From: Polytrichum commune
Taxonomy: Eukaryota; Streptophyta; Polytrichopsida; Polytrichales; Polytrichaceae
DNA: 64,000 nt
Direction of reading: 5' to 3'
Assembly: GCA_950295325.1 (NCBI GenBank)
Contig: OX485809.1
Location: forward strand, 7,316,001-7,380,000
The translations under genes and the position numbers were made by a program. Under the pieces are notes generated by a model that did no database searches, was not told the origin of the DNA, and saw only the letters and a list, made by a program, of their open reading frames with translations. This document shows positions 1-64,000 of the stretch, one piece after another. Each line of letters begins with the position of its first letter. Within the stretch, counting starts at the first letter, position 1.

Positions 1-528
1 CCTCAATGTAACGAAACAGGTTGCTTTTCATTCAAATTCAAACACTACTACCTCCAAGCATCCACCACAACAGGAAAGAAATTATTGATATTGTATGCAT
101 TACAACGAACGGAAAATCACAAGGAACGAACAACTCCCAACAGCAGTCCCGTTGAGTTTAAGGATTACTCTAACAAGGATACCTTTCCTTTCAAGAATCA
201 ACTAAGGGTTTCAGGTTTAAAATCAAAACACCCAGAACCTAAAACCCACCTATGGAGTAAATCTTCAGAGTGATGGTCAATGGTTGGAGGAAGTACAGAA
301 ATGTGGGCTTTATCCCAATTCATATACTTTCAAAAACTCCCGGTTTGGAAATTGATAGATAAAGATGAGAATAAACACTTCCATATTTTCAGGTTCGGGC
401 TTAACTCTACTAGACAGGCAGAGTTTTTCAGGAATGGTATAATACATTTCTGAAACCCACGAATGGTATAAATTGCTTCATAGTGGTGGTAGAAAAAGCA
501 CATGAACTTGGGAGTTTGTGAAATGTAC
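1..528. other. Non-coding, probable intron downstream of remorin-like exon
   Basis: No exon is recognisable here. On the minus strand this stretch follows the donor site at 528-527 of the remorin-like exon, so it is probably intron. About 190-300 resembles about 1580-1665 (shared words around ATGGAG/ATCTTCA/GAGTGATGGTCA/GAAGTACA), so part of the intron sequence is duplicated within the locus. Confidence 0.4.
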
Positions 529-2233
529 CTCTGGTGGCAGATGACTCCTTGGTAGATTTAGCAGTTCTGGAAGGTATCTTCAAAAAACTACCATGATGGT
601 CACATGGTAGCCCTGTCATCAAATTTCCATCTGCATTTCTCGACTTCAATTCCCCAAGAGAGTATCGGTCCAGCAACAAATCCAGCTGCTGCTTCGCAGT
701 TGAATTTGTGAATTCAAGGAACCCAGCTCCACTCACTGCACCTTGCACTCGAATTTTCGGGTTAACAACCTCCACAGCATTCGCATGCAATTCGGTAACT
801 TGAATGGGTCGAGCCGCCGGTTCTCCCCCAACGTTTAGAGGGCCAGAATGTCTTCGATCACTTGTTCCCAAATTTGCACCTTTTCTTTGACCACCCATGC
901 CTGCTTGACTCGCAACCACATGTGCCAAAAGAGGCCCACTCCTTGATTTTGCCTTCACTTGCACATCAGAATTCCCACCTGTGAGCCATTTTTCAGCATC
1001 ATCCCATTTTGAAGGGGTGGGTTTAAGTAATGGCCCCATGACAGATCGGTGAACACCATTTCGGTTTTGGTGATCCAGTTTGGCCATACTTGCATCTGCC
1101 TCACATGGTGGCTCAGTAGATTCGGCATTTCGCAACATGCTGGTAGCATATAAAGTGAACCCATTTGAGGTAGGGCGTGTTATGGAAGGTTTTCTGTATT
1201 TGGCTTCCATGGAGGAAGATTTGTCTGCCATGGTGGAAGATTGGATGGCCTTGAATGGCTCAGTTTCCCCTCTAGCCCCATCCTGCATCACGACTGAAAA
1301 TCCATTCTCTTTAGCTCCACTTAAGTCTTTCTCGGCTGCTGCTTGTTGTGATGATACAGCAGTTGCACCTGAAAAATCAAACCAAGTGGGTTAACTATAA
1401 AGTTAAATCATTTCCAATCCCTTGAGTTTGGAGGATTTTGTCTGTGTGGTGGTCCATCAACCCTCAAAAACCCCACTAAACCCCCCACTTTTTGGCTTGC
1501 GTGAAGGTTTTCAGGTTGACAGATGAAGATGAGCATGATTCTCCATCTTTCAAGTATTGAAAAACTCTACCACAAAGACAGTTTTCAGGGACAAAATTCC
1601 ACCTCTAAGCCCCACAAATGGAGCATATCTTCAAGAGTGATGGTCATGGTTGAAGGAAGTACACAATGACCATCACTCTTGGAGATGTGGAGATATGGCA
1701 CAATCGGTCAAATGTGCCATGTATAGATTGAAGCAAACAATCTATGAGCTTATTACAGTGATCTAATAAGAGACCTATCCTACCCTTGAGAAACGAAGCA
1801 TCAAAAATACCAAAATGCAGTAACCTGATGATGATGACTTACCCCAAAAAAAAGAAAAATACAAAACAAAACAAAAATTACCTTTCAGCCATGTTCTTCC
1901 AGGAGTGTTGACATCCGCTTTCTTGGATGCACGCACATCTCCAACCTGGTGGTTGATACACAATGCATCAATCAATAAAGAATTCTCATAAAAATAGCAA
2001 ACTTTTTAAAGCTCTCCCTGGGACAATTCAAAGTGTAGAAAATGCAAGAATTTTGTGATGGATTCGGTTTGTTACCTTCCCTGTCTCGGATCCTGGAGAC
2101 ATACCCCTGTAGTTGGATACCTTCACTTGCTCATCGGAGTGTCTGCTCTCCTTGGAGATTGTGGACATTGTTGGACTAGAAGAGGTGCTTCGGATGGTGG
2201 AGTTTCGTATCACGCATGTGGGACTGCTGTCTC
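529..2233 (-). CDS. Remorin-like protein, internal exons (partial gene)
   Basis: Three minus-strand exons join in phase: 2233-2076, 1945-1882 and 1368-529, each flanked by AG...GT. Together they give about 354 codons without a stop. The sequence is hydrophilic, Ser-rich and low in complexity, then carries PSKWDDAEKWL just after a Gly-Pro-Leu-Lys-Pro-Thr context. A PSKWDDA(E/Q)KW(I/L) segment behind a GPL-x-P stretch is typical of the long disordered N-terminal half of plant remorin-family proteins, which are plasma-membrane nanodomain scaffolds. The coiled-coil C-terminal remorin domain is not in the window and should lie beyond the left edge. No start codon is assigned; earlier exons may lie further right. 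The remorin call rests on one motif and general composition, so another disordered plant protein is possible. Confidence 0.5.
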
Positions 2234-2580
2234 CTGCATTTTTTTGAGTCGACAGAAAATCAATTTCTGAGTTAGAACATCACATGATTTCACCTAATTC
2301 AACTAACTTCCTCTCATTTTTTTTTTCGTGACAATCGACTGGAAATGAGGGGACAGGATTGGTTAGGACATAACTAAATTGTTCATTTCTGTGTATGCAA
2401 GTGCCAGAATGTGCTTGAATCCTTGAAAGGAGAGTTTTGTATGATTTAATAATCTTAGAGTTATGGAGATGCTATGATTGTCAGTTGAGAAATAATATCC
2501 TTATACGTGGTCATGATCCCCAGTACCGTCGCAACGGTGGGAAGATATGCTGATGATGAGATTTAGTTTTTTGAAACTCT
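2234..2580. other. Intron or intergenic DNA
   Basis: Lies upstream (minus strand) of the first remorin-like exon that I can see. Nothing coding or repetitive stands out. Confidence 0.35.
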
Positions 2581-2584
2581 CAAA

Positions 2585-2818
2585 GTCCGCTACCACCAAC
2601 ACCCTTTCGAGGTAGCTCTACAGGAAGTCCTCCAGAAATTCAATCGAAACCTCACAACCTCAAAGACCCATAGAGACTCTACGAAAAGTAGAAGGAAATG
2701 CTGCGACTTGAGTTTTTTCAAACTGTCATTCCTCCTAAAAAAGATAAATCCCCGCCTAACCCACCAAACTCACTCGTGCCCAAAACTCTGACTTTGGTCA
2801 AAGACCCAGCATTTAAAC

Positions 2819-2853
<35 letters not shown>

Positions 2854-3445
2854 CACTTGCAAGATTTGGAGCAAGGATGGAATTAAGGAGCGTTCGGGAT
2901 AACGAGAACAACAGAAGTCCTCTACAGTAATCCTCCAAAAACTCAATAGAAATCTCATAGACTCGTACAGAATCTACAACAAAATGTCGTCCAGAGAATG
3001 CTGCAAATTGATTCTTTTCAAACTCTCGTTCCTCCTAAAGGGGAGATTCAGACTCCGCATAACCCACCGAACTCACTCGTGCCCACAACTCTGGATTTGT
3101 AAGAGACCCAAAACTTAAACGAGAGAGAGAGCGAGAGCGTCATCTCAAAACTTCGATAGAAAACTTCACAATCTCAAAAGACTCATACAGAATCTGCAAC
3201 AAAACGTCGTCCAGGGCAATGCCGCGAATTGGTTATTTCCTCATACTCTCATTTCCTCCTGAAGAACATTCAGACTCCACATAACCCACTGAACACGTTC
3301 GTGCCCAAAACTCTGCATTTGGTATGTACAAAATACCACAAACTCAAAGAGTCATGTACGAAAAAGAAGCAGTCAAAGGATATGCTGCAATTTCTTTTCC
3401 TATTCCTCAGCAGTGCGGATAGCTCTAGCTTTGGTAAGAGACCCA

Positions 3446-3476
<31 letters not shown>

Positions 3477-3480
3477 CACT
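2585..3480. repeat. Degenerate tandem repeat, 3-4 units, capped by GA microsatellites
   Basis: A unit of about 220-300 bp recurs near 2610-2850, 2920-3140, 3150-3330 and partially to 3476. Shared landmarks are 'gaatgctgc', 'ttcaaactctc', 'attcctcct', 'taacccaccgaactcactcgt' and 'gtgcccaaaactctg'. Three of the units run into (AG)n tracts at 2820-2850, 3120-3134 and 3450-3476. Open frames across it encode Arg-Glu dipeptide runs and are artefacts of the microsatellite. Confidence 0.7.
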
Positions 3481-3938
3481 TGTAAGGTCTGGAGCAAGGA
3501 AGAGAGTGTTTGGGAAAACAAGAGAGGATAACAGAAAGAAAGAGAGTTTTTCTTCCTTGCTTCCTTCCTACCTGAGCAGCTTTCGCTGTGAAGTTTGACG
3601 AAATGATTGTTTCCTTGTTGCTCCCCTTTCACAGTCTTTGAATGTGGTGGTGGTGGTGCCTTGAGTTGGAGCACTTTGTGAGTAGTGGTGATGGCAGTGG
3701 TGATGGAGGTGGCTGCTGCTCTTTGTGACTTAGGGAATCGCAAGCTCCCACTCTCTACATCATACACTAGAGTCCTTGGTACCGACTGATGGCGTCGATG
3801 TTGACGTTGGGCATGTTGGGCTAATTGCTGCCCCTCTACCTCCTCATTCCCATTTTCATTCTCATCTTCCTCTTCCTCTTCTCCCTCCCACTGCCGACCC
3901 TCAGCTTGCTTACAAGTGACCATAGAGATCATCAACAC
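3270..3938 (-). CDS. Possible N-terminal exon of the remorin-like gene (uncertain)
   Basis: A minus-strand open frame starts with Met at 3938. It reads a Glu-rich acidic stretch, then Gln/His/Arg-rich sequence, then SVPRTLVYDVESGSLRF and a basic tail. The last third overlaps the GA microsatellite and is not credible as protein, so any real exon would end near 3560-3600. It sits on the same strand, upstream of the remorin-like exons. The composition is that of a disordered protein and no domain is recognised. Chance openness is a real alternative. Confidence 0.22.
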
Positions 3939-3989
3939 CTCACGTAGCTTGAAACTTCAAACTCTATATTCCTAATGAACTTGAATCCT

Positions 3990-4032
3990 CTCCCTCAAGA
4001 TGATAATGATGATGATGATGATGATGATTCAC
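3990..4032. repeat. (ATG)n trinucleotide microsatellite
   Basis: About eight GAT/ATG units in a row. Confidence 0.85.
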
Positions 4033-4074
4033 ATTCTTGCCAACAGTAGTAGTGTGGGTTTCCGAAGATTGATT

Positions 4075-4905
4075 TCCCTCCACTCTCCCAAATGTGTCAA
4101 CCCCATCTCTTCTAGCCTACCTTGACCTCCAAGAAAATGAACGAAAGAAACCAAACAAACAAGCCTCAAGGTGATGATGATGTTGCAGAAGTCGTCGCCT
4201 TCTAGACGACTCTGCTGGTGAGCGAAGCCTCCAGAATTCAGGGACTGCTATACTTAGAGTCTCTTGGAGCATGAAGGTGAGGTTGAGGCCACAAGATTCA
4301 AGGAAATGTAAGAAGGACTAAGTTAAGTAAGTAGTGGCAATGAATGACCATTTGAAAGGGAGCAAGAAAGCCGAGAGAGAGAGAGAGAGGGGGGGGGGGG
4401 GGGGGGGAGATTGGCCACTGTGGAGATTGATGTTGATGTCGATGATGAGAACAGGCTTGGTAGACAAGTTTGAAACGGGAAGAACTTCAAAGTCAACAAT
4501 CTCCCAAATGTGTCAACCCCATCTCTTCTGGCCTAATTTAACCCACAACACAATGACAGAAAACAAACGAAACAAAACAGCCTCAAGGTGATGATGCAAG
4601 AGTCCTCTTTCGACCTTAGCTAAGTCTGCCAAGTGAGCAACGCATCCGGAATTCAGGGTCTACTATACTTAGGGGTTCTTGGAGCACGAAGGTGACGTCG
4701 AGGCAACAGAGATTCAAGAAAATGTAAGGAAGACTAACAACTTAAGTGGTGGCAATGAATGGCCATTCAAAAGGGAGCAAGAGAGTCCAGAGAGAGAGAG
4801 AGAGAAAGGGGCTTGGCCAACTGTGGAGATTGACGATGCTGGTGATGATGAGAGCAGGCTTGCTAGGCAAGTTTGGAATGGCGAAGAACTTCAAAATTCT
4901 TCTCC
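4075..4905. repeat. Tandem duplication, unit about 415 bp
   Basis: Two head-to-tail copies are offset by about 415 bases. 'ccaaatgtgtcaaccccatc' occurs at about 4088 and 4503, 'gaattcagg..ctatactta' at about 4234 and 4650, and 'gtggcaatgaatg' at 4333 and 4748. Each copy has a GA run; in the first it is followed by about 20 consecutive G (4389-4408). Short open frames here are Arg-Glu microsatellite products. Confidence 0.8.
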
Positions 4906-5055
4906 GAAGTTCGCTGGCATGTAGGCAGTCAAGAGCGACTGGGTCGCTGGCAACAAATTTACTCAAAAGTCCACAATCCATGGTGTCATGGTGATGTCTA
5001 CAAATAGATTTCCTCTTGCTTGAATCTGGTCAACAAGAATATCAACCCCTCATAC

Positions 5056-5245
5056 CACATTATGAAGCAGTGTGCGTTCGTTCATGTGGGCCTTTGACAA
5101 TATGACCATGGGATGCCCCAACCCAGTGCAAGGAGACTCATATTACGTCTGAATCTGCAGTAGGGTTGAGGCATCCTAATGGTTATATTCTCAGGGGCCA
5201 CATGCATGAACGAACGCACACTCACTGCTTGATAATGTTATGTGT
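5056..5245. repeat. Short inverted-repeat element, family R4
   Basis: The left arm 'aagcagtgtgcgttcgttca' is mirrored by the right arm 'gaacgaacgcacactcactg'. The arms extend about 60 bp each with mismatches, giving a foldback MITE of about 190 bp. Related copies lie near 35770-36140, 44068-44215 and (half only) 49835-49925. Confidence 0.6.
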
Positions 5246-6134
5246 GTGGATGACATACATACGTATACAAAACCTCTTCTTCCAGTTCCCGTTCCTATAA
5301 CCACCAACCCACGATGAATGGAACTGGAATTAGCTTAGTAGAACTTGATTGGGAATTGGTTCAAGCTCTCTCTTTTAACCCCTAAAAACCCCGGGTTTTA
5401 GCTTGAATCAAAGATGTAGTATAAAGTATGAATTAGAAAGCTTCATTTTGTGTTGGCATACAAGAGAAAGTTTTGGAGGGTTAATTGAAAATCACATCTA
5501 TGTAGTTGGGATATGGATCTTTATCCTTTGGTCTCCACGAAATCATTTTACGAGCATTTTGCTTCAGAAAATAATAAGAATTCCAAGTTGTATCAAAAGC
5601 ACTCAATCTCTAATAAGATTGGCTAAAAATGTGAGTGGCTTAATTTGGTGGGAGAAGCCAAACCAAAAATATTCATGTTAGTAACAGTGTTACTTTCCCG
5701 AAATAGCTAATTTTGTAACAAAGAAAGAAAAAAACCAAACCAAAAATATTCATGTTAGTAACAATGTTACTTTCCCGAAATAGCTAATTTTGTAACAAAG
5801 AAAGAAAAAAATAAGGGCTCCAACCACCTGAAGGTCCATATCTTTAGACTCGTTGACATACAATTTCAATTGATTTGACTTTATTATGTCAAGGTGTAAG
5901 AAAAAAATGAAAAAATGAAAAACAAATGAAAAAAATTGCCCTGAGACCTGTATGTTTGAAAAACGCTCGCGACCACTTTTTTTTATTTCTTGGGCATTTA
6001 GGGGTTAAGTTGGTGGCTATCAACATTCATCTGGAAGCAACCGAAATACAAAAACACACTAAAATTAAATTTTAAAAAACAGAAGTTGTTGCCAGTGAAC
6101 AAGGAGAAGCAACTTTTAAGGTGGATGCATCTTA
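5246..6134. other. Gene-free; contains a 72-bp tandem duplication
   Basis: At 5663-5808 a unit containing 'aaaccaaaaatattcatgtt' and 'gaaatagctaattttgtaac' is repeated twice in tandem with one or two differences. The rest is AT-rich with no recognised feature. Confidence 0.6.
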
Positions 6135-6500
6135 AGATGTTACTTTTTCCGACTAGCCCACTTCTTCTCAAATATGAAACACGGCATCAGTATAAGATGG
6201 TTAGCAAATCCAAATCAAGGTCAAAGCCACTTTCCCTCATAATTTTTAGAGTTCATATGAATATCTTTTTCGTTTATATTTAAGTGAAGATTCTCGTGCT
6301 CATTAAGTGGTTATACATGTCCCTCCAAATCATGTTAATTGTAAAACCTAGAATAGCTATCATATGTTGAGCACGTAATCCAATCTCCTTTAAACACACG
6401 TCCATTTGACATCCGTTCTGAAAGCCACACCCAAACCACACACCACTCAAATATAGGTGTCCAATGAAGATAAGTAATTGAATCAAGCACTTTACCTTAG
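6135..6500. repeat. Dispersed repeat R1, copy 1
   Basis: Shares extended similarity with 43100-43440, 53630-54280 and 58990-59140. Landmarks are 'gtgctcattaagtgg', 'tgagcacgtaatccaatctc' and 'accacacaccactcaaatat'. The open frame at 6280-6732 (minus) lies in this repeat and the next one and has no protein similarity that I recognise. Confidence 0.6.
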
Positions 6501-6735
6501 TTACAACTGAACCTGTAAAGTTTGAAAAAGAACCAATTGAAGTTGAAGACTTCGTGAAAATCACCAACCATTTTAGAGGGAATCTATAGAATATGCCCCA
6601 ACTAAAAAATATAAAAACCAAAAGAAAGATGTCAACATGTAACGGGTTGGACTTGGAAACACTAAGACATTGACCAATTATGCCCAAAAAATCTCCATGA
6701 ACACTAAGCCTAGCCTGTAGAATTCCCCCCAATTG
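6501..6735. repeat. Dispersed repeat R2, copy 1
   Basis: Belongs to a family marked by an 'aaccggttgaa'-like start, 'ggaatctatagaatat', 'gatgtcaacatgtaac' and 'cttggaaacactaggatc'. Other copies are at 26015-26215, 35405-35600, 38695-38935, 39665-39870 and 50925-51415, with a derived array at 37740-38440. Confidence 0.6.
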
Positions 6736-6816
6736 CAGACAACACGGTGGTCAAAGAATTGGCCAAGACTCGGGCCTAGAATGTTGACGATGACGATGAT
6801 GAAGAATAATTACTTA

Positions 6817-7316
6817 GGGCCACTTCGAGACACGAGACTGAGAGCCCGTGACCATCACACCTCAAGCACTCTCATTGGTGGAAAAGGCGGACCCGGTCCA
6901 AGTTCGCTTCACACTACGCTCAAGGGACCAACGGAGTATGTGAATGCAAGATGGATGTAAAGTCTACATGGATTCCTACATGGCATCGAATGGATCATGT
7001 TTCATGGTCACTTGGACTCTTTTCACAAACCACCTCTTGGAGGTAGGTCTGACACAAAACCGGCAGACCATGGGACTCTGAACGTTCACAGTTGTTGATT
7101 TATTCTATTTTATCATGTGTGAGGACCCGCGTGAATAGAAATTCATTGAAATAGCATTTGGTTGACGGCTCGGTCACAAATGACTTTACACTACACTTGA
7201 GAGTCCGTGACGACACTACATGAGTTTGGAGGTGCCTTGGAACGGCCTTCGGACACTTTCTTTTGGGCTCTCACAATTTCATGGTCACGGCTCTTGGCTC
7301 GTGTGTGAAGTGACCC
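6817..7316. mobile_element. Tourist-like (PIF/Harbinger) MITE, copy 1
   Basis: A 500-bp element begins GGGCCACTTC and ends with the near-complement GAAGTGACCC. The imperfect inverted ends extend about 35 bp, and the element is flanked by TTA at 6814-6816 and 7317-7319. A TTA duplication with GGG ends is the PIF/Harbinger (Tourist) signature. A second, inverted copy is at 59168-59651. No transposase is present. Confidence 0.75.
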
Positions 7317-7874
7317 TTAGTGCCATAAAACCGTGATCAAACTCATGCCCCGATCACACCAAAATTTCCGTTTGGTTCCAGCCGTGAAACTGTTGGGGAT
7401 TGTGTCCACAAACAGATGTTGGCCCACCATTTTACACACCGTTACAGCCAAAGATGCCGACAGATGGTGTCAAAACCGGCCTCTGTGATCAGCCCCTCAT
7501 GCTAACTTAGAGGATGGAGTGTAGTTTTGGGAGATTCAACAGCGTCAAAGTGGAGTGAGTAGTAGAAAGTTCTAGAGAGCGCATCACTACATTGTTTATG
7601 GTAGTTAATTAGTGTCACGTGCATAGTAGTGCCAAATGTGGTTGAATTCCAACATTTTTACGGGCGTCGAAGTGGGGTAGAAATTCCCAGTGAGTGCACA
7701 TGGCAGAGTGCTATGGTTGAAATCCTTGTTGTAAGAACGTAAAGTACATTGGTGCATGCAGGAAGCATGAATAGAATCCGGGGAGGGTTGGATTGTCAAA
7801 GTGGGAGAGAGGGAATTATCGCATCATACGGGCGTACCTCTCATTCATCCAACATCAACACTTGACTCCCTATA
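7317..7874. other. Gene-free; one inverted unit of the 32.8-kb tandem repeat
   Basis: About 7365-7500 is a reverse-complement relative of the repeat unit at 32790-33345. It shares words for 'gttggcccaccattttacac' and 'ttggggatt', read on the opposite strand there. Otherwise nothing is seen. Confidence 0.5.
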
Positions 7875-8316
7875 AGGTAGGGGTGGCAATTTCCGTCCAA
7901 ATTTCAGATGCGCCTAGTTGGGATGTTGAAACTATTTTTTTATAAATTTTGAGTGCTCCGTAAAGCAAGTGCAAGAGCAACTATGAAAAAATCAATTTTT
8001 TCCAACATGTTTATGATTTCCTACAAATTTTTAAAGGAAACCTTGTAGAGTGACCAACACTCGCACATTGGGTACGTGGTATATCCACAGGGTGGATTTC
8101 TAAAACCGACCGCTGGCAGCATTAAACCGACCGCTGGCAGCCAATGAAATGTTGGCAGCGCTGTGAACGGTAAAAACACCTTGATAGGTGCTTTTGTAAA
8201 CCCAGGTAAAAGCACCTAGATAGGTGCTTTTGTAAACCCAGGTAAAAGCACCTAGATAGGTGCTTCCGACATAGGGGTTGACTTTAGGACCCGCACGGAA
8301 ATTGCCACCCCTACCT
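7875..8316. mobile_element. TA-flanked MITE (Tc1/mariner-like), copy 1
   Basis: A 442-bp element with inverted ends of about 22 bp. The left end begins AGGTAGGGGTGGCAATTTCC and the right end is its complement. TA flanks both ends at 7873-7874 and 8317-8318. The interior carries two small tandem duplications: one around 'aaaccgaccgctggcagc', the other a unit of about 36 bp containing 'ggtgcttttgtaaaccc'. A copy in the opposite orientation is at 55030-55415. The open frame at 8021-8215 is inside the element and is not a gene. Confidence 0.75.
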
Positions 8317-10217
8317 TAGGTTTGCGGTTGATTTATGTTAATTGAGCATGGACTGCACTAAGTCGGGGTCTTCAACACTAATTCTAGTGCCAAATCAATA
8401 AAAAATAATAACCTCCGAGTTGCATATTATTTCAGGCTTTGACATTAGATGAATGAGAAGTTCACGCGTATGTGATAATTCCCTCGCATACGAGTGGAAA
8501 AGAGAGATTTGAAAGGTGAAAAAGAGGAGGATGAGGAGGAGGAGAAGAAGAAGAAAAAAAAGTTGATTACTCTCTTTCGTTTTTGTTTCTTGCTTTTGTT
8601 AGGACACTCCAAATAGAGTTGATCACCCCATTTGTCCAACCGTGGCAATCTCAACTTACATTTTCAAATATTTGGTAGTACTTAAACATATACCACAAAT
8701 CCTCACGACCTTTTTACACACGTGACCAAGGACCGCAAGAGAAGGTGATTTAGGGTTTCTTGTGGTCATGATCGGTGGCCCAAAGACCATGACCAAGAGA
8801 CCTCCACGTTGCTTCTTAAAAGGCCTTGGTCACTTTGGTTCTAATGAAAATCAAAACATAAAATATTGTTCAAATAAGGAATGATAGTGCACATACCCTT
8901 AGATCTTTGGACTGGATTTGGATCCGGTAGACGCTTGCAGTCCAGTGTAGATTGGAGTGGATACAAGTGGCATCACATAACTCGATGAGCTTTGAAAAAA
9001 TATGTTTACTTGGTCTCGGCACTTACAAGATTGAGAGAATAATCCGTTGGTGTCCTTGGTTATATGCTTCTACCGTGGAAAGGAACACTTACCAAATAGG
9101 CTAAAGAAATGTAGTGTCATGAGGCGTGAGGTTTATAAGAGGTCAAAGTGAAGGTTCTCTCTTTTAAGTGATTACATAGGCCCTCCTTAGTTGTGTCAAC
9201 GATTGAATCTAGAATCAATGTCTATATTATGAGTATATAGTCTAGACTCCAATCTCACTGTAACACGTGTCTTTTTAGTATTTGTTCTTAAATACAAGTT
9301 TGTGTGCCATGCACCACTCAAGTACACATGTTTAAGTATGAAGAGTGACTACATAAGGCCCACGTACCTTAGAGCTCAAGTGGAGTTCTCGATCTTGCAA
9401 GTTTCAGAAGTTGGATATTTTACCTTCATACTAGAACCACGACACTCATAATACAACACTTTTTTAGAACCAATTTGTCATAAAATAGGGGTGATAAATG
9501 TGCATATTGGTGGGACCTACATGGATTCCAAGGTTTATATTTGATTAGTACCATGGAACATACAAGGGAACCTTAGGGAACATTAAAAGTATTGGGGAAC
9601 CTTAGGGAATGTTGTGCACATTTGCGAACATTGAGGAATGTTGTGAGTGTATTTCTTCAATGAAAGTGTTCTTTCATACGTATGTATCTTCATTATGTAT
9701 ACAAAATTATTTTTTTACATTGAAATAGGCCAAAATGTCGAGTTAATGAGACCATGGTATTTGGATAATATGATGCTTTCTTGTGTGACCATACGTGTCT
9801 TAGCCCCTAACTTCCCAACCAACCCATAAACTCACAACCTTGTGTAATTTGGAGATGATTAGAACCTGTGAATTTTTTTTGTCAAAGGATAAGTGGTCAT
9901 GTTTTTGTTTTGTTGGGAGCTCATGTGATGGTGTTGGCTCCAATAATTGTTTCCCACTTCAATGCAAATTTTGCATGAACATCAAACATGTTTATTTTGG
10001 TGAAAGTGGGATATTTTTATGCTCTTATAAAAATGGCCTCTTGTGCTCACATCAACCGTTAAGTTTAACGTTTCAACACTCTCTAGTTTTTGAAGGATTT
10101 TTTTGCAAATATGTTCCCAAATTAGAAATATGGGACAATTTACATACTCCAAATGCAAGGTGGCTAGCCAATTATGGTTTGCACATCTTGGCAAGAAAAT
10201 TGGTGGAGGTGCTCAAT
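8317..10217. other. Gene-free DNA left of the CACTA element
   Basis: No gene is recognised. A plus-strand open frame at 9840-10220 (126 codons) ends exactly at the transposon insertion point. It has no domain that I know and no start or splice context that persuades me. A purine-rich tract (8519-8562) gives a false Ser/Phe-rich frame on the minus strand. Confidence 0.4.
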
Positions 10218-10220
10218 TAA

Positions 10221-11164
10221 CACTACAAGAAAACCAGCCCAATGTGACCGGATGTGACTAAGGGCATATGACTATGTAGTCACCTCAGTCATTGGTTTAG
10301 TCTAAAATCAGTCCTAAGAGGGTCCAGTCATGGTCTAGTCATATACGTAGTCATATTTTTGAGGACCTGGGTGGGAACGTCTACGGGAACGGGACATATG
10401 TTCTCCTGCCCGGTTCCCAGAGTCATGCTATGAGTGCTCACTATGTGTAGTCATGCTAATGTGCTCACTATGTGTAGTCATGCTAATGCTAATGCGTTAT
10501 GTATGTCTTACTGCAGTAAGAGAGTTGGTTTGGGTGACTACATGACTTCCTGTAGTAAATGAACTGACTAATAGTTGTCATATATTTCAATCAGATGATT
10601 TTGAAGTCCTCTAGTCGTTGGCTCCATGGGTGAGTGTTGTGATATAGAAGTAGGTCTATAATCTTCACTTACATAATAGCTCGTCTATTCAACACTACCA
10701 TGTCTGCGCGCAAACATGATCACGTGTCATTTTAGAGGCACCCCATCATAGAAACAGGAACTAAACACACCTTCAAAAATTAGTAAGTAATTGGCTTGGG
10801 CGTCCAGAAATCATGATTCCACTTGGAATATCTTCCCACTTTCTTTTCAGATGCACGACATTGCCGTGTATGCTTAACCAGGCTACAGAATTCCCATGCT
10901 CACAACAAAGCCGTTATTGATCACCTTCCCATACTTTTTTGAGATGCCAAAGTGTTGGCAAAATAACGTAGCCATGTGGACAGTTTTCTTTACTAGATTC
11001 AGTCATGACTGCGATATAACATAGTCACAGACACAATTTCCTTTACTTATATTGGTAATGAACCCCCTTTGTCCATACAACTTTAATTTGTTAAGTGTGC
11101 AATCTCTGTGACTACTCTTTTGCTGTACCAAAATTCTACAGATAGTAGTTGGGCTCCTACAGTC
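10221..11164. repeat. Left subterminal repeat region of the CACTA element
   Basis: Rich in short repeats built on 'tagtcatg', 'gtagtcata' and the unit 'ctcactatgtgtagtcatgc', which appears twice in tandem at about 10437-10495. Such subterminal arrays are the binding sites of TNPA-type proteins in En/Spm. The same motifs recur in inverted orientation in the right subterminal region. No gene is seen. Confidence 0.75.
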
Positions 11165-14100
11165 CTACTGTGGTGATTCATCATTGTAGTCTGCCTCTGT
11201 ATCCTCCATTTGCATAGCAAGCTGCACCTCGTTGCTAGAAAGCTCCCTGGAACTTGATAAAACAGGTGGCATTGCTACGGTATCATCAGCGACATGATGT
11301 GCCATCAATCCCTGAGTTACAACATCGTCGCATAAGCTTAGGCAGTGTAGATCTGGTCTTCCTTCAGCCATGGAAGTCACTCTCACACTTCGTGCCTCTT
11401 TGCGTAGAACTACCTTCCATCCAGGATGTGCCACATCGTCAACAAAGAAGACCTGTTGAGCATGAAGAGGAAACGCAAACGAATCTGATGAGTACGGAAT
11501 GGTACGGTCAATGTTCACGAGAGTGAAACCGTACTCATCTCTTTTCATAGTTGCCCGTGGCCCAATCCACGTGGCGCGGACCCACTTGCAATACAGTAGG
11601 AGTATTTCGAACTTCCCATAGTCAGCCCCAATAATCTCTTCAACCCACCCCACGTACTCCACGTTCGCAAGCCTGTGATTCTTGTCCTTTCTGCTGGAAC
11701 GGCAAGATTGTGAGAATGTTGCAGCTACTCCGCTGTCGCACGTTGACAAGTGGCCCTCTGCTCCTCGCACACGTATATGGTTCCCGTATGCATACATGCT
11801 GCGATACGATTTTGCCTCGCATGAAGGTGGTAGGACAAGGCCAAGAATATCTTCATGGACCTCTGTGCCTGCTGCCACATCCCGTTGCACCGCGATTGGA
11901 AGCCACTCAGAAAACTGCTCATTCCTTGCGATTGCTGGATACTCTGCTCTTCTGCCCCGTGATCGACGACGTATCTCTGCACGCATTCTGTGCCGCGCTT
12001 CCATCTCCAAGTAGTGACGTCTGATTGGAAGCCACAGTGGATGGAATTTTTTTACATAACAAAAACAGCCGGCAGATAAATGTAAATGTCATCAACATCT
12101 AATTCCCTAGTCATGTGTTGCAATATGATGACTGAAATTAGTACACAATAGACCTTTGTTGACTATAGAGTCACATTGTCCCTTCTAGACAGAGTGCATG
12201 ACTAAAACATGTGATGCTTACTATCTGTTAGTCATGTGTTGCAATATGATGACTGGAATTAATACGCAATAGACCTTTGTTGACTATAGAGTCACATTGT
12301 CCCTTCTAGACAGAGTGCATGACTAAAACATGTGATGCTTACTCTCTGTATGACTGTAGAGGCTCAGCATTCGTGAGAACAAACTCGTGAATCCGTGTCC
12401 TCAGCTCTGATGTCAAGAGTCGATATCGACCTGTACCCTCCGCGACCTCACTCTTGGCCCCTACTTCCTCCTCGTCGTCCCAAGTCCTCCTGCGTGTTAG
12501 CTCACAGTCTTGCATGTACTCTGTGCAAAATCCTAACGCCTCCTCTATTGTGTACCCCCTCGCCATGGATCCCTCAGGTTTTGCTCGTTGCCTAACATAG
12601 CCCTTCAGTCTCTTCAGGTACCGCTCAATAGGATACATCCATCGGGTGTGTACGGGACCACATATATCCAACTGCTGCACCAGGTGAATGGGGAGGTGCG
12701 ACATGACATCAAAGAATGAAGGTGGAAAAACCATCTCTAGCATGCATAGAGTCTCAGCTGTGTACTCCAATAACTGTTCCATGGACGAGGGATCTACGGA
12801 TTTTGCGCACAATCGTACAAACACCCGGCTAAGCCGTATTATTGCCACCCGCGTATCCCTGTCTAAGAGAGTGCGCAAACACAAGGGGAGCAATTGTTGC
12901 ATCAAGACATGGTAGTCATGAGATTTCAGCCCCTTCAAGTCCCCATCCGACGCAATGCATTTTGCAAGTTGGCCAGCGTAGTTCGTAGGAGTCTTCAAAT
13001 TGCGGATAATGTCTATGAATTTTGCCTTCTCTTCTTTCGATAGTACATATGGAGCTGTTGGAAGTACGACAGACCCATGTTTCCTTCCTGGAAGAGGGTG
13101 CAGATATGGTCGAATGTTGGCCTCTTTTAAGTCTAGCCGGGCCTTCAAAGTGTCACGGACTCCCCAAATTGTTTTCATCACGTTCTCGCAGATGTTTTTT
13201 TCGCAGTGCATGGGATCCAAAAGATGTCTAATGAGGAGGTCCTGCCAGAAATCCCAGCAAAGCATTCCAGCGTCAGATTTACTCACTTTCGACAAAGACT
13301 CTTAAGCATTCATTGAAAAGATATAGGTCCATATTTTGTTTCATCCATACTGGCAGTCATGGATTTCAGAAATTGCACTATTCACAGTCACTCTTCTTAC
13401 CAACCAGGTTACTAGAGTCAGTCAACAATTATAACTGAACATACTGGAACCAGTGATTGATTTCAAAAATTGCACTATTCACATTCAACCTGCTAACCGT
13501 GTTTGTTACTAGAGTCAGTCAACAATTCTAACTATCAGTTACTGGAACCAGTGATTGATTTCAGAAATTGCACTATTCACATTCAACCAGATAAGCGTGT
13601 TTGTTACTAGATTCAGTCAACAATTCTAAATGTCAGTTACTGGAACCTGTGAATGCGCTAAGTACCTGCCAATACGGAAGCTTGTACAGAGCGGAGAGCC
13701 GCTTCACTCCGGTACGCTGAATGGGGTCGCCTTCTCCTCCACCTCTTCTTCCCTGTGACTCTTGCAGGAAGGACAATCTTTCTTGTGCATAGCCCTTGAT
13801 GTCGCATCCTGTTAGAATTGGAGGGGGAGGTCGGTACTCCTGTTGACCATCAAATGAATGCCTGAGCCTACGATATGGATGCCATCTACTGAGATACCGG
13901 CGGTGACCTAAATATACATTCTTTCTGAGAGCCTTTGACCGCCGAGTTGTAACATCTGGCCCACACTCGGTACACGCTCTATACCCTTTTGTGACTTGGC
14001 CAGATGTGAGTCCGTACGCAGGGAAGTCGTGAATGCACCAAAGAAGTAGAGCCCGTAGTTTAAAATGCTGTCTTGGGGGCTCTTCAGACACATCTATGGC

Positions 14101-15796
14101 TGGTACCCCTTTCCAAAGTTCCAAGAGCTCTTCAATCAATGGAGTAAGGTACACATCGATGTTCTCCGAGGTCACGCTCTCGCGACCTGGAATAAGCAAT
14201 GCAAGCATGATGAAAAATGGCTTTGTCACTAGTCATGCAGACAAATTATAGTAAACCTTCTTACCATGCTCGTTACTAGATGCAGTCAACAATTCTGAGT
14301 GTAGATACTGGAACCGGTGACTGGTTTCAGAAATTGCACTATTCACAGTCAACCTTCTTACCATGCTGGTTACTAGATGCAGTCATCAGTGCTGAGTGTA
14401 AGCAATACCTGGAATAAGCAATGCAAGCATGATGAAAAATGGCTTTGTCACTAGCCATGCAGGCAAATTATAGTTCACCAGAAGGACCGGCCATGTCGAG
14501 TGACTGAGCGACTGGTTTCCGAACGGATTCACACCGTCCAATGCCATCCCCAAGCGTATGTTCCTATGCTCATCTGTAAAGTTGGCATCCAACGAATCAA
14601 TATGCTTCCAGGCCTTCGAGTCGGGGACGCATTCCACGTTAATACCCTCCTTCTTATGATTGGCATGCCATTTGTTAAGTTCCGCCAATCTTTTGCACCG
14701 GTACATGCGCTTCAGACGGGGAATCAACGGAAAGTGGCGTAGGATTTTGGATGGGATTGGGCTGGACTCCGACTTGTATCTCGGGGCGTTGCACTTTGAA
14801 CAGGACTTCGCATCCTGCAACTCCTTCCTGAATAGGCAACATCCATTGCGGCATGCATGAATGTTGTTATAGGACAGTCCCAGCTTCACCACATACTTCC
14901 GGGCTTCATAGTGGGAACGGGGTAGGTAATTGTCGCTTGGAAGGAGAATATGCAGCAGTTGAAGTAGTTCATCAGCAAATGCATTCGATACTCCAAACAC
15001 CGCAAAGCAATTGAGGAGCAGCAGAGTTGCGACCAAGCGACTTGTTGTGGCACCTGCAAAGAGGGGAGTTCGGGCATGCGCAAGTAATTCCTCCATTAAA
15101 TCTGCCGTGCAATCCCCTTCCTCCCCGGGGATTGCGTCGTCCTCCTCCACATCGTCTGTTCTTCTACAATCCTCACGGTCTTCGTCCTCGAGGTTATCGT
15201 ATCTAGAGAGGCACTCCATGATCATTCTTATTGCGTCCATGCCCCCATTGTTGTTGTCCAGCTGATGAGGGCTTTCCCTAACTTCCTCTTCAACAAGGTC
15301 CTGTTCCGCATCCACGAGTCCAGCCTGAACATAGCACACCCCGGAATTAATAGTTGAAAGTATTTTAGCACTGGAACATTACCTGATTGCGTGTCCGATA
15401 TGACTGGATTTAGTGAGAATGCATGACTAGTTTTGGTGGGATGTTACTTATGACAGTCAACCTTGATTAGAATCAGTCATATGTGACTAGACCTAGTCAC
15501 AAATTCTAATAAAAACCAGTAATGTTGGCCATGCCATATTGAACTGTTCTAGTCATATTACAGCTGTTCTCCTAGTAGTTATGTAGACATACCAAAATAG
15601 GCACAGTGAATTGAGGGTCTCTTCCGATGGTTCTGAGATGCTTGCGAATGGTTCCCCTACTGATGCAACGACCTCCCATACAGTTCCTACATGGGCAACG
15701 GTAATGCGTTAGCCCCAATCTATCTGCCTCTCTCTCCTCTAGTTCCCAGAGGTGGAGGTCGCTTGCCCCCGTCGCTCCACGCCTAGCCATTTGCAA
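11165..15796 (-). CDS. TNP2-type CACTA transposase (TNPD-like), five exons
   Basis: Catalytic transposase of the element. Exons on the minus strand are 15796-15593, 15324-14409, 14186-13666, 13241-12343 and 12020-11165. All have GT-AG borders and the phases agree, giving 3,396 nt (about 1,131 residues) without a stop. Exon 1 carries the Transpos_assoc domain (Cys-Pro-Cys-Arg-Asn-Cys cluster). Exons 2-4 carry the Transposase_21/TNP2 core, with DGVNPFG, NYNLPAWL, LLIPG, IHDFPAYG, GHRRYL, LPYWQ and LLDPMHCEKNICENV (family consensus LDVMHIEKN). DUF4218-like sequence follows (LPIHLVQQLDICGPVHTRWM), and exon 5 matches the DUF4216 region (DEYGFTLVN, QVFFVDD). Start: the Met at 15796; a second Met at 15790 is also possible. 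The gene is read toward the left transposon end, divergently from the TNPA-like gene. Confidence 0.92.
12021..12342 (-). repeat. TNP2 intron 4 with 122-bp tandem duplication
   Basis: About 12110-12231 and 12232-12350 are near-identical head-to-tail copies ('agtcatgtgttgcaatatga', 'gacctttgttgactatagag', 'gtcccttctagacagagtgc'). The right-hand copy covers the authentic 5' splice site at 12342-12341, so the left-hand copy carries a second, decoy-like 5' splice-site sequence inside the intron. Confidence 0.8.
13242..13665 (-). repeat. TNP2 intron 3 with about 100-bp tandem repeat units
   Basis: Three units, near 13360-13455, 13456-13556 and 13557-13657, share 'gatttcagaaattgcactat', 'gttactagagtcagtcaaca' and 'actggaaccagtgatt'. 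The same unit recurs in intron 2 (14251-14405). Confidence 0.8.
14187..14408 (-). repeat. TNP2 intron 2 containing a copy of the exon-2 end
   Basis: This 222-bp intron has GT at 14408-14407 and AG at 14188-14187. Its 3' part (14187-14251) is a near-exact copy, with about two differences, of the end of exon 2 (14409-14473). Both copies encode TKPFFIMLALLIPG in the same frame. The remainder consists of about one and a half units of the intron-3 repeat. The AG of the copied 'attccag|gt' serves as the acceptor. Confidence 0.85.
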
Positions 15797-18057
15797 TGTA
15801 AGGCGGTCAATGCCACTTGCTCCTGTTCAGAAAACCACGCAGAATTGAGCGTGGGAACTAAAAACCCTAATCACACTACAATTTCACAACATGGATCTTG
15901 ACTGGTTATGCCAGAAATCTCAGTTTAACCATCAAGTTCACCAAATGACTGCTACCAATATCTAGAATACTAGACTCGCTGCCACACGTACTCCCCCCCC
16001 CCTTCATGTAAGCTTAAAAGAGAACTTCAGACTGGAAGGATTTTGGTGGCAGTCCTTAAAGTCTATATCTGCTTCAGGATCATCCAACTTATGGACGCCC
16101 TAGCTTACAAGACTCACCTAGGTCAGTCATAAGTTTGGTTTTTGTGATTGTACAAAGTCACAATCCTTCTTCATATAGCCAGTTCAGTAGTGAGAAGTTT
16201 GGTTCATGTGACTGACTAATAATTCAGAGTAACAACATCCTCCACAAATTGATATACTATAATAGTTAAATTTGCCAACTATAATAAAATACCAATAGAT
16301 ATGAAGTCTATAAACAACCTATGACACGAGTTCATGAAATCGCGCAGTCAAGTGTCTCAAATGCTTCAACAATTAGGCACGTGCATAAAAATCCCACTGA
16401 AATCAAAAAATATAAATCAAGTCCATTGTCAATGTTAAATGTATTGTTAGTTGCTGAACTCATAGTACTTCAGCCAGTTCAATGACCAACAACTTTTGTA
16501 TGTGGAGAACAACATAGGTATTGCAATTTTATTCAACATATCAAGTCAACTACATATCAAGTCAGACTACATATTCAGCATATCAAGTCAACTACATATC
16601 ATGTCACTGCCGTCAGTTACATGAACCAAACTGCTAACTACTGAACTCTCTATGTGCTGACTTTTTATGTGACTTCGCACTGTCACATAAACCAAAAGTA
16701 TGACTGACCCTGGTCAGATCATCCTTCAGCAAAAAGGAATGAAGAAGGGAGCAAGGGTTGCGACCACATGTTTACAGAATTCGACCCTTGGTTGATTGCT
16801 AGCAGTCATACGATGCAAATATGTATCCATTACTCTTATTCTTTATTCCACTCACCACTAGCTGCCAAGAATCACACATATCATAAATACTCATCAAAAG
16901 CTCACATGTGATGCAACTTCCCACAACTTCCCACAACTTCCCATTCATATTCAATTGAATAGAGTGCTCTTCATGACTTATCATAAATCACCAAGTGTCC
17001 TATGACGTCCTCTCTATCTAGAAGCCCATACTGAATCCAACATAGTAATCACCTATCAACACTCTATATAGTGTTAAGCCAAACAACAGTCTACGGTGAT
17101 CTATCAAATGCAATAATTAAGCGTTCCATGAATATTATTCACTTGAGGCATGGAAGTGAAGTATCCACACTGCACACCTGTGCCCTGTATGTTGAAAGAA
17201 AAGTCCGTAAGGCACCTTCACTGGTTGCTTAAATTTACTTGTATCAAGTGTCTTGCCCACCTGTAATATTAGACAACATTATAAACCATGTATTTGGTGC
17301 AATAAAACTTGCCATGTACTTCTGTTCAACTAATGTATTTACCAGCATCAGATTGGTATCGACCTTGGGAAGACCTTACATTACTGATTATTACTAAGCG
17401 GGGATAATTTCAGGTGCTTTTAAATGTCATCAATGCTATCTAATATAATTCCATAACCCGAATATGGAACTTGGTTCTTGTGATAGCACTCACAACGTTT
17501 CACCTCAAAATAAAGCTTACATGATGTACCAGCAACAATGCATTTTTGAGTACATGACCTCAGCTGCAAGTAACTACTGTATGTATGAGTTCTAAGAAAT
17601 ACGACCCTAAAAGATTTGTATCACAACTACTGGCTCTAGAGTACCCTGAAAATGTGCTCTAGAATTACAACAAAATCATATGCAAATTTTGTGCACTGAC
17701 CTGACCCTAAAAGTGAATCAAGGACACCTCTGCATTTTAATGCATATAAAGGCAATAAAGCTATCCTACAACCAAACTAAGTGTTGAGCAAAAAAACACA
17801 TTCATGTGAAGGTAGTGGGAGGTAAATTCTCACAGAAACAATGATGATGGGTGAGTTGCCAAGCAGCTTTGTTTCCTTAATTTCAACATCAGAAATGTGC
17901 AAAATCTGTTCAAGGATCCAAATATCACTACATTAGATTTTTGATAGAAGGTATACATGTCTAAGCAAAGTCTTCAGGGTTAGTTGTTAATTGAGCAGAT
18001 CTAAAAGAACCACAAAAATATCATATATACAGGTATACAAGACCATTTGAGCTTTAC
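15797..18057. other. CACTA internal spacer between TNP2 and the captured exons
   Basis: AT-rich with no exon recognised. It must hold the TNP2 promoter just right of 15796, but I see no clear TATA box that I would defend. Short 'gtgactgac' and 'agtcat' motifs continue (for example 15405-15560 and 16120-16220). Confidence 0.5.
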
Positions 18058-18162
18058 CTTGTTATCCATGTAGATGCCTTGGCTTTCTAACGCTCTTCTC
18101 TCTGCGCGACATCGTTCTACAACCTCCCTAAAACACTTTTTATTTAAAATGGCCAAATCCCC
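18058..18162 (-). pseudogene. Splice-bounded open segment of unknown origin (captured exon?)
   Basis: A 105-bp, 35-codon open segment has a good acceptor (ttgtgcaccag) before 18162 and a donor (aag|gtaaag) after 18058. Its sequence includes CFREVVERCRAERRALESQG, a charged helical stretch. It lies downstream of the HflX-like exons on the same strand, so it may be a later exon of the same captured gene or of another. I do not recognise it. Confidence 0.35.
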
Positions 18163-18235
18163 CTGGTGCACAATAAGATAACAAATGTGTGTGAGTGGAA
18201 CACAAATATGAGAACAGAAATTCCTAGTCAACACA

Positions 18236-21038
18236 CACCAAAACTTTTTGAATAATTGCTAGACTATTGAATAATTGATTTTCGTCAGGGGGGTCATTTG
18301 GCCAGAACGTACGTGGCTCATCCAGCATGAGTGTGTTGATGTCCTCCGAGGTATCTTCCAGGAGATCCACCTGTGTGAAGTCCATCACCAACTTTGTGTC
18401 AATTATCAAGCTCAACCCCTAAACACTTTTAGCATGTTCATACTAGTTGCGTATTCTCTCTTTACACTGGATGACATGAAATCTTCATCAAACTCCTTTC
18501 AAGTTACTTTTTGTGGGCATCAAAAAGAATAACGTTGCAAGACAACAAGCTATCACTACCCACCAAAAAGTCACATTACAATCTATGTTGATCACAAAGT
18601 TGATGTAGGACAACCTCACTGAAATAACACATATACATGGAAGCAACCTTGATAACCAAAAAGTATACATAGAGCTTGGTTCCAGAGAAGTTGATCGACA
18701 AACAATTCATTTCAACAACATACATGAAACTCCAATTGACTAATCCTGTTCATCTTGATAATAGGTGATGCATAGCAGTTTCATTTCACTATTTGCTACA
18801 AATGAATCACAAGAACGACCTTCCAGTGTTGTATGCAAACAAATTCATTTCCCTCATCATTGTTGATTTGAACTGCCTCATAGTCACGGAGAGGTCACAA
18901 ATTCTCCTGTGTGAGTCATCAATTAGGTGTGGACCATCCATCCTCTCTGGGCAAGAAATCATGGGGTTCCATAATATCAACTCAGAAACATGAAATACCT
19001 TGTTCCAGGCTTCCACCATGCAGGTGTCCAGTTTAGCTTGTGGTACACCAATTTCTCGAAGGACTTTTAACACCACCTCCCGCTGCTCATCCGCATTTGG
19101 GGCACTGCTATCAATAACATGCTGGAAAAGGGGACGGACATATAATTAAGAGAGTTATTTTCTTTTGCAATACTAAATGAAAGTTTTGATCATCACAATA
19201 CAAACAATTGTAAGTTTTGCAGAGAGATATATGTTGCAGACTCACCAACAAAAAATCGGCTTCAACAACCTCTTCTAACGTTGCTTGAAAAGCCTCCACC
19301 AGCTGCAAATAGGGCTTTGAAACATAAGCCAGAAAATATAATGCCACTATAACACTCTTCAGCTGGAGCATACCTCCTCACCTACTTCGGAATACCTAGT
19401 GACCGTTGTCACAATTGACTTTATTTTTACTTCCTCTTTTTTAAAGGTTGTGCTTAATATTAATTCAATATGTTAGACCAAATTAAATATCACTTCAATA
19501 CTTCTTGGGGGTTTTGTAGTAATTGTCACACATCGCATACAAACACACCCCTGGTGCTGACAAAGTTAAGGACTCTGAATCTTGTCAATTTATGTACACC
19601 ATCAAATGCAAATACCATATGAACAAAGAACTACGGTGCATAGTGGTAAGCCAACCAACAAGAATTGCATGAAGACTTTGTAAGTCCGCTGACATGACAT
19701 GCACCAAGAACTGTGTTAACATACCCAAGAATCAAACTAACATGGTGAGGTAGGTCAGATATGAAACCAACTGTGTCGCTTAGCAGTATTTTTTGCCTGC
19801 AATTGCAAGAGGTGACAATCACTTTCTTAGTCCACTTTTGTCTGCTACCACCCAAGTGTCCAAGGCAATGATCTACATCCAGAAACATCGATAAATGCAT
19901 TGATTTCACATGCATGTACTGTTGTAACAGGAATATTTGGGGTCCACGGATTAAGTAAGAAGATGGTTTTGGGGTATGAGGATGATGGGACTTATTACCC
20001 TGAAGGCAAGACCACACTTCGCACACGAGAATCAAGTGTTGCAAATAATCTGCAACACCCTCCACCTCATCAGTGAGGTTCAAGAGTTGCACTTCAATGA
20101 AAAAAGTTGAAAGAAGGTAGAATAACATAAAATATTTCCAATGAAAAACAAAACATAGAGAGGTCCATCAAATCAGTGCCAAAAGATGCTCAGGACTGTA
20201 GTTTAGCATCTGTTATGCATGTCAAATATTAGATGGGTACACACAAGTAAAACGTATAGTTAACTTGAGCATACTCAAAAGCAAAGGCATTTCATCTTAT
20301 ATTGTAGCATGGGGAAACCCATGAACAATACATGGCTAGTGGGGCACTGATGTTAGTAGGGGTTTTTTCTCTATTTGACTTCCTTTATTTGAATCATTTA
20401 GTGTTACTTCATTGTATAGATTCTGAAAAGGAGGCACTAATACTAAGGGCAAGATAGTACCTATCATCAACATAGACATCGCTTTGGGATAATGCAGCCA
20501 CCATAGATGATTTTCCCTGCAAAATAATCCCAAATACATGTGCCCTCAATAAATGGCATGAATCTCCACACTGCTGCTGACTGCACCAACAGGCTCAATG
20601 TCGCCATCACTATACCAGAAGTGTTGCATGTTATTCTAAATTGCAACAAGGTCTACATCTGATACTTCCTGACCACTGTGTGAACTTGACCATGAGTTGG
20701 TTCAAAGAAAACATAACTTCCGAAGGAAATAGTAAATTGAAGCACATTGAATAAGGGTGGATCTCAAAAAATACATCAGCATGTTATGGCCAAGCTATTC
20801 ATGAATACCTTTACATGTGCTAACATCCCTCTGGTTGAACAGTCTGAACCCTCTGGACTCTCTTATTATTAGCACAACCACTCACTGTTCTCAATTAACA
20901 TTGATTTACAGAGAGAAAATAATACCCTCGTGCACTGACCACTTCAGCTTCCCCATCTTGACCAAATCTTAGTCTTCCTCCCTTGCCCATAACACGAACC
21001 AATCGTGTTTTCTGATAGTCTAGAGCAGCAAGTTCAAC
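18236..21038 (-). pseudogene. Captured HflX-type GTPase gene fragment (multi-exon)
   Basis: Minus-strand exons match plant HflX-like GTPases (ribosome-associated TRAFAC GTPases, plastid or mitochondrial). Exon a, 21038 to about 20926: LDYQKTRLVRVMGKGG, then FGQDGEAEVVSARG. Exon b, 20516-20461: P-loop part GKSSMVAALSQSDVYVDDR. Exon c, 19796-19742: LLSDTVGFISDLPHH (G3 motif DTVG). Exon d, 19302-19246: LVEAFQATLEEVVEADFLL. Exon e, 19121-18999: HVIDSSAPN, then VLKVLREIGVPQAKLD, ending AWNK. Exon f, from 18370: VDLLEDTSED, which completes the G4 motif NKVD. Exons c-f join in frame with GT-AG borders. The exons expected to carry GFISGAGETELQLQ, VGYTNAG and LFATxDP are not found, so the copy is incomplete. 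It lies wholly inside the CACTA element: a gene capture (transduplication) with introns retained. Confidence 0.85.
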
Positions 21039-21449
21039 CTGATGCACAAGAATTTCAAGTCATTTAGAGTTGCTCAAAGAACAGGGTCCTAAATCAATGG
21101 ATATAGCCCAACTTGGATTGTAGAACACAAATAGTTCCGGGCACTTGAAACAACTTCAAACGGCTCTCACCATAGCTAAACCCTAAACCCCTAAAGCAGC
21201 CTAGAGAGTAGCAATTAGATCTTCACCTTAATGTGACTAGAATGGATGATAGTTGCGACTTCGTTACAGATCCCTAAACCCTAAAAGCAGCCTACTTACT
21301 GGCGGCGTTCAAACGTAGTGGTGCTACTCTCTGATCTAAGCAGCATTAAGTTCACAAATTGACGCTGGCAACGGCTCTCACCTGATTTTCAAAATGGCGA
21401 TGGCAAGGGCGCTCGAATGCCTCCCACGCCTCAGTGATCCTGCTTGCTA
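21039..21449 (+). promoter_or_regulatory. Duplicated promoter-like region with telo-boxes (copy 1)
   Basis: Contains 'ccctaaacccctaaa' (about 21180) and 'ccctaaaccctaaaa' (about 21272). These are telo-box-like motifs seen in promoters of plant growth and translation genes. From about 21225 it aligns with 23525-23752 upstream of the TNPA-like gene, so it is a second copy of that promoter region. Confidence 0.5.
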
Positions 21450-21700
21450 TGGCGATGGAGACGCCCACGAACGCCGTTGCAGCGCCTTCGGCAACTGAAG
21501 AGGACAACACCAACTCCAAGGACCGGGGTTCGGAAGGATCTGAGGACCAGGCATCGGAGGAAGGGTTTGGGAGAGACGAGGATGCCGAAGTGCCCGAGTA
21601 CGAGAGGCTGCGGCAGGCGAACTTACGGAAGAACGCCCTCAAGCTACAGGAGCTTGGAGTCCCCATTATGGCAGCATCGTTGAAAGAGTCAACAACCACA
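21450..21700 (+). pseudogene. Extra copy of exon 1 of the TNPA-like gene
   Basis: Encodes Met-Ala-Met-Glu-Thr-Pro-Thr-Asn, an acidic stretch, then VPEYERLRQANLRKNALKLQ and ELGVP. It is co-linear with 23753-24000 (METPSNAAEA ... VPEYEQLRQENLRKNALRLQ). The similarity starts upstream of the ATG and ends near 21690, where the frames diverge. It could be an alternative first exon or a relic. The conserved Tyr-Glu-x-Leu-Arg ... Leu-Gly-(Val/Leu)-Pro block is common near the N-terminus of plant transposase-like proteins. Confidence 0.6.
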
Positions 21701-21949
21701 TGCACGACCGAAGCGGCAACAGGAGAGGGGAATCATGCGACCGTGAAGAGCACCCGCCGCGCCGCCGCGATCTCAGAATCCAAAATAGTTAGTTGGACAT
21801 TTGACACAGAGATGGGAGCAGTGATACTGATGGTAGTTGTCAATGACGCTTTTGAGGTCAATGTCAGGATGGCATCAGGCGTTGCCTGCACCCACATGCA
21901 ATACATACTCAAAACTTTGGTTCTTGACCTATGTGCAACCACCTTATAG

Positions 21950-22750
21950 ACCCAGATTCAGATTTTCACAAATATTGCGATGTACACCATCCTGGTACTC
22001 CTCAATGTATGTTATTCGAGATTAGACTTCATCACAACTATGAAAACAAGTACCCACATCTAGTTTTCATAATATTTAACAGGCCAATTAAGACTGACTA
22101 CCATTGCAAGTTATCAAACAAATCAAAACTTATGGACACCAGTCATTGTTGACAGGTAACTAAGGTACGTGAGGCTTACGTGGTCACTCTCCTTCATTGG
22201 ACACCTATACATGGCTGGTATAGGGTTTAGGGTGTAATAGAAAGAATCATCAAATGCTTAAGTAAATCAAGTGCTTGGCAGAAAGAAAGATAGAAACTTT
22301 GAAAGGTAACCAAACTAAGGCAAGTGGGCCTTGTGCGATCACTCTTCTTCGTAGGACACCTATAATGTAACACTCATCTTGTGAAACCATGATTCTGAAA
22401 TGGTAATGTTGTTGTTAGCAATTCCTGACCAGATTAATCTGTTCAATAGCAAAAATTTGGCTGTTGAGGTGGAAGTGCCCATAATATGGCCATGTATCTA
22501 CCTTACCCAAAAGCCAAGCATTCAGAAACAATATCGTTTACAATTTAGTGAGTCACAGTTCAGCCAAGCGGATCCATACACAGATTCAAACATCATCTTC
22601 TACTCATCACAAGGGTAGTGAGGGTATCTGGTGTGGGCTGCTTTCTTATTGCTGCAAATTTGATTGGGAAAGAAATTACTGCTATTACAATGTAAGGATC
22701 CACACATTTAGCCACATTGTCAACTTGGATCCTGGGTTCAGTAAATCACA
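21950..22750. other. Spacer between duplicated exon-1 copies
   Basis: No gene is recognised. It contains direct repeats of about 60 bp ('gtaactaaggtacgtgaggc..tggtcactctcctt..aggacacctata', at about 22155-22215 and 22308-22372). Confidence 0.4.
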
Positions 22751-22758
22751 CTGCACTT

Positions 22759-22902
22759 ACCTCCCTGTGCCGAAGTCCCCAAGTAACCCATCTTCCAACA
22801 TGAAACACTACATGTTTCAGTTTTGAAACTTAAAGTTCTTGGCTTATAATCTCCAACTAGGTCCACTGGCAAACCTAAATATGTCCTGTAGAAGTCTTTA
22901 AC
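22759..22902 (-). pseudogene. Splice-bounded open segment, possible second captured exon
   Basis: A 48-codon minus-strand segment has acceptor 'gtttttgcag' and a perfect donor 'ggag|gtaagt'. It includes VKDFYRTYLGLPVDLVGDYK. The DFYR-x-YLGLP wording is reminiscent of glyoxalase/VOC-fold proteins, but this is weak and I make no functional call. Its strand matches the HflX-like exons and it lies upstream of them. Confidence 0.35.
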
Positions 22903-23524
22903 CTGCAAAAACGCAAGAAAAGGAATGTCAGCATACTCTTGGTGAAAGGAGAAAGCAAACAAATTTGCAGCCTGTAAAAACAACCAGGTCCACCACCAAA
23001 GTCATTTGTGCTTCACATTCACAGTCTGCTGTTAACATATACTGTTAACATACTTCAACCAAACCCTAACTTAAGAGTTCTGGACCTAAATGACAATCAA
23101 ATAAACGCAGTTGACCATCACCCCAGTGGATTGAAATTTTCGAAAACCATAGCTAAACCCAAGGGGTACAAGAAATATTGCAATATGTCATGCTCTTGAT
23201 GAGCAAACTTCCCAGAATAAATGTAGCGTCATTCAATCAATATTAGGGTTTTAGGGAAAATCATCCAGACCTGCACCTCAATCACACTAGAAACCCTAAA
23301 TCCTAAACCCTGGAGTTTGATCAATGTTTAAACATTGTCACTGCATTCAGTCACACGAATCAAGATGCTGACTACTTAACTCGCTATACAATGAGATCTT
23401 GTGACTGACAGTCGACACCTAAACCATTCTTATGACTAACCTCAGTGACGAATCTCTTGAACAACTTGAAATCTCTTGAACAGCTTTGAGCAACAACTGT
23501 AAAGCAGCTTGAGCGACTCACTAA

Positions 23525-23752
23525 CTTAGAATGGATGACAGTTCCAACCCTACCACGCTCGTTACAGATCCCTAAACCCTAACAGCCGGAAAGTTATTGG
23601 CGGCATTTAAGTGTAGTGGAGCTACTCTCAGATATAACAAGCATTAAGTTCAGGGATTGAGGTTGGCAACGGCTCCTACCTGGATTTCAAAATGGCGATG
23701 CCGAGTGTGCTCGAATGCCTCCCACGCCTCACTGCTCCTGCACGCTCGAGCG
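23525..23752 (+). promoter_or_regulatory. Promoter region of the TNPA-like gene with telo-box
   Basis: A telo-box 'ccctaaaccctaac' lies near 23569, about 180 bases before the ATG at 23753. The whole stretch is duplicated upstream (about 21225-21449). Further 'aaaccctaaa' words occur at about 23290 and 24069. No convincing TATA box is assigned. Confidence 0.45.
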
Positions 23753-26700
23753 ATGGAGACGCCCTCGAACGCCGCTGAAGCGCCCTCGGCGAGTGAAGAG
23801 GACGACACCAACTCAGGCCTCCGGGGTTTGGAGCGATCTAAGGAGCAGGTTTTGGAGGAAGGGTTTGGTAACATCGCGGACGCCGAAGTACCTGAGTACG
23901 AGCAGCTGCGGCAGGAGAACTTACGGAAAAACGCCCTTAGGCTACAACAGCTTGGAGTCCCCCTTCTGGCAGCATCCTTGACGGCAACGGCAGCTGCTAA
24001 CACGAGGCAAGCAGCCTTGGTACCCAGCAGTCGAGGTTACCGCAAAAACAACAGTTTAGGGTACTGAAACCCTAAACCCTACCTCCTTCGCCGAAATTGC
24101 CAGCCTCCTCTATTTATTGTCACCAGCTACCCTCATTGACCTTGTTGCGCATCCTTTGGTAACTTAAGAAAATACCCTCACTGACCTTGCTTTCGCCCTC
24201 ACTAACTTAAGCAAATACCCGCTGAGCCCTTGTTTTCGCCACTTGGATCCTTTGAAAGTAAGTTCCCTCACTGACCTTGCTTTCGCCCTCACTAACTTAA
24301 GCAAATACCCGCTGAGAGCTTGTTTTCGCCCCTTGGATCCTTTGAAAGCAAGTACCCTCACTGACCTTGCTTTCGCTGGGGACTAACTTGATGCTTGCTT
24401 GAACTGCAGAGAGAACTGCAACGAGGGGTCGGAGATCGTGCGCCGGAGTTCGCGACTCGGCAAACCGCACCCAAGTTCTGGAATACCGTCGCGGTGTGAA
24501 AGGAGGAAGGAGAAGAGGGTGTTGTCGAAGGAATCGAAGGAGGGCGCTCGGAGCGGGAAGAGCAGCTCCGAGGAATGGCACAGTGAAGAGGAGGTTTCGG
24601 AGAGCGACACTGACATCCTGAATGTTGCTGAGCGTGGACATGGCGATGATGAGGTCTCGCCAGTAGGAGTGGGAAAGCCCCATCGAGGCGTCCAAAATCC
24701 TCAGGTGAGTGTACTAACTTCATATTGGGTTTTTTCCAGATGTGAGTCCTTTCATCTGTGGTGGCACAGTATTAGATTTTCATGCAAGCCATATTATGGT
24801 AAACGAATAGTTTATCTCCGTAGGCTCGATGAGTGCTTGTCATCAGTTTATCAATGGCCATGATTGAGTTCAGTAACATGAACTAAATAGATGACTATCA
24901 ACCATCGTCATTGTTTAGGATGTGTGACTGGTACTAGTCACATGAACTAAAAAGTTGACTGTTTAAAACCGTATGTGTTTCAGATTTGTGACTGGTCGTA
25001 GTCATGTGAACAGGGATAATGAATAATTGTCTGCACACATCTGGATGCTAACATGTTCTTATAGACATCAGAAGATATTATAATTCTCGAGCTTGTCTCC
25101 ATTAAAAAAATGTTTCGTCATCTGTTCAGTCACTTTCAAGGTGGATTTTCAGAAGCCTCACGAGTGTAGAGGGTGGACTGTATTGTCATTGGTCTCGAAT
25201 TCAGTGCCATATTCCCAAACAATCTACCAACCCACTGAAGTAGTACATGCGTAGAGGAAGATGTAGGATGAGAGTATTATTTCCTATCAAACTGTAAACC
25301 AATTTCTGCCATAAACCCTTACTCATAAAATCTTGGTGGCTTAAACATGATGATGAGAACATGAGCTCAGTAAGTGCAATCACACGTGATCAGAATGAAC
25401 TCTGTTATTCAATTTAGGTCTCCATCTCACAAACTAATGCTACTGAATTCCCCTATATTCTACCTCTTGCTGAAGAATTCCATAATTATTGAATGTGGGA
25501 AATAGTGTGAAGCTGAAGTCAATGCCCACAAGCCATAGAGCTTGATGTTGCAACATAGGTAAACATAGAGTATCAGCTATATTTATCAACTATAGTCGTT
25601 GTTAAGACAATGATTATATATGAATTCATTGTAACCCTTCACAATAGAGTTATCCTCTAAGTAAATATGACTTTCTGCCAAGGAGTTCATTGATCTGGAG
25701 CCTTTCTTTCTATCTTTGTAGCTTGACCCCAGTAGTGTAGTGAAAGAGAGATGTCACAGAGAGGCAATTTTCGTCACTTGGAGCTGTGCACTGGCAATCT
25801 GCCATTCGTGTTGGAATGTCCCCTATGCAACCTCGTTCGTATGTTGGAAGAGGATTGATTAAGAGTAGCAGAGCCGAACTGTCTTCAAACCGTCCCAAAT
25901 TCACATGTTGCAACTCAATTTTCATGATGTGTTCTGAATGGTTGGAGTTCGAAGTCTGTGTCTTAATAGTATTATATGCACATTGCCAGGGCGTGTCAAT
26001 GGATTCTGATCAACTGTTAGTTACATATGGGCCGGTCGAGTTTGAGAAATGGCCGGTTCAAGCCTCTGAACTTTAGGAAATTCACTCAACATTTAATGGA
26101 AACTATAATTGATTATATCTAAAACTCAAAAAGAGAACTGAATGATATCTACATGCAATCGGCTGGACTTGGAAACACCTGGATCTCGACCAATTGTGCC
26201 CAACACCTCCCCGAACAGTGGTGGAGATTTATGTCAAGTCAAATCTGGATTTCAAAGGATGGGGCTATGGTGGGAAAGGTTGTAATATCGGGAGCAAATA
26301 TCTTCAGGGGCTAGGGAGTTCAGTATGTAAATTTATTTTTGGAATGGAAGTAAATGCTCGTATCTGGGAGGTGGAGGAGAATCAAGAGCCTGAAACGTTT
26401 TTCCCTACTTTTGGGAGCTTGTCTGGCCTGTTGAAATTGATTCGGTTTTTGGAGGGCCTTTTCTGAAGTGAAAAAAAATATTGTAGATGTCAACAGAGGG
26501 GTTTAATTCCTGATTTTTTTCGCGATGGGTCAAAAGATACCAATTTTGAAAATAGCCATTTAGCTTATGCACTTTTCCAATCAGATTATACATAAATGTA
26601 ACATGAATTATAGGGAGTTTTGAGCTCATACAAATGACCTAGACTGAAAACCAAATATGTGCAAGATATCAATCACAGTTGACTTTTATCTTCTCGTTCC

Positions 26701-29700
26701 TTTTCTAATAGGCTGTACTAAATATAAATTCAATATCATAGACCAAATAAAGTACTATTGCGATTAAGAAACTTGCATCAGACATAATGGAATTTGAGCA
26801 ATTTTAGTGTCTGCAAAAATAAGACAACGGTGTAGCAGCAGCAGCAAAGGAATGCTCAACTGGAGTTACATTGAATGTAGATTATGACTGCATCAGAAGG
26901 AATTTTGTGACTTGTTAGGAGGAAATAGGCAACTAGCTATATTGTATCAAGAGTCAGCCATGTAGTTTCGGGGTGGGTCTGGCTGTCCTTACTGGCTGAA
27001 AGAGAGCAGAATTTTTTCTGGACATGGCTGGGTTGGATTATGGAGGTCATAGATACCAGTGGTAGGATCATCGCTCAGAGACTAAATTAGTGTGGACTGC
27101 TGGCTTGTTGACCTTGTATTTTCTGACTAATGTAAGTTATCTTGCTAGATACATAAGCAGCCCTAGCATATTGTTTTGGGGTCTTCTCGATTCTTGGGAA
27201 TTGTTGTGGTGGGTTGCTTAGGTAGCATCCTTTGAAACATCCTTGAGGTTCGAAGTGCCCGTGCCTCTTGAAATTGGGATTGGTCTCAAGCTAATCGCTT
27301 TAAGTTTTGTCCAGTACATCCCCATCATCGATTTGGGCTGATCTTTGAGTTTTGGTAAGCATTTCCATTCAAGTTTAGAACATCAGATTTCAATTTTTCA
27401 ATCTTAAGAGACAGAGGGATAGCTGTTTAAGTTTCATCAATAGTTCCAATTTTGTTGCAACAATCATAAGCCCAACACTTGAACTGCTTATTGCTTCGAT
27501 TAGCCCAAGACGAATTTCTGCCCTGCAAGCAGATGTTAGAATGAATCAATTTTAGAATGAATCTTGCTTGAGCCAGATTCAGTCATATCGGCACTGATCC
27601 TAGTCACATGAACTAAATAGATGACTAACAAACTTCGTATGCGTTGAGGATTTGTGACTGGTTCTAGTCACATGAACTGAGAGAACGACTAACCTTGACA
27701 TTGAGATTGATGACCTCTGTATGCACTGTGCAGGCCAGAGCTCAGACAACCGAGCCAACTGTTTGGGAGGTGCGCAAGCGAGGTCGTGGAGGTTGTGGAA
27801 TTCCAAAACCCACGTCAACGAGCCTCCGTCCGCCGCAAACAGACCGACCCCAACACGACAAACCCCTTAAGATGTCAGAGGATTCACTAACAGGGGAGCC
27901 CTTCGATTACTGCAATGACGTAGTACCCGAGCTTCCTCGTGTTCAGGGAGGCAACACACCTCCTTCGCGTGGCCGAGGCCTCCCCCGCCACGGCCCCATT
28001 AGCAGCTTGGACCTTCAAATTGCAGAAAAACAACTCCAACTACTGCAATGGAGGCGAGCGATGGAGATGCAGGAGCCTGTGGTGAACTCGTCCACGTATT
28101 CCCCATCGGAGATGACTGAGAGCTTAGGTCAACCCTCATATTCCAGAGACCAAAAGTCCAGACGACGGGTCGCTTTGAAGCAACAACAGGCTCAGGAGGT
28201 CACTTTTCGAGATGCTGGAGGGCCCAGAAAACACCTTGTGGAGGTCGATCTGAGAGGACATCCACAAGGACAGAATCGTCCGCTGTGGCTAACATGTCTT
28301 CGAGGTCATGCGCAGGATATAGATTTCAGCGAAGATAACTACAAGAATCTCAACACTTCGATGCTGCTCGCTGTCAAGGAACGAGTGGACAACACTTTTG
28401 AGTACCATGGGGGCCTTGGCAAGGTGACAGAAGAGGCTTTCCACAGCATATTGAAGGGCCAACTGAAGGTGAAGAGATATCAGTTGAAGAAAAGAATGCA
28501 AGAAGGGAAGGACAAGCCAAAGCACATTCGGCATGACCATTGGGTGAAGTTGTCAAAACTCATCTTGGAGGAGAAAAAACAACAGGAAGCAGAGAAGTTG
28601 CGATACAGCCGAGCCCAAGTGAGGAGGCCATCTTCAGCCGGGCGCAACGAAGAATATGTTCGAGCTCAATTGGTAAGTTTTCAGTCCATTACAACTCCAA
28701 CCTCACAACTTGCAAAACATCCGTATCCACTCTATATTGGAGACTCACATGCAGCATAATATATGATAACTTTCAACCTGGGAATAGAAACAACCTCCTC
28801 TTATGAATGAAGCCTCGTAATATAAGCGATACTCTTTGAGTACTCAATGGCAATTGCCACAATACAACTACCCTATTAGAAATATTTGCAATAGGCAGAT
28901 AAGGTTGAAGATGATCTCAAAGGCTGTACAACTGTTCCAATGCGAAAACCAAGTCATGATGTGGCTAGGTGCAGTCATCAAATTAGAGTATGTGACTGTC
29001 ATCAGTCATCACCAGAGTTTGCGTGACTTTTTTGGGTCATAGAGAATCTAAGATTTTGTAATCATGCAGCACTAACTATATGATGTAAGATCTCTGTGCA
29101 GGCCATTAAGCTGGAGAGAAGCCCAACTAGGGTTGAAATTGAAAGGGAGCTTGCACGCGACAAAGATGCCCCTCGAAGACTCATTCCTAGAAGTGAAACC
29201 TCCCCGAGTAGCCGAGTGTCTGATGCAAAGCCAGAGCAGGACAGTGATTGGCGGAGAGCGATGGAGAAGAACATTGAACGCATCATGCAGCACCTGCAGA
29301 TTCCCGTTGTCACCCCCATGAAGGCAGCAAGTGCAAAAGGCAGCTCCAGCTCAGAGTCCACCGGCACCGACACTTCACGAAAGCCAGATCAGGTCCAAGA
29401 AAGCTTGATGCCACTGCAGGTACAAACATGACTTCATGTGTGTTGTCCAGCTCCTGTTGTTACAGCTCCTGCTTGGGCACTTCTTAAAATCTTGTGCCTT
29501 AGTTCTAGAAGAATTCACCATGCCAAGTTCGTTACTGTTTGTAGTCATTGATATGGAAACAGTGACCAGGCTTTACTAGATGCAGTCATGAACATCAAAT
29601 TCGTGATGGATAATAGTAATGAAGCTAGAATATGTGACTTCTCACAGTCATCAGTTTAATATGTATTACTATCCATTGTCATTGAATTCAAATAAGTGAC

Positions 29701-31031
29701 TGGAATTCACAAGAAGGTGAGGCTTTGTTGAACCCATTTACAAACATTGCTCTTGATCAAAAGCAATGACTGAGTGGATCCTTATACTTTGTAATCAACT
29801 GGGTTTGCAGCAAGTAGGGGAGTGCGAATCGCAGCCGGCAGATCCGGAGAAGGCAGAGGAGATTCCTGCAGTAGGTGACGTGAAAGACTCACATCCGTCG
29901 GGAACTTCGAGCAACCCTACAGGAGGCACTCCGGATTGTGGTACAGTGACCGTGGCAGAGTCAGGAGGACGTGCCCCAATTGTGTACTCAACTCGGAATT
30001 TGAGGGCTTCGAAGCCTGCAAAAGAGGACACTCGCACCCAGAAGAGAATGCGATTGACAGAGGTTGAGAAGCTGAAGAAAGATCACGATGACACAAAGAA
30101 GCAAAGGGCAGTCCGGGGGAGCAAAACTCAACCTGAGAAGAGCAAGGAGGCCAACATTGACAGTCAGCAAAACGCGAAAGGGAAGAGGAAGAGAAACATG
30201 AACGCAGCGGTAAGTGAAGATGTAAGTGCACACAAGCCATGTATTTTCACAGGTTTCTTTTTCTGAAAGCACCTATTCAGTGATTCAATCCCAACTGATC
30301 CATGTTTTGTGTGTGTGTTTTTTTTATAGGTTGTACAAGAAACCGAGGACCCGGATTTAAAGAAGGGTGACCCTGTGATCCTTTCCAAAAACTTGAACGT
30401 ACAGATAAGTGAACATGTAAGTGCCATGTGCCACTTCCTGGAATGTTGTGCCTTAGGTCTTTAGAAATTCAGTATGGCAAGTTCGTGATTGTTTGTAGAC
30501 TTGTAGTATGGAACGAGCGACCAGGCTTGATTAGATTCAGTCATGAAGTTAGAATACGTGACTGATATTAGTAATGACGTTAGCATATGTGTCTTCTCAC
30601 AGTCATAGCATTTGAATAATTCCCATGAGCCTTGGAGATGTACATCGTTGTATGAAAACAGCAATTGAGTCCCAACTGATGCTTGTTTTGTGTTGTTATT
30701 ATTATTATAGGTTGCAGAAGAAGGTGAGGACCCGGAGTTCAAGAAGGGTGACCATGTGAGACTCAAGGGAATTCAAGAAGGGGAGGAGGATAAAGTTGTG
30801 GCACTCGGGAAAGTGCAGAATGTAGCTGGTGCTTCTCTACACGGGAGAACCATAATTGCAGGATGTGTGTCTGTAGAAGTGTTGAAAAGCCTAGATGATG
30901 ACTACAGTTTGTTTGCACCCATAGATCTAGATGATCCACCCGTGACCTTGGTAGGACAAGCAGTAGGGCACTTTATAATGTGGCCCACAGAGTTCATGGA
31001 CATTGATATGTCCTTCTCCCAAGCAGTTTAG
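23753..31031 (+). CDS. TNPA/Transposase_24-like CACTA protein, seven exons
   Basis: Second gene of the element; such proteins bind subterminal repeats and assist TNP2. Exons: 23753-24035, 24412-24704, 27734-28672, 29102-29419, 29811-30221, 30330-30416 and 30711-31031. The last five are phase 0 with clear GT-AG borders; the exon 1/2 junction is the least certain. The model gives about 883 residues with no stop. Exon 1 has VPEYEQLRQENLRKNALRLQ; exon 2 has VRRSSRLGKP. Exon 3 is the Transposase_24 (Ptta/En/Spm) region: RHLVEVDLRG-like start (KHLVEVDLRGHPQG), basic helical part, then the S-x-A ... RPSSAGRNEEYVRAQL signature. Exon 4 has a DWRRAMEKNIERIMQHLQ helix. Exon 5 is Lys/Glu-rich. Exons 6 and 7 both begin VxE..EDP(D/E)(L/F)KKGD. 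Exon 7 ends with a DUF8039-like module (GQAVGHFIMWPTEFM). Confidence 0.88.
24160..24385 (+). repeat. Tandem repeats inside TNPA intron 1
   Basis: A unit of about 96 bp ('ctcactgaccttgctttcgc..actaacttaagcaaataccc..gcttgttttcgcc..ttggatcctttgaaag') occurs about two and a half times. It creates a repetitive minus-strand open frame that I do not regard as a gene. Confidence 0.8.
24705..27733 (+). other. TNPA intron 2 (3.0 kb)
   Basis: Bounded by cag|gtgagt and tgtgcag|gcc. It carries an R2-family fragment (26015-26215) and several palindromic words 'gtgactggt..agtcacatgaact' (24942, 24990, 27600-27685) like those in the subterminal regions. No further exon is recognised; the open frames at 25786-26466 are short and without domains. 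Confidence 0.6.
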
Positions 31032-32186
31032 AGTGATGGAGTTCCAGTTGCAGAGCATCATGTTTCAGCTATGAAATTTTCTCTTTCAATGAAATGTGTT
31101 CAAATCATTTGCATGACCTGACGCAGTGCTCACAACCGCACGGTTGACTTGTAATAGTCTTGATGTCTCATTATCCCACTAATCTGAAACTAAAATCTAT
31201 GACTATGCACCGTAAGAATGGCAGATTCGACTGCATGGCATACGTTTGCACTAAACTAAGGACAATCAAGTCCTAGACAGATGCTTCCGATTTAATATTG
31301 AACTTTGACTCCCAGTAGTGAAAGAAACGAGTATACAAGGACTCCATGCAGTCATCAGATGATATGGGTGACTATGTGTAGTGACGCACATTTGACTTTA
31401 CAGTGTCGTATTCTCTCAGGTGTGTATGATGTAATACAGTCACAATCAAATCACTATGCATAGTGATCAAACCATTGCTATATTCTCTAAACCCTCACTA
31501 TAATTAGTCATGCCCATCTCATGATTTCAGTACTGGAGACCAATATTTCACTACAATTAGTCATAGCATTCAGAAGTCATTTCAGTATTCGTGACTATGT
31601 GTAGTCCAATAGATGCGACTTCAAAGAGTCTTATTATCCCAACTCAATTTATGACGCATTTCAGTCATCATCTCACTACTGTTCGTAGTGATAAAACCAG
31701 TCATGTATTGACTGATACCTCACTACAATTTGTCATATCACCACGAAGCTATTTCAACATTTGTGACTATGGGGTGTCAAATAGATGTGACTTCAAAGAG
31801 TCGTATGCTCCCAACTCAATGTATGACTACAAACAGTCACCATTTTACTACTATGCGTAGTGATGGAACTAGTCATGTATTGACACATACCTCACTACAC
31901 ATAGTCATGCCAAACAGACCCTATTTGCATATAGATGACTACATATAGTCATAGAGGTATGACTATATAGAGTCATATGGTCCAAGTCTCACTGCAGGTC
32001 CCGTTTTGAGGTCCCAAAACACTGTGGGAACGCAACATTGGGAACAAGAAGTGTCCGATATGACCCCTAGTCAGATTGTCCGAAGCGACTAACTCAAAAT
32101 GACTACAAACAGTGCTAGTCACATTTTGGTTTATGCTGTATTGTAGTCATAAAACCTAGTCACATTGGGCTGGTTTTCTTGTAGTG
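31032..32186. repeat. Right subterminal repeat region of the CACTA element
   Basis: Dense short repeats: 'ctcactacacatagtcatgc' (about 31890, complement of the left-end unit), 'tgactacatatagtcata', 'tgactatatagagtcata', and a block 'atgcgacttcaaagagtc' repeated at about 31613 and 31787. Open frames 31591-31948 are produced by these repeats. The region also holds the 3' UTR of the TNPA-like gene. Confidence 0.75.
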
Positions 32187-32189
32187 TAA

Positions 32190-32785
32190 GTTGTTCTCAT
32201 CTATTGGATCACTTAAGCATTCTGCTCATTTACCTGGCAAATTTGATTGATCAAAGGTCTTTTTAGGGGGATAAAACTATGCATTTTCTTGTGCATCACT
32301 TCCTCCAAGTGCTAAAATCTAGAAATCCAAAGGGTCATTCATGCCCATCCTTTCCCCTTGAAATAGCTCATCTCCCATCTTTCAAGGTCTTACGGATAAA
32401 TCACATTTTAACCTCAAAACTCGTCCATGAAAATTCCACACCCACGTTGAGTGAAATACACTCAAAACAACCCTTTCATAGGCTTGGGAAGTTAAGGGCT
32501 ATAGTAATGAAGAGGAGAACAATATAGTCGTATACAATTATGCCCTCTCCCCCATGACATTGTTCAAAGTGTGCAATGTGGACCCTTTACCAAACATGGA
32601 AATATTACCTCCATGCCGGCAACTATGAAGGTATGTAGTGACATCCCATACATATCATAATAAAGTAACATATATACTAATCATATCCAAGCCCCTTCAA
32701 AGTCACGGTTGAGTTTTGCTACTTGTCACAAACCCCAAATGTATACATGATGCACATTTGAGGGGTATCTAACGGATGCAAGACC
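32190..32785. other. Gene-free DNA right of the CACTA element
   Basis: Resumes the flank interrupted at 10217. A short frame at 32279-32527 has no recognised domain. Confidence 0.4.
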
Positions 32786-32789
32786 CCAC

Positions 32790-33345
32790 ATTGTTCAAAA
32801 TGGCTAAACTACTGAGGAGCTGATTACACCAGCCACTTAAGGCTTCATCTGTCAACATCTCTGGCTGTAATAGTGTGAAAAATGGTGGGCCAACATCTAG
32901 TATCTCCAAACATGATCCCCAACAATTTCACACCTGGAACCGGGCAGAAACTTTGGTGTGATCGGGGCATGAAGAGCTCAAATTGGCTAAACTACCGAGG
33001 AGCTGATTACAATAGCCACTTCTGGCAACATCCATCAACATCTCTCTGGTTGCAGTAGTGTGAAAAATGGTGGGCCAACATCTAGTATCTCTGAACATGA
33101 TCCCCAACAATTTCACACCTGGAACCGGGCGGAAAGTTTGGTGTGATCAGGACATGATGAGCTCAAAATGGCTAAACTATCAAGGAGTTGATTACACCAG
33201 CCACTTCTGGCACCATCCGTCAACATCTCCGCCTGTAATAGTGTGAAAAGTGGTGGACCAACATCTAGTATTCCTAAACACGATCCCCAACAATTTCCCG
33301 GCTACAACCGGATGGAAAGGTTGGTGTGACCGGGGGCATGATGAG
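32790..33345. repeat. Tandem repeat, three units of about 180 bp
   Basis: Units near 32800-32980, 32981-33161 and 33162-33345 share 'ggctaaactac', 'gaggagctgattac', 'ggtgggccaacatctagtat', 'gatccccaacaatttcacac' and 'ggaaccgggcggaaa'. A diverged inverted unit is at about 7365-7500. Confidence 0.85.
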
Positions 33346-33678
33346 CGGCTAGTATACTAATTCGTGTTAGTATTATTGAGCGAGGGAAAATGAAATATAA
33401 CTTATTCTTGAATGTGTGGCCAAAGATTCCCCCTGATCGAGTCGGTCTTTTAGCTAGGAGTGCAAATCAGCCATGCAGGTAAAAGGGCGATTTGAAAGGG
33501 GTGACGCTGCACGCGGAGTTGAACATGCAGCAGACTTTGCGGCTCCAAAAGGTCAAGCTTACTGCTGCCAGTCGGGAGGGTTTTGGATTCCATGCAACGT
33601 GCAATTATTAGCCTACGTATGTAGCTATTATTTCTCTACGTATATATGTAGGTGTAATTAAGTATACATACATATCCA

Positions 33679-33696
33679 TATATATATATATATATA
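33679..33696. repeat. (TA)n microsatellite
   Basis: AT dinucleotide run immediately left of the MITE at 33697, consistent with insertion into TA. Confidence 0.8.
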
Positions 33697-34141
33697 CAGT
33701 CCACCCTCTATAAATGTTACACCTATAAGTGTTAACCCTCTCTAAATGTTAACTTTCTTCTACTCCCCAGATATTGCACACTATAAATGTTAAACGTGTT
33801 AATTGTTAACAAAATGGTACTCCCTTCTTTGTAAATTTGACTCTATAAATGTTAACGAATGAAATACAACCATAATGTGGATGATAAAAACTACACATCC
33901 AGTTACATTCCTCTCTCTCTCTCAAGTGATTTGTAAACTTGATATTGAATAAAGTTTTGATCGGGTTTGCAATTTTATGATTGGTATTCTCTCACAAAGA
34001 CTCTTCACAATTGCTTATATTTATAAATGTTAAGATTTGTATATTGCTCCAAAAAAAAATTATAATTATTAACTGTTAACACCTCTATAAATGTTAACTT
34101 TGATCCACTCCCAAGGGTTAACATTTATAGAGGGTAGACTT
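33697..34141. mobile_element. Emigrant/pogo-like MITE
   Basis: The left end CAGTCCACCCTCTATAAATG is mirrored at the right by the complement of AGTCTACCCTCTATAAATGT. TA flanks both ends. The 'CAGT..(A/C)CCTCTATAAAT' terminus resembles the plant Emigrant (pogo superfamily) MITE terminus. The motif 'ctataaatgttaac' is iterated several times inside. Confidence 0.65.
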
Positions 34142-34250
34142 TATATCCCTCTCTTGCTCAAGCCAACGGCTGCACGAAACGAGTGTATTTAATGTCACTA
34201 ACTCTAATTGTCTCGGTCAAAACTAATCGTGAACCCCGGTGTAGTGGATT

Positions 34251-35020
34251 TGGGCGAACCAACCTGTACATTGGTTCCTTGGAGGCGAGGGTTTAGGCAT
34301 CCAACAAGGAACATGTGTATGGGTTGGTTCGCCCCAACCCCTAAACCCTTGTGGGCTAGGGTGAACCAACCCGTACACTGGTTCCTTGGAGGCAAGGGTT
34401 AGGCATCCAACAAGGAGACATGTGTATTGGTTGGTTCGCCCCAACCCCTAAACCCTTGGGCTAGAGTGAACCAACCCTTACACTGGTTCTTTGGAGGCAA
34501 GGGTTTAAGCATCCATCAAGGAACATGTGTATGGGTTGGTTCGCCCCAACCCCTAAACCCTTGTGGGCTAGGGTGAACCAACCCGTACACTGGTTCCTTG
34601 GAGGCAAGGGTTTAGGCATCCAACAAGGAGACATGTGTATTGGTTGGTTCGCCCCAACCCCTAAACCCTTGGGCTAGGGTGAACCAACCCTTACACTGGT
34701 TCTTTGGAGGCAAGGGTTTAAGCATCCATCAAGGAACATGTGTATGGGTTGGTTTGCCCAAGCCCCTAAACCCTTGGGCTAGGGTAAACCAACTTGTACA
34801 TTGGTTCCTTGGACGCAAGGGTTTAGGTATCCAACAAGGAACACATGTATGGGTTGGTTCGCCCTAACTCCTAAACCCTTGGGCTAGGGCAAACCAACCC
34901 GTACATTGGTTCCTTGGAGGCAAGGGTTTAGGTATCCAACAAGGAACACATGTATGGGTTGGTTCGCTCAAATCTAAGCCCTTGCCTCCAAGGAACCAAT
35001 GTACAGGTTGGTTCGCCCCA
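34251..35020. repeat. Inverted-repeat-flanked minisatellite, about 7 units of 105-110 bp
   Basis: Tandem units contain 'gaaccaaccc', 'acactggttccttggaggc', 'aagggttta', 'aggcatccaacaaggaacat', 'gtatgggttggttcgcccc' and 'aacccctaaaccctt'. The first unit starts TGGGCGAACCAACCTGTACA. The block ends with the reverse complement of that start, and the inverted ends cover about 40 bp. 'ggtgtagt' occurs just outside both ends. This looks like a MITE-like inverted-repeat element whose interior expanded into a minisatellite. Open frames across it (34204-34867) are repeat artefacts. Confidence 0.8.
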
Positions 35021-35029
35021 GTTGGTGTA

Positions 35030-35400
35030 GTTGTCACTGACACAAAATGTTAACCTAAGATCATTTGTCACTCTCGGTTTCTCTTTTTTTTTAAATGGGG
35101 GAACTAAAGATTTACAATGTAGCAATTAATGTCACTTACTAAGTGGGCTTTCATCCAAATCATCCATGACACTTATGTCATCCAAATCATCACATTGAGT
35201 GAACTCTCAAGCACATGAGGGGTCATTAGGGTGGAAGTGCAACACAAAGAAGAGCGGTAGGGTTTTAACCGAATGCATGAACTTAAAGTTTTCATGCACC
35301 ATCCATGACAATATTTGTACACTTATTCATAAGAAGTGTTCATCATAGAAGTCCCATGGTGACATAAAATGCCATGTGGAACAAAATACAATATTTAGTG
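35030..35400. repeat. Member of the CACTAAAT-end repeat group (variant)
   Basis: Ends 'acaatatttagtg' and shares its interior ('gtcacttactaagtg', 'tttcatccaaat', 'catccatgacaatattt', 'acttattcataagaagtgt') with 40112-40463 and with 59720-60290. The left end is not cleanly defined. Confidence 0.5.
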
Positions 35401-35404
35401 TAGT

Positions 35405-35600
35405 CCCAAGCGAACCGGTTGAGTTTTGGAGACAGTCAAAACTTAGAGAAATGACCCATCGTTGTAGGGGGAATCTATAGAATATACTCCAATTTTATAA
35501 GGAAATTATCACAACATGTAACTGGTGTAATTGGACTTGAAAAACACTAGGATTTTGACAAATTATGTCCAAAATTCTCCCCAAGACACTGCTCTTGCTT
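35405..35600. repeat. Dispersed repeat R2 copy
   Basis: Starts 'gcgaaccggttgagttttgg', contains 'gggaatctatagaatatact', and ends near 'ccaaaattctccccaagaca'. Confidence 0.6.
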
Positions 35601-35769
35601 CTCATAAATGCCGGATTGTAAGTTAGCGCCGCCTTAGTTAATGACGTTTAAGCTTACGAGCTGCCTCCATGTTCTCAATTACCGTAAGAAAAGTATGTGG
35701 GTCTTTATGTGGTCACCCTTGTTATTTGGAATTTCCATATTTCTTAATTATTGGTCAATTTGGTTGCTT

Positions 35770-36140
35770 AACACATAACATTATCAAGTAAGTGTGCGTT
35801 TTGTTCATGTGGGGTGCGAGAATATACCTAGACTGAATTTGTGCTACACTAAATATGATATTTAGTGTGACTTACTATTTGGAATCACGCAATGCTACAA
35901 CTATAAACTGTGCATCTTATTTTCCACCAACTTTGGTCGAATGGGTTGTTTGGACATTGTAGAACATTAACATTTTTACTGGGTAAAAAAATACATTAAT
36001 AATAAAAAGATATAGGAACATGTAGCTCCAAATTTTGAGTCACACTAAATATCATATTTAGTGTAGTTGCGGCATCCCATGGCTATATTCTCGAGGTCCA
36101 CATGAACAAACGCACATTGCTTGATAATGTCATGTACATG
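35770..36140. repeat. R4 foldback element interrupted by a nested MITE
   Basis: The left arm (35770-35846) has 'aagtgtgcgttttgttcatg' and the right arm (36064-36140) has 'aacaaacgcacattgcttga'. The intact relative at 5056-5245 shows that the sequence between the arms here is an insertion (next entry). Confidence 0.65.
35847..36063. mobile_element. Palindromic-end MITE (217 bp), nested in R4
   Basis: Both ends carry the same palindrome of about 21 bases, CACTAAATAT then G then ATATTTAGTG. TA stands outside each end (35845-35846 and 36064-36065). Other copies: 38470-38688, 39493-39664 (left end lost), 56877-57086 and 62995-63295. Confidence 0.7.
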
Positions 36141-37740
36141 CCAAGGGTTTAGTAGGAAGCACATGTCCCCACATAAGTTGGTTGTTGATTCATCCCAACT
36201 GAAGTTCCCAACTTAAGATTGATTTTGGGTCTTTAATCTTGAACTATGTTTAACTTTTCTAAAACATCAAAATTGCATGCGGAGTTGGAGATGCCCACAA
36301 CGAGGCCATATACCTCATAGGTATGTAAACTAATGAGGTTAAGAGATTGCCTTGATGTTCTAGGTTAGTCAAACATGGTGTACCATATATAGTAGGTGGA
36401 ATAGTATCTTCAATGTAGAAAATCATGTTCTAGAAGTCAACACTCAAAGTGGTAGGCTACACTTGCATGGTCTACATGACAATTTGTACAAAGCCCTCAA
36501 CAAGTAATCAAAGTCATAGTTCACTTGGTGTGTGAGATTGAAGTTTATGTTAGTGCAACCTATCACAAAGTAGAAGTCATTTCAATTTACTCCTACGTGA
36601 CAATAATGGTGATCAATAATACAATGCAAACATTGAAATCTAGATCATTTGTGCAAGATCAAATGTCTATATATATGACATCTGTATATGTGGCGGTCCA
36701 ATTGGTAGTTCAATGCAATTGGCACATCGTAGATAGTTCACGTATTATTAGTTTCTTACACAGTTAAAATAAATCTATTGCATGGGGAGGGAAACAAAAA
36801 ACAAAACACCCACATAAAAATACTTAGGGCTACTAAAGAAATCACCCACACTCACACCATGGTTGCAACACCAATCACTTATAAGAACAATCCCTCTACT
36901 TACAAATCACACAAACTAGATGATCCTATTTCAGTTACACGTCATAATTCGACACCTAGATTTGAGTGCATATAATTAAACATGGACACCAGAAGACACG
37001 TGTTTCAAAGAGATTGGACTACTGCTCTGAAGATGACAACCATTCTAAACCCTATAATCAACACAATTTGGAGTGGGGGAGGGGGTCTATATAACCATTT
37101 AATAAGCACAAGAATCTTCACTTGGATAACTAACCATAAAAAAAACCATATGAGCTCCGAAAACCATGAAGGAAGTGGGTTAGTTGGGAAAAATATAAAT
37201 ATTCATATAATTAGGAATAGGAAACATTTAAGACCCACCCACCTTAAGTACATGGTGCCCCCAAAAGGCTCGAGCACCATCAAGTTTGCAGAGAGATTAG
37301 TTATGTTTAATGGGGTCGCTTAACTTATGACGACAACAACAAACAACACACAACCTTAACAATATTAGTACATAACCCTAAACACCTCCTTTATGATGCC
37401 TTCCGGTTCGGAATGGACTTCCGGAGCCTTTAAATATCAAAGGAAAAAAAATTGAATGCCCATGGATACAGGTCACCTGCCACTACTACTCCTACTACTA
37501 CTACGACCCTATACTACAATCAATCATGTAAGTTAACACCAGTTCGAGCTCCAATATATATTCACCTGCCTTGTAACTCATAAATTGGGTCGCCAAATTC
37601 CAATGCAAAAACCACTTGAAGTACTTGGGCAGCATATATATGGTGTACTGCTTGCTTGCAGACTGGATTGTGAGGATTTTTCATTCAACAACGTACAACC
37701 GTGAAGGAAGTCGGATTCCAACAATGAGCCCACCCGCTAG
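36141..37740. other. Gene-free
   Basis: No gene is recognised. Several short frames (for example 36525-36767 and 36982-37323) have no domain. A (CTA)n stretch lies at 37479-37504. Confidence 0.4.
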
Positions 37741-38440
37741 CTAACTTAGTTGTAGATGATCCGGTTGAAGGTCAAGAAGGCGTCCGGAAAATTATGCATC
37801 GTTTGTTAAAAGAGGAATCTATGGAATATACCTCGAGTTTAAGAAAGAGAGTCCAAAAGATCGCAAGATGTAATATGCATCGGTTTTTAAAAGAGGAATA
37901 TATGGAATATACCTCGATTTTAAGAAAGAGAGTCCAAAAGATCGCAACATGTAATACGCATCGGTTTTTAAAGAGGAATCCATGGAATATACCTCAATTT
38001 TTTTTTTAAAGTCCAAAAGATCGCAACATGTAATACGCATCGGTTTTTAAAGAGGAATCTATGGAATATACCTCAATTTTAAGAAAGAGAGTCCAAAAGA
38101 TCGCAACATGTAACCCATTCCAACAATGAGCCCACCCGCTATTTAGTTGCAGATGAACCGGTTGAAGGTCAAGAAGGCTTCGGGAAAATTACACATCGTT
38201 TGTTAAAAGAGGAATCTATGGAATATACCCCAATTTAAAGAAAGAGGGCCCAAAAGATCGCAACATGTAACCCATTCCAACAATGAGGCACCGGCTATTT
38301 AGTTGTAGATGAACCGGTTGAAGGTCAAGAAGGCTTCGGGAAAATTACACATTGTTTGTTAAAAGAGGAATCTATGGAATATACCCCAATTTTAAGAAAG
38401 AGGGTCCAAAAGATCGCAACATGTAAACCGTTGAACTTGG
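37740..38440. repeat. Tandem array derived from repeat R2
   Basis: Units of about 80 bp ('catcggtttttaaagaggaa', 'tctatggaatatacctc', 'agtccaaaagatcgcaacat') occur about four times at 37790-38115. They are followed by two longer units of about 155 bp that add 'agatgaaccggttgaaggtc' and 'aagaaggcttcgggaaaatt'. The frames at 37794-38040 on both strands are repeat artefacts. Confidence 0.8.
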
Positions 38441-38469
38441 AACGATGAATGGGAAGGAACCGACCGCTA

Positions 38470-38688
38470 CACCAAATATGATATTTAGTGTGACTAAATA
38501 TTTGGAGTTACACGGTGCTATATCTCTTTTTACTATTGAAATCGTTTTTTACCAAGTCAAGTTGTCAATGTTCTATAATGTCCAAACTACCAGTTTAACA
38601 TTTGTTGGTAAAATATGAGATGCACGGTAAATAAATATAGCATTGCGTAAGTTCAAATAGTAAGTCACACTAAATATCATATTTAGTG
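38470..38688. mobile_element. Palindromic-end MITE (219 bp)
   Basis: Same terminal palindromes as 35847-36063 (one mismatch at the left end), with TA outside each end. Confidence 0.7.
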
Positions 38689-38694
38689 TAGTGC

Positions 38695-38935
38695 CAGATT
38701 AATTGGTTGAGGGTTTGAGAGAGAGCTACAGTAGTTCAAATTCAAGACTTCAGGGGAACTACTGATTGGTTTAGAGAAAATTTGAAGAATTCCTCAAATT
38801 GATAAAGAAAAACCCGAAAGATGTCAACATGTAACTGGTTGATGTTGTTCCCCCCTCCCCCCCCCCCCCCCCTCCCAATTGACTTGGAAACACTAGGATC
38901 TTGACCAACACCAACATCGGTCTGAAATAGTGTTG
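38695..38935. repeat. R2 copy with internal poly-C tract
   Basis: Recognisable R2 words ('gatgtcaacatgtaactggt', 'gacttggaaacactaggatc') are split by a C-rich run at 38849-38875. Confidence 0.55.
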
Positions 38936-39492
38936 GAACCAATGTTAGATCGGTATTGTCTTTTCGAGAAGTCAATCTTCAAGCTTGGGTTCAAATCCTG
39001 AGTCCAAAAAGTAAAGTCTATTAGCTCGTAACTATCCACGCCCAAAAGCACCCTACATATATATGGCTAAGACCTTAAAGTTGCTTTGGTGTTTTTGGAC
39101 CTCCAATCAAAGATAAAGCAGACAATTATGAATGTATATAGGACAACATGGAGTCATGAATATGTAGCAAAACGTTCAAGTGTCCATGTGTCGACATCTA
39201 AAAGATTGGAATATAATTTGCAAGGTGGTGGTCATGGGCACCCATAACATTTCTCAACACCCAATGAACAAACGATGGGTGTTGAGTAATATTATGACAC
39301 TTGGACGGATTTTACTTTATTTTGCGAAACTTTATTACTTTGGACATGTGACGGGATTTGGACGGGATTTACATCCATTTGTGGATGAAACCAATGTTCG
39401 CACCATTTGTGGATGAAAGTACCTCATGGATGGACTTTGAGTTTCGTGATTCCCAAGGACTATGGTTTTTGGGAAGGGCTTATTACAACACC

Positions 39493-39664
39493 GAGGTGTT
39501 ATAATTTTTTATCTCTTATTTTGCCAACAAATGTCAGTTTAGTTGTTTGGACATTAATTGAACATTAACAACTTTACTTGGTAAAATATTACATCAATGG
39601 TAAAAAAAAAGATAAGGTATTGTGTAACTCAAATAGTAAGTGACATTAAATATCATATTTAGTG
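39493..39664. mobile_element. Palindromic-end MITE, left end lost
   Basis: The right end 'taaatatcatatttagtg' and interior words ('gtttggacatt', 'ttacttggtaaaatat') match the family. The left palindrome is not found. Confidence 0.5.
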
Positions 39665-39870
39665 TAGTTATAGATAAACCGGTTGAATTTGAGAAATGAT
39701 TGGTGAAGTTCAAGTCTAGAGGAAAATTACCAATCACTGTAGAGGAAGTTAGAGGACATATACACCTCAAATTGATAAAGAAAAACCGAAAGATGCCAAC
39801 GTGTTACCAGTTAGACTTGGAACACTAGGATCTCAACCGCCAATTATGCCCACAAATATATATCCCTGAA
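39665..39870. repeat. R2 copy (uninterrupted)
   Basis: Contains 'aaaccggttgaatttgag', 'ggaaaattaccaatcactgt' and 'gatgccaacgtgttaccag'. It serves as the empty-site relative for the insertion at 50990-51257. Confidence 0.6.
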
Positions 39871-39894
39871 TATTGTGAGGTTGGAGACTTTCCC

Positions 39895-40030
39895 CATTTC
39901 AATTTCAATGATCTAATGCATAACATTATTCAAATCCATAACAATGTTCTATGGGACTCACAATATTCCGTGGAATATTGTCATTTCCACATAACATTGT
40001 TATGGATTTGAATTTAATGTTATGTGGGCC
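39895..40030. repeat. Foldback sequence
   Basis: The arm 'attcaaatccataacaatgt' (about 39928) is the reverse complement of 'acattgttatggatttgaat' (about 39994). The loop side carries a second inverted pair, 'acaatattc'/'gaatattgt'. A transcript would form a hairpin. Confidence 0.7.
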
Positions 40031-40111
40031 TACAATGCTCGTTTAAGCTTACATTACCACATTTTATTTTCTTTATATATGGAACAAAGGAGCCGTGCGA
40101 TCACCTTGCTC

Positions 40112-40463
40112 CACTAAATAAGATATTTAGCATCACCAACACAAATTGTAAATTGTGGTATGGTGTCACCAACACTAAATGTTAACCCAACATTATTTGT
40201 AATTCCTTGTGAATTTTTTGGGGATTATAGATTTACAGTGTTGCAATTACTGTCACTTACCAAGTGATCTTTCATCCAAATTCCAATCATCCATGACAAT
40301 ATTTCATCACAAGTTGTTGACAAGAGAAGGTAGTGTTTTGGCCAATGGACGAACTCATCCGTAATCCATGACGATATTCGTAAACTTATTCATAAGAAGT
40401 GTCATTCAAAAAGTTTCTATAGTGACATAAAATATCATGTGATATAACGTATCTTATTTAGTG
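40112..40463. mobile_element. CACTAAAT-end element, longer variant (352 bp)
   Basis: Starts CACTAAATAAGATATTTAG and ends TATCTTATTTAGTG, with TA following. The interior matches 35030-35400. Confidence 0.6.
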
Positions 40464-40580
40464 TACTTTTCCATCAAGTAGAGAGCAGATTTCATGGTCG
40501 GGAATTGAACTGCCAACCATCCCATTCAGTTTTGGGTACCTCTCCGCATTCATCCGGTAGTTTAGGGTCATCTTGGACCA
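40464..40580 (-). repeat. tRNA-derived SINE-like copy A
   Basis: Reverse complement of the 43731-43845 unit. Words: 'tcaagtagagag', 'ggtcgggaattgaactgcca' (degenerate B box on the minus strand) and 'agggtcatcttggacc'. Confidence 0.55.
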
Positions 40581-42305
40581 AAATAACCTTACCGTCTTCG
40601 TTTGAATGTCCCTTAAATGCTGCACGTTGTGGGGAGTGCATTCAATGTAGCTCGGGCTTCATGGGACATGGTATCTTGGTAATGGGTGGGTGGGTTTATG
40701 CTAGGGATTATAATTAGGTCCAAGAAACTTGGATCCAAAACGCCCCTAAAGTCCGTGTTCATTTATTGGGTTTTATAAGTAACATGTTGGCTTCACAATG
40801 TGAAATGAAAAATGTCATTTGCTCATTTTTTGTGCCGTCCAAATCTAGAGTTGGCAATCATATGTAATTTTTTGTTTGTAAATTGGAGTTAGGTCACAAG
40901 GGGGTTGCTATTGTGGCTTATATGTTGGCAATGCCATCATAGGTTGCGTACATGACATTTGAAGTGGAGTTGGCAAGGACCTAATAAACCATTTTTCTTT
41001 GTTGACTTTTTGGACCCATTTTTAGAAGTTTCGGTTCTCAAGGAAAAAAAACACCTTAACATTTGTGGTGCAATTTGGCTTCATGAAGAATACACAAAAT
41101 CATCCCTCACATTCATAGTTTGCATCCATAACCAAACAAACCCTTTAGGTAACCCACAAACCCCACAAGAACTTCAAAGAATCTACAATATCCACACAGA
41201 CACCCAACACAACCAACCTACCCCCACACTATACAATATCAAATTTTCCCACACATGGAAATTTGCACCTAGAGTTGAGCCCCCCCCCCTCTCTCTCTCT
41301 CAAAGCAACCACCATGGTATCCCTACCAAACGAATATCATCACCTTCAAATTTAACCCTCAACAATGCATTCACATAGATGGTTCTTTCATCCCTCCAAA
41401 AGAAAATCCGAAGGAATTGGGTGTAAGCACAATAAAGTGGACAATTCTTCAGCCTGGCACATGTCTAAGTGAAGTGATTCAAAACAATATGTTAAGTTTG
41501 AATTTTTGTAAGAAAAAATTATCATGATTAATTTTTTTGGCATTGATCTACAAAGGCAAGCAATTTATGTTGACAAAAACAGTCTCAAATACAATATGCA
41601 TGCTTTAGAATACGGTGCAAGCAGGTGTGCAAGTGGTGACAATGAACAAGTAAGTGTCAGTAGAGTGTTTAAAATATGATAAATTTTCATTGACTTGATG
41701 ATTTCTATAAAAATATTTGATGATGACCTCAAGTGTATAATGAATTGAAGGAATGTGAAAAAAAGAAATCAAGGTCAATATAGTCAAGGTTGTGAAATTT
41801 ATGTCCAAAACCAAACCTAGCCATGTGCTTTTAAGCATTATATTTAATGAAAACTTTTGAAGATCTCATCTTGATATTTTACATTTGAGTACTTAAAACA
41901 ACGATAAAGATCATGATTAAAAAAATCAAGTTAAACAACATTTTGGTACTATTGTGGACTTGGTTTTAGCAGAGTCTCTTCATCGTCAATGATCGAGTTT
42001 ACACAAACGCCACAAATCTCAAGTCCAACATACCCATGTTATACACGTATATTCGGGTCCAACAGGCATGGGATTCATGACGTCCATGTAAACTCATCAA
42101 TTGTGGATGCAAAGGCTCTAGTAAAAATAAACAAGTAAAATAAAATAACCCTACACGATTGAGGACTGATTCATTCCAATTCATCACCATTACAGCAATT
42201 CAAGGTCTCTGACTCTACTTCCAAATTCAAATAATCTTAAAAATAACCGTTAACAAGATATAATATAATTCAATGCATTTTACACCTTCGCAATGAATGA
42301 CTTCA
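40581..42305. other. Gene-free
   Basis: No gene is recognised. The frame at 40959-41378 is Thr/Asn/Pro-rich without a domain. A C10-(CT)n tract lies at 41281-41301. Confidence 0.4.
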
Positions 42306-42314
42306 CATAAACAC

Positions 42315-42685
42315 GCCCCGGGTTAAATCACATCTTCATTCGGTTGGGCCCCGCGACTCCTTCATTGCCCAATCACCCTGCCTACACCTATGTGCGAACT
42401 CCTCCTTGTTGGGAACCAATGTGACAATACCCAGTCAAACTTACAAATATTCAAGTTGACATCACTTTCATTATTCCCAAGTTGAATGATGGAATTCCTT
42501 CACATGCCAAAGGAGCTTAATGACTTAAGAGACCAGACGTTGAGTGGCTTAAGTGACCATGTACTGTCACATTGGTTCCCAATAGGGAAGGGTTCGCATG
42601 CAGGTGTGGACAGGAGAACTGGAGAGTGAAGAAGGCGTGGGAGGGACAAGGCCCAGCTGAATGAAGATGTGATCTAGCCTGGAAC
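42315..42685. mobile_element. Mutator-like MITE with long inverted ends, copy a
   Basis: A 371-bp element with inverted ends of about 115 bp, starting GCCCCGGGTTAAATCACATC. It is flanked by CATAAACAC (42306-42314) and CGTAAACAC (42686-42694), a 9-bp duplication with one change. Long inverted ends plus a 9-bp duplication are the Mutator signature. Confidence 0.7.
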
Positions 42686-42694
42686 CGTAAACAC

Positions 42695-43730
42695 CACAAA
42701 TCCCTAGCCAATCCAACATTGGTGCTCATCTATGGGTGCATATACTATTTAATATGCTCTTAGTAAGCATAGTCGAGTCATGGGAGCTTATTGATAAGTC
42801 GAGGACTTAACCTAACGTATTGTGAAGGTTTGGATCTCTTGGGATTTGGCTCCTTTGAGGGACAGCGAAAGATATGGTCTTATTAGCTGGCCCATCACCC
42901 CCTAAAGTTCTAACTTGGCTTAGGGTGGGTGGCATACACACACTAGGGTCCAAGACCAAAGAAACTCCAAAATGGAGCGATTTGATTCGTCGATAGCAAA
43001 CTCTCAAACTTATGGAGTCTACACTAGGGCCCACGGGCGGGTCCTAGGCATCCAAAAACAATGGAAAGGAGGCTAAGGTGGGTGGGTCTTAAATGGTTAC
43101 TTTTTTCCCCCGATTTAGCCAACTTCTCCTAGGATATGAAACACACGATTAGTATGAGATGGTTAGTGAATCCATGTCCAAGGTGTAGTTGATGTTCTCA
43201 TGATGATCGGAGCTCATATGATTACCTTATTCATTGTGAAAGTGTAAAAGTATTTTTCTCATTAAGTGGCCATTTAGCCCCCTCCCTCCAACCAATTATT
43301 TTGACTATTGAGTTTAAAATGGTTTATTACATTTTGAGCACGTAACCCAATCTCTTATGATCACATGTTATTTGGTGTTTGTTTTTGGATCCACACCTAA
43401 TCACACACCACTCATATATATAGTTAAAAGTTAAAATAGTTAAAAGTACTTCTTATTAAAATACTATCAAAAGTTTAATTTTGCGTCAATGATTTAAGGA
43501 TGTTTATAAGAACAGATGAAAAGAGGTCTTCAAAATCAAAAAGGCGTATCGTTTTTTCACCTTGGGCTTTTTATTGTGCTTCGATCACAAAACAAAATAG
43601 AAAAGGTGATTTGAGATTGATACACAAAATGGTGAACCACCAAATATTGCTATGATATGTTCATAACCTTGGCCCATTAGAGAGCTCAAATTTGTCTATA
43701 TCAAGATGTGTAAGTATTGGGGACAATCCA
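42695..43730. repeat. Gene-free; contains R1 copy 2 (43100-43440)
   Basis: 43100-43440 matches R1 ('aacttctcctaggatatgaa', 'attaagtggccatttagccc', 'gagcacgtaacccaatctct'). The remainder shows nothing coding. Confidence 0.5.
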
Positions 43731-43845
43731 GGTCCGAGATGACCTTAAACTACCGGGTGATTATGGAGAGGTACCCATTTCCGAATGAAGTGGTTGGCGG
43801 TTCGATTCCCACTGTGAAATCTTCTCTCTACTTCATGAAAAAAAC
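43731..43845 (+). repeat. tRNA-derived SINE-like copy B
   Basis: Starts 'ggtccgagatgaccttaaac', contains a Pol III B-box match 'ggttcgattcc' at 43799-43809, and ends 'cttcatgaaaaaaac'. No cloverleaf can be drawn, so it is not a tRNA gene. Three minus-strand relatives are at 40464, 57933 and 58660. Confidence 0.6.
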
Positions 43846-45473
43846 TAACTAAGTAGGTAGGAAGCCAAGAGCCCACCCACCGCAAGGTAGGCATTAAACC
43901 CCACCCTACACCAAGAGGATTCTTGAGCAAGGTAGGGCCAACGGGCTTAAAATCATGTCGGATTGCTGGACATAGCTTATTTATTGGGGACAATTTAAGG
44001 ATAACGCTAATCTTTCAAGTATCCACAATATTTTTCAACTTTGAATAGAAATGTGGATCACACAACACTACTAAGCAGTGTGCATTCATTATGTAGACCA
44101 TGAGAATATAATCATAGGATGTACAAACCTTGCACAAGGAGACTCAAAGTCCAACTCGACTCCTTGCATCCCATGGTTCTATACTCATGGCCCACAATTG
44201 CTTAGTTATGTTATGCATATAAAATGTTTGAATGGTTATTTTCAAAAAGTTAGAGGTGAGTAACTTGATATTTCTACTTACCATGGATCCTCTCATGTTT
44301 TAGGTAAAACTATAATATCAAAATCATGAGCTTTAATTTTCCACTACAAAACGAAGTCTTCAACCCTTAATAGCCCTAGGGTTTGAACTAATTTCAATGT
44401 TAGTCATAAAGTGAGATTTGTAAGCTTGTTTATTGGAACATTCATGAAGCAAAAGTGTTGACACAAAGTTGAAGAACACACATTTTCGAAACAAATATTC
44501 AAGCGAAAAGCTTCATAGAATGAAGGAAACATTAGTTTGTATGGGTATTCCGTAGATATGTTCGTTTAATGAAGACTTCTTCAACTTATCTGTATATGAC
44601 TATAAGAATATATTTGTATGTGTAGAGTGTGAACAACATTGTCTTTATTGAAATTGAAAACTTGTCATTTGATTCATCAAACTTGATGTTGTGTTCCTAA
44701 CTTTCATTTGCATAATCATGTTGGCGATCTTTTAAAAGCACATGTCTTTCTGGTATCTATTCTTGGCATTGATGATTTGTGACAAAGGGTCCTACCTTTC
44801 ATGTGATGGCCAATTTCTACATCATCACTTTTAACTCTCTTTTTTTGGGTTGGTCAAATTTCAACATGTCTTTTGACACCTAATTTTTCAAATTGACAGC
44901 TTTATAAACTCTTACTAATTTCCAAAATTTTTAATCACAACAACTTATAGAAGTAATGCAAATTGAAACAATATGCAATCCAATCGCATTCATTATGTAG
45001 TTATCAATGACCTCTATAACCATTACCATGTGGAAATTGGAATAATGAACTTGTGAGTGTGTTTAGGAAAAAACTCCTTCACATGCAAGTGCTTCTTAAG
45101 AATTGACACCAAAATTTATCTATGCTTGAAATTCACAACAATGTTGAACAATCAACAATGATCCGGAAAGTTAACCCACTTGCCGCTGAATTGTAGGCAA
45201 AGCCATGTGAAATACGAGCTCAGTTGGTTGTAACCTCCAAAGACAACTACAAAGGTGGATACATGGAGCTTCAAGCATACTACACTGACAATTCATGGTG
45301 ACAAGATGTACCTAAAATTTCATATGTCAAGTGATGGGCATATTGGGAGTGATATGTCAAGTGACAAGTTGAAGGTCTTGGCCCTCGGTCTTTTGACAAG
45401 TCAAGTGGAACCAATGAAAGTGACTGACTATCAAACGGGTCGTGAGGGGTGCAAAAAACAACCTCGCATGTGT
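43846..45473. other. Gene-free; R4 copy at 44068-44215
   Basis: The only feature recognised is the inverted-repeat R4 copy ('ctaagcagtgtgcattcatt'/'cccacaattgcttagttatg'). The frames near 45255-45494 have no known domain. Confidence 0.4.
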
Positions 45474-45482
45474 ACATATTTC

Positions 45483-46185
45483 GCCCCAGGCTAGATCACA
45501 TCCTCATTCGGCTGGGCCCTGCCCCTCCCCTCGGGGGGGGGGGGGGTAGTCATTGGTTGGAGTAGCAATATATGTGCGAACAAATGATAGGGTATTTTAA
45601 AAACATGGGGGCTAAAAATTATAAATGGACTTAAGAGTAATATAGGGTATCAAAAATGGCACTGGACATTTTTAAAGTACTATAGGGTATGGAATAATAG
45701 GTAATTTGGAATTATAAGTAATGCAAGCCATTTTCTATTTACCCAAAGTAGAAATTTACATAATGATAGCATGTGAGAAAAAGAAGAGAATTGAAAGTAA
45801 TACCCCCCTATAAAATAGTGGTTGTTCGCACCTATATCCTTAACTTTTTAACACACTGCCCCCCCCGAGCCCCTCCCACGCCTCCTTCACTTTCCGGTCT
45901 TCCTACCCGCACCTACATGGGAACTCTTCCTCGTTGGGAACTAATGTGATAATACCTTATGAGTTAAGCCATTAAGCTCTTTTGACATGTGAAAAAACTC
46001 CATCAATTAACTTGGGAATAATGAAAGTGATGTCAACTTGAATATTTGTTATTTTGACCGGGTATTGTCACATTGGTTCCCAATGAGGAGGAATCCTCAC
46101 GCTGGTGCGGGCAAGAAGATTGACACTGAAGGAGGTGTGGGAGGGGTGGGGCCCAGCTGAATGAAGGTGTGATCTAGCATGGGGC
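45483..46185. mobile_element. Mutator-like MITE copy b, interrupted by a nested element
   Basis: The outer ends GCCCCAGGCTAGATCACATC and its complement are flanked by ACATATTTC (45474-45482) and ACATATCTC (46186-46194), a 9-bp duplication with one change. The interior after the insertion matches copy a. Confidence 0.75.
45531..45868. mobile_element. G-run-ended MITE nested in the Mutator-like MITE
   Basis: The left end is TC then a run of 14 G then TAGTCATTGG; the right end is CACTG, then eight C, then GA. GCCCCTCCC flanks it on both sides (45521-45529 and 45869-45877), a perfect 9-bp duplication with one extra C on the left. Weak inverted similarity ('gtgcgaacaa') continues inward. Confidence 0.65.
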
Positions 46186-46321
46186 ACATATCTCCACCTA
46201 TTGTTGTCAACTTAGAGAGCTCCTTGTATCATCTTACTATGCACATTTTGGAGGCAAATTGCAAACATACAAGTGCCCCATTTTGTACATCCCATCTTGG
46301 GAGTCCAAACCCTCATTTGAC

Positions 46322-46731
46322 CACGGGTAGATCACTCCATTGTCAAGTTGAACACCACGTGCGACCAAAAAAAATCTTCTTTTGATAAGTTGCACCACCA
46401 AAATGGGTCAAAATTTTATCAATTTTTTTTCATGAGTAGATATACACAGTACCTATGACATAGTCAAAAGTGGTTACTAAATTTGATGATTTGTTTTTTT
46501 CATAAAACATATCATTTCTAACTAGAATGACACAGAATTGAACTAAAACAATTACTAAAAAAAATTAAGATGACTAAAAATTTCAAAAAAATATACAAAA
46601 GATACTATCAATTGTTATGTATATGTTGAAAAAATATCATAAAATTTAAAATTATATATGGCATGTAATATAGGGGTAGCAAACTTTGTCCGCACGTGGT
46701 GTCAACTTGACAATGAAGTGACCTCCCCGTA
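46322..46731. mobile_element. hAT-like MITE, copy 1
   Basis: A 410-bp element. The left end is CACGGGTAGATCACT and the right end is the complement of TACGGGGAGGTCACT, with the inverted similarity extending about 40 bp. It is flanked by a perfect 8-bp duplication, CATTTGAC (46314-46321 and 46732-46739). Eight-base duplications are diagnostic of hAT elements. A related unfilled site is seen near 48285 ('cccttatttgacttgac'). Confidence 0.8.
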
Positions 46732-46739
46732 CATTTGAC

Positions 46740-48910
46740 TTGACTAGTCAAGTGAAGTTTGACAAAGATTCACATAGGCTTTAGCAAGTGTCTAAGTAAT
46801 GAATACAACTCCATCTATTGCTATTGTCAACTTAGAGATACATATTTCTTGTGAATGAAAGAAACTAAGCATCGGTGTCCAACGTGAATTAGAAGTTATT
46901 CTCAATATGGCTGATTATGTTTTACCAAGCATCAAGATAAGATCTTGCCTCTCTTACGAGAAGTGGATTTAGGGCATTTAATTTCTTCCAATTTCAAGAT
47001 AGCCACAATGGCGACAATTATTGAAGTGAGGAAGTCACATATGGACGAGAATATGCAGTTTCATCAATTGTGAGCATATCCATCCAAAATTTGACAATTT
47101 CATTCATTTATGATTTTTGGGAGTTTTTGACGATTAAGTGGTTGAAAAATGGTAGGATTTTCTATCTTCTATTTTAATCATTAGAGCTTGATGATAGATC
47201 AACAACAAATATAGAAAGTTGGGTGGATTCCATAGAAATCGATCCCTATATCTTAGGGGTTGTTGACATCATGGACCATGAAGTCGTCCCAAAGCCCTGT
47301 AAAATATGTGATTGGTTGTTGAATTCGTCCCAGGATCACTTCAGCTTACACCAAAGGAAAAAAAAAATGTCACAATGACCATGGAATTCGAGGTTCCCAA
47401 AAGACATATATTAAGGCCTACATTATCCACCGATATGGTCCAAGGATTTTGGAGTGGGAGAGGCAAAAGAGGTGCTATAGTAGAAAAATGCAAGGGTTCA
47501 TGGCAAAGAAATGTTGTTATCATAAAAATTTAATGGAATTTCTTTTGAGGAAGAGAATATAAAGACGAGAGCAGACAAGAGAATGGTCAAACTTGAATTG
47601 TTTTTCTTCCAAAACTACCCTTTTTGGGCATATATTAAAATAAATCAGCACATTCACTCTTTGTTGCATGGTCATTCTTTGTGGTCCACACTTGGTTTAC
47701 TCTTGGTGAGGGGCCCAAAGGTTTTGTAAACTAGTTATTTAAGAAATCAGACCATGGAAGTCGGATCATGAAGTCAGATCATGGAAGATGGCCTTTTTCC
47801 ATGGTCCAACCTCATGGTCCAACCTCATGGTCCATGATGTAAAGCAACTCTTATGCACATTTTGAAGGCCAACTACTTGTACACTATATACCCATTTTGC
47901 ACATCCACGCGGGCTTATAGACGATACACTAAATAATCCTATTGCTAAGGGCCGTAATAATTTTCTGCAACCCACGCTAATTATCACGATGAGAATTAAT
48001 GTGGGCCACAACAACTATTTTCTAAATTATTGTTGTGGACGTTTATCTTCGATTGTGTTGCTTTTCTCCTGCACCAACTGTTCAGTGTGGTGCTCGAAAA
48101 TCTTCATCAAGACTTAAGAGAAGACCCAAGGTCTTGGAACCACATTATTTCCATCTTGACCAATAAATTATTGTGGCATGCGCTAATTATTTACACGCTC
48201 ATTTTCCACATGCACTAATGTTTAGTGTACCGTCAATTTGTTACCACCTCCCCCCCCCCTTCTTCGAAACCCGGCCCTTATTTGACTTGACTTATTAAAG
48301 TAGAGTTTGACAAAGACTTTAGCAAGGATTTAAGCAACGGTGTCCATCAAATTACACTATGGATCCAAAGGTTCTTTACACTTAAGACCGAGTGTGGTCA
48401 TAATGGATCGCGCCCTTAGAAACCCATAGAAGCATGCCGAGGCTTACCCTTTTTCCCCCTTTTTCCCTTGCTTTGTTATGAAGCTTATAAAGAAGGAAGT
48501 GGCACGAAAATTTGTGTCTCAAAGCACACTTGGAGTATGTAAGATAATAAGGCCACGGGGGAGATCCCCAAAATGACGGGAGGGTTGTTTTATAATAAAT
48601 GCGGAAACTAGTCCCGACTACCACTATTAAATAAGCTACTAAGTTCAGGCTACCAGCTGCCCGGGACGTTAGTTAGTGTAACTAAGTTTAGCTCAACTAC
48701 TGCCCGGATGTATAGATTTGTATGGATTTCGGACCTGACACACAACGTGGGCACCGGCCCGGTAAAATCCGGAATTTAAATAAAAGGGGAGGGGGGGGGG
48801 GGGGATCGGTCATTCTTCTATTGCAATTCTCAAGAGAACAACATAGGCTATGATCAATGGTGTGGATGAAACCAATATGGATGATAATATACAATTTCAT
48901 CCATCTATAT

Positions 48911-48945
<35 letters not shown>

Positions 48946-50920
48946 TTCATCTAGACATGTGGCAAGTTCATCCAATTTCTATGTTCTTTGGGGTTTTTTT
49001 TGTTTTTATTGAATCCATGGGGAAACATGAAAACTGCATTATATTTTGTCTCTTATTTCAAAATTGCCAAATAGAAACACACGTTGGGAGGAATGGGATT
49101 ATCACATATGTATGAGCATACCTCTTATTCATCGAACATAGAAGTCATGAAGTAGTATGGAGTCTTGATGTTATTGTTTTCAACTTAATCGACACCTGCA
49201 TTGATTTTAAAGATCCCAAGTTAGTGCAATCCAAGTCATTTTGAGATGAATCAACCACAAACGTGTAGGAGACAAAAAATTTATGTTGGATTGATGAGAC
49301 GTACGCTTATATGCAATGATCTCCTCTCTCCCCATATTAGGGTATGAAAACCTATAGTGGACTCGTCCATGCACACTTTTTGGTCATTGGATAGGACTGT
49401 GAGTTCTTGTCTCACCCAGTTAGCAATTGCGAATCATGAAGACTTTCATTTCAATGATGCAAAGATGGATGAGAGGTCCACACATATACAAGAATTCCCA
49501 CTCTCCACACGTTTGTGGTTCAAATCAATTTTGCCCCTTTTACGATACTTTAGGATCATTTAAGCTACGTTTGGTGTCAAAAGAACCTCTATCATATTTA
49601 CTATTTAAAAGACATTTTTTCTTGTTGAATGAAAGGTCCGCTCATACGTAGTAATGCCCTCTTGCCATGGTGTTGTTGTGAAACAATGCTTTTAGATTCA
49701 CTATGAAAAGAAAAAGAAAAGAAAAGAAGGAGTAGTTTGCCGCCTCCAATGGATGATTGGCAAAAGCTCCCTCACTAATATTGGAGGCATGTGGAATGAG
49801 AATTTTGTTTCACAACACCTGCCATCCAAGCATAACATTATTAAGTAATGTATGTTCGTTCATGTGGGCCCCAAGAAAATAACCATGGAATGCCGCAACT
49901 AGTGCATATTCATACTATAAATGTTTATTGTATGGTTTTGAAATTATATTAATACTAATATTTTTCAACTCACATTAATTCATGCTCATGTTCAAAACAT
50001 CAATTTCAAATTCCTAGCCTCGAACAAATGATACCATGAGCTCGAAAAACGCACGGGCCAAGGAAAGTTACTTTGACCAAAATTATCTTGGTATGTCAGA
50101 ATTATAGTGAGCCACAATAATAGGTGTAAAAAGGTATAGTTGGGATGCAACATACCAATGGCATAACCTTTTTATAATGGTTATGCTAGCCTATTCAACC
50201 AAGACTACAGTGGAGGGTGTATACTCATGGCCACTTTACACTAGGAACTAAGGGTCCTTGACTGGTGATATACAAATCATAGGACTGGTGGAGAGCTTGG
50301 AGTCGATCCAAGTTCTATGTACACTAGACCTTAAAGGCATGAGTGACCAAAGAAATTTTGAATGGATGAAAGATTACACAATGTCCTACATGACCACAAG
50401 TGGGATAAAGATTCATGCTCTACTGGATATTACCTTAGACCCATCAAAAAGAGACGGGTTTACTGCATAACTAAGGAACATGGTAGCCGATTAAACTACC
50501 GTTGGCTCCTAGAAACTGCTATGGTGGAGACCCAAACACAAACATATGTTGCAGTCCCTCAACATGCTTTCATTCTACACCAAGCTTGAGGGCCCATCAA
50601 TTGCAAACTTGGATTTCTATTTCCCATGATATGGCATTTGCATGATTTTCAAGGGAACATAGATTTTCATAGTCACGGGTCTTGGTCTGTGTAAAGGAGC
50701 TTTTAGAAAGAGGACTCGCGGCATGCTCTTCACATTGTTATTGTAGAGGTAGGTGATATTTGATACGGAGGTTGCTTTATAAATTATTTTCAAGGTCTTT
50801 GAACAAAGTATGAGAAATAACGAATTTTGGAGGTTTCTTCCTTTTTCAGAACACTCATATGGTCAACTATAATGAAACATTTTGTAAAGAGCTGGAGAGC
50901 TATGATCGGGGAGAACGGGC
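46740..50920. other. Gene-free, several decayed repeats
   Basis: 47850-48360 is a diverged relative of 46230-46810 without the hAT insertion. It carries its own possible element at about 47929-48229 ('gatacactaaat' and 'tttagtgtaccgtc' ends). A G-rich run lies at 48786-48803, an (AGAT)/(AG)n microsatellite at 48909-48945, and half of an R4 copy at 49835-49925. No gene is recognised; the frames at 49357-49651 and 50258-50589 have no domain that I know. Confidence 0.4.
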
Positions 50921-50924
50921 ACTT

Positions 50925-51415
50925 AGTTGCAGATGAACCGGTTGAGTTTGAGAAACAACCGGTTGAAGTTCAAGACTTCCAGATAATTACAGTAACCTCC
51001 CGCTTAAGTACGCAACTTGAACATGCGCAGTTTGTGCGTACTGAACTGGTAGGTGTGTACTTTAGGATTTAGGGTTTCCCAAATCGCGAGCGGTCGACTT
51101 CAAAGCCAAACGCAAAAAAAACTTCAAAACTTACACCACATGACGATTCACGACATGTTCAACTAAGAAATCTTGAACCCTAATTTTTTTGCCAAAAAAT
51201 GCATACTTAACTGGGATGCGTACTTAAACGGGTGCGTACTTAAGCGGGAGGTTACTGTACTGATCACTTTAGAGGAATATATAGAGGAATATACCTCAAA
51301 TTAATAAAGGAAAACCAAAAGGATGTCAACATGTAACCGGTTGGACTTGCAAACACTAGGATCTCAACCGATTATGAATGCCCAAAAGTCTCCCCGATCA
51401 CTGGCGGAGAGTGGT
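50925..51415. repeat. R2 copy interrupted by a pogo-like MITE
   Basis: R2 sequence runs from 'tgaaccggttgagtttgaga' to 'cttccagataatta', resumes at 'ctgatcactttagaggaata' and ends near 51415. Confidence 0.65.
50990..51257. mobile_element. Pogo/mariner-like MITE (268 bp), perfect 25-bp inverted ends
   Basis: Starts CAGTAACCTCCCGCTTAAGT and continues ACGCA; the right end is the exact complement over 25 bp. TA flanks both ends (50988-50989 and 51258-51259). Three 'ttaagtacgca'-like words are iterated at the right end. The uninterrupted R2 copy at 39730 shows the empty site 'aaaattaccaatcac'. Confidence 0.8.
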
Positions 51416-51416
51416 T

Positions 51417-52339
51417 GCTTTCTTTCAATCACATTTTCATTCAGCTGGGCCCTGCCCTTCCCATGCATCCTTCATTGCCCGGTTTTTTTGCCCGCACCTG
51501 CGTGGGAACTCTTCCTTGCTAGGAACCAACGTGCACGGGTAGATCACTCTAAGGCATTTTTGTGCATCACGTGCGGCTGGGGTTTTTTTTGTTTTGGGGT
51601 TATTTACCTTCAAGGGCTTAATTAAAGTCTCCCTATAATTACTTAAATTTCAAAAATGGCCCATTTGTTTGCACCCTTTCATTACTTATATTGTCCAAGT
51701 CACTGCAATTTTTTGTACTCTATATTCCTTTTAAGGAATAAACAGGCATGGGGAAGACGACCCCAATGACGGAGCGTTCCCTTTTCATCCATTTTGGACA
51801 AACGGAAATCCCAATTATCATCCATCCCTGTGAGTCCTAAACCCATTCACATACCATACTAAACATACCTTCTAGGATCCTTATCTTCAGCCCCTATATT
51901 AATTTTACAAAAATAATGGCCCGCGTTTTATGTCCATCTAACTTACTTATAATGGGATTGTCTACATTTAATGGCCCTTCATTATTTGGAATTCCTTTAT
52001 AATTTTTATTTCAAATGATTTTAATCCTCTCTATATTATGCCGCACGTCGTTTTTAAAATGCACTAAGTGATCTACCTGTGCCAATGTGACAATACCCGG
52101 TCAAAATTATGAATATTCAAGTTGACATCACTTTCGTTATTACCAGGTTAATTGATGGAGTTCCTGTGCCTTGTGAAGTGCCAAAGGAGCTTAATGACTT
52201 AAGTGACAAGGTATTGTCACATTGGTTCCTAACATGGAAGAATTCCCACACATGTGTGGGTAGGAAGACCGGGAAGTGAAGGAGGCGTGGGAGGGGGGGG
52301 GGCTAACTTAGCCAAATGAAGATATGATCTAACCTGGGC
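51417..52339. mobile_element. Mutator-like MITE copy c, interrupted by a hAT-like MITE
   Basis: Left arm words ('cattttcattcagctgggcc', 'cctgcgtgggaactcttcct') and right arm words ('gaagtgaaggaggcgtggga', 'gatctaacctgggc') match copies a and b. The left terminus is eroded and the duplication is not clear. Confidence 0.6.
51534..52081. mobile_element. hAT-like MITE, copy 2 (548 bp), nested in Mutator-like MITE
   Basis: Starts CACGGGTAGATCACTCTAAG and ends with the complement of CACAGGTAGATCACTTAGTG. It is flanked by CCAACGTG (51526-51533) and CCAATGTG (52082-52089), an 8-bp duplication with one change, inside the 'ggaaccaatgtgacaatac' word of the host MITE. Confidence 0.8.
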
Positions 52340-55029
52340 GTTTGTTGTTATGTGTGTATTTAAGAACACAGACCAGGAGATTGGACTATGTGATCAAAAA
52401 GTTGTTACCCATCATGGACTTAGTAGTCTATATATATAAATACACATTGGTTTTCTTTTGGGGAGGGGGGAGGGGGGAGGGGGGTTTTGGTTGGGTTGTA
52501 TGATCATTTGATAAGAAAGAGAATATTCACTTTAACAATGACTAAGATATTCGTTTGAGCTCCGGAAATTAGGAATGTAATGGCGATATGCACAATTTGG
52601 AGATACTAACTATATCACACTATTTGCGTGTTTGATGTCCTCGAAGTGGACGCAAAACCTAAGAGTGCCCATTTTAAGACCCATTCCAACATCATATGCC
52701 GCATGAAGCTTGTTTTACTATAAATAAAAGTATGAAGTTGCCTATTTTAGAGCAGAATTTTGTGAACTTTGATTTGTCCCTCAATGTGTGGGTTTTAGTG
52801 ATCATCCCCACTGCATGTTTAGCTCTTTGAGGGCGGGTTGATTGGTACAACACTTATAATATAAGTGTTCCCACCAAGTTAGGGTGAGGAGGCGCATTTA
52901 GCCCAAGAGTCCTTGATTTAGTGGAGGAATTTTGGGTAAAATTAGTTGAAGTACTTAGATCCGTATTTGACCGGATTTCCAAGAAATTTCAATGGGAGGA
53001 TAAATTATGTTTGAAATTGCGAAAGGCCAAGCCAATGAGACCAATAATTTGTGGCACCCTTGTACGCTAAAGGCGTATGAAAGTATGGGGAGCACTTTCC
53101 AGCTCGAAAAGTACCTTTTAAGATGATTTGATCCCGTAATTAGCATCCAAATTAGTTACCGAGACTAGGTTGGAGTGGGGATGATTCGAGCATATTTTAC
53201 CCATGACGTAGACGTGCTTTAGAGAGTAGACAAACCCATTTCCGATGACTTGAGCAATTTTGCACAAATGTAGTACATGTGTGGGTACTGGAGTGAATTT
53301 TCACATGTCTAGAAATTGATATCACAACATTTAACCAAAAATTCATAATTTATTTTAAGTTTTGAAATTATTGTAAAATTTTCCAAGGCAAGATTCTCTC
53401 CCAACCCATATTCACATCACATGTCAACCTATTTCTGATAGTTGGGAGATGAAAACTTGAGTGCGGTTTGTGCCCTTTTCAAGGAACCCTAATCCGTGCC
53501 TTTCTAACTTACTTTTTCCATCATGTTGAAGGTGACGGTGACATGGGTGGAGCTTCACGGCTTTAGGGGACTATGTGTATCAAGATTGAGGGCATTATTG
53601 AAAATGGGCATGTCTACCCTAGATGGACACTTGCCTCTTTGCACCCACTTCTCGTAGGATGTGAAACACTCAATTAGTGAAAGACGATTAGCAAATTCAA
53701 TTCATGCCCCTAGTCATAAGGTAGCAGGGCACATTCCCGCTCGAATTTCAGATTGGCATGTTCATTGGGGAGTTATTAAGGGGGAATCAATCTTGGAAGA
53801 TGTGCAAAGTACATTGGAAATTGGACCAATTGGAATAATTAATTTTGGATTAATATTGAATTAGTTATGAATTTTGGAAGGAGAACTCATAGGGGTACCC
53901 AAAACCACTCACCCCAAAAATGTACACCATGATTACATAGAAATTTGAGGTTGGAAGCTATAATGTACCTCTTGTTTGGATAGGTCTAGTGAGCGGTTTA
54001 AGGACCCGAGCGGGAAAGGGCCCCGCTACCTTATGCCGCGTAATGTTTGGAGCTCGTATGAATATCTTTTTCATTGTCAACGTGATGATTCTTGTGCTCA
54101 TTGCGTGGTCACATGGATTCCCCTCCCCCTAAATCATGTTGACCATTGAGCCTAGAATGGTTAGCTCATTTTGAACATGTAGTCCAATTTCTTTTAAACA
54201 CATGCATTTTTGGTGACAGTTCTTAAATTCACACCTAACCACATACCATTCAAATATAGTTGTCCAAATTATTGATGTGTTCAATTTAGGCTCATCTATC
54301 ATGTTATGGTATCTCAACCTATCATGCTATGTTGGCCGAATTTGGAGAACATCCAATAGAATTGTATGCCTTTAAACTCACAATGGGTTTTTAACACCAG
54401 TTAGTCAATCAAGGAGCCTCACTTTCCCAACACCCTGCCGTACAAGGATTCAACACATGGCACAGACAGAAAACCATGTGGCAGGCATCATGGGGTCTAT
54501 CTTATTGGGAAACCCATGACACAACATCAAAAATCACGCATGATGCTACCAGGGAGGCTCGTCTCGCTGAAGAGTGGAATTCTTCCCATCTCTCACGGAA
54601 GGAACTAGATCACCTCCACCTCAAGGATTTTCTCAAAATACGAACGTGAATCGTACTCGAAGCAACCATCGACACCAACACAACACAAGATCATCGTCGC
54701 TCGCCGCATCATGAACCACAAAGTTGCAATTGAAAACTAGACGGCGGTTGACAGTCCCTATCTCTAAGAGACAATAGCCACTTTCGCTCTCACAATGCAC
54801 TTAAAAAACGATGCACACTTTGTGTCGGAGCGCCCCCCTACACAACCCCAGTCGTAACAAATTTCCATCAACACTGGAGAACATACCGTAGTACGACGGA
54901 GCCTCTAGACTTTCTTTCAATCGGATCATCAAACTAACATCAGACTCTACCTCACGGAGGCTACTGCACGCTGCCACTCTACGAATTCACCCGGTTTGAA
55001 ACAATCTTGATGTACTTCGAGTCCCATTA
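52340..55029. other. Gene-free; R1 copy 3 (53630-54280)
   Basis: 53630-54280 carries R1 with an internal insertion. 54330-55027 is less AT-rich and looks like decayed coding DNA, but every frame has stops. A G-rich tract lies at 52459-52485. Confidence 0.4.
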
Positions 55030-55415
55030 AGGTAGGGGTGGCAATTTCCGTGCGGGTCCTAAAGTCGACCCCTATGTCGGAAGCACCTTTTTAGGTGCTT
55101 TTACCTCGGTTTACAAAAGCACCTATCAAGGTGCTTTTACCGTTCACAACACTACCAACATTTCATTGGCTGCCAACGGTCGGTTTTAGAAGTCCACCCA
55201 GTGGATATACCACGTACCCTATGTGCGAGTGTTGGTCACTCTACAAGGTTTCCTTTAAAAATTTGTAGGAAATCATAAACATGCCGGAAATTTTTGATTT
55301 TTTCATAGTTGCTCTTGCACCAGCTTTGCAGAGCGCTCTAAATTTATAAAAAAAACAGTTTCAGCATCCCAACTAGACACATCTCAAATTTGTATGGAAA
55401 TAGCCACCCCTACCT
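55030..55415. mobile_element. TA-flanked MITE (Tc1/mariner-like), copy 2, inverted
   Basis: A 386-bp reverse-orientation relative of 7875-8316 with the same AGGTAGGGGTGGC ends and TA on both sides. It lacks the two internal tandem duplications of copy 1. Confidence 0.75.
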
Positions 55416-56876
55416 TAGCCTTTCGACTTCCTGGACTCTTAAAATCAACTTCATTTCGTTACATTAATTTCATTGAAATCGCGTTGAGTGAGTTGGTTCT
55501 CTTTTCCGCTCTCAAAAAGAAGCGGTAAGTTTAACTCATTAAGTCGTTAGACTTCATATACACAGGACGGGAGCCGATATAGTGCCAGTCCCACTTTTTG
55601 AAATCACTGCACTATGAATGTACATGTCAGGAGGGTCCTGGACTCGAAGCAATTCTAGCTAGTTGACATGAATATTGGTATAGAGAGGAAATAAAATATC
55701 AATGTCTTTGGAAGCTGTGCACTGGTGCAGGCTTGTCAGGACAGTACTTTAGCACATAACATAACATGCTGCCGCAATTTTTTGTTTGTCGTTTGAGTCC
55801 CGTTTGTTTACTTTATAGTTTCCAGTTATATATTTGAAGCCCATGCCAATTGCCGTTTTGAAAGTTCATGGTATAAGTTATATAAGGTTGATAGAGCTAT
55901 CCTTCAATTTAGTGAGATTTTTCCCTCGCAAGTTGGCCCATGCCATGTGGTTATCCCTTCGTCGTTGTTTTGCATGCGATAATAGTAATTTGTTTCCACT
56001 TTGTGGGTGCATGCTTGATTGTAGTGTTTGAATTCGAACGAAGCGCCATGACCTATTTCGGTTCGTGGAGGCTAGGGTTGAACTTGTTTGTGCATCTCTT
56101 GGCATGCCAAATTGAGTATAATACTCAATGAACCGAATGCCGATGTTTATATGTTCAAACCCCGAGGCTATGTCCAAGTTGCGTTTGAAGCTCAATGGAA
56201 CGTGGAAGGTGTTGTATGCCAAACAATGAACTTCCAACCAATAGTCACATTGAGTGACTCTAATAGATTCATAATTACAAACCTGATTGGATTTTATTTT
56301 TTTGTTTTTGCACAAATGAAGAAACTTTCATCACATTAATTACTGTAGGGAACTTTGACAACAAGCTACTCGACTCAACAATCCCAAAATGGTTACTTTG
56401 ATGCACATGCACACACGCACCATGCCAATGGGAACATGAACACACAGTCCTTGAACACAAACACACTAAATATGACCCACTGCTTAACACCCTGCAAAGC
56501 AAAGGATGGAAAGCAAACCCCCTCATCACAATCACAACTTGGGAAAGAGGAGTCGTACACATAGACTCCATGAGCAAACTCATTAAACTCCATAACCAAA
56601 AGTCTAATATTAAGACCCTCATGGAAAACATACACCAAAATGTTGTCGAGTACCTCACTTACTTAGTCCTAACAAAAGAAAACTAGACAACAAACACATG
56701 TCCTCCCTCCACGATAACATGGGATAACTATTTTGTTACCGGAGCCCACCCCCCCCCCTTCCAAAAAGGAAGGGTAACTCCTTATGTTGCATCATGGACA
56801 ACCATGATCAACATCATATTAACTGGCTCACATTCACACCAACACCTAGTTACATTCACTACTCTCCTTGTCTTTT
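55416..56876. other. Gene-free
   Basis: Overlapping frames at 55834-56658 on both strands have no recognised domain. A short C run lies at 56748-56757. Confidence 0.4.
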
Positions 56877-57086
56877 GTGATATTTAGTGTCACTTACTAT
56901 TTGGAATTACATGGTGCTAAATCTTTGCACTATTGATGTAAGTCTTACCAAGGAAAGTTGTTAATGTTTGACAATGTCCCAACAACCAATTTGACATTTG
57001 TTGGTAAAATATGATATATATACAATAAACATATATAGCACTACGTAAATCCAAATAGTACATGACACTAAATACAATATTTAGGG
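56877..57086. mobile_element. Palindromic-end MITE, diverged copy
   Basis: Left end partly lost ('gatatttagtgtcacttact'), right end 'cactaaatacaatattt'. The interior matches 38470-38688 ('atttgttggtaaaatatga'). Confidence 0.55.
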
Positions 57087-57932
57087 TACTTGTGCGTTTC
57101 ATGTCATAGGAGAAGTGGACTAATTAGAAAAAAATACCACTTACATAAGACCTAGTTAAAAAGTCTTGAACTCCAACCAATTATTTCTCCATAACTCAAC
57201 TAGTTCAAATGTAACTACATCATTTTGTCTAATTAGTGTGACCCACACTAATTCCCAACTGCCCACCCTCTTTTGTTTACAAACAACTTGAAGTGGCCTA
57301 GTATATGTTTTAGTGTGAAAAGTTAGTGTGGATTTTTTTGTCTGCATATTTAAATGAAATTTCAAGACAAGGCAAGTACTATAAAAAAAAGTACTAATTT
57401 AAACCAAGGTAAGTTATTATAAAACCAATGTGGACCACACTAAATTCCAACCCACACTAAGTACACAAAACAAGTGGAGTAGTGGGTTCTCCCCGTTTAT
57501 TGTCTATGGTCAAAGGTACTAAGTGACCTCCCCTCTAGAATTCAAATGTGACCTTACACCACTAATAAACTAATCCAACCAAACTTCGGAGTCTATCCGC
57601 CACCACTCTCTCTCTTTAACCGAGGCGGGCGGGTAAAGGGAGGCGGTTGATATTCATCCGATATTGGGCACCTAACTCACCATTAGCTAGCTAGCTTTAA
57701 AAATACCGAAAGATTATTAAGCATATTTCTTCCTTGAGACCGGCGCATGCGTCATTCATGTATTAAATTCATCTTTCTGCCACTACAGCTCGGGTGTGTT
57801 AGTGGGTGTTATGTGGTTCGGTTTTCATGTTCTCCAACTTGTACTACAGTCTACGAACCTTGTTAATATGACACCCATTTATACAACACATTCTTCTTCT
57901 TCTTCTTCTTCTTCTTCTTGTGTGAGACAGAA
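57087..57932. other. Gene-free; (TTC)n microsatellite at 57891-57920
   Basis: About nine to ten TTC units. Nothing else is seen. Confidence 0.5.
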
Positions 57933-58075
57933 GGTCGACATGCCAGTGTCAAAGCACAGGAGGCAGTTCATCACTTGGCAAGTTTTTTTGTCAAGTAGAG
58001 AGGAGATTTCACAGCCGGGAATCGAACCGCCAACCTCTTCCTTAAGATTTGGGTATCTCTCGATAATGCGACACT
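57933..58075 (-). repeat. tRNA-derived SINE-like copy C
   Basis: Minus-strand copy with 'gggaatcgaaccgccaacct' (complement of the B box) and 'tcaagtagagaggagatttc'. Confidence 0.55.
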
Positions 58076-58659
58076 TAGAATCTCCGTTTTGTCATAGTAA
58101 AGAGGTAGTTGATGCTAACATTCCTTTCATCTATGTAATGTACAATTAAAATACATCCATTTTCACTTGGGAACTTCACTTCTCATTGGGAACTTGATGA
58201 TAATCAGGGTTACTAGTGTAGAATGGACTTGGTTAGGGTTAGAGTGGCCCCTGCCTAGTATCTTGATGCTAAATATTATGCATCATTGTTGTCTAGTTTC
58301 TTACTAGAGAACTCTTTATATTTTGGTGTTAATGAATGTATTAATTTTCAAAATTTAGTAGGGAATTTAGATAAAATGATAGTTGCTTACTTGGGTACGC
58401 AACACCATAGATCTTTGGACTGCTATTTCAAGAGTTCTTGAGAATATTTGTATTTGTTTGGAGTTATAAGTTATTATTTCATACCATCTATATTGCTTAA
58501 ACTCATTGTATATATTTTTAAGCTCATCTTACTTATGTTTTCGTATTTCCTCAATAGTACGACCACTTTACGCCGTTTGTCATATTAATGAGAAGATGAC
58601 ACCTCAATAATACGACTTCTTTTGTGTTTCCTAAATGTGTCATATTAAAGAGGGAGAAC

Positions 58660-58820
58660 ACTGATCCTTTTTTTGTGAACAAAGGAGGCACTTGACCACC
58701 TCGCTAGTTTTCCATCAAGTAGATAGACGATTTCACGGCCGGGAATTGAACCACCAACCGCTATGTTCGGTTTGGGTACCTCTCCATCATCATCTAGCAG
58801 TTTAGGGTCATCTTGGACCA
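58660..58820 (-). repeat. tRNA-derived SINE-like copy D, longest
   Basis: Read on the minus strand: 'ggtccaagatgaccctaaac' head, B-box region 'ggtggttcaattcccgg', 'gtctatctacttgatgg', 'ggtggtcaagtgcctccttt' tail and a terminal A-run (complement of t7 near 58667). Length about 160 bp. Confidence 0.6.
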
Positions 58821-58989
58821 TACTCATCAAATTCACACAACAAATCTCGTGTTGCATGAGCAAATCTACAATGAAACACATGCAAAACGGGTTTGGAAAC
58901 TATATATACCTTGATTTAGTTATGGTTACTGGAAGTGCATGTTTGTTGATTTCTCGAACTGGATATATAGGTTTTCCCAATTTTGTTCA

Positions 58990-59140
58990 TTATTGAATGT
59001 AGAATAATTATTATTACCATTTGAATACATAGTCCAGTCTCTTTGAAACATGTGTCTTCCTGATGTTCACCGAACCACATACCAATCAAGTATAGGGTCC
59101 TAATGAAGAAAACAAGCCATGGAAGAACCATTTACCTTAC
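58990..59140. repeat. Partial R1 copy
   Basis: Words 'cagtctctttgaaacatgtg' and 'accacataccaatcaagtat' match R1. Confidence 0.5.
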
Positions 59141-59167
59141 TAGAATCACAATACCATGGATGTCTTA

Positions 59168-59651
59168 GGGCCACTTCACAAACGAGCCAAGAGCCGTGAC
59201 CATGGGATTGTGAGAGCCCAAAAGAAAGTGTCTAAATGCCGTCCCAAGACACCTCAAATCATGTAGTGTGGTCATGGATCCTCAAGTGTAGTGTGAAGTC
59301 ATCTGTGCCTAGACCCTCAATCAAATGCTATTTTAATGAATTTATATTCATGCGGATCCTCACACATGATAAAATAGATAAATCAACGGTTCTAAGCATT
59401 CAGAGTGCCATGATCTCCGGTTTTTGTGTTAGGCCTACCTCCAAGAGGCGGTTTTTGAAAATAGTCCAAGTGACCATGAAACATGATCCATTCGATGCCA
59501 TGTACAAATCCACTTAGACTTTACATCCATCTTGCATTCATATACTCCGTTGGTCACTCAAGCATAGTGTGAAGCGAACTTGGACCGGCTCCAATGAGAG
59601 TGCTTGAAGTGTAATGGTCACGGGCTCTCAGTCTCGTGTGTGAAGTGGTCC
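59168..59651. mobile_element. Tourist-like MITE, copy 2, inverted
   Basis: A 484-bp reverse-orientation relative of 6817-7316. GGGCCACTTC at the left, GAAGTGGTCC at the right, TTA on the left and TTG on the right (one change in the 3-bp duplication). Confidence 0.7.
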
Positions 59652-61250
59652 TTGCACATCTCAATAAGTGAGCCATGGTTTACACACATGTGTCACACTT
59701 TGGCTTAACTTGTGTGGATTAGTTACTTAATTTACACTACACTAATTGTTGTCATCACTGTCACCGATTCTCTTTTGTCTTGTTCAATACGGATTGTAAA
59801 CCGTCTGTGTAGTTTCATCAACACTAAAGGTAAACCTAACAATATCCGTCATTTGTTGGAAAACATCTTGGGCATTATAGATTCTCAATGTTGTACTTAA
59901 ACTATTCTTTAAGTATATTTAGAATTATGCATGAATTGTGGACAATTCCGACTGCCAATATGACGTACACTGGATCGCAAAACTACACAAATATGGTGAT
60001 TGGCGAACATGGAATTCAAACATTTGAAGTTGTGGTTGTTGTGTTATCGTTGTTCGATGTTTTTTGGTCTCCACAAGTGCACATCCCTTATTATTTTTGA
60101 ACAAGTGGTTTGTCCAAATATACTCAAACGGCAGTTGTTATTGTCACTTACTAAATGGTTTTCATCCAAATTTCAATAATTCATGACAACCTTTTATTAC
60201 ATAAATGTCAGGATGCAAAATATATCATACTTGTACAATTGGGATGACAATAATGTAAACTTACATATAAGATGTTTGTTACACCAACATTCGATGTCCA
60301 TTCACTACTGCCCAGTTTCGCATGGATATGGGGGGTGGGAGTGCCTTAATGCTTATTGGTAATATGTGGACCGTTTTGTTGGTACTAGGGCTATTGGGTT
60401 AGTATGTCTTAATCTAGTAATACCCGGGCTTGCTTCTTTTCCAATTTTCTTTTGTTAAGAATGACATGTGTTAGGTACTTGATGGCTATTTGTGAAACGT
60501 TCTTCATTAATTTTATTGATTTTGTGTCAGGGGATTTTAAGTTCTATTAGGTGTTTGAAGGTTGGTGTGTGGATGAAGTTTCTTTTGCCTGAAGTGATTA
60601 TTAATTGCGGGGGGCGGGGGGCAAGTCAACTTAGGTTGAGTGAGGAGGGATTGTAGTATTGCATAATTATTTAGTACTTAGGTGGTGGTGGCCTCATGAA
60701 ATCTATCATTGTAGTATGTAAAGTCCAAGAATTGTACTTTGGTGTTGGGGTGAATGGGGGTTTAGCATTTGGTGGGATCCCTATTAGGCATAGGATGTCC
60801 AGGCATAGGCGGACTGGGTAGTTGCATTTTGGTAGGTAACATGTGCATGGTACACTATTTTTTCTAATTAATGTGGGTTACCATTTGGAGTTATCCATTG
60901 ATGTAGCATTTTAACGAGGGTATCATTTTTTACCCAAATAACATAAGTAGTTAGTATGCAAACGGAAGAATACGATAAAACTTAGTTGGTAAAAAAAATA
61001 GTGTCGGTAGAAAGTTATAGCAACACATAATTCCGAATGGTGACCCACACTAATTAGACAAAATAATTTAGTCTCTATGATGGGATAGTGTTGTATGATG
61101 CACGGTGTTAAGGGTATTGACATTTATTAATGTATAGCATTGTGTATTAGGGTGTGCCTTTAGGGTGTTAGCCAATGCATGGGTTAATTTGTTGTGGCAG
61201 TTGGTGCGAAGGTTATTTATATGTGGGTTTGTGCAACATGATAGTAGGTG
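59652..61250. other. Gene-free, partly related to the 40-kb element
   Basis: 59720-60290 shares interior words with 40112-40463 ('gtcacttactaaatggtttt', 'catccaaatttcaataattc'). The rest is G-rich on the plus strand and may be decayed retroelement, but I cannot show it. Confidence 0.35.
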
Positions 61251-61960
61251 GAGGCATATGTCATTTCCTCTAAGGCTACATAGGTTGCATAATGGGGAGT
61301 CGTTGTGTGTGTGTGTGTGTGTGTGTGAGTGTGTGTGTGTTTTACTTCCCTACAGTTGCCCATGTATTGGCCATATAATGTTTTTAGTATTTGTGATATT
61401 TGTGCATCAAATTCTATTGGGCATCCCATAAGATGTTGGATCATCTTGGGTGGAGATGTTTGTTTGAGAGCCGTTTGTTGACATACGAGACAATGTTTGT
61501 TGCTAGGGAGGTAAGTGCATTGTTATGTTCTTTATGTATGTATGTCTTAAGGTTGCGTACAGAGCCGTCGTGTTGAGTGGATGTGTGCAGTATCAAGGGC
61601 CAAAATGGCATTTGGTGTCATGTTAGGTGGAAGGGAGTTACTAGTATTTTTGGTTCTTGGGCCTTTTTTTGGGCTAATTTATATGCTTCATAATTACATG
61701 CTATATATGTTTGTGTGTGCTTTAACTTTTTGGATTGTGACATTATGTTTGGATGAATTAATGCTTGCAATGATGTGAGCCATAAATAGTTTATATAGGC
61801 GGTTGTATTGTGAGGAGGGATGTTTAAAGTGGTTGAGTAGGATGTATATGTTGTTGAGGTTGTCCATGAAGATAAATGTGTTTGTGTTTAGGGATTTAGT
61901 GTTTCTATTACCAAGAGTGGTGTGTAAATTTTGGCATGGAGGAGATACATACTCTTGACC
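61250..61960 (-). pseudogene. Decayed LINE 3' part: RNase H and CCHC-like region
   Basis: Minus-strand fragments in changing frames. TFIFMDNLNNIYIL resembles an RNase H TDS..SIYLI segment. VTIQKVKAHTN is followed by NYEAYKLAQKKAQEPK, resembling (V/I)KVKAH...NE.AD.LAK. Then CLVCQQ ... QHLMGCP resembles the C-x2-C...H-x4-C finger at the end of non-LTR reverse transcriptases. Frameshifts, stops and a (CA)n microsatellite (61306-61340) break it. Confidence 0.5.
61306..61340. repeat. (GT)n microsatellite
   Basis: About 17 GT units with one GA interruption. It creates a poly-His-Thr frame on the minus strand. Confidence 0.9.
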
Positions 61961-62994
61961 CTTGAATGTTACCGTTCCTATTAATATTTTGGGGGTGTAA
62001 GGGATTCATATTGTAGTAGTATGATTGGGTGTGTTGGGGGGGGGTCTTAGTGGGTGGATGTTTGTGATTTGTGGAGGGAGTGGGAAAGGGGATAAGGTTT
62101 GATTAATGAGAATTTGGGGCTATGGTCTAGCATTTTACCAAGTTTTCGGGACTTCAATGATTAGTGATTGTGTGGAGTGTGATTGTGGCCTGGGGGTTGG
62201 ACTCTTCATTGGATACTTAAATGACGTGTGTGGGTCACTCAAAATGAAACCCCTTTATATACAAGAAGTTCATAAAGAAAAACAAATGTATATGTACTAA
62301 TTGCATGGTAGAAAATGGACTCATGTTTTTATACAAGCTTTTCAATTTAATGTCACTTTTTTTATATGAGACTCCAATACATATACAAAATATAAATCAT
62401 GAATTAAATAGTCCTTTCATACACATAAAATTTGCTTTCACTTTCCAATGAGAAAGTCATTGAATATTTTTCATCTATAGCATGTAACTCAACAATTGTA
62501 TCAAACAAACAAAGATAAGAGCACAACAAATTAACCACAATCTAGAGAGAGAAACTCAAGGAAGCCCATGAGCGTTCCAAGAGCCTCTAGTATGTAAATA
62601 CTAAAAACCTAGAACCCAAATACAAACCCTAACAATAACATACATGGTAGTCATCAAGGACAATGACCATATGACAATAATGTATGAAAACGTGAAACCA
62701 ACATATCTATTGTCAGTATGTTTTCCTCTAAACCTTAGGCCCCCCTTTTCTACATCTACTTATACTTTAAAAAAAGTATAATAGCCTCTTTAGATGTACA
62801 CACGAGAGAAAAATAATGCCTCTCCCTTATGTGTACTATGTACGGTAATGCCTCAAGTAATACCCCTTCTTACACTCATGTTAATTTGTACGTGGTATGA
62901 AGAGTCCACCACCCGGGGATTGTGGTGGATTGGGGTATGTGGTGTTGACCTTTAGAAACGGTTTAAGAAAGTTTTGAAGGAAGGTATGTATGTA

Positions 62995-63295
62995 CACTAA
63001 ATAGGATATTTAGTGTATCAAACACGAAATACGAATGGATACACTAAATGTCAATAACCCTATGAAAGTAAGTAACATTAAATGTAAATTTAAACACTAA
63101 ATATCAACTATCATAATATGTGGAAGTCACATGTTTGAATTTAGTATTAGTAAGAATATGAAAAAATGATATGATAAGGGAGGTGACAGTAGGGAAGGTA
63201 GCAAGCGCATTTATGTCTAACACTAACTATTAAGGAATTGAAAATTAGTGTTGAGCAGGGTAGGGTGGTAACAACACTAAATATCCTATTTAGTG
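62995..63295. mobile_element. Palindromic-end MITE, larger variant (301 bp)
   Basis: Starts CACTAAATAGGATATTTAG, ends TATCCTATTTAGTG, with TA outside both ends (62993-62994 and 63296-63297). Confidence 0.65.
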
Positions 63296-63429
63296 TAGTG
63301 GTGGGTGTTTGCGTGTGTGGTATGTATTATGGAGGTAAGGAGGGGTTATGTGGTGGTGGTTTAATGTGTGATGGCCACCTTGGCGAGTAAGGTTTGAGGT
63401 GTTAGGGATTGGTGAGAGGTGAAGGGAAT

Positions 63430-64000
63430 CCACGTATGTGTTCCATCTTATGCCAACATTTGTTGGGTGGGTTATACAGGTGTTGTGCATTTCTTCCAAG
63501 AATGAAGACATCTTCGTTAAAGTCACCAATGAAGAGGAGTAAGTATGCATGGGGCGGGGGGGGGGGGGGGGGTTAGAGATAGTTTGTTCTACGATTTGTT
63601 ATATGAAGGGTATGAGGTGGAGGTCTTCCTCATGTGATGGCATGTATGTGTGGATGAGGTCAAGGGGAGTGAGGGGTTTGTTTGCCATTGGTAGGATTTG
63701 TAGGTACTGGGTTAGTTCTAGAGGTGTGGCCATTATTGGCGATGTTTCCGGTATAGGCAATTGTTTTATGGATTATGGTAATTAGTCCTCCTCTTGAGGG
63801 GCATATTGTATATAAGGTCTTCTCAAGCATCTGATTGCGTCTAGTGGGTTGTTGTTGTACATTTACGAGATGGGAATTGTATGTCGATGCATCTTTGAAA
63901 AGTTTTGTTTCTAGGAGAAACATGATCATGGTTGGGAGATTGTGGATGATAATAAGTTGGTGAAGGTCTTGGAGGCTTGTACTAAAGTGTCCATGGTTCC
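63430..64000 (-). pseudogene. Decayed LINE endonuclease region (runs off the right edge)
   Basis: On the minus strand MIMFLLETKLFKDAS, then RGGLITIIHKTIAYTG, then LLFIGDFNEDVFILGRNAQH in another frame. GDFNE and the LLETK block are hallmarks of the APE-type endonuclease of plant non-LTR retrotransposons. Frameshifts separate the blocks, and a run of about 22 G (63552-63573) interrupts. It precedes the RNase H remnant at 61.3-61.96 kb in the same orientation; the reverse transcriptase between them is not recognisable. Confidence 0.5.

Follow-up and report, generated by a model that had tools for sequence, protein, structure and literature searches.

A transposase-carrying CACTA element of Polytrichum commune with host HflX DNA, very probably captured at the DNA level

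The window analyzed here is a 64,000-nucleotide stretch of the 408-Mb Polytrichum commune genome (C7:7316001-7380000). On a plastid contig of this assembly, accD lies next to rbcL, an arrangement that suggests a non-seed plant, possibly a moss. It contains a complete CACTA element of the 22-kb class, bounded by perfect TIRs and a TSD on either side (Table 1). CACT ends that match at 16 of 16 positions, lie at least 500 bp apart and have equal 3-bp flanks occur as one pair in the window and in none of 50 mononucleotide shuffles of it, so the boundary reflects more than chance. On the minus strand, the element has a predicted transposase gene of the tnp2 type, which is divided among several open pieces. 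Two of its ORFs match Transposase_21 in Pfam at 5.2e-42 and 5.2e-27, and the N-terminal ORF gives a weak match to Transpos_assoc (PF13963; 8e-4) that lies below the curated cut-off. A second element gene runs divergently on the plus strand, in what we take to be the tnpA position. A reading made earlier from the sequence alone had placed captured HflX exons between two transposase genes. This is half verified: the minus-strand gene carries Transposase_21, DUF4216 and DUF4218, whereas no Pfam family gives a convincing match to the plus-strand ORFs that were tested at 27668-30266. By the features tested, apart from the unclassified second gene, the element belongs to the CACTA (En/Spm) group.

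Several repeats accompany these genes. Inside the transposase gene, 14187-14232 recurs directly at 14409-14454, 222 bp apart. The exact repeat is 48 bp in all and ends CCAG|GT, so splicing at AG|GT..AG|GT would excise the duplication exactly. Its 46-bp core is also present twice in the sister elements D (C1:4.73 Mb), E (C5:27.72 Mb) and G (C5:24.69 Mb), and the arrangement resembles an intron that arose by tandem duplication. Also within the element, on its plus-strand side, 21261-21560 and 23559-23858 form a 300-bp direct repeat (81% identical) with similar open frames. Outside the element, 6830-8318 and 55028-59639 give long inverted-repeat matches (85-96%) that lie 47-53 kb apart.

Table 1. 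Features of the CACTA element and its captured host DNA (window positions).
Feature	Position	Strand	Detail
Complete CACTA element	10221..32186	.	21,966 bp; TIRs and flanking TSD
TIRs	10221-10236 and 32171-32186		16 bp, 16/16, CACTACAAGAAAACCA; begins CACTA
TSD, left copy	10218..10220	.	TAA
TSD, right copy	32187..32189	.	TAA
tnp2-type transposase gene (predicted)	11165..15826	-	Several open pieces; Transposase_21 (PF02992), DUF4218, DUF4216
Captured MSI4/FVE-like WD40 fragment	17022..17278	-	Exon GKTLDTSKFKQPVKVPYGLFFQHTGHR; 91.8% over 257 bp to host C7:1.29 Mb
Captured TIM44 fragment with introns	17284..18251	-	Exons GDLAILNKKC.., ILHISDVEIKETK..; ~99% to host C5:36.60 Mb
HflX/TIM44 filler	18252..18256	-	5 nt; completes CAATTATTCAA, an 11-bp repeat of sequence located 19 bp upstream
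Captured HflX fragment with its introns	18257..21118	-	99.4% to host gene
HflX exon 13, first 114 of 351 nt	18257..18370	-	VDLLEDTSED..; G5 not captured
HflX exon 12	18999..19121	-	HVIDSS..AWNK; G4 first half
HflX exon 11	19246..19302	-	LVEAFQATLEEVVEADFLL
Gap of 306 bp relative to host intron 10	19391..19392	-	3-bp microhomology TAT
HflX exon 10	19742..19796	-	G3 DTVGF; last base G>T private to window copy
HflX exon 9	19999..20049	-	FATLDSRVRSVVLPSG; LFATLDSRVRSVVLPSG; switch I / G2
HflX exon 8	20461..20516	-	GKSSMVAALSQSDVYVDDR; P-loop second half
Deletion junction	20774..20775	-	735 bp of host with exons 6 and 7 gone; 3-bp microhomology GAT
HflX exon 5	20926..21038	-	VELAALDYQKTRL..VVSARG; 113 nt, identical to host
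Second element gene, divergent	27668..30266	+	ORFs 27668-28759 and 29757-30266

An intact HflX gene is found elsewhere in the same genome, at C5:22,087,650-22,093,758 on the minus strand. It has 13 exons with AG/GT borders, a frame open over 574 codons with no internal stop, and a product with all three HflX Pfam domains (PF13167, PF16360 and PF01926). The best PDB match of this product is 7of2_C ('Putative GTP-binding protein 6', E 2.8e-46), presumably a human mitochondrial protein, and the label "organellar" given to it earlier is one of family resemblance. A DNA search of the genome with 17700-21420 (47 matches, with the best 40 of 519 candidates scored) returned the window, three further full-length matches at ~100% and, at C5:22.088-22.092 Mb, an interrupted match that is this host gene.

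The complete C5 gene aligns with the element through exons and introns, with 17 substitutions in 2,862 aligned bases and two gaps of 1 and 3 bp. This comparison confirms that the element contains the HflX exons on its minus strand, in their proper order and with their introns and AG/GT splice borders, and it supports capture as DNA rather than by retroposition. The location proposed by the sequence-only reading (18236-21038) was essentially right, with the bounds now drawn by the parent alignment at 18257-21118. It is next to impossible that the piece is a retrocopy or merely marks an insertion of the element into or next to a complete HflX gene: the complete gene lies on another contig, the fragment recurs in four copies with different TSDs, and the introns are retained. 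Nor do the exons lack HflX similarity, as exons 8-13 match the GTPase domain PF01926 at 2.4e-12; captured exon 5, taken alone, reaches only 0.052 against PF16360.

Other sources of the fragment were considered and rejected. At C4:37.951 Mb, the match is confined to 164 bp around HflX exon 10 (97%; C4:37947001-37956000, local 4009-4172). Nothing else in the 9 kb read there matches the host HflX gene, and a ~70% related transposase lies ~4.5 kb away. At one base, this separate copy agrees with the element and not with the host gene, and it is possibly a second, independent capture. The HflX-type gene at C2:51.556 Mb is a different one and does not match the element at the DNA level. Protein searches had seemed to find element copies only, which suggested an element from another species whose parent genes are missing here; the full HflX gene on C5 and a full TIM44 gene at C5:36.60 Mb exclude this.

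The fragment holds HflX exons 5, 8-12 and part of 13, with the introns between them. Exon 6, which encodes GAGETELQLQ, is gone, as had been noted before, but so is exon 7, which ends in GYTNA, the first half of the P-loop. With exon 7 deleted, only the GKS half of G1 is left, in exon 8. The switch I exon had been thought absent; it is exon 9, and it is present at 20049-19999. Six consecutive exons (8-13, the last incomplete) rather than four keep the frame and splice to 152 codons, while joining exon 5 to exon 8 produces a frameshift. Past the exon 13 junction, a stop follows after 10 further codons. Compared with an HflX/GTPBP6 protein, which has N and M domains and complete G1-G5, the fragment offers a partial GTPase domain with half of G1 and no G5.

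Because G1 is halved, G5 is absent and exon 5 does not continue in frame into exon 8, we infer from the missing motifs that the captured fragment cannot be a working GTPase. That the exons nevertheless serve as a working or domesticated gene seems highly improbable. Their kept splice borders and the 152 in-frame codons would suit such a gene, and there is precedent in Tgm-Express1 of soybean, whose captured fragments are described as spliced into chimeric transcripts (PMC1947982). Against this stand the incomplete G1, the lost G5, the frameshift between exons 5 and 8, the stop 10 codons past the exon 13 junction and a change private to the window copy at the last base of exon 10.

Few differences separate the captured exons from those of the host. 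Three fall in 569 exonic bases (one nonsynonymous, Q>H at 19742, and two synonymous, at 19248 and 18274) and 14 in 2,293 intronic bases, with exon 11 counted as exonic. Because the exonic differences number only three, of which those at 19742 and 19248 occur in the window copy alone, dN/dS is uninformative here. Setting the two private changes aside leaves 15 founder differences, which do not distinguish exons from introns (1/569 vs 14/2293, P 0.33). The 306-bp difference in intron 10 is unpolarised without an outgroup. Within a captured intron, 18411-18589 is a short dispersed repeat: among the matches scored, more than 20 other places match it at 81-86%, and it is present in the host HflX intron as well.

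The element carries older cargo beside HflX. The HflX, TIM44 and MSI4-like pieces adjoin one another, all on the minus strand, with the latter two downstream of HflX. The TIM44 piece differs from the host gene at 10 of 972 aligned bases, and the host gene extends beyond both ends of the captured part. Both names were first given by eye; Pfam supports Tim44 in the host gene (4e-39 for the spliced domain) and only WD40 in the other. A search of the genome with the Tim44 Pfam family at E 10 returned nothing, which reflects missed split exons and not absence. A longer MSI4-like piece, in sister element K (C4:29.45 Mb), matches the host gene at C7:1.29 Mb at 90.4% over 1,316 bp.

Further short pieces lie at 21771-27146 (65-529 bp aligned, 78-95%), each matching few other loci among the best 40 of 1,075 candidates. 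Several neighboring pieces overlap by 1-7 bp, and some of the matches fall beside recognizable genes, among them what we take to be the 3' end of a KH-type gene at C2:39.04 Mb and the 5' end of a PAM2-type gene at C1:27.49 Mb. These pieces are probably more captures.

Sister elements provide an order for the three main captures. HflX exons occur in four elements and the host gene (exon search, 33 of 33 candidates scored), TIM44 exons in six elements and MSI4-like exons in ten, in addition to their host genes (43 of 43 candidates scored). The sets nest: the four lie within the six, and the six within the ten. In sisters D and E, further TIM44 exons occupy part of the place that HflX takes in the window, and the 7 kb read of element K contain the longer MSI4-like piece and no match to the TIM44 host stretch. 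This pattern suggests successive overwriting, in which a TIM44 capture first took over the upstream part of an MSI4-like capture and later lost its own upstream part to HflX. Divergence from the hosts fails to separate the TIM44 and HflX layers (10/972 vs 15/2862, P 0.11), so the order is taken from the nesting.

The wider family is larger. At least 22 elements have transposase DNA at least 89% identical to that of the window element (a lower bound, with the best 40 of 235 candidates scored), and a 746-bp fragment lies at C5:8.49 Mb. Four of these elements carry HflX, which answers in the negative whether all family members share the fragment. A comparison in steps of 500 bp shows the window element to be a mosaic: its left part is nearer to D than to E, its MSI4-like step is nearest to K, and its transposase is nearest to G in 9 of 11 steps. 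The left half was compared with D and E alone because G and K were fetched in part. A further element, at C1:7.97-7.99 Mb, contains the middle part of the window element at 98%.

The junctions themselves point to how the host DNA was acquired. The upstream joint of the HflX piece has ATCCAA in common between D and the host gene, and the two internal HflX joints have GAT and TAT. A deletion joint between the TIM44 and MSI4-like pieces of the window element has TA, and two TIM44 joints in D have AAGTT and CAA. Microhomology therefore sums to 22 over six junctions (2-6 bp each), which random joins would reach with P ~2e-6 at a match probability of 0.27, or 5.5e-7 and 1.5e-5 at 0.25 and 0.30. These six are the resolvable junctions rather than a census, and the HflX/TIM44 joint is not plain microhomology but filler. 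Together, the junction microhomology, the templated filler and the mosaic favor repair in which the template switched between elements of the family and host genes.

Capture probably proceeded as follows. A break inside the element, such as the gap left by excision, would undergo repair, and the copying strand, initially on a sister element, would jump to the host HflX gene at short microhomologies. It would then skip within that gene and switch back to a sister element, as in abortive gap repair or template switching. The capture is reconstructed rather than seen, with gap repair as its likely setting. We nevertheless consider it very probable that the HflX piece is cargo, copied at the DNA level from the host gene by a transposase-carrying CACTA element through template-switching repair, and not a working GTPase.

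A different route has been proposed for Pack-CACTA elements of Arabidopsis, in which two elements flank host DNA, lose their inner ends and form a hybrid that carries the stretch between them (PMC13317346). The mosaic of family members in the window element would be compatible with such a hybrid. However, this route yields one contiguous chromosomal stretch, and the window element holds pieces of three host genes, from two distant C5 loci and one on C7. It also has internal deletions and templated filler, and the elements keep both outer halves. We therefore regard hybrid formation as improbable and template-switching repair as the better account of the cargo.

After the capture, the element appears to have spread. 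Four full-length copies carrying HflX (21,952-21,967 bp) each have their own matching 3-bp TSD on both sides; read along the HflX gene, these are TTA, TAG, GGG and TAA. They differ pairwise by 13-19 substitutions (0.06-0.09%), and in ungapped columns they have 32 private sites (9, 9, 4 and 10) and no shared ones, as in a star-like burst. Transposition of the element is suggested by this near identity. C>T or G>A changes make up 25 of the 32 private sites, and 20 of those 25 fall at CG or CHG, against 29% expected (P 2e-7). C>T change at CG and CHG is what methylated DNA undergoes over time, and the copies are thus probably methylated. Among the unpolarised founder differences from the host, 6 of 15 are of the C>T type, compared with 25 of 32 later (P 0.02). 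Because the founder differences are not clearly dominated by C>T, methylation is supported for the period after amplification only.

As DNA, the cargo is a passenger, but the sequence it shares with the host could matter. If the host HflX gene is affected, this would be through shared small RNAs or chimeric transcripts. The element has 2,403 24-mers in common with a 13.8-kb host stretch around HflX, 709 with that of TIM44 and 63 with that of the MSI4-like gene; 404 also occur in the spliced coding sequence of host HflX (1,702 24-mer positions). These matches, together with the methylation-type mutation footprint on the copies, would fit small RNAs from the element that silence or tune the host HflX gene in trans. 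We think this unlikely: the reading frame of the host gene is uninterrupted over its 574 codons, and shared sequence is not silencing. Nonetheless, cross-silencing could be tested directly through the 404 coding 24-mers that the element has in common with a single host HflX gene.

Transposon pick-up of host genes has mostly been inferred from end products. In this genome, the intact donor, sisters without the capture, the junctions and four young copies together make the process readable step by step. A broader and more speculative proposal, which we hold as a possibility well short of an even chance, is that the region just upstream of the transposase gene is a recurrent capture port. There, MSI4-like, TIM44 and HflX DNA would have overwritten one another in turn and in the same orientation by template switching, one family would form an ordered stack of host captures, and the host HflX gene would be exposed to element-directed methylation or small RNAs.

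Host-gene capture by CACTA elements is already known. A search of the available literature for CACTA with HflX returned one unrelated paper, and a table in PMC9033089 names CACTA examples from flowering plants. Pack-CACTA elements are already in print, and the present element resembles them in its CACTA-type ends and in captured coding DNA mobilized with the element (PMC8903248, PMC13317346): host coding DNA from HflX, TIM44 and the MSI4-like gene lies between its TIRs, and the host parents were found. Pack-TYPE elements are defined as non-autonomous (PMC8903248), whereas this element has a predicted transposase gene, and so we do not file it as a Pack-CACTA. Soybean Tgm-Express1, a CACTA element with five host gene fragments, is similar in that CACTA ends surround several unrelated host fragments with exons and introns (PMC1947982). 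It measures 5.7 kb, however, and the present element is 22 kb long, with a tnp2 transposase gene and four near-identical copies. CACTA elements of Chenopodium likewise contain captured fragments, located upstream of their first ORF, with the mechanism of Rubin and Levy cited for them (PMC8978399). The fragments described there include 80 bp of AP2, while the parents and sisters present in this genome put three captures in order. Compared with these systems, the layered and complete history of capture in P. commune is unusually clean.
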